From: Nymphaea colorata
Taxonomy: Eukaryota > Streptophyta > Magnoliopsida > Nymphaeales > Nymphaeaceae
Direction of reading: 5' to 3'
DNA: 64,000 bases
Assembly: GCF_008831285.2 (NCBI RefSeq)
Contig: NC_045146.1
Coordinates: 15,867,149-15,931,148 of the forward strand
Part shown: piece by piece, positions 1 to 64,000 of the stretch
Layout: the number at the start of each line of letters is the position of its first letter
Position numbering within the stretch: position 1 is the stretch's first letter
Program-made: the position numbers and the translations under genes
Notes under the pieces: model-generated
The model's input: the letters and a program-made list of their open reading frames with translations, nothing else
What the model was told of the DNA's origin: nothing
Databases searched by the model: none

Positions 1-194
1 ATTTGATTTTTTTACTATCACAAATTTGATTGTATAAGAGCTGTAAATTTTTTATTATTAAAAAACATAGCTAAAGCAAAACAAATGACTAACTTAATAC
101 TTAATACATGTTCTCATCAGCTCCATGAGGTTAGATTACAAAAATTTTCCATGGGGCTAGTTTTTACTCTTTACCACAGTGGTTTGGTATTCAC

Positions 195-197
<3 letters not shown>

Positions 198-229
<32 letters not shown>
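198..229. repeat. (TA)n microsatellite
   Basis: About 16 uninterrupted TA dinucleotides. Likely length-polymorphic; no function is visible. Confidence 0.95.
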
Positions 230-231
<2 letters not shown>

Positions 232-3200
232 CGCTGGATCGGGTTTCAAACCGAACTCTGTCCGACCCGTTAGACCCGTGTCGTTTGTGGCGTCCAAACC
301 GTACCGGTCAAACCGGCAACCTCCTGGCTTTTCCCACCCAAACTGATGGAGAGCGTGGCCTCGGGGACAAGGGCTTTTCCCCTGACGTTAAACAACTCGA
401 AACAAAGTTTTTCGGAAGAGAAAAATTTCGTTCAGGGGCTTTCCTTTTGCTGATAATCTGAAATTGGGGCCTGTATTTTCAAATTTTCTGTCGTCGCCCA
501 CTTTTTTTATTTTCTTGAAAATTGCTAAACTGGCGCATCAAGCCAACATCACCGCCTGGGCAAACGGTGATGCCCTATGTAGAAACTCTATTATTAAAAG
601 TTATTGGCCCATCTGCTCATGAACCATGCATTTAAAAAGCGAGCGACCCCACGCAAGTGGCTGAGTAGTATTTTTGCTATTTGAAAAAGTTTCTTTGTAC
701 CTTGGTCATTTGGGGGTCATTTGGTAGCAATGCTATCGAGTGAGTGTCTAATGAATCTGCTTCAAATATTTACCGATACCACATCCTGAACGTCAGTACA
801 AATGCGCTTTCATCGACAGCTTCCTTTCCACGCGTCGATGAATACCAAGTAACTCATTGAGATTCACAACACACTCTTTGGCTCATCTTTTGGCCTCCAC
901 CAAGCAAAAGACATGCAGACACCAGGTATCGAGCCTTGTATATGTAATTAATATTTTTAACCTCAATAACTGATTTCAAATACTAGAGCAAATTAATTTG
1001 CAGATGCATTCGAGCATGTATATATAACTATAAGCCAAGGGATGGATGTACTAGTTGATTTGTAACTCATGGATGTATTTGGAAAAGAGAAAACAAAAAT
1101 GCAATCATGCCCTCTTTAATTAATTGCCATGATCACATGCTAAATGATTCTTTAAGCATATTTTCTTGGCTAGCGATGGACTTAGATGACCTAAGACCAA
1201 TGACTCGAGTTAAGATGTAGTAAGCTTAATCATGACTTAAACCTTCCAATTAAGGGTAAGGACAAGTGTCAATCATCGCGAAATCAAGTATGAACAAATT
1301 GCAGAAAACAGGACGGTGTTCACTTATTTATTCTTTTGTTCATTGTAGCGAGTGACAGAGTTCTTGTGACTTTTGATCGTAGGAGCATTTCTTTTTTGCT
1401 TTCAAGAAACATGGTGGTCATCTTTGATGCAATAAATTAATCAGAAGTTGCAGTTTTCTCTTTTCATCTTGGTAGGATCAACAGCTCTTGGTTGCCCAAG
1501 AGGCATTCATATACCTAAAGGTGCTCTTGTCGGGGGGTGTTTCACTAGGCTTTATTTAGTTGAAGCCCTAAGCGACAAAAAATAGAAAGTCACATCAGCA
1601 ATTTGCTCTGCCTTGCTATGATATGCTTACAAAATAAATTATGATCAATGCAAGATTACTTTATTCACAATATGGGCTAAAAGGTGAAAATTTTTCATTG
1701 GGAAGAAAGTGACAAGGGGAATGGAAATTTCAACGAGAACCTTTTAGACACGTCTTCAGCAATTTGATTTTAAAGTGGCAAAAGATGAGAACCAAAGGAG
1801 AAAGAAGGATACACCTTGGCTATCAAATGAAACGAATTTCATCATACAATTCCATGTGTTTGCTTTAGGGAGGGGCAGGCAAGTCATACAATTTCATCAT
1901 ACAATTCCATATACAAAAAAAATTAAAATTATATGTTTTCCTCACAAAATTTTTAAACTATAATTCGACCTCTGCAACCAAAACTTCCTAGTTCCGCCTC
2001 TGGCTCTCTGGCATGGTCACATTGATAAATTTTGTTGACTATATAAAGACATCAATATCAAGAAATCTGTTTTTATAATTAATACTATCTATCCACGCTC
2101 AAATTTATGAACAGATTTTACTGTAAATTAACGTTTAGTCTTTCTTTCATTTGGTTATTGGTTCTAACAGCACGCCCTCTTTAAATTAAGGAGGGATAAA
2201 AAAAGAATAATCAACTTGCAAGCATGAAGATATCAATATTGAGCAATACTTATAATTGGTTGGTAGTGCAAGCCAAAATGTTAGTCTAATGAAAAATTAT
2301 CATTAATCTCTAATATAAGCCAAAAGAAAAAAATGTCTAAGAACTTGCTATATGACACATACCAAGAAAATTGAAGCACTAGCTTGTAACAGATCTGAAG
2401 ATTACTATTCTAGTACCATATGAATGATAAGAAAGCATGACTATATGTTTTCTTATTTTTTGGCGGTAATGTCCCGCTTATCGTCCCTGGTGGGTTGGTG
2501 AAAGTCCGGCCATTAGTTTACTTATCAAAATAAGAGAAAAGTATTAAGAAAATAAGTAGACAAACCTCAGTGTCATAAAAAGTCCGACTCTCAATCGAAC
2601 CGGCCAGCAATCGATATATCCATTTACTGACTTCGTCGATTCAGAATCAGTTAAATTAGCTGTACTGAACAGGAAAAAAAATACATTACTATATTTTACA
2701 AAAATAAGTAAAAGTGGAAAAATTAAGAAAGAAAAACCTTAGAAACTTTTAGAAAAAATTTAAAATATTAACAGTGCATGGCATGTGGCACTCTTGCATA
2801 TCAACCAATGAACCGACATAGTTTGGCAACTATTGGATTCAAATCGGTCGATCGAGGCTGATTTTCATAACAATACTGGTGCATCTACTCAAAGTGCATA
2901 TTAAAGGATGAAGTGGTGACTTCTTCGGGTATATGATATATAATTGTTTCATGCATCTATTTTAAATATTAGAACAAATTCATGAGACAATGTATTATAG
3001 TATCTCATGAATTGTGCGTTTTTGAAACAGTAATATACTCTTACTGTTGCCAAACATCTCCCTTAGAAGCGAAAAGGCACTATCGTAGGTCGCATCGAAT
3101 ATGACCATGTCTCCATGCCCAGGTATATATGGTTACCTTCTCTAGGGAAGTCTAAAAATATACCTAGATTTTTCAACCTTATAGAGGGTCATCTGCTTTC

Positions 3201-3557
3201 CGTTGCTTTTCCATTATATTGATATAAAGTTAGGAACTATGGGGTACGAGAGCGCGTAGTTCATGTATTCGGGAATAACTTGCTCCCAACATGTAAAAGT
3301 TGTGTCGCAATTGGGAGAGAGATTAATTATTTTACTTAAATTAGGTTTTTTTTTTTTCTCTTGCATCAATGCCGAACATATGCAAGCATCATTACTTATA
3401 GTTAAAAAAGCCGTATAGAATTGTTAACTGCATGAATTTGATCTATTCAATATTTCTAGATTATATATACTCATAGATAAGCATGTACTTGGTGTATTAA
3501 CTGTTTCCAAAGAATGCATGTGCTGTTCATGATCTTCACAAAATCAGATTTGACTCT

Positions 3558-3575
3558 CCCTCTCTCTCTCTCTCT
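3558..3575. repeat. (CT)n microsatellite
   Basis: Short uninterrupted CT run in intergenic DNA. Confidence 0.9.
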
Positions 3576-3800
3576 ACCTTGTAATACTTGTCACAATCAT
3601 TTGGATACACATACAACTCAGTACAAATATTGAACTTTCCTTCTTTTGCCTAGTCAATTAGGAAAATGAGATTTCCATACGTACCAACTCTTCAATCACG
3701 TTTGTGGATGTACAAATGTTAATATTATAGAACTTCAAAAGATAAAAAATTGCAACTCTCGATAAAAATTAGCTTCTGCCACACACATGTGCGCGTGCAG

Positions 3801-3817
3801 GCACACACACACACACA
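3801..3817. repeat. (CA)n microsatellite
   Basis: About eight CA dinucleotides, preceded by a short mixed CA/GT purine-pyrimidine stretch from about 3,780. Confidence 0.85.
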
Positions 3818-4629
3818 GATACATATTCTTTGGTTCAAGTTCATTGGTAGCAAGAAAACCATGGAACTGAAAGTTCAGTAGGTACTCCTTTTAAAAAAAA
3901 GATTATATGATATGATTGGAGCTCATTCACTCTTGCAAACCTTTAAATTTCATGCACCCTTATTGAATCATACTTTATCATTTTTTTTCATTCTGCCGAC
4001 TACCATTACAATGTATTGAGTTTGAAAATGTATTTCCTTATAAAACATACCAAAACTGGTTATCGCCAGATCTAGCAATCAAATCCGTTCTTCCAGACTA
4101 TTTCATTTCATTTCGATGAGCCCATTCTTACTATCAAAAGCGTCTTTTTTTCATGTGGATACAACTTTATGCTAGAAATGAGGGGAATCGACTGTGCTTG
4201 AATAGTGGAATATTGTAACATTCGTATGCATGCACACTACTTTATGAAAGATTCTTTGCTCCCCATGGAAAGTTCCTTTCTATTCTCTTTCAGTTGGCTG
4301 AATTGCAGGTGCCGTGAGAGGCGAGGCCCTGGTTTAAGCACAAAACACTTACCTATATCAAGGAAAAGAAATGTCGAAGAAGGAGGAGCGGAAGCAGGTA
4401 AAAATGTCGAAGAGGCAACGGCGGAGGCAGGTGTGGGCAATTGCCCCATATAGACCCCAAAAAACCTCTATTTATATTGATATTTTTGAGCAATTTTTAT
4501 CATTTACATGTTGACACCCCTTAAAAGTTTTAAATTTTATACCTAGGCCACCGTTTTGAAAGTATCATGTGACCAGCAATAGTTAGGAACCATTCTCAAG
4601 CAGTTGCATGTGGAACAGACCAACAAACT

Positions 4630-4805
4630 GAAACTAGAGTGGAAAAAGAGGAAGGCGGTGACACCTCCTTCAACTGCCAGAGAAACCGGAAGAGAATGCT
4701 TGCTCTGCTCCAAAGATTGAAGAAGAAGGCGATGACCACCTCCTTAAATTGGCAAAGAATGAAGAAGGCGGTGGCCACCTACTTAAACCGGACAAAGGAG
4801 AGTAT
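4630..4805. repeat. imperfect minisatellite, about 50-60 bp period
   Basis: The phrase GAAGAAGGCG(G/A)TG followed by a CCACCT(C/A)CTT-like segment occurs three times, near 4,650, 4,725 and 4,765. The copies differ by several substitutions and spacing changes, so this is an old duplication. Both strands stay open across it, which is what a purine-rich repeat gives by chance. I see no reason to call it coding. Confidence 0.5.
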
Positions 4806-4814
4806 GGGCAGGGG

Positions 4815-5170
4815 TAGGGATGTGAATATAATATTTTAATTGAATTGGATATCCAATCGAACCCATTGAAAAAATCGAATATAGAAAAAAAAATTAATAT
4901 TCGATTAAGAAATCCGAGTATTCGGATTTACTAAATGGCATCCAATCAGATTCAGATTCGGATCGAGTTTATTTTTAGGCAAATATCTTGTACCTAATGC
5001 TATTAAATTTTGAAAATTAGTAAAATCTAGTTTAAAATTCTGGATTCAGATATAAATATAAGAATCAGATTTGGATTGAATTTGGATTGTAAAATCGGAT
5101 TTTAGATTCAGATATGAGTTTTCTTTATTCAAATTTGAATATCAATTCGAATCACAACATGTGAAATATC
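4815..5170. repeat. dispersed repeat, copy 1
   Basis: This begins around a GGGATGT...GGATATCCAA block, continues through an A-rich tract, and includes a GGCATCCAATC segment followed by many variants of 'TTCAGAT/CGGAT'. The same blocks in the same order recur at about 41,245-41,620. The two copies are clearly related but diverged. No coding capacity or clean terminal repeats are visible, so the element class is unknown. Confidence 0.5.
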
Positions 5171-5884
5171 TGAAAAGATGATTAAGGATATATCCAATCT
5201 AAATCTTTGATTAAAATACCCTTAATTTACATATTAGAAAATTAAATTTATGTAAAAACAAAATTGAAAATGAAAAAAAAAGTAAAAAAATTATGAAAGA
5301 ATGTTTTTTTAATAAATTACTAAAATGTCCTTCTCTCGTTTACTGTCAGCACACGTAACTTTCTATCAAAAGTCCGACCTCAAGAGGCCCGACTTACATC
5401 TGCTAATAAAAATATGTATTTTGTGTCGTGGGGAAGGATTTTTTACCCATGGGTCACGATAAAACTCAAAACACGGGCATCGATCGCGTTCATCTTGTTT
5501 GTGCTCGTACGATCATCATGTTAAGGAAATGCAAAGTGTCGTCCCGATACGGTGCGATCGAATAAATTCCAAGTGTGAATTATGTAAAGCTGGCCGAAAG
5601 CTATTCTGCTAATATCAAGCAACCACGATCATATACACGAAATAACATTGCAGTAAAATAAAATATGGACGCATATGTTGGTCGAGCGAGAAGTTCTTAG
5701 ACGTGGCAATGACTTCATATCATCTTCAATCACCTAATAGTTTGACAGCAAGATATTATGTTTTGTGGCATATTTTTGATGCGTTTGATTCACTGCCAAA
5801 AAGCTGAACCACTAAAACTAGGCATGTTCTTTGGCGACAATTAATTACTCAATTACGCTTTGATATTCATAAAAATTCAGAAAG

Positions 5885-5928
5885 TTTATTGTTTGAATCG
5901 GAGAAAGTTTATTGTTTGAATCGGAATT
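5885..5928. repeat. short tandem duplication
   Basis: AAAGTTTATTGTTTGAATCGG occurs twice in direct succession, with a period of about 22 bp. It is a simple local duplication. Confidence 0.8.
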
Positions 5929-8900
5929 TTGTGTAAGTTTGAAAACCATGAAAGTGCGTTCAAACAAGTGAAAATCATGTCCTGGTCTTGGAATTTATTT
6001 GCGGAATCATATGAACTCTACTTTGTTTACCACAGACCATTTGATTTCGACAACTACCAACTGCGTAAAATGTTGAATTGCTGATAGGATTGCTCGGTTG
6101 TTGGGCAGATGGATTGACTACAAGTCCGATCATGTGTGATCCAGAGTTTGAATTGAACTTCACAAACTAGATCCAAATCCAGGCCAGATCTAAGGTTGTA
6201 CTGAATCCAGTAAAGTTAGAATAACATCAAAGTAGTTTCACCTGTAATAAACTATAAATCATCATTAGATCAGTAAAACACATATTTCTCCATGCACAAC
6301 AACTTGCTGAGACATCTATCAGGTGGCGTTTTAGGGATCAAAAGAGAGAGTGTATTGATAAACCTGAGAGATCTAAACCAGGTGCTCCATTGCTTCACTT
6401 AAAAGACACACATCTTATTGACAAAGTTACCTATTTTTGTGGCATTATATATTAACACTCGGTCTAATTTGTGAGAGAGGAAAGCCAATCCTTTTCCCAT
6501 GTCCTGAGGGTCATGGGTTACTAAGGACCTCGGTGGACATAAGGTACATTCTTTAACTCGAGTGTCGTACATGTTACCATTTATAGAGGAGTTAGCGTCC
6601 ACATGAACCAAACTAACGATCGAGCTTTCACCTGTCCGTCGGCCCAACCAGCTATGCTACACCCCTCAAGGCTAGCAAATATAGTACTGAATGTGGTGTA
6701 CATGCTATTTTTGAACCCACAACAGCCTTTGGTTATGTTTTTATCCAGACTAGCTATGTCATATGACAACTAATATATCTCACTATTGTTTCAATTTTTG
6801 AATCCCTTCAGTAATATAGGAGTGTAGGGAAAACACAATATATAGATAAATTGCAACAACAAAAATATAAGAGAACAATTGTAACACCTCATAAGTTTAG
6901 TCTCGTATTGAAGATTGTGAGGGAGCTTCAAGGGCTTACTTATAAAGGAGGTCATTAATGAGATGATTGTCTTGGTTTCTATCCTTTTTGAGGCTGGAGC
7001 TGAAACTGCTAGGGGGATTGGGATCCTCCGAACTAGGGGCCCAAGCCTAGGAGTGGATTGAGTTGTTACAACAACATGATAGAATGACGGCAAATGTTCT
7101 TTCACAGGGAGAAAGCACACCCTCTCATATCATTTCAAGTTCATCCGTAATTTAGAAGCAATTAACAGCACATCCACTGTTCTTTTATTGTAAATGATAA
7201 ATCCAGTTCTATCAATTGCATCTTTAGGGATATTCATAGTTTAGTGTGTTACATGAACTAGTGCAAGAGACAGCTTACCAGAGTTGTCTACCTATTAGAC
7301 AATGAGTTTCTAGATGTAGATTGATTTCTTCTAGTTGACTTTATTGAAAGAAAGGTAATTCTAATCAATTGAAAATTTTAGTTTGCCTCAACAACCGGTT
7401 CGAAAAAATTGAGTACATGGGCAGATGCATGTGAGAATATAAAACTCCAAGCCGGCGGTGGATTCATTGGTCGAGTTGTAAGTTGGGATTATGACTGAAA
7501 GAAGAAAAATGAATAAAATAAAGCCATGTCTCTTTAATTTATTGCCAGGATCGCATGACAAATGAGTCTTCAAGCATCTTGTTAGCAAACATAAAATGCC
7601 GACCTTTTGATCGAGATGAACGAATTAAGAACAGCGAGTTAAGTTAAAATCTGATTATAAGAGTAATTCTTACGGGTGCTTCTCAATTAAGGGTAAGATT
7701 AACTATCAATCATTGAGAAATCAAGTTTAACAAATTGCAAGAGGAATATGATGTTTGCTTAATTTATTATTTTGCCGCCTTTTTATTGTATAATTTTTCT
7801 TCTTCCAGAATAATTGTTGCTCATTTTAATTTGCAGATTTTACTAGTTTTTCTTGGGTAGTATGAACTGTTCTTGGTTGTTACTAGGAATGAAGCTAGAA
7901 TTTTTAGGAGAAAAAATAGAATTTTTCAAATTTTTTATACAGGCTAAACTAAAACATTTAAATTTTATATATAAATGTTTTATTTTTAAAAAATCTGCAG
8001 GGGGGGCTGCCGCCCCCCGGCCTCCATCCTGGTTGTTGTGCTATTAGCTTGCATATATGTAGTTTGTCTTTTTTACAAAGCTTTGGTTGATTCCGTATGT
8101 TCTAGCTTTTTATGAACAAACATAAACAGCTATATGATCTCCGTCTTGATTGTTTTATGCATATAAAATAAATTGAGAGCAATGGTTTTTTCAACAGAAT
8201 GGGCTTACACGTGATAATTTGATCGTTATGACAATGCGGCATACCGTAGCTGGTTGGAAGAAAGGCAGAACTCTAGTTCAACTTTCATGAGCATTATGAT
8301 CCTGCATCTTGGGCGCACCATCAAAGTTGAAAAGTGCACTGCCAATGCCATCACTGATGCCGATGCGAGCATTCTGACATTGTTCCAAGTAATAGAGATG
8401 AACCGCTTGCTCATAGACATAGAGATTGTTATGACAATAGACATAAACAATTATGTAATTTAATATCTAACCATGTGTCTTTTACATGCCCACTTGTTTG
8501 GTCAGTTATCTTAAGACTATTTAAACATATCTTCAATATTTTGATTTTAAAACGACGAAAGACGAGAACAAAAAGAGAAAAGAAGGATCAACCTTAGTTA
8601 TCAAACAAAATGAATTTCATCCCACAATTTCAATTTCATGTGTTCGTTTTAGCTCTCTTGTGTTGTCAAGGTTGTGTTCTTTTGTAAAAATTTAACATCA
8701 GAGGGTCGGTTACATAAGTGAAGGGCTTTCCAAAACAATCCATCACGATCCAAGAAAAGGGATAACCGCCAAAAAGCAACAACCAAGAAGGCGATCCCGA
8801 AAAATCAGGAGGGAAAAAGCGAGGGAATTTCACACCGTGACCGTGAGTATTCAAGAGTGATCCTACCGCCATCGCCCATCCTGTTGCTCTTAGGGCACGA

Positions 8901-9080
8901 CGCTCTTTCCATTTTTCCTTCGAGCGAGTATTTATGTAATAGGGAAGGGGGAGAAGGGAAGAAGTTTCGTGGGCTTCGTCTTTGCCCACAAATCATCAAT
9001 GCCCTTTCTTCCATTGTGTTCGAGCTTCCTTACAGCGGCAAGGATGTCGAACTGCTGGAGCAATTCTGCAAGATAAGGTA

Positions 9081-9082
<2 letters not shown>

Positions 9083-9126
<44 letters not shown>
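9083..9126. repeat. (TTC)n microsatellite
   Basis: About 14-15 TTC triplets directly after a possible splice donor (AAG|GTAACT at 9,075-9,083). On the + strand the tract would encode polyserine, on the - strand polylysine. Such ORFs are repeat artefacts. Confidence 0.95.
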
Positions 9127-9127
<1 letters not shown>

Positions 9128-9129
9128 TA

Positions 9130-10140
9130 CATACATTATCGTCGCCCTTTTCCTAAGCTATGAATCGGTCTGAAAATTTTTGTTCAAGCAAATTAATTTA
9201 GGGTTTTAGCCTCTGTTTTCTGTCATTCTCTCGTCCCATCACGGAACTTGCCTACAAGAGTGCCTCTTCTTCTTGATATTATTCTTTTTATTGATCCTTC
9301 AGTTTCCTCTATCCTGTTTCTCTTACTAATCATAAGGAACGAAAGAGCAAGTGCAGATTCTACGATCCGGGAGAAAAATAGAAAGAGAAAGGAACACTTC
9401 AAAATGGTTGATAAGGTTTCTTAATTTATTTTGATTAAATTATGTTTGCATTAAGTGAAAAGAGAATAAAAATTGCTATCCTATTTGTACATATGACCAT
9501 GAATCTTCTCTTGAATATTCTCTGTGATTTTGAATATCCCCAAAATGTTAGGTGCTCTTTTATGACTATGGGTTTAATGGAAGAATGTTATGGAGCTTAT
9601 TGAGTGATCATGAAAATGTATGACGTTTGTAACAATATTCGAAACTTGAGTGATTCATTGTTGCTGAAATTTTTTGTTGTATGTTGAAAGGTTTCCTAAG
9701 ACCCTTCATCCAAGGGAAAAACAGGTCTCATAATGCCAATATGAGGACATTTAGCTTCTTCATCCTTTAGTGTTACGTAACCCAACTGGCTGTTATGAAC
9801 TTTGACAGCCTTGTGAAAATTAGCAAACTAAGCCTCTTTGACCCCAACAAATTTTTGTACTTGATCATGCATTCCTACATTAATTGCAAGATGACACCAT
9901 TCAAGTAACCTTGCAAAGGGCGAATCATTCTGATCAATAGAACTTTGGAAAAGCACTTGCTTTAACATTTTCTCCTTGCCAAGATTCAGTTGGTTTCAGA
10001 TGGGAATTAATGAATAAACTCGTAATAGAGTTTCGAATGTATCATGCAACAAAATTTGACATAACTTATTAGTGTTTACTGACTGTTCATGGCAGTACGC
10101 CTTGTGCTATAATATGTACATAATTCCTTATGGTTTTCAG
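9130..10140. other. intergenic or former intronic DNA upstream of the AAA-ATPase remnant
   Basis: No exon is recognised. The sequence is T-rich and ends in a good splice acceptor (ATGGTTTTCAG at 10,130-10,140) leading into the first recognised remnant exon. It may be the decayed intron of the former gene. Confidence 0.5.
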
Positions 10141-10720
10141 GGGTCCATCCTATGGTACTAAGGGCCAAAGTTCTGCTTGCTTTTGAAGAAAATGGATCCT
10201 CTAAGGTCGGTGGTAGATTTGATAAACCAGTTTTGGAGGGAAATGACCTTGGTGGTCTATGTGAGCAAAATCATGGTTTTTTTTGCACTGGTTTGTTCTT
10301 TTTCAATGAGTGGCTTTATTCAGGCTCATTTGATCTCTCTCTCTCTCTCTCTCTCTCTCCCCCCCCCCCCCTCTATTCTGATGACTATTTCGTTTTGTAT
10401 TGCAGCTGACTACTTGCATTTAGAAAGTTCTTCCGGTGAGAAAATTGACAAGATTGCTATCAACGCAATGTTTGAGGTACCCTTTGTTGTCCCTTGAGTT
10501 GCTTATACACATATACATACTTGTATGCCCGCACACACATTTGCATGACATTTTTGCCATCTAAAATGGGTTTTTTTTTATCCTAGCTTGTCTCCAGTGA
10601 GAGTAAAAATGGCCCTCTAATCTTGTTTTTGAAAGATGTCGTGAAATCTCTGGTTGTCAATTCAGATTACTTTCTTTAAGATAAATGTAACAGGCCTAGA
10701 TTATGTGGTGATTGTTAGGT
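10141..10720 (+). pseudogene. fragment of a large plant AAA-type ATPase gene (At1g02890/At4g02480-like family)
   Basis: Three exon remnants read in order. Exon a is 10,141-10,290; after a frameshift near 10,160-10,168 it gives KVLLAFEENGSSKVGGRFDK, then DLGGLCEQNHGFFCT. Exon b is 10,406-10,476 (DYLHLESSSGEKIDK... to MFE). Exon c is from 10,587 (SSESKNGPLILFLKDVVKS). This order and wording match, from memory of the family, the segment that precedes the C-terminal AAA domain in a group of plant proteins of about 1,200 residues. Intron borders between a and b (CTG|GTTTG...GCAG|CTGAC) and between b and c (GAG|GTACC...CTAG|CTTG) are still canonical and keep phase. Damage is the early frameshift and a stop at 10,677-10,679; a trace of the next block (VVI-like) survives near 10,700. 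No Walker A or B motif, and none of the N-terminal part, is visible. I infer a dead 5'- and 3'-truncated copy, or a relic cut off when the satellite beside it arose. Confidence 0.75.
10334..10371. repeat. (CT)n followed by poly(C)
   Basis: About 12 CT dinucleotides followed by 13-14 C. It lies in the 115-bp intron between remnant exons a and b, where it forms part of the pyrimidine-rich stretch before the acceptor. Confidence 0.9.
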
Positions 10721-11254
10721 AGTCAGTATGACAGAATTTTGTCTATATTTTTTTGATGACGCATATTCAAATTGCCAAAATTCCAATGTTTATAATCAAA
10801 CTCTTACTCAAGTATTATTGTTGTCATTGGTACAAGGTAGAAATGTTAGCCTACAGAAATTGAACAAGCATAATAGGTGAAAAAAGGATCTTTATGTGTA
10901 CCATATACATTTATTCTCGTATAGAAACTTAATTTGGCAATTCTTTTGTCTTTTAATTGTTATGATTTCTGCTTCATAGTTGTGTCTTTGCAGTTTATGG
11001 TTTACATGTGTGTTTGTTTCAGATGTACAGTGCCTTGATGTCATCCAATCCAATGTGTTTCCAGTGGTGGGTTTATATACCACCTGTGTCTAAACCCTTT
11101 TCATTGTCAAAAACATCCATTAACATACAAGAAGAAAGGTGCACTATTGCGTCTCTTCTCTTTAACACACTCAGAATAGTGCTGACTTTAATGTTTCCTA
11201 AACCCAATTTGTTACATAATTTTTTCGCTTCATGTGCTACTTTTTTTTTGAACA
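10721..11254. other. spacer between the AAA-ATPase remnant and the satellite array
   Basis: A possible splice acceptor lies at about 11,013-11,022 (TGTTTCAG), and the next 200 bp are open in one frame, but the translation does not match the AAA-ATPase family or any protein I know. I see no other feature. Confidence 0.4.
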
Positions 11255-11424
11255 CCGGTCTAGTCTTAGAGCTATATTCAAATGCAACTATTTTTAGATC
11301 AGAGATGACCACTGATCTAGACCAACAACATGATTTCAGTCCTACAATTTTCAAATCGGATATGGCCACTAATTCAGACCCACAACCAGAATATTGATGG
11401 AGTAAACGTTAATTTGTTGATATA
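11255..11424. repeat. truncated satellite monomer at the left edge of the array
   Basis: From about 11,280 the sequence aligns to the last sub-repeats of the monomer (AACAACATGATTTCAG, CAATTTTCAAATCG, GGCCACTAATTCAGA). After 11,395 it jumps straight to the segment that normally lies about 265 bp further on. This edge copy therefore has an internal deletion and several private substitutions, unlike the near-identical units to its right. That is the usual pattern for the end of a tandem array. Confidence 0.8.
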
Positions 11425-11925
11425 AGAGAAAAGTGTTGGATCAAGTCAATATCAAGGCAGATGGAGATATACGTGAAGTTGCTGCAATGGTGGTGAATAC
11501 GGTCGAGGTGAAAATGCAAATTTTGTGGTGAAGAAGTCTTTGTCGTTGATGAGATGTCGATGAAGTGAAAAAAAGAATGTTTTAAAAAAAATCCGAAGAC
11601 GTCATCAATTACCATTAGAAAAGCCAAACCTTCAAGATTGGTTGAACAAGCTATTCAAGTCTCATTTGTCGAAAACAAAGAGTACATGTTGCTTCATAGA
11701 TCAAGGTAGAAGACTGAGATTGAGAGAGAAAAGAGATTGAGGTAGATGCCATACAAAATTGGAGAAAACTAGAGATTTAATCGAACAGTTTGCATACATG
11801 CTAGCTAGATTTATTGTATCGGCCAACCAGGATTGGACAAAGGGTTGCATATTCACGGGATATCACAACCTCTCCCTTAGATAAGTTCGAAGACCCACAA
11901 ACGTATCCAAATCCAACAACTTCTT

Positions 11926-12355
11926 TTGATCAGATAAGACCACTGATCCAGATGTACAATTACATATAGTTGAATAATCTACGGATGTCGATCCTGTCCC
12001 TCAACCATATTCAAATTCAATAATCTTTAGATCAGATAAGACCACTGATCTAGATTCTAGACCCACGACATGATTTGAATTCAGCAATTTCTCAAATCAT
12101 ACACGGCCATTGATCTAGACCCACAACTAATTATAAATAAAGCAATTTCTACCTTAGATAAGACTGCTGATCCTGATTTATAATCATACGCAAATTCCTT
12201 TGATCAAATCAGACCACTGGTCCAGCCTTACATGGCCCATATACAAATGCAACGATTTTCAGATCAGAGATTACCACTGATCTATACCCCTGACATGATT
12301 TCAGCCCAACAATTTTCAAATCGTATATGACCACTAATTCATATCCACAACCATA
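11926..12355. repeat. short sub-repeats inside the satellite monomer (example from unit 1)
   Basis: Seven variants of a core like GATAAGACCACTGATC(T/C)AGA occur at about 11,928, 12,029, 12,095, 12,150, 12,199, 12,259 and 12,309. Most are followed by CCCA(C/A)(G/A)ACATGATTT and then CAA(C/T)AATTT. Spacing is irregular, mostly 50-66 bp and once about 100 bp. The same block recurs in every A and B monomer (for example about 13,195-13,640 in B). Thus about a third of each monomer is itself an old tandem repeat, nested inside the 1.25-kb monomer, nested inside the 2.5-kb unit. Confidence 0.85.
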
Positions 12356-15300
12356 ATATACTATTTTCTACAAAATAAGGCGGATCTCATAAACCAAAAT
12401 AAGTGATAGTGTGGAAATCATGATTGTGCACATTTGCTAGGAAAAGATACCGTTGAAGTTTTAGGATGATATAAATAAGTGATTGAAAATGGATTTATTA
12501 AGCATAAATGTTGATATTCAAACAAAGAACATGACATGCCAATGTGTCCCAATGTGTCGTAAACTTCAATATTATTATTCGCTTGTTTGCTTATTATTAG
12601 CATCAGAATATGAAACTTGCAATAGGAGAATGGGCCCCGAGAAGGAGATATGATGAAATGAACATGAATTCGTTTATCTATGAGAAAGGTGTTAGATCAA
12701 AGTTAATATCAAGGCAGATGGAGATATTCCTCAAGTTGCTACAATGGTGGTGAATACGTCGAGGTGAAAATGCAAATTTTGTGGCGAAGAAGTCTTCGTC
12801 GTTGATGAGATGTTAATGAAGTGAAAAAATGAAGGGTTAAAAAAAAAAAAATCCGAAGACGTCATGAATTATCCATCGGAAAAACCTAACCTTCAAAATT
12901 CCTTGAAGAGGCATTTCAAGTCTTATTTGTCGAAAACAAAAGACTACATGTTCTTCCATAGATCAAGGTAGAAGATTGAGATTGAAAGAGAAAAGAGACG
13001 AGGTAGATACCATACAAAATTGGAGAAAACTTGAGATTTGATCGGGCAATTTGCATATCATGTCAGCTAGATTTATTGTGTCGGCCAACCATAATTGGAC
13101 AAAGGGTTGCATGTTTAGGGGATATCACAACCTCCCTCTTAGATAAGTCCGATAACGTAGACCCACAAACATATCCAAATCCAACAACTTCTTTTTTATC
13201 AGATAAGACCACTGATCCAGATGCACAATTACATGTAGTTGAACAATCTACGGATGAAATAAGACCACTGATCTAGATTAAAATCCAATAATCTCTAGAT
13301 CAGATAAGACCACTGATCTAGATTAAAGACCCACGACATGATTTGAATTCAACAATTCCTCAAATCATACACGACCACTGATCTAGACCCACAACTAGTT
13401 CTAAATAAAGCTATTTCTAGCTTCGATAAGACCGTTGTGCCTTATCTACGATCATATGCAAATTCAACAATTCTTGGATCAGATAAGATCACTGGTCCAG
13501 TCTTGCATGACCCATATCCAAATGCAGCGATTTTCATATCACAGATAACCACTGATCTAGACCAACGACATGATTTCGGTCCAACAATTTTCAAATCGTA
13601 TATGGCCACTAATTCAGATCCACAACGAGAATGTACTATTCTCAATAAAATAAGGCGGATCTTATAAACCAAAATCAGTGATAGTGTGGAAAAAATCATG
13701 ATTATGCGCATTTGCTAGGAAAAGAGACCGTTGATGTTCTAGGATGATTTGAATAGTTGATTGCAAATGGATTTGATAAGCATAGATGTTGATATTTATA
13801 CTAAAGACATGATATACCAGTGTGTCGTAAACTTCAATATTATTATTCCCTTGTCTGCTTATTATTAACATCAAAATATGATGAAGGAGATATGATGAAG
13901 TAAACATGAATTTGTTGGTCTAAGAGAAAGGTGTAAATCAAAGTCAATATCAAGGCAGATGGAGATATACGTGAAGTTGCTGCAATGGTGGTGAATACGG
14001 TCGAGGTGAAAATGCAAATTTTGTGGTGAAGAAGTCTTTGTCGTTGATGAGATGTCGATGAAGTGAAAAAAAGAATGTTTTAAAAAAAATCCGAAGACGT
14101 CATCAATTACCATTAGAAAAGCCAAACCTTCAAGATTGGTTGAACAAGCTATTCAAGTCTCATTTGTCGAAAACAAAGAGTACATGTTGCTTCATAGATC
14201 AAGGTAGAAGACTGAGATTGAGAGAGAAAAGAGATTGAGGTAGATGCCATACAAAATTGGAGAAAACTAGAGATTTAATCGAACAGTTTGCATACATGCT
14301 AGCTAGATTTATTGTATCGGCCAACCAGGATTGGACAAAGGGTTGCATATTCACGGGATATCACAACCTCTCCCTTAGATAAGTTCGAAGACCCACAAAC
14401 GTATCCAAATCCAACAACTTCTTTTGATCAGATAAGACCACTGATCCAGATGTACAATTACATATAGTTGAATAATCTACGGATGTCGATCCTGTCCCTC
14501 AACCATATTCAAATTCAATAATCTTTAGATCAGATAAGACCACTGATCTAGATTCTAGACCCACGACATGATTTGAATTCAGCAATTTCTCAAATCATAC
14601 ACGGCCATTGATCTAGACCCACAACTAATTATAAATAAAGCAATTTCTACCTTAGATAAGACTGCTGATCCTGATTTATAATCATACGCAAATTCCTTTG
14701 ATCAAATCAGACCACTGGTCCAGCCTTACATGGCCCATATACAAATGCAACGATTTTCAGATCAGAGATTACCACTGATCTATACCCCTGACATGATTTC
14801 AGCCCAACAATTTTCAAATCGTATATGACCACTAATTCATATCCACAACCATAATATACTATTTTCTACAAAATAAGGCGGATCTCATAAACCAAAATAA
14901 GTGATAGTGTGGAAATCATGATTGTGCACATTTGCTAGGAAAAGATACCGTTGAAGTTTTAGGATGATATAAATAAGTGATTGAAAATGGATTTATTAAG
15001 CATAAATGTTGATATTCAAACAAAGAACATGACATGCCAATGTGTCCCAATGTGTCGTAAACTTCAATATTATTATTCGCTTGTTTGCTTATTATTAGCA
15101 TCAGAATATGAAACTTGCAATAGGAGAATGGGCCCCGAGAAGGAGATATGATGAAATGAACATGAATTCGTTTATCTATGAGAAAGGTGTTAGATCAAAG
15201 TTAATATCAAGGCAGATGGAGATATTCCTCAAGTTGCTACAATGGTGGTGAATACGTCGAGGTGAAAATGCAAATTTTGTGGCGAAGAAGTCTTCGTCGT

Positions 15301-18300
15301 TGATGAGATGTTAATGAAGTGAAAAAATGAAGGGTTAAAAAAAAAAAATCCGAAGACGTCATGAATTATCCATCGGAAAAACCTAACCTTCAAAATTCCT
15401 TGAAGAGGCATTTCAAGTCTTATTTGTCGAAAACAAAAGACTACATGTTCTTCCATAGATCAAGGTAGAAGATTGAGATTGAAAGAGAAAAGAGACGAGG
15501 TAGATACCATACAAAATTGGAGAAAACTTGAGATTTGATCGGGCAATTTGCATATCATGTCAGCTAGATTTATTGTGTCGGCCAACCATAATTGGACAAA
15601 GGGTTGCATGTTTAGGGGATATCACAACCTCCCTCTTAGATAAGTCCGATAACGTAGACCCACAAACATATCCAAATCCAACAACTTCTTTTTTATCAGA
15701 TAAGACCACTGATCCAGATGCACAATTACATGTAGTTGAACAATCTACGGATGAAATAAGACCACTGATCTAGATTAAAATCCAATAATCTCTAGATCAG
15801 ATAAGACCACTGATCTAGATTAAAGACCCACGACATGATTTGAATTCAACAATTCCTCAAATCATACACGACCACTGATCTAGACCCACAACTAGTTCTA
15901 AATAAAGCTATTTCTAGCTTCGATAAGACCGTTGTGCCTTATCTACGATCATATGCAAATTCAACAATTCTTGGATCAGATAAGATCACTGGTCCAGTCT
16001 TGCATGACCCATATCCAAATGCAGCGATTTTCATATCACAGATAACCACTGATCTAGACCAACGACATGATTTCGGTCCAACAATTTTCAAATCGTATAT
16101 GGCCACTAATTCAGATCCACAACGAGAATGTACTATTCTCAATAAAATAAGGCGGATCTTATAAACCAAAATCAGTGATAGTGTGGAAAAAATCATGATT
16201 ATGCGCATTTGCTAGGAAAAGAGACCGTTGATGTTCTAGGATGATTTGAATAGTTGATTGCAAATGGATTTGATAAGCATAGATGTTGATATTTATACTA
16301 AAGACATGATATACCAGTGTGTCGTAAACTTCAATATTATTATTCCCTTGTCTGCTTATTATTAACATCAAAATATGATGAAGGAGATATGATGAAGTAA
16401 ACATGAATTTGTTGGTCTAAGAGAAAGGTGTAAATCAAAGTCAATATCAAGGCAGATGGAGATATACGTGAAGTTGCTGCAATGGTGGTGAATACGGTCG
16501 AGGTGAAAATGCAAATTTTGTGGTGAAGAAGTCTTTGTCGTTGATGAGATGTCGATGAAGTGAAAAAAAGAATGTTTTAAAAAAAATCCGAAGACGTCAT
16601 CAATTACCATTAGAAAAGCCAAACCTTCAAGATTGGTTGAACAAGCTATTCAAGTCTCATTTGTCGAAAACAAAGAGTACATGTTGCTTCATAGATCAAG
16701 GTAGAAGACTGAGATTGAGAGAGAAAAGAGATTGAGGTAGATGCCATACAAAATTGGAGAAAACTAGAGATTTAATCGAACAGTTTGCATACATGCTAGC
16801 TAGATTTATTGTATCGGCCAACCAGGATTGGACAAAGGGTTGCATATTCACGGGATATCACAACCTCTCCCTTAGATAAGTTCGAAGACCCACAAACGTA
16901 TCCAAATCCAACAACTTCTTTTGATCAGATAAGACCACTGATCCAGATGTACAATTACATATAGTTGAATAATCTACGGATGTCGATCCTGTCCCTCAAC
17001 CATATTCAAATTCAATAATCTTTAGATCAGATAAGACCACTGATCTAGATTCTAGACCCACGACATGATTTGAATTCAGCAATTTCTCAAATCATACACG
17101 GCCATTGATCTAGACCCACAACTAATTATAAATAAAGCAATTTCTACCTTAGATAAGACTGCTGATCCTGATTTATAATCATACGCAAATTCCTTTGATC
17201 AAATCAGACCACTGGTCCAGCCTTACATGGCCCATATACAAATGCAACGATTTTCAGATCAGAGATTACCACTGATCTATACCCCTGACATGATTTCAGC
17301 CCAACAATTTTCAAATCGTATATGACCACTAATTCATATCCACAACCATAATATACTATTTTCTACAAAATAAGGCGGATCTCATAAACCAAAATAAGTG
17401 ATAGTGTGGAAATCATGATTGTGCACATTTGCTAGGAAAAGATACCGTTGAAGTTTTAGGATGATATAAATAAGTGATTGAAAATGGATTTATTAAGCAT
17501 AAATGTTGATATTCAAACAAAGAACATGACATGCCAATGTGTCCCAATGTGTCGTAAACTTCAATATTATTATTCGCTTGTTTGCTTATTATTAGCATCA
17601 GAATATGAAACTTGCAATAGGAGAATGGGCCCCGAGAAGGAGATATGATGAAATGAACATGAATTCGTTTATCTATGAGAAAGGTGTTAGATCAAAGTTA
17701 ATATCAAGGCAGATGGAGATATTCCTCAAGTTGCTACAATGGTGGTGAATACGTCGAGGTGAAAATGCAAATTTTGTGGCGAAGAAGTCTTCGTCGTTGA
17801 TGAGATGTTAATGAAGTGAAAAAATGAAGGGTTAAAAAAAAAAAAATCCGAAGACGTCATGAATTATCCATCGGAAAAACCTAACCTTCAAAATTCCTTG
17901 AAGAGGCATTTCAAGTCTTATTTGTCGAAAACAAAAGACTACATGTTCTTCCATAGATCAAGGTAGAAGATTGAGATTGAAAGAGAAAAGAGACGAGGTA
18001 GATACCATACAAAATTGGAGAAAACTTGAGATTTGATCGGGCAATTTGCATATCATGTCAGCTAGATTTATTGTGTCGGCCAACCATAATTGGACAAAGG
18101 GTTGCATGTTTAGGGGATATCACAACCTCCCTCTTAGATAAGTCCGATAACGTAGACCCACAAACATATCCAAATCCAACAACTTCTTTTTTATCAGATA
18201 AGACCACTGATCCAGATGCACAATTACATGTAGTTGAACAATCTACGGATGAAATAAGACCACTGATCTAGATTAAAATCCAATAATCTCTAGATCAGAT

Positions 18301-21300
18301 AAGACCACTGATCTAGATTAAAGACCCACGACATGATTTGAATTCAACAATTCCTCAAATCATACACGACCACTGATCTAGACCCACAACTAGTTCTAAA
18401 TAAAGCTATTTCTAGCTTCGATAAGACCGTTGTGCCTTATCTACGATCATATGCAAATTCAACAATTCTTGGATCAGATAAGATCACTGGTCCAGTCTTG
18501 CATGACCCATATCCAAATGCAGCGATTTTCATATCACAGATAACCACTGATCTAGACCAACGACATGATTTCGGTCCAACAATTTTCAAATCGTATATGG
18601 CCACTAATTCAGATCCACAACGAGAATGTACTATTCTCAATAAAATAAGGCGGATCTTATAAACCAAAATCAGTGATAGTGTGGAAAAAATCATGATTAT
18701 GCGCATTTGCTAGGAAAAGAGACCGTTGATGTTCTAGGATGATTTGAATAGTTGATTGCAAATGGATTTGATAAGCATAGATGTTGATATTTATACTAAA
18801 GACATGATATACCAGTGTGTCGTAAACTTCAATATTATTATTCCCTTGTCTGCTTATTATTAACATCAAAATATGATGAAGGAGATATGATGAAGTAAAC
18901 ATGAATTTGTTGGTCTAAGAGAAAGGTGTAAATCAAAGTCAATATCAAGGCAGATGGAGATATACGTGAAGTTGCTGCAATGGTGGTGAATACGGTCGAG
19001 GTGAAAATGCAAATTTTGTGGTGAAGAAGTCTTTGTCGTTGATGAGATGTCGATGAAGTGAAAAAAAGAATGTTTTAAAAAAAATCCGAAGACGTCATCA
19101 ATTACCATTAGAAAAGCCAAACCTTCAAGATTGGTTGAACAAGCTATTCAAGTCTCATTTGTCGAAAACAAAGAGTACATGTTGCTTCATAGATCAAGGT
19201 AGAAGACTGAGATTGAGAGAGAAAAGAGATTGAGGTAGATGCCATACAAAATTGGAGAAAACTAGAGATTTAATCGAACAGTTTGCATACATGCTAGCTA
19301 GATTTATTGTATCGGCCAACCAGGATTGGACAAAGGGTTGCATATTCACGGGATATCACAACCTCTCCCTTAGATAAGTTCGAAGACCCACAAACGTATC
19401 CAAATCCAACAACTTCTTTTGATCAGATAAGACCACTGATCCAGATGTACAATTACATATAGTTGAATAATCTACGGATGTCGATCCTGTCCCTCAACCA
19501 TATTCAAATTCAATAATCTTTAGATCAGATAAGACCACTGATCTAGATTCTAGACCCACGACATGATTTGAATTCAGCAATTTCTCAAATCATACACGGC
19601 CATTGATCTAGACCCACAACTAATTATAAATAAAGCAATTTCTACCTTAGATAAGACTGCTGATCCTGATTTATAATCATACGCAAATTCCTTTGATCAA
19701 ATCAGACCACTGGTCCAGCCTTACATGGCCCATATACAAATGCAACGATTTTCAGATCAGAGATTACCACTGATCTATACCCCTGACATGATTTCAGCCC
19801 AACAATTTTCAAATCGTATATGACCACTAATTCATATCCACAACCATAATATACTATTTTCTACAAAATAAGGCGGATCTCATAAACCAAAATAAGTGAT
19901 AGTGTGGAAATCATGATTGTGCACATTTGCTAGGAAAAGATACCGTTGAAGTTTTAGGATGATATAAATAAGTGATTGAAAATGGATTTATTAAGCATAA
20001 ATGTTGATATTCAAACAAAGAACATGACATGCCAATGTGTCCCAATGTGTCGTAAACTTCAATATTATTATTCGCTTGTTTGCTTATTATTAGCATCAGA
20101 ATATGAAACTTGCAATAGGAGAATGGGCCCCGAGAAGGAGATATGATGAAATGAACATGAATTCGTTTATCTATGAGAAAGGTGTTAGATCAAAGTTAAT
20201 ATCAAGGCAGATGGAGATATTCCTCAAGTTGCTACAATGGTGGTGAATACGTCGAGGTGAAAATGCAAATTTTGTGGCGAAGAAGTCTTCGTCGTTGATG
20301 AGATGTTAATGAAGTGAAAAAATGAAGGGTTAAAAAAAAAAAAATCCGAAGACGTCATGAATTATCCATCGGAAAAACCTAACCTTCAAAATTCCTTGAA
20401 GAGGCATTTCAAGTCTTATTTGTCGAAAACAAAAGACTACATGTTCTTCCATAGATCAAGGTAGAAGATTGAGATTGAAAGAGAAAAGAGACGAGGTAGA
20501 TACCATACAAAATTGGAGAAAACTTGAGATTTGATCGGGCAATTTGCATATCATGTCAGCTAGATTTATTGTGTCGGCCAACCATAATTGGACAAAGGGT
20601 TGCATGTTTAGGGGATATCACAACCTCCCTCTTAGATAAGTCCGATAACGTAGACCCACAAACATATCCAAATCCAACAACTTCTTTTTTATCAGATAAG
20701 ACCACTGATCCAGATGCACAATTACATGTAGTTGAACAATCTACGGATGAAATAAGACCACTGATCTAGATTAAAATCCAATAATCTCTAGATCAGATAA
20801 GACCACTGATCTAGATTAAAGACCCACGACATGATTTGAATTCAACAATTCCTCAAATCATACACGACCACTGATCTAGACCCACAACTAGTTCTAAATA
20901 AAGCTATTTCTAGCTTCGATAAGACCGTTGTGCCTTATCTACGATCATATGCAAATTCAACAATTCTTGGATCAGATAAGATCACTGGTCCAGTCTTGCA
21001 TGACCCATATCCAAATGCAGCGATTTTCATATCACAGATAACCACTGATCTAGACCAACGACATGATTTCGGTCCAACAATTTTCAAATCGTATATGGCC
21101 ACTAATTCAGATCCACAACGAGAATGTACTATTCTCAATAAAATAAGGCGGATCTTATAAACCAAAATCAGTGATAGTGTGGAAAAAATCATGATTATGC
21201 GCATTTGCTAGGAAAAGAGACCGTTGATGTTCTAGGATGATTTGAATAGTTGATTGCAAATGGATTTGATAAGCATAGATGTTGATATTTATACTAAAGA

Positions 21301-24300
21301 CATGATATACCAGTGTGTCGTAAACTTCAATATTATTATTCCCTTGTCTGCTTATTATTAACATCAAAATATGATGAAGGAGATATGATGAAGTAAACAT
21401 GAATTTGTTGGTCTAAGAGAAAGGTGTAAATCAAAGTCAATATCAAGGCAGATGGAGATATACGTGAAGTTGCTGCAATGGTGGTGAATACGGTCGAGGT
21501 GAAAATGCAAATTTTGTGGTGAAGAAGTCTTTGTCGTTGATGAGATGTCGATGAAGTGAAAAAAAGAATGTTTTAAAAAAAATCCGAAGACGTCATCAAT
21601 TACCATTAGAAAAGCCAAACCTTCAAGATTGGTTGAACAAGCTATTCAAGTCTCATTTGTCGAAAACAAAGAGTACATGTTGCTTCATAGATCAAGGTAG
21701 AAGACTGAGATTGAGAGAGAAAAGAGATTGAGGTAGATGCCATACAAAATTGGAGAAAACTAGAGATTTAATCGAACAGTTTGCATACATGCTAGCTAGA
21801 TTTATTGTATCGGCCAACCAGGATTGGACAAAGGGTTGCATATTCACGGGATATCACAACCTCTCCCTTAGATAAGTTCGAAGACCCACAAACGTATCCA
21901 AATCCAACAACTTCTTTTGATCAGATAAGACCACTGATCCAGATGTACAATTACATATAGTTGAATAATCTACGGATGTCGATCCTGTCCCTCAACCATA
22001 TTCAAATTCAATAATCTTTAGATCAGATAAGACCACTGATCTAGATTCTAGACCCACGACATGATTTGAATTCAGCAATTTCTCAAATCATACACGGCCA
22101 TTGATCTAGACCCACAACTAATTATAAATAAAGCAATTTCTACCTTAGATAAGACTGCTGATCCTGATTTATAATCATACGCAAATTCCTTTGATCAAAT
22201 CAGACCACTGGTCCAGCCTTACATGGCCCATATACAAATGCAACGATTTTCAGATCAGAGATTACCACTGATCTATACCCCTGACATGATTTCAGCCCAA
22301 CAATTTTCAAATCGTATATGACCACTAATTCATATCCACAACCATAATATACTATTTTCTACAAAATAAGGCGGATCTCATAAACCAAAATAAGTGATAG
22401 TGTGGAAATCATGATTGTGCACATTTGCTAGGAAAAGATACCGTTGAAGTTTTAGGATGATATAAATAAGTGATTGAAAATGGATTTATTAAGCATAAAT
22501 GTTGATATTCAAACAAAGAACATGACATGCCAATGTGTCCCAATGTGTCGTAAACTTCAATATTATTATTCGCTTGTTTGCTTATTATTAGCATCAGAAT
22601 ATGAAACTTGCAATAGGAGAATGGGCCCCGAGAAGGAGATATGATGAAATGAACATGAATTCGTTTATCTATGAGAAAGGTGTTAGATCAAAGTTAATAT
22701 CAAGGCAGATGGAGATATTCCTCAAGTTGCTACAATGGTGGTGAATACGTCGAGGTGAAAATGCAAATTTTGTGGCGAAGAAGTCTTCGTCGTTGATGAG
22801 ATGTTAATGAAGTGAAAAAATGAAGGGTTAAAAAAAAAAAAATCCGAAGACGTCATGAATTATCCATCGGAAAAACCTAACCTTCAAAATTCCTTGAAGA
22901 GGCATTTCAAGTCTTATTTGTCGAAAACAAAAGACTACATGTTCTTCCATAGATCAAGGTAGAAGATTGAGATTGAAAGAGAAAAGAGACGAGGTAGATA
23001 CCATACAAAATTGGAGAAAACTTGAGATTTGATCGGGCAATTTGCATATCATGTCAGCTAGATTTATTGTGTCGGCCAACCATAATTGGACAAAGGGTTG
23101 CATGTTTAGGGGATATCACAACCTCCCTCTTAGATAAGTCCGATAACGTAGACCCACAAACATATCCAAATCCAACAACTTCTTTTTTATCAGATAAGAC
23201 CACTGATCCAGATGCACAATTACATGTAGTTGAACAATCTACGGATGAAATAAGACCACTGATCTAGATTAAAATCCAATAATCTCTAGATCAGATAAGA
23301 CCACTGATCTAGATTAAAGACCCACGACATGATTTGAATTCAACAATTCCTCAAATCATACACGACCACTGATCTAGACCCACAACTAGTTCTAAATAAA
23401 GCTATTTCTAGCTTCGATAAGACCGTTGTGCCTTATCTACGATCATATGCAAATTCAACAATTCTTGGATCAGATAAGATCACTGGTCCAGTCTTGCATG
23501 ACCCATATCCAAATGCAGCGATTTTCATATCACAGATAACCACTGATCTAGACCAACGACATGATTTCGGTCCAACAATTTTCAAATCGTATATGGCCAC
23601 TAATTCAGATCCACAACGAGAATGTACTATTCTCAATAAAATAAGGCGGATCTTATAAACCAAAATCAGTGATAGTGTGGAAAAAATCATGATTATGCGC
23701 ATTTGCTAGGAAAAGAGACCGTTGATGTTCTAGGATGATTTGAATAGTTGATTGCAAATGGATTTGATAAGCATAGATGTTGATATTTATACTAAAGACA
23801 TGATATACCAGTGTGTCGTAAACTTCAATATTATTATTCCCTTGTCTGCTTATTATTAACATCAAAATATGATGAAGGAGATATGATGAAGTAAACATGA
23901 ATTTGTTGGTCTAAGAGAAAGGTGTAAATCAAAGTCAATATCAAGGCAGATGGAGATATACGTGAAGTTGCTGCAATGGTGGTGAATACGGTCGAGGTGA
24001 AAATGCAAATTTTGTGGTGAAGAAGTCTTTGTCGTTGATGAGATGTCGATGAAGTGAAAAAAAGAATGTTTTAAAAAAAATCCGAAGACGTCATCAATTA
24101 CCATTAGAAAAGCCAAACCTTCAAGATTGGTTGAACAAGCTATTCAAGTCTCATTTGTCGAAAACAAAGAGTACATGTTGCTTCATAGATCAAGGTAGAA
24201 GACTGAGATTGAGAGAGAAAAGAGATTGAGGTAGATGCCATACAAAATTGGAGAAAACTAGAGATTTAATCGAACAGTTTGCATACATGCTAGCTAGATT

Positions 24301-27300
24301 TATTGTATCGGCCAACCAGGATTGGACAAAGGGTTGCATATTCACGGGATATCACAACCTCTCCCTTAGATAAGTTCGAAGACCCACAAACGTATCCAAA
24401 TCCAACAACTTCTTTTGATCAGATAAGACCACTGATCCAGATGTACAATTACATATAGTTGAATAATCTACGGATGTCGATCCTGTCCCTCAACCATATT
24501 CAAATTCAATAATCTTTAGATCAGATAAGACCACTGATCTAGATTCTAGACCCACGACATGATTTGAATTCAGCAATTTCTCAAATCATACACGGCCATT
24601 GATCTAGACCCACAACTAATTATAAATAAAGCAATTTCTACCTTAGATAAGACTGCTGATCCTGATTTATAATCATACGCAAATTCCTTTGATCAAATCA
24701 GACCACTGGTCCAGCCTTACATGGCCCATATACAAATGCAACGATTTTCAGATCAGAGATTACCACTGATCTATACCCCTGACATGATTTCAGCCCAACA
24801 ATTTTCAAATCGTATATGACCACTAATTCATATCCACAACCATAATATACTATTTTCTACAAAATAAGGCGGATCTCATAAACCAAAATAAGTGATAGTG
24901 TGGAAATCATGATTGTGCACATTTGCTAGGAAAAGATACCGTTGAAGTTTTAGGATGATATAAATAAGTGATTGAAAATGGATTTATTAAGCATAAATGT
25001 TGATATTCAAACAAAGAACATGACATGCCAATGTGTCGTATGCCAATGTGTCGTAAACTTCAATATTATTATTCGCTTGTTTGCTTATTATTAGCATCAG
25101 AATATGAAACTTGCAATAGGAGAATGGGCCTCGAGAAGGAGATATGATGAAATGAACATGAATTCGTTTATCTATGAGAAAGGTGTTAGATCAAAGTTAA
25201 TATCAAGGCAGATGGAGATATTCCTCAAGTTGCTACAATGGTGGTGAATACGTCGAGGTGAAAATGCAAATTTTGTGGCGAAGAAGTCTTCGTCGTTGAT
25301 GAGATGTTAATGAAGTGAAAAAATGAAGGGTTAAAAAAAAAAAAATCCGAAGACGTCATGAATTATAAATCGGAAAAACCTAACCTTCAAAATTCCTTGA
25401 AGAGGCATTTCAAGTCTTATTTGTCGAAAACAAAAGACTACATGTTCTTCCATAGATCAAGGTAGAAGATTGAGATTGAAAGAGAAAAGAGACGAGGTAG
25501 ATACCATACAAAATTGGAGAAAACTTGAGATTTGATCGGGCAATTTGCATATCATGTCAGCTAGATTTATTGTGTCGGCCAACCATAATTGGACAAAGGG
25601 TTGCATGTTTAGGGGATATCACAACCTCCCTCTTAGATAAGTCCGATAACGTAGACCCACAAACATATCCAAATCCAACAACTTCTTTTTTATCAGATAA
25701 GACCACTGATCCAGATGCACAATTACATGTAGTTGAACAATCTACGGATGAAATAAGACCACTGATCTAGATTAAAATCCAATAATCTCTAGATCAGATA
25801 AGACCACTGATCTAGATTAAAGACCCACGACATGATTTGAATTCAACAATTCCTCAAATCATACACGACCACTGATCTAGACCCACAACTAGTTCTAAAT
25901 AAAGCTATTTCTAGCTTCGATAAGACCGTTGTGCCTTATCTACGATCATATGCAAATTCAACAATTCTTGGATCAGATAAGATCACTGGTCCAGTCTTGC
26001 ATGACCCATATCCAAATGCAGCGATTTTCATATCACAGATAACCACTGATCTAGACCAACGACATGATTTCGGTCCAACAATTTTCAAATCGTATATGGC
26101 CACTAATTCAGATCCACAACGAGAATATACTATTCTCAATAAAATAAGGCGGATCTTATAAACCAAAATCAATGATAGTGTGGAAAAAATCATGATTATG
26201 CGCATTTGCTAGGAAAAGAGACCGTTGATGTTCTAGGATGATTTGAATAGTTGATTGCAAATGGATTTGATAAGCATAGATGTTGATATTTATACTAAAG
26301 ACATGATATACCAGTGTGTCGTAAACTTCAATATTATTATTCCCTTGTCTGCTTATTATTAACATCAAAATATGATGAAGGAGATATGATGAAGTAAACA
26401 TGAATTTGTTGGTCTAAGAGAAAGGTGTAAATCAAAGTCAATATCAAGGCAGATGGAGATATACGTGAAGTTGCTGCAATGGTGGTGAATACGGTCGAGG
26501 TGAAAATGCAAATTTTGTGGTGAAGAAGTCTTTGTCGTTGATGAGATGTCGATGAAGTGAAAAAAAGAATGTTTTAAAAAAAATCCGAAGACGTCATCAA
26601 TTACCATTAGAAAAGCCAAACCTTCAAGATTGGTTGAACAAGCTATTCAAGTCTCATTTGTCGAAAACAAAGAGTACATGTTGCTTCATAGATCAAGGTA
26701 GAAGACTGAGATTGAGAGAGAAAAGAGATTGAGGTAGATGCCATACAAAATTGGAGAAAACTAGAGATTTAATCGAACAGTTTGCATACATGCTAGCTAG
26801 ATTTATTGTATCGGCCAACCAGGATTGGACAAAGGGTTGCATATTCACGGGATATCACAACCTCTTCCTTAGATAAGTTCGAAGACCCACAAACGTATCC
26901 AAATCCAACAACTTCTTTTGATCAGATAAGACCACTGATCCAGATGTACAATTACATATAGTTGAATAATCTACGGATGTTGATCCTGTCCCTCAACCAT
27001 ATTCAAATTCAATAATCTTTAGATCAGATAAGACCACTGATCTAGATTCTAGACCCACGACATGATTTGAATTCAGCAATTTCTCAAATCATACACGGCC
27101 ATTGATCTAGACCCACAACTAATTATAAATAAAGCAATTTCTACCTTAGATAAGACTGCTGATCCTGATTTATAATCATACGCAAATTCCTTTGATCAAA
27201 TCAGACCACTGGTCCAGCCTTACATGGCCCATATACAAATGCAACGATTTTCAGATCAGAGATTACCACTGATCTATACCCCTGACATGATTTCAGCCCA

Positions 27301-28219
27301 ACAATTTTCAAATCGTATATGACCACTAATTCAAATCCACAACCATAATATACTATTTTCTACAAAATAAGGCGGATCTCATAAACCAAAATAAGTGATA
27401 GTGTGGAAATCATGATTGTGCACATTTGCTAGGAAAAGATACCGTTGAAGTTTTAGGATGATATAAATAAGTGATTGAAAATGGATTTATTAAGCATAAA
27501 TGTTGATATTCAAACAAAGAACATGACATGCCAATGTGTCGTATGCCAATGTGTCGTAAACTTCAATATTATTATTCGCTTGTTTGCTTATTATTAGCAT
27601 CAGAATATGAAACTTGCAATAGGAGAATGGGCCCCGAGAAGGAGATATGATGAAATGAACATGAATTCGTTTATCTATGAGAAAGGTGTTAGATCAAAGT
27701 CAATATCAAGGCAGATGGAGATATTCCTCAAGTTGCTACAATGGTGGTGAATACGTCGAGGTGAAAATGCAAATTTTGTGGCGAAGAAGTCTTCGTCGTT
27801 GATGAGATGTTAATGAAGTGAAAAAATGAAGGGTTAAAAAAAAAAAATCCGAAGACGTCATGAATTATCCATCGGAAAAACCTAACCTTCAAAATTCCTT
27901 GAAGAGGCATTTCAAGTCTTATTTGTCGAAAACAAAAGACTACATGTTCTTCCATAGATCAAGGTAGAAGATTGAGATTGAAAGAGAAAAGAGACGAGGT
28001 AGATACCATACAAAATTGGAGAAAACTTGAGATTTGATCGGGCAGTTTGCATATCATGTCAGCTAGATTTATTGTGTCGGCCAACCATAATTGGACAAAG
28101 GGTTGCATGTTTAGGGGATATCACACCCTCCCTCTTAGATAAGTCCGATAGCGTAGACCCACAAACATATCCAAATCCAACAACTTCTTTTTTATCAGAT
28201 AAGACCACTGATCCAGATG

Positions 28220-28227
28220 CACAATTA
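28220..28227. repeat. left 8-bp target-site duplication (CACAATTA)
   Basis: CACAATTA lies directly left of the transposon and again directly right of it at 29,198-29,205. The other B monomers carry it once, at the same place, followed by CATGTAGTTG. This proves the insertion. Confidence 0.93.
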
Positions 28228-28426
28228 CAATGTTATCCGTATCGTACGATACGGACGCGTATCGTACGATACGTATCGTCCGTATCAACGTTTTCGATAC
28301 GTTACACCTATTAAATACGATACGCGTCCGTATCGTACGCGTATCGTACGTATCGTGCGATACGGTGGGCGTATCGCACGATACGTGCGATACACCCCCG
28401 TATCGCACGATACGGGAGTAAAATTT

Positions 28427-28452
28427 AAAAAGGGGCCGTCGGGCCCCTTTTT
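28427..28452. repeat. perfect 11-bp inverted repeat (hairpin) inside the hAT element
   Basis: The arms are AAAAAGGGGCC (28,427-28,437) and its exact reverse complement (28,442-28,452), with the 4-nt loop GTCG. It lies just inside the left subterminal repeat block. It may be structural only; no function is known to me. Confidence 0.85.
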
Positions 28453-28648
28453 GCTTCTTATTCTCAAACCGACGCTCCTCTCTCTCTCGTTGTGGGGAGT
28501 CTTGGGACGGTGGGAAGCTTGGAGAAAGAGGGTTTTTTGGTTTTTAACACCAAGAAGGTAAAAAATAACTCATTTTTGCCGTTGAATCGTTCATTTCTCT
28601 TATTTCCTACATTTATTTGTATGTTTTTACTTGTTTTGTGAAGATATA

Positions 28649-28768
28649 ATGTCGGATCCTGCATGGCAGTGGTGTACAAGGGTGAATCCCAAAGATAGAT
28701 TAAGAGTTAAGTGCAATTATTGTAAGCAAATCATATCAGGAGGGATTTCTCGATTTAAACACCATTGA
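28649..28768 (+). pseudogene. truncated hAT transposase, BED zinc-finger fragment
   Basis: A 39-codon frame starts ATGTCGGATCC and contains CNYC, then ISRFKHH at the end: the Cys-x2-Cys ... His pattern of the BED finger found at the N-terminus of plant hAT transposases. The WQW motif before it (residues 6-8) also fits that family. Translation stops straight after the His pair, where intact relatives continue for several hundred residues. A possible intron (donor AAG|GTAAAA at 28,556-28,562, acceptor TGTGAAG at about 28,642) precedes the ATG, as is common in this family. This is the remnant of an internally deleted transposase gene. Confidence 0.8.
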
Positions 28769-29197
28769 CGATGCTTTTTGTTTTGAGTTTTGAAAACTAT
28801 GTCAATATGTTCTGAGTTTTGACTTCTGAACTTATGAATTGTGATGTAATTGAATACTCTTAGGTTGTTTAGTATGTTATTTTGTTTTTTGAATGTTTGA
28901 TTTCTTATTTTGGAATGTCTTGTTCATATGCATAGCTCACAGGTCATACTTCATATAGATGAATGATGAACGTTCCTTTAAATACATTTTTCTTGAATTT
29001 TTCTGATTTTTACTAGTTTTTTCGGATTTTTTTAGAATTTTTCGGATTTTTTTTTCTATTTTTTATAAATTTTTAATATTTTTTACAAATTAAAAAATTA
29101 ATTTTACGGTACGTTACGATACATTTACGATACGTTACGATACGGCGTATAGGTCGGCCCGACCGATACACGATATGATACGGCAGTGATAACATTG

Positions 29198-29205
29198 CAC
29201 AATTA
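29198..29205. repeat. right 8-bp target-site duplication (CACAATTA)
   Basis: Exact copy of 28,220-28,227, immediately after the right terminal inverted repeat. The satellite sequence then resumes with CATGTAGTTGAACAATC. Confidence 0.93.
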
Positions 29206-32200
29206 CATGTAGTTGAACAATCTACGGATGTCGATCCTGTCCCTCATCCATATTCAAATCCAATAATCTTTAGATTAGATAAGACCATTTATCTAGATTC
29301 TAGACCCACGACGTGATTTGAATTCAACAATTTCTCAAATCACACACGGCCGTTGATCTAGACTCACAACTAGTTCTAAATAAAGCAATTTCTAGCTTAG
29401 ATAGGGCCGTTGATCCAGATCTACAATCTTACGCAAATTTAACAATTCTTGGAACAAATAAGACAACTGGTCCAGTCTTACATGGCCCATATCCAAATGC
29501 AATGATTTTCATATCAGAGATGACTACTGATCTAGACCAACAACTTGATTTCAGTCCAACAATTTTCAAATCATATATGACCACTAATTCAAATCCACAA
29601 CGGGAATATACTATTCTCAATAAACTAAGGTGGATCTCATAAACCAAAATCAGTGACAGTGTGGAAGTCATGATTATGCACATTTGCTAGGAAAAGAGAC
29701 CGTTGAGGTTTTAGGATAATTTGAATAAATGATTGCAAATGGATTTGATAAGCATAGATGTTGATATTCATACTAAGGACATGATATACCACTGTGTCGT
29801 AAACTTCAATATTATTATTATTATTTTGTCTGATTATTATTAGTATCAGAATATGAAACTTGCAATAGGAGAATAGGCTCGATGAAGGAGATATGATGAA
29901 GTGAACATGAATTTGTTGGTCTAAAAGAAAGGTCTAGATCAAAGTCAATATCAAGACAGATGGTGATATACGTGAAGTTGCTGCAATGGTGGTGAATATA
30001 GTCGAGTTTAAAATGCAAATTTTGTGGTGAAGAAGTCTTTGTTGTTGATGAGATGTCGATGAAGTGAAAAAATGAAGGTTTAGAAAAAAAATCTAAAGAC
30101 GTCATCAATTCTCCATCCGAAAAACCAAACCTTCAATGTTGGTTGAAGAAGCTATTCAAGTCTCATTTGTCGAAAACAAAGGAGTACATGCTCCTCCATA
30201 AATCAACGTAGAAGATTGAGATTGAGATAAAAAAGCGATTGACGTATCACGTATATGCCATACAAAATTGGAGAAAACTAGAGATTAGATCGGGCAGTTT
30301 GCATATCATGCCAACTAGATTTATTGCATCGGCCAACCATGATTGGAGAAAGGGTTGCATGCTCAGGGGATATCACAACCTTTCTCTTAGATATGTCCGA
30401 TAGCGTAGACCCACAAACATATCCAAATCCAACAACTTTCTTTTATCAAATAAGACCACTGATCGAAATGCACAATTACATGTAGTTGAACAATATACGG
30501 ACGAGATAAGACCATTGATCCTGTCCCTCAACCATATTCAAATCCAATAATCTCTAGATCAGATAAGACCACTTATCTGGATTCTAGACCCACGACATGA
30601 TTTGAATTCAACAATTTCTCCAATCATACATGGCCACTAATCTAGACCCACAACTAGTTATAAATAAAGCAATTTCTAGCTTAGATAAGACCGCTGATCC
30701 TTATCTACAATCATATGTAATTTCAACAATTCTTGGTTCAAATAAGACCACTGGTCCATATCCAAATGCAACGATTTTCAAATCAGAGATGACCATTGAT
30801 CTACACCAACAACATGATTTTAGTCCAACAATTTTCAAATCGTATATGGCCACTAATTCAGATCTACAACGAGAATATACTGTTCTCAACAAAATAAGGC
30901 GGATTTCATAAACCAAAATAAGTGACAGTGTGGAAATCATGATTATGTACATTTGCTAGGAAAAGAGGCCGTTGAGGTTCTAGGATGATTTGAATAAGTG
31001 GTTGCAAATGGATTTGATAAGCGTGGATGTTGATATTCATGCTAAGGACATGATATACCAGTGTGTCGTAAACTTCAACATTATTATTCCTTTGCCTGAT
31101 TATTATTAGCGTCAGAATATGAAACTTGCAATAGGAGAATAAGCTTGATGAAGGAGATATGATGAAGCGAACATAAATCTGTTGGTGTAAGATAAAGGTG
31201 TAGATCAAAGTCAATATCAAGGCTGATGGAGATATACGTGAAGTTGCTGCAATGATGGTGAATACAGTCGAGGTGAAAATGCAAAATTTGTGGTGAAGAA
31301 GTCTTTGTCGTTGATGAGATGTCGATGATGTGAAAAATTGAAGGTTTAAAAAAAAAATTGGAAGACGTCATCAATTATCCATCAGAACAATCAAACCTTC
31401 AAGATTGATTGAAGAAGCTATTCAAGTCTCATTTGTCGAAAACAAAGGAGTACATGATCCTCCCTAGATCAAGGTAGAAGATTGAGATTGAGAGAGAAAA
31501 GAGATCGAGGTAAATGACTTATGAAATTGGAGAAATCTAGAGATTTGATCGAGCAGTTTGCATATCATGCCAGCTAGATTTATTGCATCGGCCAACCTTG
31601 ATTGGACAAAAGGTTCCATATTCAGGGGATATCACAACATCTCCCTTAGATAAGTCCAATTGCGTAGACCCACAATCATATCCAAATCCAGCAACTTTTT
31701 TTTATCAGATAAGACCACTGATCCAGATGCACAATTAGATCAGGTAAGTTTACTGATCTAGATTCTAGACCCACGACATGATTTGAATTCAACAATTTCT
31801 TAAATCATACACGACCACTGCTCTAGACCCACAACTAGTGCTAAATAAAGTAATTTCTAGCTTAGATAAGGCTGTTGATCCTGATCTACAATCATACACA
31901 AATTCAATAATTCTTGGATCATATAAGACCACTGGTCCAGTCTTACATGATTTTCACCAACGACATGATTTCAGTCTAACAATTTTCAAATCTGGCCACT
32001 AATTCGGATCTACAACCAGAATATACTATTCTCAATAAAATAAGGCAAGTCTTATAAACCAAAATCAATGACAGTGTGGAAATCATGATTATGCACATTT
32101 GCTCGGAAAAGATACCGTTGAGGTTCTAGAATGATTTGAATAAGTGATTGAAAATGGATTTATTAAGCATAGATGTTGATATTCAAACTAAGAACTTGAT

Positions 32201-32716
32201 ATGTCAATGTGTCGCAAACTTCAATATTATGATTCCTTTGTCTGCTTATTATTAGCATCAGAATATGAAACTTGCAATAGGAGAATAGGTCCCGAGAAGG
32301 AGATATGATGAAGTGAATATGAATTTGTTCATCTATGAGAAAGGTGTCAGATCAAAGTTAATATCAAGCAGATGGAGATATACCTGAAGTTGCTACAATG
32401 GGGCTGAATACAGTCGAGGTGAAAATGCAAATTGTGTGGTGAAGAAGTCTTTGTCGTTGATGAGATGTTGATGAAGTGAAAAAATGAAGGGTTAAAAATA
32501 ATTCCGAAGACGTCATGAATTATCCATCGGAAAAACCTAACCTTCAAAATTCCTTGAAGAAGCTTTTCGAGTCTTATTTGTCGAAAACAAAAGAGTATAT
32601 GCTGCTCCATAGATCAAGGTAGAAGATTGAGATTGATAGAGAAAAGAGATTGAGGTAGGTACCATACAAAGTTGGAGAAAACTAGAGATTTGTTCGAGCA
32701 GTTTGCATATCATGCC
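29206..32716. repeat. diverged satellite monomers at the right edge of the array
   Basis: After the transposon the array continues with the rest of one monomer and then monomers starting near 29,925, 31,189 and 32,337. Spacings are 1,264 and 1,148 bp, the shorter one caused by deletions, and the last monomer breaks off at about 32,716. They share all landmarks with the core units (GATAAGACCACTGATC core, AACTTCAATATTATTATT, TTGTCGAAAACAAA), but substitutions and small indels occur every 10-20 bp. They do not fall cleanly into the A or B type. I infer older monomers outside the zone of recent homogenisation. Confidence 0.9.
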
Positions 32717-33188
32717 AAGAGTGCACTGAATGAAACTCAAAAAATTAGATCCGTTGTCCACGTCTCAGGGAAGTCAAGTTTAAGAGCGTGAAATGTTCAA
32801 CACTGAAGAGGTGGCTTGTTTTCAAATTTTTAATTTCTACCACATATTTCAAAAATTAAATTTTATTTTGAAATGATCAATTTCATATAATAATAAGTTT
32901 TTACCTGCTTCTATAATATATGTCTTTAATGTTCACCATGATTTTCACAAAATAAGCCGGACCCCTTGGTTTCTAGTATGAGCATTGTGTTCTCTTACTT
33001 TTCTGTTTTTTCTTGAGAAGCAACAGTAATGGAATGGAAACCGAAAATTGAGATGAAGGCAATGCCCACTGCTATTGAAGAGGGTCAACACTTTTGTGGT
33101 TGCACTTCTTTGTGTCCTTTCTTTCTTGATGTGCAACTTAGACCACCAAATATTTTGAATATATCATACTTTATCGGCTTTAGTGATT

Positions 33189-33206
33189 AATATATATATA
33201 TATATA
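33189..33206. repeat. (TA)n microsatellite
   Basis: Nine TA dinucleotides in intergenic DNA. Confidence 0.85.
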
Positions 33207-35220
33207 GTTTTTATCTCCTAGCTAGGTTCTTGCTTGGAAACTTATGAGTAATTTTAGTGGATAAAAAACAATAAAGGAAAAAAGATAAATATGAATACTG
33301 TTTTCTTTTACTGGTGATTTTATGTTCAGTTTTCTACTTTCTTGTAGATTTTTAATTATTACACCCATCCTTTAATTTGAAACTTGCAATTGGAAATGAT
33401 GCCTCGGATATGGAGATCCTTCAATGGGTTTCCAGCCAAATTTCCTCCATACCCATATATCTGAAAGGACATCTCCACTTGGTCTGTTACTGGCTGCTTC
33501 AGGGAATTATGAGCACAAAAGCTTAGGAAATGCATTTATAAACAAGCATAACTTTTAACTTTTGTGCTTGTTGAAATTCCTTGATGCTTTATACACTAGT
33601 CTAGATGTTGACTTGCAACCATAACACCAGACCTCCTCGGCATCATATTTGCACTAAAATTTATTTTGTCAGATTAGATACATGCAAAAGTATATTCTGG
33701 AGCCTGCGTGCCAATACATGTATTAGTTGCATTCAAGCTTATACATGTGAAGCACCTTGGTCAAAATTTTCCATTTCCAGACCCCTGTTACAGGTCTGCT
33801 TAGGTACCCAGCACTTCACATTTTTTTTCTGTTTTGAACGCCTTTTGTTTCTTGTGGGCACAATAAAGTGGAGTAGAATTGCCGTTAGTTCAGGGTTCTT
33901 ATATAACTTGTACCAAGTATTGTTCCTCACAGCCCTGTCAACCTATGTTGTCTATGCTATCTTATCTCTGCAGCCCATATCTTAGATATTGTAGACATTG
34001 TTTTATTTCATTAGGCAATTGGAATGGCGAATTGATGCTGTCAAAAAAGTGGAATGAAGAATGAGAAGAAATCGTCAATTTGAAACTTTTTTTTCCTTCT
34101 AGTTTGCACTTTTTGCGGTTTTGGTGTTAGGTATAAAACCAACAGACAATGAAATCAAAGCAGATAACTGGAGATCCCAAGTGCTTTAATTCTGGCTGCC
34201 CAACGCAAATTTAGGTAGTATAAAGTTCTAAACTATATTAGTTGATGAAAGGGCTTCTTGTGCAAACAATTTGACTTCATTTGTATGTCATAAATGCATA
34301 GGCTTAAAAATATAACTCAATTTGGATATTTGGTATAGATATAATAAACCAAGTATACAGATTAAGATGCATACATGTTATAGATGAAAAGATAAAACTA
34401 ATTCGGTTTAACTTCTTATACCGTGTATTTATTTCAAATTTTTGGACATTGGACTTTTACTTTTGGATTTTTAGTTTTATATGATATTAACATGGACGTA
34501 GAATTTGGCAACCATTTGGTAGTTGTAAATGTTGAATGTGTTGATCTTAGTGCTTGATCTTTATTGACTTGTTTTTCTTTGATATATTGATTCATTTCAC
34601 ACAGTTTTCTTTGAAAAATGCAATTATAGATCTTGTTATCAATTTCTTGTTATCCAAACATATGATATAACTTAGTTATTACTTGAAGGTATGAATTATA
34701 CATGGATTTAAGTCATTGTACAATTTTTTATATTTAAATGACAAGCTATATATTGTTTTTCTTTAAAACAATAGGTAACGAAAACTGACCTGAGTCAACA
34801 AGTTAACCCGCTGAGTTATGAGGCTAGAACAAACGAGTCGAGACCCGAGTAACGGGGTTTTAAAACATTGCTTAATATCAAATCCAACTCACAACAATTC
34901 CATAGTGAAACCGAATTAACAATGGCAGACTGCAAGCATAGGTTTAATGAAACCAAACTAAAGTAGCATGGCTCCTGGGGCTTGGACGGTAAACCTGCTG
35001 AGGATTAGGGCCCCTTACCTTTTATTAGAGAATACGGCTTTTGGGGCTTGGCAGATCTGCAGTTGCAGAGAATTGAAAACTCAACGTAGGGAGCTTGAGC
35101 TAGCTTACCTTGGTCTTTCGTATTGTATAAGCTTATAATAGAATCCTTGACATTTTGTTAGAACTTTAAGCGTGGTTTTTTTTTTATAATACAGCTTTAT
35201 TTCTAGAAATGGCTTCTTTT

Positions 35221-35331
35221 TTCTTTGGTCTTAAAAAAACCACCCTTACGTTACTAAAATGTTTTCCAAAGCAAAGAAGGTTTCATTTCTTCTTTGGTCT
35301 TAAGAAAACCACCCTTACGTTACTAAAATGT
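35221..35331. repeat. tandem duplication, 69-bp offset
   Basis: A 42-bp segment starting TTCTTTGGTCTTAA and ending TTACTAAAATGT is present at 35,221-35,262 and again at 35,290-35,331, with one substitution. The high identity points to a recent local duplication. Confidence 0.9.
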
Positions 35332-36470
35332 AGTAAAGTAAATTATAAAAAAATGTGAAAATGGAAAAAATATAAGAATATAAAATTACATGAAAACAAA
35401 ATGTAAAAAATGAAAAAGATTGAATGAACACATTTTTTTGCGTTGTTTTTCATTTTGATGCCTTTTCCCCAAAAAAATCGCTTCTTTTTTCTTTTTTTCG
35501 GCTGGCTTATTTTTTGTGGCTATGGTAGAATCCGGTCATTGCATCTAACATGTTGTTGCTTGTCTATACCCATGATTGTAATGTTTGAATTGCTAAGAAG
35601 AAGCAGAAGGGATTTTCCATTATTATAATGCCTGAATTGCTTAAAGTTAACCCACAAAGGTTATCCTGTGAACTGAAAAACTTAATCTGTTTCGCTCAAG
35701 GTCGGTAACCAGCAGTTAACTTTATAACATATCTCCAAACTTTGTTGTTAATGATGATGCTAATTCTTGGACGCACCCAAATTGTTATAGAAAAAAATAT
35801 ATGTATATTTTTATAAAAAATCATTTGGCCCACGTTAAAGTCCAAAAAAAAAAAAAAAAAAAAAGAAGAACATCTGCTCCCCTTGATTGGAGCTGATTAT
35901 ATTTGCTGCAGGACGCAAAAGGCCAGTTTCCCTAGAAATAATCTTAGATGTAATCCATAACACTCAATATTTATCAATGATACAAAGTTTGTGTAAACAT
36001 GGTCTTTTCACGGCTTATAATAAAACTAACTCAATGAAGATCACATACTTCCTTATAATGGTCTGTTCTGCTACAACTAGAGATCTTTACGATGATTGAC
36101 GAATGCGAATCACCTTGTCAATCGGGTTGTATTAGCCTATGCAATTTAGTCTCTTCCAGAGCCCTTTAATAAGGCATTGGAGCAGTTTACAGTCCATCTC
36201 TGCCCGTGGATGAAATGCATCTCGTTAACAATCATTGCTCAGTATATACTAAGAATATCTTTGGTTGTACAAATGCGGAGGCACTATGTTCTTTTTTTGA
36301 AATTAATGAAGGAAACAATGCAACCCGTAATATATTTAGAAGCAGCACTAAAAGTGACGGGTAGGCACTAGGTCAGGTATCCCGTAGCTGGCTTCACTCG
36401 GGCTCAAGTTTTAAAATTAAGCACCAGGGCCTCTTGAGTCTGTCTGATAACTTCTTTTTTAATATTATAT

Positions 36471-36515
36471 GTATATATATATATATATATATATTTATTT
36501 ATTTATTTATTTATT
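36471..36515. repeat. (TA)n then (TATT)n microsatellite
   Basis: About 12 TA units run directly into about five TATT units. Confidence 0.9.
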
Positions 36516-36977
36516 CTACTTAGTCTGCCCTAGCCCGGAGCCAGGCCAAGCCAAGCTGACCTGATGCCTAGCCTTTGTAATACCCTAAAAATTGTTACAG
36601 CTTGAGGACGGAAGTTCAGTTTTGGCTTGCATAAAGAGTGACCATGAAAACAGTTAATCTTTGTAACCATATAAAATAGGGCATTGACAGCCTTCAATGC
36701 AATCAGATTCAGGTGATTTTCCTTTTAATGGTACACTATCTATGCTCATATAGATATAGTGCATAAGTCGCTGTCTTCTGTTTTTCTCATTTTTATTAAG
36801 ACTGGTAAGTGACTGAACTGCGCCTACATGTAGCTGTTTATGCTGAGGATCTTTGGTGGTGTTCTTTTCAAATGCACGCGCATGAGGACAAGATAATAAA
36901 AATGAAGTTATAATTTCGACCAGATAAGAATAGTAAGAGGAAAAGCTAACACTTGTAGATCTAATTAAAATGTCTGC

Positions 36978-36982
<5 letters not shown>

Positions 36983-37026
<44 letters not shown>
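36983..37026. repeat. (GA)n microsatellite
   Basis: About 22 uninterrupted GA dinucleotides, the longest GA run in the window. Confidence 0.95.
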
Positions 37027-37027
<1 letters not shown>

Positions 37028-40000
37028 AAATGAGTGGCAGAATTGTCTGATTGACATCGAATCGAGATGATTCGTTTGACTTGGTCGATTCGGGAGGAAC
37101 TCTGGTCGTGTGGGTGCATATAGCTCCAAGTGGGGAGCTTCAGACGTTTTTCAGTTGATTCAAATATGTTTATGTGGATTAATTTGTGTTGAACATTTTT
37201 TCGTCTTGTTGAAGTGTGAGTTCCAGAAAAAAGGTGTCGAGTGGCATCGGCGTTAAGAGTTTCACATAAAATGTCTGCAACGGGACACTCTGTTCCAAGA
37301 ACTGTGTGTTCTGTTGGGCAACCAAACGAGCTCTGCTAAGGGATTTACCAACTGGCGCTGTAAGGTTTCTACTAGGTTTCTACTGTCTCATTTTATTTTG
37401 GGTGAGCAAGAAGTTTACATCCCACTACCCGAACGAAGCCCAAAAGTCCTCCCCTTCCCACACCCCTTAATTCAACTTAGGTACTACGCTCAACCATTTA
37501 AAACCCGCCTCTTTCCGTTCACAAGTGCAACAAATGACAGACGAATGTGGTTGACAAATGTGATGGTCGACATTGGAAGAACGAACTAACTCCTGGTTAA
37601 GTATTACCAGTAAAATGAAATGTCTGCAGGCGTAACTTTGGGTAACTTTACGTAAAGGACAAGCTGCTTGGCTGTTTTGAAGGTCTGTTGCACAGAATAC
37701 GAATAAGTAGTTTTATTTATAAAATGTGGGACTATATTTCTCAGCTTAGCTGCCAAGAAAATAAAACTTAGTTGGGATCAAGGACCAATAAATGAAAGTT
37801 GTCAACGTGTAAGAACATTGAGGTCACCCAATTGTGCACGGTAGGCATTAGCTAGCTTGATCATAGAACAGTTAAAAAATGGAAAATAAAGACGGTTTGT
37901 TTTACCAGCAAAAATCAAAGTCTACTGGATGCATGTGAAACACCAAACAGAAATAGGTGGTCAAATGGCAATAGTTTAACAGTTAGTATCAGTGAAATTC
38001 AGAATAAATTGCAATAGCAGTCTAAGGATTATCCCTGCTTTAATAATGCAACAGATGTGTTCACGCTAGCAGTTTTTTATATGCTTGAGCTTCAAACGAA
38101 AACCTATTTTGAAAAGGTCGAGCATTACGAGTACATGGCACTACTGCAACTTAAAAGAAGATTGAACATGAGTCACTGTTGATCCAAACTCTTGAGCTTA
38201 AGCCCTTTCTTGTCACACTAAGATCGAGTTAGGAGATGGGTCTACTAGCTTGAAGTTAACCGTTTCCCTGTCCCCTCCCACCTTTTAAATTCTTCCTTTG
38301 TTTTCTATGCTTAAATCAGTTGCTAACGTTTCTTCCTTCTTTATGATCCATGTTTACATGTTAATTCCTACCATCTGAGAGGTTCATTTTCTTCTCCTTT
38401 TCACAGGCATCGTACATCTCTTTTGGTTAACATACCCACTTGTAATGGGATGAACCTGTGATACCAAAATCGTTATGTAGATGAGGAACATGCAGCATTC
38501 ATTTTGGCTTCAACTCTTTACAATGTCTTGAAGGACAAAGTGAAAGAAGGTTATGTATTATGGATATGACTCCAATGCAGCAGCGTTGGTCAAGGCACAG
38601 TCATTGCTGCTGATGAAGATTACGGCAGTTTCTAAACAAGAGATGCCATACCATAGTCGTCAAATAAATAAATAAAGATAAATCTCTGTTGTAACAGATC
38701 CTATTATTTTGAAGCAATCTTTGAAAATGGTTGTAGAGATCCCTTATAAATATGATGGACCTGGACCTGTTTTATGCATTTTAAGCCCGATGGCCTTCCG
38801 TGGGTAGAGAAAATATTCTCCACATTAATCCCTTAAACACAAAAGAGATAAATGTGGCACATTTTACAAGACAATATTATTAGATGGATGGCAATGAGTA
38901 ACGTGAAGCTTGTTTCATTTGCTTTCTGGTAAAAATGCCTGAACAAAAAATGGACCACTGGCACAACTTAAGTTCCCCCTTAAATGGATGTCTAAAGTCG
39001 AGTCGGATCATCCAAATATAGAAACCTAGTTGGTGAAAGCAGACTTGTCTTTGTAATCAATCTATGAAAGTTGGAATTTCAGTTCCAGCAAAGCAAAATT
39101 TAAGTTCACATCTGCAAATTAATCATCTCTGCAAAGTGTCATCACCAGTTGTTCAGTTTCTGTTTTTTGAAGGGATGGAAGAACATCAGAGAGACCGAAG
39201 GTACTGTATTAAGCAAATAATTGACATATCAACAGCTTGTGGGCATTGAGACTACTTTTGACCTAGTTTGTGGTCGGTTTGCGCTTCGAACTAAAGTAGA
39301 GCACAGAATTAGGTAGGTCCACTAGACCAAGTGACTGGTTCAGTTTCAGGCTGGGTTATTACAATTATAGCAAGCATCAAAGCACCAACATCTCATACTT
39401 TGTCATCATGCAGGTGGAAAGGTAAAGATACCAAGCAACGACACCAAATTAGAAATCAAATTTAGACGCAAGCCAAAGCAGGATGTTCTGGATGTATGAT
39501 CTGCTTAATATGAGTTGTAGGCATGTTGCCTGCTTTCCTCACTTCAGTTTGATTTGACTGTCAATTTAATTAATTCTTGTTCCTTCACGTTAAGTTGGTG
39601 AAAAATTAGCAGTTCAACCGTCGATGTCGCAACCAAAAGAATCAATATACACAATGTGACATGGAATCCATGGATTCCACTGACAATTTAATATTGAAAT
39701 TGTCAATGTGATGGCTGGCAATGGCATCCATGGACTGGCTGTTCAATGTTGACATTGTCAATGACTGACTAGTAGAAGCTGGCAATGTCTGTTGACGGGC
39801 TAACAGAAACTGTCAATACCATTTTTCTGACTCAGGCAAGAAACTGAAGCCAGCCCTTTGCAAGATGCGCCTCTGTGACTTGTTGAGCCTGGAAAGGCCT
39901 TCTTCATATGGTGCTGCTTTCTTTATTTGACAAGGCTTCACCAATTATTGCTGCTACTACTAAATGGCTCTTGTGATTGTGAAAAGCTTTCTATTACAAT

Positions 40001-40865
40001 TGTGCGAAAGTGATTCTCAAGAGCCCCACATTGTCTCATTATGTCAGCTGCCGACGTCAGAAAATGGAGCCTGCCAGAGAATGAGTCAGATGTGCGTGTC
40101 CTATTCTCTCACACTTTATGAAAGTCAAAAATGTTGACGTGGATTCATTATTCATAGAATTTTTTTCATACTGGAGTTTCTCTTTTTTTTTTCTTCTTTT
40201 TCCTGTTTTTGCCCCAATAGGCCAATGAAAGCACTTGGTGCAACTCTTTAGAGACCAGCTACCAGCAAGGAAGTAGAGATTGCAGCGAGGGGCATTTCCT
40301 GACATGACATCTCACCTGTTGGCCAATACTCGCAAGAGGCCGCTACCTATGTGACATGGACATGGCTCGAAGAAGTCGGCCGCGGTCGCGGCCGTGGCGT
40401 CGAACCAGCGTCATGCTTCAACTTTCATGGGCATCATGCTTTACATTACATAAGAGAAAGCTAGCTAAGCGTGCCTCTAGGAGTCCATGAAGAGGTAATT
40501 TGCCAGGGTTCAGCACTGGCCTTCCTCTTTCACTATCAAGAAAGAGGACAGGACATGAAGATTGGCCTATTCCATTGTCCTTGCCAATTTAGAGATATTC
40601 CAAGGAGCCTTTTATGCAGGAAGCCGACACTTTACTGGGGGTCCAATGAGCAGGCGTGTGTACCTTTGGCTGTATCCATTAGTTTTCTGTGGGCTCTGCA
40701 TCAGATCTAGGCATAGATGATGAGGGGCTTGAACACACTTTGCTTAACGCAATGGCCTAACCCAAAATTTAAGTTAATAAGGAAACAAGCATGTAAAAGA
40801 TTCGTAAGAGATTAAGAAGTAAAGACACACACAGTGCATAGTCTTATAAAAGCCTTTTATTTTTT

Positions 40866-40969
40866 AGTTTGAAATTTGACATGAAGAGAGCGACTGCTAT
40901 TAAAGAGAAGATCTCCTTAGCTTTTAGTTAAGTTCGAAATTTGACATGAAGAGAGCGACTGCTATTAAA
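40866..40969. repeat. tandem duplication, 65-bp offset
   Basis: A 39-bp segment AGTT(T/C)GAAATTTGACATGA... ending CTGCTATTAAA occurs at 40,866-40,904 and 40,931-40,969 with a single difference. Confidence 0.9.
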
Positions 40970-41244
40970 AAAGATCTTCTTAACTGTGGTAATTAAATTG
41001 GTTTAAGTGGAAAGAGGGAGGAAGTCAGGTGCTCCAAATAGAGTTTCGGATGAGCGCTTGCGTCCTCCAATTTGAGTTCAAGGCGAGCAAATTGTCCACC
41101 CTGAATTTGGAGACATAATTGAAGCTTTTGGGTTAGGTGGGCATTAGCCCACCCTTACCCGAAGGTGGCTCTCTCTCTCTCGGTAATGATCAGACTTAGC
41201 TATCACTAGAAAGCCTTAGGTCCACATCCTATAACAGTTATGTA

Positions 41245-41620
41245 TAGGGATGTTAAGGGATCGGATTCAGATTGGATATCCAACTGAATTCCTTCAAAAA
41301 AAATTAAGTTGGATATGGAAAAAAAAATATAACATCCTATTAACAAATTGAATTTGATATGGATTATTTAGGAAATGACATCCAATCCAAAATTAAATTT
41401 GGTTTTAAATACATATCTGAAACGATTCAGATTTAGACATGGATTTAGATTCACTTTTAAATAAATGTCCTATATTCTCTAACTTACATTTGGAACGTTG
41501 GTTATCAACCTATCACATTGTGGTTCAGATTTGGTTGTGTATCTAGAAGTCGGATTTCCATTCAGATGTGAAATAACAGTCAGATTTGGATTGAATTTAC
41601 AGATCAGAATTAGATGAAAG
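41245..41620. repeat. dispersed repeat, copy 2
   Basis: Same ordered blocks as 4,815-5,170: GGGATGT, then GGATATCCAA, an A-rich tract, GGAAATGACATCCAATCC, then repeated CAGATTTGG-type words. The orientation is the same. The family is unknown. Confidence 0.5.
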
Positions 41621-42343
41621 ACTTTTCTTCTGTCGTATTTGTTTCTGAATATGTGAACGCCCGATAAATCGAGTACAATAAAAGGTCCATCTGGTAAGAA
41701 ACGCCATCCATTAACATTCCTATTTCCTAGTATATATACTAGACGCATCACATTTTCTACATTTAGAATATGGATCTGAAACGGATTAATATACATGGGA
41801 TTAACAGGAATATAGGACCGAGTCTCCTTCATCATTACACCCGATCCTACTCAGTTTAGTTGAATCCTTTTCTCGGCCTTAGTACTTCAGTTCAAATTTC
41901 CTGCTCTACCTATCGTTGCTTCTATTGTCTTTAGTCTCTATTAGGTGTGTAAGCATCTGTATATAGACGTATAAAGGGTTGTATTTTTGTGTATGTGTGC
42001 ATGCACACATGTGTGTGTGTGAGAGAGAGAGAAAAAGACAAAAGGGGGGGAGAGAGAGAGTACTTAGTCATTGCTTAGTCGGCAGTTTAGTACTGCATGT
42101 TCAAGGAAGCTTCCTCAGATTTTTTTCTTTGTCTTCTTTGGTAGGTGTTTAGGAGCAAATATTTATTAATTCTAGGTGGGTGGTAGGTCGGCTGAAGAAG
42201 GTTTGGCGAGAGGATTCACTAATAAAAATAGAAGTGTATGATGGGAGGTTCCCTCTTGAGCATAAAGTGGTGATCCTTGCAAAGGAAACCTTATAATGCC
42301 GACATTTACCAAACTAATCTTGCTGATTGTAATAAACAGCACA

Positions 42344-42603
42344 CTCAAGGGGCATTTGAAAACCTTGGATTTGATATCTTTAAGATTTGAAAACTGTAGA
42401 TTTCATACCAGACCCTCCCTCTCTCAATTTTAAATCTGACATTTTCTCAATGCAAAAAAGTGAAATAAGGATCTAAGTCTGATATATGATCCTTAGTTTA
42501 ATGAACAATCAATTTTACTGTGGAGTAATGGTTGTCATCAAAAGCATACCACATTATCAGATCCATGGATTTCAAATCCAGAATAATCAAAGCCCCCTCG
42601 AGG
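42344..42603. mobile_element. MITE-like element with imperfect terminal inverted repeats
   Basis: The left end reads CTCAAGGGGCATTTGAAAAC...TGGATTTGATATC. The reverse complement of the right end reads CTCGAGGGGGCTTTGATTAT...TGGATTTGAAATC. The two ends therefore match imperfectly over about 35 bp, with about 190 bp of AT-rich filler between. No coding sequence is present, and I cannot define a clean target-site duplication, so the superfamily is open. Confidence 0.45.
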
Positions 42604-42762
42604 CATGAAGATGTTACCAATTTTACAAGAATTGCACTTCATTAAGTTTATGTCGGGTTCTTAAAAGTATTACTAATAACCAGTTCACCATGCTAGCTTG
42701 TTGATCCTAAGGTGAAGTGTCCAACACTCAAGTTTATGTCACTACATTTATATGGAGCTACC

Positions 42763-42767
<5 letters not shown>

Positions 42768-42810
<43 letters not shown>

Positions 42811-42835
42811 AAAGAGAGAGAGAGAGAGAGAGAGA
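42768..42835. repeat. compound (TA)n-(GA)n microsatellite
   Basis: About 20 TA units (42,768-42,807), a short A-rich joint, then about 11 GA units (42,813-42,835). Confidence 0.95.
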
Positions 42836-45800
42836 ATGATGATTTTGGTTTTTCTCTTAACTATCAACCATGTTGGATCGAACGGTGCAGATTAGATGAC
42901 TGAATTCAATAGCTCGCAGTGCCTGCGGTCTTTGTAGCAATAAGGCTACGCAGGAGTTGTTCCACATGCCCTATGCAGATTCCTCTTTTTTCGCTACACG
43001 AGCAACCGCTCGCACAGGGTTCCAATTCATGTTCAGTAAGAAGCTGCCTGCCACGGACGGGTTCCAATTGCTTTAAACACGCAGAGATCGGTTTTGTTTA
43101 AAGAATGGCAGTTTCTTTGAGGGCTGGCCCTCAATTTTTTTTATAGATTTTTACTGTAGTAAGGCTTCTTAGCCTCCATTTTGTCTTGTACATCTTTTTT
43201 TTGTGAATAAAAGGATGGGGGTCCTTCCCCCTGCAGTTGTTTTCTTGAAGGTCTGGTACTTGGCAATGAAAGCAAAGCAAGGAGCTGTTACACTAAAAAG
43301 CGAATGCAAAGGATCTTCTTAATTAACTTGGAAATAACAAAGTACATGCATAGTAAGAACAACCTGGCCCTAGAGGGTGAGAGAATAAAAGAGTTAAATG
43401 AGACTAATTATCGCATCTCCTGATAAATTATTTAAAATATTATTTCATTTTAAAATATATTTTTATTATAACGATTTATATTTATATATTATATTTTTTA
43501 TGTATATATATATATAAGTATAATCAAGCTGGTTTTGGCTGGGCTTGGGCCTGGATTGCTAGGCATCCGGTCATGGGGCTTTGGCCTAGCCTGAGCCTGG
43601 CTTCTTGTCGGGCTGAAGCATAAGATCCACCAATTTGTACAGAGACTGATTGTGGCTTACGAAGATAAAAAAAAAAAAACTAGAAAAGAAAAACTAAGAG
43701 TAGTCACAATGTGTCACATTCAGGTCCAATTTCTTCTTGGCCTAACAAACTTCAAACATGATATGCCAAGACTTTTTTGCTTTCACTAATCTAACTCTCT
43801 TCTTTTCTTTAACTAATTTTTAAAAATACAAAGTTGTCATGATGTGCTATATATATATATACCCATGAGTTCCGGTGGGGAAAGTTTTGCTGTGATTTGA
43901 TTGCATGAATTACCATTTTGCCATTTGAAAGGTTCTTCTAAAGCACTTTACATCAGTCAAACAAAAAGGAAAATGCTTCACATGCATCTTATTCATTTTA
44001 CATTGCATGAAGCCCAAGTTAGGACATTTTTAAGGAGGTTGGCGCAAAGGACATGACAAGAACTGGTTGATAGCTACTTTTCTTTTCGAGCTTGCATTAT
44101 TTCAACTCTCTGTGTTACAAAAAGAAGTCATTGATATATAAGTTGAAGCATAATAAAGATGTCATTCAATGACATTAAAAGCATGCCATAAGAAAATTAG
44201 GCAAAAACAAGGGTTTGACTTTTAACCAAACGATAAGTTGAAGTACTCCTCATGGTCACACAAAAAACTTGAGTTAGGGTAGTAGTTAAATATTAAAATT
44301 TGTGTTTACCGGTGAGTGGTTTCGTGGCACTTTCGCTTTGTCTCTAGTCAAACTACTGAACCAAAATTGTCTCTCCTCCATTATTTTATGATCTCCTAAC
44401 ACCAACTTGTGCTTGTTAATTTCACTAGTCAACTTTACCAAGATTACTTACACCAATAGCCACTTTTGTCCCCATGTGCTTAAATTAACCTAAAATTTCA
44501 TAAACCGAATCTTTGACACCTAAAAGTCAAAAAGTTGAAAGAAAAGCCACCACGTGTAGAGCTGATAAATAACCGAAAGGAAGTGAACTTTGAGTATAAA
44601 TGTATGATCATAATAAACCCGAATTAATATGCTAAGCATGAGTTAGTTAATTCGGAAAAATTGCATTTCTTCAAACCTAACGATGGAAAATGAGCTATAT
44701 ATGTTCTTTTGAATCGAGCTCGGGCTACCCCTAGCTAACTTTCAAAAGCTTGAAAAATAGAGACAGCAGAATTTGATCAACATTTTAGTTAAGAAATTTC
44801 CCAAGTACTCAAGCAATTGAAACACATGATTCACTAACTCCTTTGTACAGATGAAATAAAATTGTGTCAACTATCAACTTAACTTTTGATCAATTGCTTG
44901 AATGTTTATGATTTTGACAACTTTTGGTATAGTTTTTTGTAGACCTAACCATGTTGGTCATCTCTTTTGAGTTTTGGAAGGCTAAATTGTTAAATGTCAA
45001 TTGTACTTGGACCAGCCTCCGGTTTCTAATTGGTAAAATTCATAGGAATATTTGGTTGCCATAGATTTACGACCTACGGTCATATGAGATCTTAGATTGT
45101 AAGAATTCATATCTTTGATTTTGACATCTTCTGTTTGAAAGGTGCATCCTACATCATTAATTCGTAATTTTTGCATTTTGAAATTCATATACGGACCCTT
45201 CTCTCATTGAGTACTTGACACTTAAGATCTTAAATTTATGACTCAAATTTATAGTTTGCCAAAACTATGAACTGAAAATCAGCCCTACATAAAACCAAAA
45301 TCTTAGATTTAAGATTCAAGGTAATTAAATACGCCCATAGAGTCTTCTCTACCTATTAAAAGACAAACTAGATTTTAACTTCATAGCAAAGAAGTTTTGA
45401 ACTCCTGGCATCTGGGTTTACCTAGAACTCAGGGCATCCTAATGAGCTTATGAGATTCAAAAACCGTCCCACCAAATTCATTAATGGGCGTCAGTGTTTC
45501 CTTTTCTTTTTTTTTTTTCCTGAGCGGTGACGTCGATCTTTTAATTTGTTCGAGAGCAGAGACACCATAGATTAGGCCGCCTTGAGTTTGTCAAGCTGAT
45601 TCCTAAATTTTGGTTTGTTAATGCGACAGTGGAGCAGTAGTGGAGCTACATATAGGTTTGTGTGGACAGTTGCCTACACCAACTCCAAAATTTTTCTTTA
45701 TTTTTTCATAAATGTCTTACAGTTATTTACTGTTTACATATAATAATAGCTGTTTGACACTCATAATATATTATTATTAGACTAATGTTTCTGCTCCAAA

Positions 45801-47549
45801 TTTTAAGGTAAGATTCGTAGAACCCTATGTTATAAGATTTTATAGATCTACCCCAATTTGTAGGCAGTTTTATTGCACAGTAACAATTTATTATTAGTAT
45901 CAAGCGATCTCTTAAGAATATAACTAAAAGATTGAAGCATATCCACAAAACATCTTTAAAAAATATGGAAGTTTTAAGAATTTGTCTTTCAGATTCATAA
46001 AACATTTATGAATAGTTCTATCAAATAGACCCTTAATTACCAGTGCCTCTATCGTTCAAACAATAAAAAATCGAATACCACATTCAGGCCGGCGTGGAAA
46101 CAGCGCCGTCCGGTCAACTTTTGCAGCTAAAAGTTGGGTTCTATTGCGACGGAACGCGTTCCTCGACGCCCGTGCAAGACTGGAGGGTGGCTGAGTCGCC
46201 CATGACCATCAACTGAAGAAGCATTTGATGCTGCCAAGTGCCAACCTTCTTCAGTTTTTTAACTTCCTCTCCCTTGCTCTATTTTTCTCATGGAGAAGAA
46301 AAGATGACTACGTGCCAAAACCTGGCTTAAGCAAGTTTTGGACAACAACGTGAGATTGTCTTACTCAAACTTTCAACACGCTTAGATTTCCTTGCCACCA
46401 CTCTTAATGGGGGCGGTGCTTCATGTCAGCGTTGTCTTTAATTTACAAACAATCTTGTGACAATTTCCATCACAAGTTTCAACACGCTTGAAATTCATCC
46501 TACCACGAATTAAAGTTCGGTTGATGGCGTCATGCTGGAAGCTGAAAGGAAGGAAGGAAAAAAGAAAAGGTGGGGAAGCCCCACTTTCGTGGGTTTGTCA
46601 AGTCAAGGCTTCAGTTTAAAAAAAATAGTCAGGTTGAAAATTTTACGTATTTGTTTTGGTAAAAGTGATTTCTCAGGAGAAATTACTGAGTTCGGATTCT
46701 ATTCTAGAGGCCAAGTTTGATGACACATTGAAAAAATTATTTTTTCGAAAAATCTGATCTTATAGAAGTGATTGTTTTGCATCTTTTGAAAAATATCGTT
46801 TTTATGCTTGGGCCGGCAGGCAAAAAATAATTTTGGGTGAATAGCCAGATGTGGTGGTGTTTTCAAACACCTTTTTAGGCATGCATCCATACACGGCCTT
46901 AGGATTTATCCTCCAGGTCTTGACTTTGTTCAGTAAAAGTCGGAAAACTAAGTGCAGTTTTTAAAGTTATTATGAAAAGCTGGGGACCTAATAGGCAACA
47001 GAGGAGGGAAGATGAAACTAAAGAGAAGGGGAGAAACTAATTCAAATGCAGCTTGTAGTAGATCATACGCTAACGTAAACGTAGAAAGGTTTTTTGGGTA
47101 TCAGATCTGGTAATTAAATGGGATCTGATTCGGTCAAAATCTAAAGTTATGGGATTAGTATTTAGTCCAAACCAGATTTGGATCCTTGAAACTTCGAAGT
47201 CCTGAAGCTCACGTATACTCGGAAATGAGATTTTAGTTCGGTTACAAAATAAGACTTGACGTTGAATTCTCGCAGTTGATCGTTAACTATCGGTAACGAA
47301 CACGAATCGATGCGCAGATGGCATCGGAGAGCCAACCAAGCACAGATCTCGATCATATCACACTACCCACTTGAATCTGAGCATTTGCTTGCTGTTCCAC
47401 CAAAGGGGAGCGCCAAATGGAGTCAGATCTGATGAAATGTTCAACGGTGACGGACAGAGAAAAGAGAGAAACAGGAAGAGGAGAAGTCATCGTCGTCGTC
47501 TCCCAAAAGGAAGAAAGAAAAGGCCGGACGAGACAGAGGGAGAAAAGTA

Positions 47550-48117
47550 AGCAAGGGGAAAGAAGGGGGCCCGCCGCCGCGTTTACGTCAGCCGCCGCAT
47601 CATCGCCACGCCGGGCTCGGCTGCGATCGAGCGGAAGGAGGAGGAGGGCGGGGGGCCGGTGGCGGTGGATCCCGTGGGTCCCGCTCCGACGTGGAACCTA
47701 GGTGGACGGAAGGGGAATATCCCCGCCACACTCGACGGGAAGTGGGGCCCGCACAGCCCGCTTCAAGGCGTGCGGAACACGTCCGGTGGGGGCGGGGGCC
47801 AGCGGCGCTTTTCCGGGGGCCACCGGGGATCTCTGACGTGGCGCTGCGGGGAGGCGGAGAGGTGGCGGTTATAGGAAGGTAACGGCTCTCGGTGTCTTCC
47901 GTTACCTGCGGTCAGGCCTCTGGTCTCCCTCTCTTTCTCTCGTTGCCAAAGATAAACAATTCCATTTGGAAGTGGTGTCAATAAGAGAGGGGGGAGAGAG
48001 AGTCGTGCATCTCGTGGCGTGGCGCTGTGTTGGAAGAGTGGTGGTGGTCGGGTGGGGTTTTCTTAGCGGGGGGGTTTTATGGTCCCTATAAATACCTGAA
48101 CGTCTCTCGTCCCACCT
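47550..48117 (+). promoter_or_regulatory. GC-rich promoter of the TPP gene
   Basis: Base composition jumps from AT-rich to strongly GC-rich at about 47,560. A TATA box, CTATAAATAC (core 48,087-48,094), lies about 60 bp upstream of the uORF start, which places transcription start near 48,115-48,125 by the usual 25-35 bp spacing. Upstream lie TGACGTGGCG (about 47,833; ACGTGGC is the core of abscisic-acid-response/G-box bZIP sites), CGACGTGGAA (about 47,688) and TTTACGTCAG (about 47,580). These suggest bZIP input, but binding is inference from the motifs only. Confidence 0.65.
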
Positions 48118-48149
48118 TCCCATCTCCGTTCTTCTTTCCTTGTCTGTTT

Positions 48150-49673
48150 ATGTCTTACGTTCTTGAAACTCCCTCGGAGTGCAGAGAGAGGCATCTGGCA
48201 AAGACAGGTAAAAGGAACAAGAAAAAGTCTCTCTCTCTCTCTCTCCCTCCTCTCTCTCTCTCTCTCGATGGAGGGATGCCTTGTGGCATTGTGGTTGATA
48301 TAGGATTGGTTAGATATTGGAGGAAAGGCACTCTGTGCCTCTGCTGCGTTCTTGGTTGCGTTTCTTGCATTTTGGTTTTTGTTGATGTTGGTTGCGTTTT
48401 TGGGATTTCTTGGTGGCAGTGGTGCGTTGGGTTCTCTTGTTTCTGGTCGAGGCAGACTGTGCTAGTCGAGGAAGGAGGTTCTTCAGATTTGTCCTTGTTT
48501 CTTCTCGTTTTTTTGAGGAAAAAATTTAAAAAAATCTCTCTTTTCCCTTTTGTTAATTTTGTTGGCATTCTTAGTGTCTTTGGGATGCACATGCCTTCTG
48601 CAGCAGTTTTTACGTACCCTTTTGAGGCCTCTTTGGATTCTCTTGACTGGTTTTCATTTCTGTTCCTTTTCCTTTTTCCATTTTCTGATATTGAGGTTGA
48701 AGATTTTCCTTTTCGGGCTTCTGATTTGTGCAACTGTTCGGTTGTTTGTTCCGGAACACCGACAAATTCATGACGTTGATGGTTTTGTTTGAGCTTCGAT
48801 CAAAGCAATGCTTAATTGAGAAACTGCACGTGACGGGACCAAGTTGCTCAAGAAAGATCCAAGGCTCATAAGCCATTGATGAAAAACCTCTCTTGGCTCG
48901 CTCTGTTCCATGTCCTCAGGCTGAATGTTGGACAGGAGTGTTACTAAATTCTCGTTTTGAAGTGTGACAAGTTAATGGTCATCCCATTGCTCTTCTGTTC
49001 TCAATTTGCTGTTTTCTGGATAGTTGAGCTCTTCATCTTGCAAATAGAATTGCAGCTTCTTTCTTTTCCCTTACACGAAAGAAGAAAAACAAAAAATGAT
49101 TAAAAGGTGGTACTGCAGATGTCTGATTTTTTTTTTTTCTTCATTCGCAAGATCTGATTCATCTGTTCAGGGTCGTATGCATTCCTATCCTACGCTCCTA
49201 CTATCCTGCCGTTGAATTCTTCCTTGTCTGTTATCCCACTTCGCAAGCATGAAGTCCGTTTCATTTTGCATTTGTTTCCGTTTCATATGCATCCCCCAAT
49301 TTGCAATCGTGTACATGGCGTTTGATTGCTCTCTCTGGTAGAAGTATGGCCTCTTCTTTGATGATGTTCTGCTTTTTTCACGTGGTACTGCTAGAAAGTT
49401 CAAAAACTCTGTTACAACATGGTTCACGAACTGCCTTCTTTGTCTGCTTGCAATAATTGCAAGGACAGAATTTCCATGGCACTTGAAAGAGTGAGCTTCA
49501 CAATTTCCATATCTAGCATCCTTTCTGAAATTTCAGTTGACCAGAAATCATAGTGCAGAAAAACTGTCTATCATACCAATGTGCTTATTGGTTTTAGTAC
49601 TGATTTTTATGCACCTGCAAATGCAGAGTCTGAGAGATTGCTGATTGAGGCGAAGAAGCCGAGAGAAGTTTGA
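48150..49673 (+). CDS. 34-codon upstream ORF in the TPP leader, split by the leader intron
   Basis: ATG at 48,150 and 19 codons plus one base to 48,207; after splicing to 49,627 the frame continues for 14 further codons to TGA at 49,671-49,673. The peptide starts MSYVLETPSE and ends SERLLIEAKKPREV. It lies 122 nt upstream of the TPP start, with no other AUG between. Established knowledge: Arabidopsis TPP genes At4g12430 and At4g22590 are listed as carrying conserved-peptide uORFs (CPuORF26 and 27), which are expected to repress translation of the main frame. The sequence shown here fits that arrangement, but I cannot compare peptides without a search. The exact junction and a single uAUG make a real uORF likely; a repressive effect is inference. 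Confidence 0.65.
48228..48266. repeat. CT-rich tract in the TPP leader intron
   Basis: About 38 bp of nearly pure CT repeats, 20 bp inside the leader intron. Confidence 0.9.
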
Positions 49674-49795
49674 TACACTGACGCTGTGCTGAAGACCATA
49701 AAGCTGTAGAATATTTGCTGCGGAGGAGCAAAGTCCATTTTATTGTTGCTGTGACTGCAGTACTGTTGATCAAAACTAGATTCCAGTTTGTAGCA

Positions 49796-52217
49796 ATGGA
49801 TGTAGAGTCCAACCAAGCTTCCTCGGTGCTTGCAGACACTACACTTCTAACAAAGTCTAGGTTAGGCTCACGTAATTTGGTTCCTTGTTCATCAACTAAA
49901 AATTGTCCATCCATCGTTCCTGGGGGTCATTATTTGCCAATCAGGAAGAAAAATCGTCCTAGCAACCTTGAAGATGTCTATTCAAATGGGTGGCTTGATG
50001 CGATGAAGGCTTCCTCACCCCCTGGTAGAGGCCTCGCCAGAGACGAGCATGATTCAGTATTTAGCCCATGGGAGGCAAGTTTCTTCAATTCAACATTCTT
50101 GGATTCTTTGTCTTATTCATTTTTTTTTTCTTTCTCTAAATAAAGCCCTTAGTTGCCCGCAGGTTACATGCCCATCAGCCCTTAGATCCTTTCAGATGAT
50201 CACAAGTGCTGCAGAAGGTAAAAGGATAGTATTGTTCCTGGACTATGACGGGACCCTGTCACCCATTGTAAATGATCCAGATTGTGCCATCATATTAGAT
50301 GGGGTATGTTCCAATACTGTATAACTGGTATCTGTTTGTGAAATTTTAAAATTGTATTTTTATTTATAAATTTGCCTATAATGCAGATGCTCCCTGTCAT
50401 TCGTGAAGCTGCATCGCTTTTCCCTACTGCAATCATAACGGGTAGACGGCGTGATCAGGTTTGTTTACAGACTTGGAAGTTCTCTTCAAATGATAAGGTT
50501 GTCACAGGATTTGGAAATTTAGCATGTGTTGCAGTTCTGAGATTTTATTTTCCAGGTTTATGAATTTGTTGGATTGTCTGAACTTTACTATGCGGGTAGC
50601 CATGGAATGGACATAATGGTACCAACTGTTGCTGCTTCCAAAGCTGATAGTTGCACCCAAAATTGTGATGCGTCCACAGATGGGCAGGTTGGTGGATTTG
50701 TTTCTGAGAATGTCATTTCCCTTTTTGGCGTATTATGTCTATTCATAGAATTAGAATGTGATCATATGCATACGACTGCAGTTGATTCATGGAATTTACT
50801 ACATTACAAGCGTTTGTGTCTAAGCCTTGCCCTTTATGAAACTATTGTCCTTCACTTGCTGCTGCCATAGCATTAACATAAAAGTAATAAAGGTTTTGGT
50901 TGTCCCAACTGCATATAAATGTCAGAACTATGTGTTGAATATAATCATGCACAGAGTGCTGATATCTATAATTTTGACACCTCTATGTCTTAACAATTTC
51001 CAATTTGTTCACTGATTCAGGCTACGGATGAAAATCTTTTCCAGCCTGCCAAGGAATTTTTACCAATGATTGATGAGGTATCTCAGGCTAAAGGTTCAAC
51101 TTATTTGCAAATTGAAAACTTTCTCAATGCTGTTTCTTTTAGTTTGACATGCTATGTGTTTTTCTCAGAGAAATCTTGAACTTTTTTTACAGGTTTTCAG
51201 ATCTCTGTTGGAAAGTATGAGGGGAATTGATGGTGCAAAGGTGGAAAATAACAAATTCTGCGTCTCTGTCCATTATCGCCGTGTCAGTGAGGAGGTGTGT
51301 TCTATTGCGACCATCATAATCTAAATCCTTTTTGCTGTCTGTTCGTGCACAAAATAAAATATGTTGTTTTTTTGTGATCAGAACTGGTATGAGGTTGCTC
51401 AGCGTGTGTTGTCCATTCTTCAAGGATACCCTAGGCTGAAAGTTACTCATGGCCGCAAGGTTAGTGCTAGAATTCAAGTTGGGAAATATTGGATTCTTTC
51501 TCTGGTGCATCTCTTGATATTCTTGCGTACAACATCTTGTTAATTCTTGATGATGCTTCAATTTCTAACTTTCTTCTCCTTAACATGAACTTTTCAGGTA
51601 TTGGAAGTTCGACCAAAAATAAAGTGGAATAAGGGAAAGGCAGTTGATTTTTTTATGGATTCACTTGGTAATCAACTAAAATGCAGTAAACATGAATTGT
51701 TACTATTTTGTTTATTTACCCGTAAGGGATAGGAGAGAGAGACAGAGAGAAATGGATACTAGTCCAATGTTACTGAAATTTTCTCCTTGCAGGACTCTCC
51801 AACTCTTTTGATGTGCTTCCCATATATATAGGGGATGACCGAACCGATGAAGATGCTTTCAGGGTATTGAGAGAAAAGCATAATGGCTTTGGCATATTGG
51901 TGTCTGCAGCGCCAAAGGAAACCAGTGCCCTCTACATGCTTAAAGACCCAACTGAGGTATGCCTTGCACGTTCATTTTCCATGGAACTCTGAGTGAAGTG
52001 CAAAAACATTCAACCACTCTGGCTAGTAAAATACATAAAGCAAACTTTTGTAAATATGGCAAGCTCATTTCTGGGTGCCGTAATTCATCAAATTTGGCTG
52101 TTGTCTTCATTTTGTTTATCCTCCTGATTATAGTCCTGATGTTAATACTGCTACCGTTTTCAGGTTAAGGATTTCATCGAATGCCTGATTAAGTGGAAGA
52201 AGTCCGGAGAAACTTAA
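49796..52217 (+). CDS. TPP: trehalose-6-phosphate phosphatase
   Basis: It dephosphorylates trehalose 6-phosphate to trehalose, the second step of trehalose synthesis, and so lowers the sugar-signal metabolite T6P; most likely cytosolic, nuclear or plastidic. Exons: 49,796-50,074; 50,163-50,303; 50,387-50,458; 50,556-50,687; 51,021-51,077; 51,193-51,294; 51,382-51,459; 51,598-51,667; 51,793-51,956; 52,164-52,217. All join in frame to 382 residues, normal for plant TPPs. Residues 65-76 ([12 protein letters not shown]) are the plant TPP signature before the phosphatase domain. HAD motif I is LDYDGTLSP, with the nucleophile and acid Asp in DYD. Next come [37 protein letters not shown], the Lys-containing [12 protein letters not shown], and motif [12 protein letters not shown]. 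No catalytic residue is missing. The start is the first in-frame ATG; a longer frame to 49,715 begins with TTG. The N-terminus ([10 protein letters not shown]) resembles the TPPF/TPPG group. Oddity: intron 1 is GC-AG. Confidence 0.96.
50075..50162 (+). other. GC-AG intron in TPP
   Basis: The donor is GAG|GCAAGT and the acceptor TTGCCCGCAG|GTT. Joining at GC gives [12 protein letters not shown] in frame, matching the W...YPSAL segment of known TPPs. The only nearby GT donor, three bases further on, throws the reading out of frame into an early stop. GC-AG introns are a minor class spliced by the major spliceosome. Confidence 0.85.
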
Positions 52218-52560
52218 GTAGTTGGAAGTGGAACATCTTTTCAATTTTCTCTTTTGGTGACTGGAATATTTTGTCTCCTCGATTGGGACTGCAGTATGGA
52301 ACTCCTCTGCAGCGAACCCAACTATGTAACCATTCTGGGCCTCTGAAATTTTGGTGCAAGTGAGCCCAATTTTGTAATCAGTCTACAAATACAGATGCTT
52401 TTACTTATAAAGAAAAATTCTGAATATTGCATCCTGTAGTTCTCTCTCTCTCAGAAGCCCTTCTAACGTAACTGGTAGCTTTCATTTCATTTCATGAGAT
52501 CCAGACCCACAAATCTGATATTCTTCTTCAAATAAAGGATGATTTTCCAGAAGTGCAGAG
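52218..52560 (+). other. TPP 3' untranslated region (approximate)
   Basis: TTTGTAATC at about 52,371 resembles a plant far-upstream element. A clear AATAAA lies at 52,531-52,536. The cleavage site cannot be fixed from sequence; the UTR ends somewhere between about 52,420 and 52,560. Confidence 0.4.
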
Positions 52561-54414
52561 TACACAATTTGTAATCTGAGCTGACCAGGGGGAAGCTAAC
52601 GTATGACACTTACCACGATTCAGATCACAAATGAGACCGTCATGTTTTCTTTACAAATGTTTGAACCCTTCTGACTATATTATTGACGTCACAAGTTTAC
52701 ACAGGACAAAACCATTTGTGCGATCGTAGGTGCACCAGTACACGGGTGCCACAGCAGTACATTAATACATACAAATTGTGCCATCTGACATGAGCAGTAC
52801 ACATTGATCTGTAGTGGTTTCCTGACCTTAGGCTTCGCAGATGATGACTGCTTTTAGCATCTAATCTATTGAATTAACAGCAAGTCACAATGAAGCAGAC
52901 AATGACCCTGGTACAGGTAAACTCGTTCCTTGTAATTGTAATGGCACATTAAGGCTTTCTGTGCAGGGAGTAGATCCAGTTATGTAGAGTCACTGCTTAG
53001 CAAAGCCGGTGGATCCTCCATTACCTCATGTCACCTGCACCATTCCTCATACTGCTGATCAGTGCTGCTCAAACTTAAAACTGATTGAATCTGCAGGAAA
53101 GTAACCCGCTGCACTCCTTGATTCAAGAGGAGTGCTTAAATCACTCAATTGAAAATTTTTCTCTATTCATCGAAAACGGGCGCTTAATTGGCCGATTCAA
53201 CCTGAGAAGGATGTCTCTGTCCTCTTTTCATTTATGGTTCTGATTTTGTTCTGATATTAGATCTTTTTTATCTTTTACTTCAGATAAAATTCGCTTCCCA
53301 CAGTGCATGCAAATCCAAATGAATTATGATTTGATTCGATTGGTTTCTGTAAGAATTATTCTATTTAAAAATCGCTCCTGGCGACATTCCCTACCACCCT
53401 CATGTAACACGTGCTCTTGCACTGCCATTAATATTTTGCGAGTTGTTCAACATATCAGCGACTTCCCAGAAAAGAAAAACAAAATACACATAAACCTGGT
53501 CTGTCTTCCTCTGGCGCAAAGTGGAAAAGAGGGATGGCGATTCCTTACTACAGCCTAACGCAGGAGCGCACTTGTCAGTCGGCATCAAGCATCCGAGGCA
53601 CCACGTAAAGTGAATACTTTTATCAAGTACTCAAATCAAGCAGATCCAGCCTCTTATGTATCTACACCTAACCAGGCCACAGGGAAAGATAACAAAACGA
53701 TACCGACTTCAGTGGGGATATAAACAGTCAAGATATGGTTTCTAGCTAGATTTTGGTTTGTTTTCATTGGAGTGATTTGGAATCAATCTCCATTGTCAAT
53801 CGCCAATATTTCTCAATTATCAGAAACCAAAACTTTGTTAGCATCCACCTAGTTTGTGGGCCCTGTCAGATGATATGCATGGCCCACACTTCACATCCAT
53901 GACCTTATTGAAAAGATTTACCACCTCTGCACAACATTTAGCTCAGCTAGATACAGGCCAACTTCCTCCCACTTGCACCACTGACTGGAAATTCTACTTG
54001 GCAATCTGCATACACATTACAAGCCAAACTGATGTCACTCTCTCCTGTCAATAATCCATTAAGATCACCATGATCAAGACCACGAACATAATCTTGAATT
54101 ACTTGTCACAAAGAATATGCCTTGAATTTGGTATTGATACCACTTTCCCCTACCACACTGATGCTGTGGGCATTCTTTGGTAGACATGTAAATGGTTTGG
54201 ATTTGAATACATTAAATTGGCCAAGTTTAGTAAAAGCTAAGAAGACTGAATCTCAAAACCATTTGCATCTTTAACTATGCGCAAGGAACCTAAACTTGTA
54301 AACCCATGAGCTTAACAAGTGTAACTTCTGCTGAGGCAGAGCAAATCTTAAGGAACTGTCAACGTGATGCCATAGCTGAATGCTTATGTTTTTAGCAATG
54401 CTGTTGCTTGTGAC

Positions 54415-54442
54415 CCTCTCTCTCTCTCTCTCTCTCTCTCTC
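54415..54442. repeat. (CT)n microsatellite
   Basis: About 14 CT units, 135 bp before a second CT tract. Confidence 0.9.
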
Positions 54443-54575
54443 CAAGTGATGGGTAGTACAATCCAGGTTATAGCTACGTCTTCAATTTGAAGTTTGGAGG
54501 GTGCATCTTGATGGTATTAAAGAATGTTGAGCTTGAGATTATGGGCCTCATTATGGAGGCTAAGTGGGTCTGTTA

Positions 54576-54577
<2 letters not shown>

Positions 54578-54617
<40 letters not shown>
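54578..54617. repeat. (CT)n microsatellite
   Basis: About 20 CT units, the longest CT tract in the window. Confidence 0.93.
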
Positions 54618-54618
<1 letters not shown>

Positions 54619-56676
54619 AAAGTGATGCCTTACCAATCTTACCACGTAAGACACTTGATCTAGTAGGTGATCGGTTGAAGACATTTAAGATGAAGAACTT
54701 CGTGAGTTAGGTGATGAGTTGAGATCTAGTCACCTTGTCTGATCGCACGAGGGACTGCAATCTAACTTATATGTCCGTCGTGTGCTTGTCATTGTGCTGA
54801 TGATGGGACACCAAGAAATCTATGGTCTTGGCCGCAGTTTGTCTTGCCAATGTAAGAATACCAGGTGATCGTGTCCCTGTTTGTTAAGTGGTGGGTGCAT
54901 CCCACCTTCTCGATGTAATCCGTCCTGAATATCAGCACATTTGTAGGCCGCGGTGATGAAGAAGCGACCTACTAGAGTGGGAATCCAAACGGGGTGAATC
55001 TTATCCCACACCCAACCTGATGAAAGATGTCAAATCCATAGACAAATGAATCGCATTCGATCACCCAACGTTCAATTAATTAAATACGATAACAGTCATA
55101 TCGAATCCACAATGTACATGGAACCATGCCAAATGAGCGGTTGAACTTTGACAGGGACAGGGCCGAAGAGTCAAAGTTACCTTTTAACAGTGTCAGGCGG
55201 CCATCTCTTAATTTCTAGAAAGGCAAAAGCCAAGCTGGCTGGGCTAACTTTTGGCTTTTTTTGACCGGGGGGGACCGGTTCATTAACTTGCCATGGGCAC
55301 ATGTATTGACTGGACCATGGCCTGCCAACGACCAAGCCCGGCTGCCTCATAGCAAACCAGTTTTGTCAGGACAAACTATTTTATTTTAGAGATCTAACTG
55401 CTCAAGTAAACTCAACGCTGCTAGGCGAGAAAGAAACCGAAGTTTAGCTTCTTAGACACCAATAACTGTCAATTTTAGTGCGTAATAACTGAAAGTCGAT
55501 CAAGCAGTCTCCTTCCAAAGATAGTTTCCCTGTAAGACAGTCATATGTCCCATAGGTGAAGAATTTGATTTATTTCATGCAGCGCCCATTTGGTAATGCT
55601 GTTTCAAGAATACTATAATACAGTGTTTCGTGAATCAAGTTCGTGGAACAGTAACAAACTGTTTCTATTGCCAAATCAATCAACCCCTAAAGAGGCTAGG
55701 TTCTTCACTTTCAACATTCAAGGCCCTGGCCTCGAATTCATCTTAAGAAATATTTCTTCATCTTAGGTAGCTTAATAAATCCAATGCATTCGCAGACCTT
55801 GAAATCATGCCGGTCTTGGAAGATGGTCGGCAAGTCTAAATTATTAAAAGCAAATAATCTATAAAGGTTGTACTATACTTTGAAACAAACAAACTTCTGA
55901 TTGCTTTTCCTGCTGCAAAGAGCCTTTACATGTCAACTACGCCCTAAAAGATAACTCTTTTTCCCCTCCATGACAAGAAAATGACAAGAAGTAGGAGGCT
56001 CAATGGCACCAATTGCCAGCACCATGCCAGCAATGTCATTGCTGGCAAGCGCACTATTTTGCTTATACAATGCAGAAAAGTTAACCAAGATGATGTTTGA
56101 AATTTGTTCGGAACCGACGTCGCGCTCGCATGATTAGGGTTGCAAATGGGTCGGATCTAGGACAACTGAACACATTAGGAGTCATGATAAAGTTTGATCC
56201 AGAAGCTGGGTCCAGTACAGCAAAATAAAAGGCTAAATAAAGCCATGGATCCAGATCAGACCCCATTTGGATCTCGAAGCATAGACCAACAATGTGTCTC
56301 TAAAGGCGTTGAGCTGCCCACATAAAGGGGTTATACCCAAGTGCGGTGCCATATTCTGAAATACTTGGAAGAATTAAATCTTCGGCCTTTTTGGAAAAGT
56401 GACCGATCTGGGATTCCAACCCGTGATCTCTTATGTTTATACTTCGGTGTCCATGGTTTCACGTCTATCTAGCAACAAAATTGGGGTCTTGGATCGTCAC
56501 ATGTGTAAAGTGGTTCTCGTCATGCTCCCATAGAACCATTTCCATGTGTTATACTCCCTTTGGTTTTTCATATCTTGAACAGTGTTCCACAATCTAGAAC
56601 ATATTTCTCTACAACATAAACAACTGAGACCAAATCTAAAAGTCCTAAGTGATGAAATATTCAATATTCGGTCTCT

Positions 56677-56699
56677 TATATATATATATATATATATAT
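56677..56699. repeat. (TA)n microsatellite
   Basis: About 11 TA units. Confidence 0.9.
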
Positions 56700-56787
56700 G
56701 AGAAAGGCTTTTTCTTGCATTAGATGCATCACTGACACCTTTAGCCACCACCCAGTCTTTTTTTTCCTTTTTTAAGTGTTCATGGTT

Positions 56788-56804
56788 CTCTCTCTCTCTC
56801 TCTT
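56788..56804. repeat. (CT)n microsatellite
   Basis: About eight CT units. Confidence 0.85.
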
Positions 56805-59344
56805 TATGTCCATATTTTTTTTTTATAAACATACACAGCTGGAAAACTTTCTATTTATGCTCAGGGAACAATGTCTAGACAAGATTTCATGTAACGGACA
56901 TACATGTCCGATACGTGTAACTCATTCAAAAGTTGGGACACTTTAAAGCTGCCCAAAAGCGGTCCCATTACTTGCTTAAAAGGGTTGCACCCATCCTTCC
57001 GTAAGTCCATTGCGTAAGCAGTGATGACAATTCTAGCTCGGGTTCTTTTCTTTCACCAGCAAAAATTTTTTGAACCGGGTTCGTCCCCGAACTGCACTAA
57101 ATCTCTCAGCCATTGTTAAGCAGGCTTAATAAAACAAACAGAAGGCGGTCAAGCTTAGCCCGTCTATCGATGCACGCTGCTTGGACTTTGACCTTATGGC
57201 AAGTTGAGAGACCAAGCTGACTATGTATGCGATAGGCAGAGTCTGACTACAATAAGTTAATAGAGATGCACCTCGAGCATTGAACTGTCTAAACTTCTAT
57301 TTAAGTTGAAGGTTTTAGGCCCACTTGTTCGATTTATAAAGAAAGGCTTGAATTGACTCAAGCCGAGCCGAGTTGAGCCATGAGCTGCTTAGTTCGACTA
57401 GAAAGGAGCAAATTGCGACCTGAAAGTTTTCCGGGGACGCACATAGATATGAGGCACACTGGAAGGAAACTGGGCATCTTATGCTTTTGCCAACACTTGA
57501 TTGAGATTCTTAGTTTAATTTATTAGAGTTAGGTGGACTTGTCCGTGGGATAGGTCGCCAGAATGGCAGCTGCTATTAGCAACGGACAGATGTTCTAAGC
57601 CATTTTAAATCGATGTTATCATTTGACTTTGAATGCTCAAATCAACTGGGAAAAGAATACCATCTAAAGCATAAGGAATAATTAAACTTTTATGGATACT
57701 AGCGCTGATGCAGATTGCACATGAATTAATATCCCTCGATCAAATAATAAAGTGTGAAATCTAACTGCCTCACAGTTTCAAGAAAAAAGGAATAAACAAC
57801 GATGTAAAAGCAAAATGAACAAGAACAGAAAAGTCACTGCACATTGAATGTGGTGACTCACGAGAAGCTGTTGGGGAGAAGCAAGTCTATACATTATTGG
57901 TCAACTATTTGAAGCAACTGGGGGCTTCTTTAGAACTCAAAAATCATTTGTCCTGTCCCTATGAAAAGCATAATAAAAAGTATGCCTACCATTTTGCCAA
58001 TAGAATAAAGTGCCTTCGATTTTTTGCATTCGCACATCATTTTGCGAAGCATAAAGTTGGTTCTAGATTTTCCACATTTGCCAAGTGCCACTCACCAAGA
58101 ACCCATTACCAAAATTTGAAAAAAAGAAACAAATGCCTAAAAGTTTGAATTAATCACTGTAAAGCAACTCGTATGTTCACTTTTATTCATGGATGAAGAA
58201 AGTTTTACCAGCACGAGCTTATTCAGAAGCTAGGGCTTCCTAACAGTAAAAGGTGTGTAGCTCTAGCATGAATCAGGGCCGAGTAGGAGTCTCCCTCAAC
58301 CTTTCACTTGGGGCAAGCGAATGTGCTTGTACTGTCAAATACCATGAAATTATATAAGATCTCGAATTAATTGGGGTCAAACCGTGATTATGACGCACAA
58401 AAGCTGATATAGGTTGCGGCATGATTTTTGTGCACTACAGTGGTTTTCAGACGCCAAAAGCTTGGCTTGTTTTCTATCCTTAACTATCAAGGATGTTTAC
58501 ATTTACAATCTTTCTTATTTTCTGTTGGCAATCGGGAGAAGAGGGAGCCAGTACCGAGCACTTGTAGGCAGCAGTTTTATCCCTTGGATGGACCTCAATA
58601 CCCAACCGCAGGAGGCAGATAAGCATCCTTTCACTTATTCCACGAACTCAAGACATGCGTACAGTTGGAATGCATTTTCAACTACTAATCAGCTAATAAA
58701 CAAGAAACTGATAAGGTTTACGGGACCATACAAGGAGGGCATGACATGCTACGCATGCTCTCCAAACAGTATGACCACTAAATAAAGCTGACACTTTATC
58801 TAAAGCACGAACATGATCTTATTAATAATGGTCAATTGAATAACAATATGATACAAGATGAAGTACAGTAACATAAGCTGAAGGCCATGGCGAACCTTGC
58901 CTATGACGCAACCCCATTGGAGCACAATCACTGTTATTCTTATATGCAACAGGTGCAACAACAATGGTACCCTTTAATCTCATTAAAACCAAAGGCTGCA
59001 GTCAGCTCCTTCACTTCAAGGGACAGGCTTCTGATTTGCGATTTGATCATCCATGGAGAAAAAATGCAACAGCTTCAAATGGTGATGCAAATACTAAAGA
59101 TTTTCAGACAATAATCCTGCAAGACCACAGCCGTCCAATTATACAATTAACTAACAAGCAAAAAGTTAATCAGTAATAATGCAAATATCACTATCTTCGC
59201 TGCCAGCAAATTGAAATATAATCAGTTGAAAATATAATCTAGATACGAATACAAGTACAATTATTTTTATTTTTCAAAATACCTCTAACATATCATTTAA
59301 TAATAGAGCGGTTGATCATAGCATGTGGACTCATAACATCGCCC

Positions 59345-62300
59345 TTATTGCAGGCCAAACCCAATTGAATTGGATATTGCAAGTTTGAGCCTGTCCTCAA
59401 GTTTAGACTTGGTTTGATACTCTGGAATCATTAGTACGTTGAAACACGTGTGTGAGGTTGGCAATCTGCAAGGAAATATGACAACTGCATTAAAGCTGCA
59501 CTGCAACACCTATAAGACATCCAATGCAGTAAGAAGAAGATGATTCCGCTAATTTAGGAATGACAAAACTAAAGATTTGCGTGAAAATCAAATAAAAAAC
59601 TAAATTACATAAAGTCCATGCAATGCTTTACCTGTCAGTATCATCTCCATTTCGGATAATGACAAACGGGAGACTTCCAAGACCACCAATGGGCGCTCTA
59701 TCATTTCCAGTTGTAAAAAAAAGCAGTGCCTTCTTCTCTTCAAGGCTCATTTTATGTACCTATTTAGTTGAAGGCTTGAAGCTTTAAACTACACTATTGA
59801 CAGAAGGATATGATATAATCTCATATTGAAAAAAAAAAAGAAAAAAAAAAACTTTACCAGCTCCCAAAACCATCTGATGACCTTGCTTTCTCTAGAGTAA
59901 CCACCATCATAAACAGTAACCCGTTCTAGTGCCTGCATTCAAGTTTACCAAAATATTAGTGAAGATTTATACTGAATGGCAAAGTTTTCTACTTTGTCTT
60001 AAACTCATAATGCTACAAAAAATTGTGTTAGTACAATCCAGTACAAACGAAAATAGGAATTTCCTTAGTATCTGCAACTGTATCCATGTCATGTTTCGAC
60101 AAAGGCCAGCATCATTTTGCAAGCCCTCTACCTGGATCTTCCCACTCAATAGTATCTAGAAAAGAAATTCGGTTCTCTTCATTGAGAACAATCTAAAAAG
60201 TACAAACTTTTAACAGAAGAAGCAACCATATTCAATTCCATATAACAGAATCATACATCAAAATCATAATGAGGCAAACCCGAAATCAGCAATTCCAGCT
60301 CTTCATAATAGAAAAGTTTTAGTGCATGCCCTCCACAAACCTGGATGAGACCAAGGAATAAAATTAGATGCATATGAGCAAAGATGAAAACTATGACAAC
60401 ATAATGGAATCTTGCGAAAGCTGTTTTACAAATAATACAATGGAAATAACCTCATGAAATGCCCTTGAAAATGCTGAAAATTGTTTAGCAATAGAATCGA
60501 CCAGTAGATACTTCACATATAGCTCCACATACCTGCCAATTTTAAAAATGACATTCAAAACCAACTAGAAATTCAAGAAAAATCTCCAAAAGATGTGTTA
60601 ATAGAATATGCCTCTGTGTCTCTCTGTGTGTGTGGTTGTTGTTGGGGTGGGGGGGTTGGCTTTGTTGTAATTTCAAATGTTCATGCATTTTTCTTATATA
60701 TTTAAACAGTGCATGAGAATTTGAAATCATTAAAGCACAAATAGACAATCACGTGGTGTCATAATACATCTTGTCATAATTTTGGCAATGACTGCTCATA
60801 GGGCACTGGCCGCTAGCATGGTTTCACATTCTATGACATCCGAAGTCTGTACTTCAGCTTTCCCATTCGGAGCGCATCAGATTGTGTACATCCTTTAGAA
60901 AATGATGAGAGGTATTTGGTTTATTAAGTGTAAACCATCTGCAAACATCACACGGCTTAGAAAAAAATGGCAACTTCTGTAACTAGTTACAGCATAGAAG
61001 GGTGGTCCCCATGTTAAGTGAAGCAGATGAAAAAGCTGAGATGGAAAGAAAAAAAAATCATAGGATTTAATCAATGCCCCATCTTCAAGGCTTGCACAAA
61101 TCCAGCATTACATCACCTTAATAGGAAGGAGAGAGATTTATATTTGTAAACAGTGATTGAAGGTTCAAATTGAGTATATGATGTTACCATAGAAACTTCA
61201 GGTTCATTGCTTGGATTGACACTGTTCTAATAGAACTGGCAAGAAATTCTTTTTACAAAAATATAGGAAAAGCCACATGATTCATTAGACTCCACATACA
61301 TACTTCAGCAGCATGCTCTCTTTGCTGGAGCAAGAGAAGCTCACTGTGTCTCACAACTAGCAAGATAAATTTCGTAAGAAAAGAGAACATGGAAGGCTAC
61401 ACTCTGTACATGAAGACTCCGTTGCAGAAAAAACATATAACCTGGATGCATCTAGAGGTCTACACATCCAAACATGTTGATATGACCATTGACCTGGGCA
61501 CTACTTGACATGCTGAGACATACTATCTTCTGACTTCAAGGTGTCTTAACATTATTGGATATATTGAACATGGTGTGCTAAGTAGTGGCTACTCCATGTT
61601 TAGGATACGGACCACTTCAAAGGTAAAGATGCCTGTGAATACATCTATGTCCTCTCAACTTCTGTTTTTATGGTACACAAGTTTGGCCCATTGTACTAGC
61701 CTCCTGAGTCTCTCCTTCGAGGGCCTAGCAAAGTCACATCTAATCTTCACATGGATGCAACAATTTGTCCAACAAACAGTTACATATGAAATTTCTTGTA
61801 AAAGAATCCCTTCAACTGTGAGTTGTGTGGCTATCAACTACCTGCACAAGCCAAGACGTATAGATCATGACAATGAGGCTGCTAACCATGGGGTTTTTAC
61901 AACCATAGGTGATTGACAAGTCTGACAACCTATGAATGATTTCCTCATCTAATAAATTGAAACGGAAAAACCTTCAAATTTCTGAATGGTCACATTTTGT
62001 GTTCTTGCCTTGTGGTTTTGGAAAATCTTCTGTCTGTTTTCATATTAATAGAGGGTAGATGAGTGCCTCTGGAGATAGCACAATTTAAAGGCAGCATTTT
62101 TACTGCTTTGTTCTGGAACTCCTAAATAAGTTATAATTCATTCTGGTTTATATTTCCGTTTCAGTTCCAAAGCAGTCAAAATAAGGGAAAAGAAAAACAG
62201 AATGAAGATAGAAGGTAAGATATCTGGACCAACTTACCTTTGTCGATTTTCATTTGTTACTGGTATATCACGTCCATTAGGCAAAAGATCATGAGTACGC

Positions 62301-63210
62301 ATCTCTCCGAAATAATCATACGTGATCTGCAATAAGAAACTTAATTATGCTCAAAGCTTGTCATGATCAGATAGTATATGAAAAATAGAGTTTGGGTGAA
62401 TACCTGGAAATACAAGCAAAAGGTATCAAACACATTACCCGTGAACTCCAGAAGATGAAGCAAACCTTTAATTACATCAGGTCGCAAGTCTTTGAGATCA
62501 CCCAGGCAAGGGTTTAAACCCATCATTTTCTTATAGACAACCTCCAGGCAAGAAAAAAGAAGCCATGTTTATTCCCTTTCGAAGGCCAACCAACCAACAG
62601 ATAGAAAAACAAAAATTTATTCTATGTGGAGTATTAGGAAATCAACTTGTCCTCATTAAACTCCATTTCTGCAATGCAGTCCCTATTCAACAACCATGGC
62701 ATATATGGCCCATATTTGAAACATATGGAATTTAAGGGGTATTCTGGTTTCATGGTTAGTTATGACAAAAACTACACAAGCATCCACATTGAATTAATTT
62801 TCAAAAAGTTCACTGCATTACCAACCAGGGAAGCGCACCTACCTGAACAACAAGGGCAGCAAAAAAATTGAAAAAATGTGTGAAGAAAATACCTTTGGAA
62901 GGTGGAGATCAAGAATGATGCCATTATAAATTGCCAACCCCAAAATTGTTCCAACCTATAAAGATTCACTTGTCAGAAAAACTGAAGCAGAAAGGCCACT
63001 AGGAAGAAAAGATATCTGCAGTTATCAATGGTTATTATATGCTTCTAGAAGAAAACCTGCAGATACCAAAATATACATAATTACGCACACCATGACATGT
63101 GGGCATCAAAAGCAAAAGAATAACACTCACCAACCAAAACTCATGCTCAGAATCAATCGAATTTGCATTGAACCAAAAATTCCTTGTTTCATCATTGTAT
63201 ACAAACATAC
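59345..63210 (-). CDS. HECT-type E3 ubiquitin ligase, UBE3A/HERC-like, 3' part only
   Basis: It takes ubiquitin from an E2 onto its own cysteine and passes it to a substrate. Exons in coding order: 63,210-63,131; 62,955-62,893; 62,541-62,404; 62,326-62,238; 60,532-60,451; 60,340-60,257; 59,932-59,858; 59,759-59,632; 59,465-59,345. All borders are GT-AG and all phases agree, giving about 285 residues, the C-terminal four-fifths of a HECT domain. Visible landmarks in order: [76 protein letters not shown]; and [11 protein letters not shown], with the catalytic Cys codon at 59,446-59,444. The protein ends GFGLQ, keeping the Phe at position -4 that HECT ligases need. FTTGxDRAPxGGLG and LPTSHTCFN are typical of UBE3A and HERC proteins rather than of Arabidopsis UPL1-7 as I remember them. 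The 5' part, including any RCC1 repeats, is outside the window; 63,211-64,000 looks like intron. Confidence 0.93.
60132..60155 (-). other. possible 24-nt in-frame microexon in the HECT gene
   Basis: On the - strand a pyrimidine-rich acceptor (TTTCTTTTCTAG) is followed by 24 nt encoding ILLSGKIQ and a donor (CAG|GTAGAG). It lies in the intron between 60,257 and 59,932, where both flanking exons end in phase 0, so inclusion keeps the frame. Homologues join DFD/DFQ directly to ALE, which argues that the main form skips it. Confidence 0.35.
60533..62237 (-). other. long intron (1.7 kb) of the HECT gene
   Basis: All other visible HECT introns are about 80-350 bp. This one separates ...NENRQ from YVELYVKY. 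I find no second gene inside it; it has a G-rich tract near 60,640-60,655 and otherwise AT-rich sequence. Confidence 0.7.
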
Positions 63211-64000
63211 CTACACCATTACCAAGATACATTGTCAGTATATATGGGGAATCATTCTTAAAAAGGTCAATCATCATACTAGTATTGTCCAGCTCTGTCA
63301 CTAGTTGTTACGAGGAATTCTCTGTTGTTCCTTCCAAGTACAACTATGTGGAGTGTTAATATCTATGTTTACCATTACGTTTGAAGAAGACCATAAAGGT
63401 AGTTTTGGTCCCCATCGTATTCATAAATTTTGAAAAATACAAGATTATTAGTTGCTAATTTTACATATGTGAATGTTGCTTCTAACAATTATGGCACAGA
63501 TAAGACAGATCCAACAGAAAGCAAAAGATGGGTATTAAGGAACCCAATTTCTGAAATAATAGTGAGGGCTCGCAGAATGAGTACCTAATGTTTACATATT
63601 TAGATGCTGTTTCTGACAAGGAATGCACAAATAAGAGACATCCAACAGAAACAAGTTGGAATCTTAGACAAAAATGAACCTAATTCATGACATAATAATG
63701 AATAGGGTTCATAAAATGAGTACACTAATTAGGCCAGAACTTGATGTAAGTCCTTCAAGCACATAAGGAGCTAGACAGGCTCAGACATGGATCATATGGA
63801 TCATGTCCATTATGGTACTCCACCAATTCTCATTCAACTGGTCCTATTTTTGTTATTTAACAAACTTCGCAATTGAACTATAACTTTTCTCAAGCAAGCA
63901 TTTTTTTTCTATAATTTTTCAGCTACACTATAATCATTAAATCTTTATGAGATATAATGCCAACTACATTTATTAAATCAAGCCAATCTTCAAGAATTTT
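63211..64000 (-). other. intron of the HECT gene, continuing beyond the window
   Basis: No sequence matching the preceding HECT block (DEGGVxxEFF-like) is seen on the - strand, so the next upstream exon must lie outside. The acceptor GGTGTAG|GTATG at 63,210 fits phase 1, with the preceding exon supplying one G. Confidence 0.6.

What the first reader, a model, noticed from the sequence alone, without database searches (positions are those of the whole stretch)
11255..32716. Three-level nested satellite: short sub-repeat, 1.25-kb monomer, 2.5-kb dimer unit
Seven head-to-tail 2.5-kb units, each an A plus B pair of diverged monomers, with each monomer partly built of sub-repeats about 50-66 bp apart. 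This is the organisation of higher-order repeats known from centromeric alpha satellite, but with a much longer monomer and in a gene-bearing region. I do not recognise the family.
Basis: seen in the sequence. Interest (0 to 1): 0.75.

Follow-up and report, generated by a model that had tools for sequence, protein, structure and literature searches.

The report
Nested plant satellite with two-monomer unit
A plant chromosome carries a local block of repeated DNA built at three nested levels, and related blocks sit at matching positions on several other chromosomes, where each has evolved on its own; it is an ordinary kind of satellite DNA in an unusually clear setting.

Summary
Six complete 2,498-bp A+B units and a seventh, interrupted one run from 11391 to 28229. 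A ~970-bp DNA transposon follows, then diverged monomers to 32717. A and B differ by 12%; units 2-5 are identical except for one base in an A-run. Sub-repeats about 57 bp apart fill part of each monomer (138 profile hits in the array, none in the flanks). It is a young dimeric higher-order repeat.

In the same genome the sub-repeat core has sites on at least ten large contigs. The 1.25-kb monomer forms arrays at C11:18.31, C6:8.35 and C5:1.0 Mb, between the same flanking sequences as here. At C13 left and right segments lie 260 bp apart without the array. Monomers form one clade per locus, so each array was homogenised separately.

Best explanation: a non-coding satellite locus, older than the duplication of its segment, reshaped by unequal exchange, with a very recent dimer burst here. 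Genome-wide against segmental duplication is open. No function is shown. New member of a known kind.

The parts
6560..11246 (+). Left flank, present as a collinear paralogous segment at C11, C6 and C5, in part at C10 and C13
11250..11394 (+). Truncated, diverged first monomer fragment; its junction with the flank and its monomer phase (model position 849) are shared with the C11 array
11391..28229 (+). Homogenised dimer (A+B) block: U1-U6 complete, U7 interrupted
13890..15143 (+). Example monomer A (in U2)
15146..16386 (+). Example monomer B (in U2)
14426..14875 (+). Sub-repeat domain of monomer A in U2; sub-repeats start with the 21-bp core GATCAGATAAGACCACTGATC or a variant
15694..16150 (+). 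Sub-repeat domain of monomer B in U2
28229..29196 (+). Non-autonomous DNA transposon inserted in the array; short inverted ends (AATGTTATC/GATAACATT), 10-bp target-site duplication GCACAATTAC (28219-28228 and 29197-29206), remnant BED zinc finger
   Evidence: sequence; Pfam PF02892 E=2.1e-7
29197..29888 (+). Monomer C (right part, cut by the transposon)
29891..31154 (+). Monomer D
31157..32300 (+). Monomer E (internal deletion), sister to A in the tree
32303..32717 (+). Truncated last monomer (F)
32718..36978 (+). Right flank; paralogous copies at C11 and C6 (sequence read) and at C5, C13, C8 (from search tables)

Best explanation
This is a non-coding plant satellite locus with three levels of tandem organisation. 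An old ~57-bp sub-repeat, shared by satellites on many chromosomes, was joined to ~0.8 kb of other sequence and amplified as a ~1.25-kb monomer. That monomer array already lay at this position before the surrounding segment was duplicated to several chromosomes. After duplication each copy was homogenised on its own. In the window, two neighbouring monomers about 12% different (A and B) were copied together as a 2,498-bp unit, so recently that four units differ by one base in an A-run. The edges escaped: the left fragment and monomers C-F are 9-15% diverged from the core. Shown: the structure, the divergence gradient, the shared position and flanks, one clade per locus. Inferred: that the process is unequal crossing-over or gene conversion between repeats, that duplication was of chromosome segments rather than by a mobile element, and that the array has no sequence-specific function.
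For: Period and unit identity. Monomer tree of 27 rows (20 different): W 16 rows, C11 4, C6 7, each on one side of a branch with 100% ultrafast bootstrap; a second tree of 19 rows with 3 C5 monomers gives the same for all four loci. Unrooted, monomers and flanks agree: W and C11 against C6 and C5. W and C11 share the left junction at the base level, monomer phase included. Array between the two flanks at C11, C6 and C5. Sequence further left (window 6.4-8.9 kb) also lies, in order, at C11, C6 and C5, and at C13, where it is 260 bp from the right flank. Recent homogenisation recurs elsewhere: C11 m2/m3 99.8% identical, three C5 monomers on end branches of 0.0063 or less. Between-locus identity is flat along the monomer, 0.71-0.83 per 60-bp bin, as for sequence without a protected block.
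Against: Monomers differ between loci about twice as much as the flanks (0.183 against 0.089-0.101 for W-C11; 0.251 against 0.124-0.135 for W-C6), so either the ancestral array was already heterogeneous or the array evolves faster; both are assumptions. In C6 and C5 the exact left junction differs from W/C11, and C6 and C5 have a ~2-kb segment between array and right flank that W lacks, so only the place, not every junction, is shared. The right-flank copies match W only up to W's own array end, which by itself does not show a shared right junction. Two left-flank copies show no sub-repeat in the 1.5 kb fetched beyond the match (C10, C5:26.69 Mb). The C9:11.49 Mb relative shows no flank match to the window in the 30 kb fetched. 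Identical neighbouring units could in part be an assembly artefact.
Confidence: 0.76

Rival explanations
1. The array is part of a large mobile element, and flanks plus array were dispersed by transposition rather than by duplication of chromosome segments.
For: The left flank gives 20 matches at the window and about 12 other places, the right flank 18 matches at the window and 8 other places, with different extents. The trehalose-phosphatase region has only 67-78% paralogs, none beside the flank copies, whereas the flanks are 86-91% identical without an exon pattern. W-C6 similarity stopped at 9270 and 35574 within the first stretch fetched.
Against: Order continues past the flanks to window 6.4 kb in C11, C6 and C5 and to ~37 kb in C11. 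Outer limits differ from copy to copy. No direct or inverted repeat bracketing the array in the window self-comparison at E 1e-10. No transposase or reverse transcriptase domain in the 10 window ORFs given to Pfam (many more, shorter frames were not tested). Low copy number.
Confidence: 0.16
2. The satellite grew from tandem repeats inside an LTR retrotransposon, as described for Lathyrus (PMC7004042), and the retrotransposon parts are lost.
For: Known route for plant satellites (passages of PMC7004042). Copia-type ORFs, recognised by eye and not run against a library, lie near the C6 and C11 arrays.
Against: No LTR-like direct repeats around the array in the window. The Copia-type ORFs lie in stretches of C6 and C11 that are insertions between collinear parts and absent from the window. 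The non-sub-repeat part of the monomer has no identified source.
Confidence: 0.07
3. The identical units are an assembly artefact; the real array has fewer or more units.
For: Four units identical but for one A-run base. Read data not available. Relatives of the sub-repeat also sit in small contigs (C50, C657), as incompletely assembled repeats do.
Against: Units carry private differences in order (U6 and U7 share a 5-bp insertion, U1 has its own edge). The window has no N. High similarity between neighbours recurs in independent arrays.
Confidence: 0.1

Closest known systems
Alpha-satellite higher-order repeats (human; recalled)
   Same: Unit made of several diverged monomers, units nearly identical, diverged monomers at the edges
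   Different: Monomer 1.25 kb instead of 171 bp, with sub-repeats inside; dimer only; arrays of ~5-21 kb; no evidence of a centromere role
Long-monomer plant satellites (Vicia faba, Solanum; PMC5895790, passages read)
   Same: Monomers of about 1 kb or more; most of the Vicia ones gave a single FISH signal
   Different: In Vicia faba the long monomers showed no internal sub-repeats except VfSat8 (irregular); here sub-repeats are clear and shared with other satellites of the genome
Retrotransposon-derived satellites of Lathyrus sativus (PMC7004042, passages read)
   Same: Tandem sub-repeats expanded into arrays
   Different: No LTR retrotransposon found around the array here
Dispersed short satellite arrays near genes (review PMC10048060, passages read)
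   Same: Array in a gene-bearing region, related to larger arrays elsewhere
   Different: Here the array's place is shared by paralogous chromosome segments and each copy is homogenised separately

Membership tests
Satellite DNA | Head-to-tail non-coding tandem array | tested here: met
   stop-to-stop frames inside the array reach at most 153 aa and mostly recur with the unit
Satellite DNA | Concerted evolution (copies within a locus more alike than between loci) | tested here: met
Higher-order repeat | Diverged monomers inside a unit, near-identical units | tested here: met
   A-B 88.0% identity, U2-U5 identical but for one base
Alpha satellite | ~171-bp monomer | tested here: not met
   monomer ~1.25 kb, sub-repeat ~57 bp
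Centromeric satellite | Binds the centromeric histone / lies in the functional centromere | not testable with these tools
   no ChIP or cytogenetic data
LTR-retrotransposon-derived satellite | Array bracketed by LTR-like direct repeats | tested here: not met
   window self-comparison, E 1e-10
LTR-retrotransposon-derived satellite | Sub-repeat or monomer found inside an LTR element elsewhere in the genome | not tested
   -
rDNA spacer-derived satellite | Linkage with rRNA genes | tested here: not met
   Rfam gathering-threshold scan of the window: 0 families; homology to spacer sequence itself not tested
Helitron | 5' TC, 3' hairpin and CTRR end, RepHel | not tested
   -
Named plant repeat family | Match in a plant repeat library | not testable with these tools
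   no plant repeat library held; two 15-mers of the core are in no paper text of the library

The most novel reading that the evidence does not exclude
The ~57-bp sub-repeat, with its 21-bp core of two 6-bp inverted arms around a 9-bp spacer (GATCAG-ATAAGACCA-CTGATC), is a protein-binding or fork-stalling site. It would keep these arrays in place on paralogous segments and drive their repeated re-amplification, much as the CENP-B box is proposed to act in alpha satellite (recalled).
Probability: 0.06. Interest if true: 0.7.

Novelty: new member of a known kind. Interest (0 to 1): 0.4.

Why it matters
Paralogous copies of one satellite locus, with flanks that can be compared base by base, are natural replicates for concerted evolution: same start, same neighbourhood, different outcome (dimer units of 2,498 bp at C9; single monomers of ~1.13 kb at C11 and ~1.3 kb at C5 and C6). 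They let one measure how fast arrays homogenise, compared with the divergence of their own flanks. The window also shows a homogenised block ending close to a transposon insertion, a testable case of an insertion at, or limiting, the edge of exchange.

Tried and rejected
Mobile-element origin of flanks plus array: looked likely after (many flank copies with different extents), then weakened when one search showed sequence further out in the same order and the array-less C13 site. I cannot tell whole-genome from segmental duplication: the trehalose-phosphatase region has only diverged paralogs, none beside the flank copies (8 of 8 candidates scored), which fits loss of gene copies after polyploidy as well as a smaller duplication.

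Conserved functional block in the monomer: between-locus identity is flat along the monomer, so none was found. The 21-bp core is more conserved than the rest of the sub-repeat as a mean over six groups of loci (1.41 against 0.98 bits per column), but it was chosen by eye and served as the start of the profile. Over 363 different sub-repeats arm pairing clearly exceeds the expectation from column composition only at the pair 6-16 (0.71 against 0.58). Weak.

Protein-coding flank: joined exon-like stretches of the left flank gave no Pfam family, and conservation over six copies shows no exon pattern. No tRNA or Rfam family in the window. Organism not identified. Literature searches listed no paper that I recognised as this locus or family; only listings were seen, except passages of three papers.
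Full report
Observation. Self-comparison shows direct repeats in one orientation from 11250 to 32717. The best autocorrelation lag of 11391-28233 is 2,498 bp, with weaker peaks at 1,223-1,275 bp. Cut in register, there are six complete units (U1 11391-13889 to U6 23881-26383) and a seventh that is interrupted. U2, U3, U4 and U5 are identical except for one base in an A-run of U2. U1 equals them apart from its first 52 columns. U6 has five substitutions and a 5-bp insertion; U7 has seven substitutions, the same insertion and the missing A. A and B monomers are 88.0% identical over aligned positions. Monomers C, D and E are 86.5-89.5% identical to A, B and each other, and E is sister to A (support 100/98). 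The truncated last monomer is 86-91% identical to the others in the window.

The break at 28229-29196 is a DNA transposon of ~970 bp. The sequence shows GCACAATTAC on both sides, ends AATGTTATC and GATAACATT, and inside it a 39-residue frame that matches the BED zinc finger (PF02892, E=2.1e-7). The homogenised block ends close to it: beyond the target-site copy only 24 more bases agree with monomer B before the sequence switches. An insertion that limits exchange is one reading; coincidence is another.

Sub-repeats. A profile seeded with 26 sub-repeats of this array and rebuilt once from hits in the window and the fetched loci finds 138 copies in the array, none in the flanks and one in 20 dinucleotide shuffles of the array. 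Among neighbours less than 75 bp apart the median spacing is 56-58 bp in each of the 15 stretches examined, window included. The consensus is nearly the same in six groups of loci. The core GATCAGATAAGACCACTGATC with up to one mismatch occurs 614+570 times in the 408-Mb genome; the reversed control occurs 0 times (the list, cut at 100, reached only C1-C3). A 30-base pattern with up to two mismatches gave 108 sites, control 0; the 100 listed are on C1, C2, C4, C5, C8, C9, C10, C11, C12 and two small contigs. With C3 that is ten large contigs. Clusters are seen on C1, C2, C5, C9 (this window), C10, C11 and C12; on C3, C4 and C8 the lists show only one or two separate sites.

Relatives. The A monomer finds arrays at C11:18.309-18.314 Mb and C6:8.348-8.366 Mb and fragments at C9:11.48-11.49 Mb; C11:8.09-8.17 Mb, C12, C50, C657 and two single places (C9:24.90, C11:12.04 Mb) match only in the sub-repeat part (28 of 100 first-look candidates were scored, so the list is a lower bound and missed the C5 array). 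C5:0.995-1.014 Mb carries the family at ~1,290-bp spacing. The C11:8.08 Mb array has its own dimeric order: 708-bp monomers ~94% alike and 1,416-bp repeats ~99-100% alike, so dimer formation is not unique to the window.

Same position. The window's left flank (8936-11246) and right flank (to 36978) are collinear with the flanks of the C11 array, and 9270-11253 plus 32720-35574 with those of the C6 array. At C5 left and right flank lie on either side of the array. W and C11 share the left junction base by base, including the phase of the monomer (model position 849 in both). In C6 (~260 bp) and C5 (~15 bp) other sequence lies between left flank and array. C6 and C5 share a further ~2-kb segment between array and right flank (81%), which carries a 2.15-kb repeat insertion in C6 and is absent in the window. 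Right-flank copies at C6, C5, C13 and C8 match the window only from 32715-32723 on, that is, up to the window's own array end; this says that none of them has the array in phase at that join, not that the junction is shared. Further left, window 6.4-8.9 kb lies in the same order at C11, C6 and C5. At C13 this segment (window 6565-7681) lies 260 bp from the right flank (window 32715), so there the array and 3.5 kb beside it are missing; those bases could not be read. Left-flank copies at C10 and C5:26.69 Mb show no sub-repeats in the 1.5 kb fetched beyond them.

History. Flank differences are 0.089 (left) and 0.101 (right) for W-C11, 0.135 and 0.124 for W-C6, 0.132 and 0.125 for C11-C6. The flank tree of six copies splits {C9, C11, C10} from {C6, C5:1.0, C5:26.7} with 100/100 support and unresolved order inside. 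Monomers form one clade per locus at 100% bootstrap and, unrooted, show the same split, W and C11 against C6 and C5. Monomer differences between loci are about twice those of the flanks; an already mixed ancestral array or a faster rate would explain it. With no substitution among U2-U5 over 4 x 2,497 bases, the 95% upper bound is 3e-4 per unit branch under a star tree. With a recalled plant rate near 7e-9 per site per year that is at most some tens of thousands of years, a rough figure.

Mechanism. Identical core, diverged edges, unit-size steps and one clade per locus are what unequal crossing-over and gene conversion predict (established theory, recalled). No step of that process was observed. 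Nothing in the array points to a product: no long ORF, no RNA family at gathering thresholds, and conservation is flat along the monomer between loci. I therefore take it as a passive satellite.

Duplication. Duplication of chromosome segments fits the common order over about 30 kb, array included, at C9, C11, C6 and C5, and the shorter match at C13. Against a recent whole-genome event stands that the trehalose-6-phosphate phosphatase region at 49.6-51.6 kb has only 67-78% paralogs, none beside the flank copies, and that no match to window 37-64 kb was found in the stretches fetched at C11 and C6; gene loss would explain that too. This is open.

Known kinds. Higher-order repeats are well known; in Vicia faba long-monomer satellites mostly lack sub-repeats (PMC5895790, passages); in Lathyrus short arrays inside retrotransposons gave rise to satellites (PMC7004042, passages); satellite arrays near genes are reviewed in PMC10048060 (passages). 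The present case combines several of these features and adds paralogous positions. Whether the family already has a name could not be tested.

Noticed in passing
window 28229-29196; related ends at L025 8100-8152 and 9677-9940: Non-autonomous DNA transposon with 10-bp target-site duplication and a BED zinc-finger remnant; related ends recur at C9:24.9 Mb.
   Followed up: partly
window 6878-7070: About 190-bp high-copy repeat: most matches listed for the query window 6400-8930 fall on this stretch (1170 first-look candidates, 40 scored), often as pairs ~270 bp apart on many contigs.
   Followed up: no
window ~50.2-50.7 kb, + strand: Exons of a trehalose-6-phosphate phosphatase-like gene, weak single-exon matches.
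   Followed up: partly
window 1000-1868 and 7421-8652: Diverged direct duplication (66-79%) of short stretches within the left part of the window.
   Followed up: no
window 40324-42243 and L037 2734-3680 (C10:22.22 Mb): A window segment ~30 kb to the right lies, inverted, directly next to the left flank at C10; suggests rearrangement of the same ancestral segment. A PPR-like ORF (recognised by eye) is at L037 2-925.
   Followed up: no
L020-L022, L027, L028, L023 (C11:8.08-8.17 Mb, C50): A separate, larger array with 708/1416/901/2315-bp periods built from the same 57-bp sub-repeat, with its own dimeric order.
   Followed up: partly
C2:15.807-15.831 Mb: Dense cluster of the exact 21-bp core with spacings such as ~435, ~358, 78 and 39 bp, not fetched.
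   Followed up: no
L016 5291-10000 (C9:11.495-11.500 Mb): A 230/460/690-bp tandem array next to a fragment of the 1.25-kb monomer.
   Followed up: no
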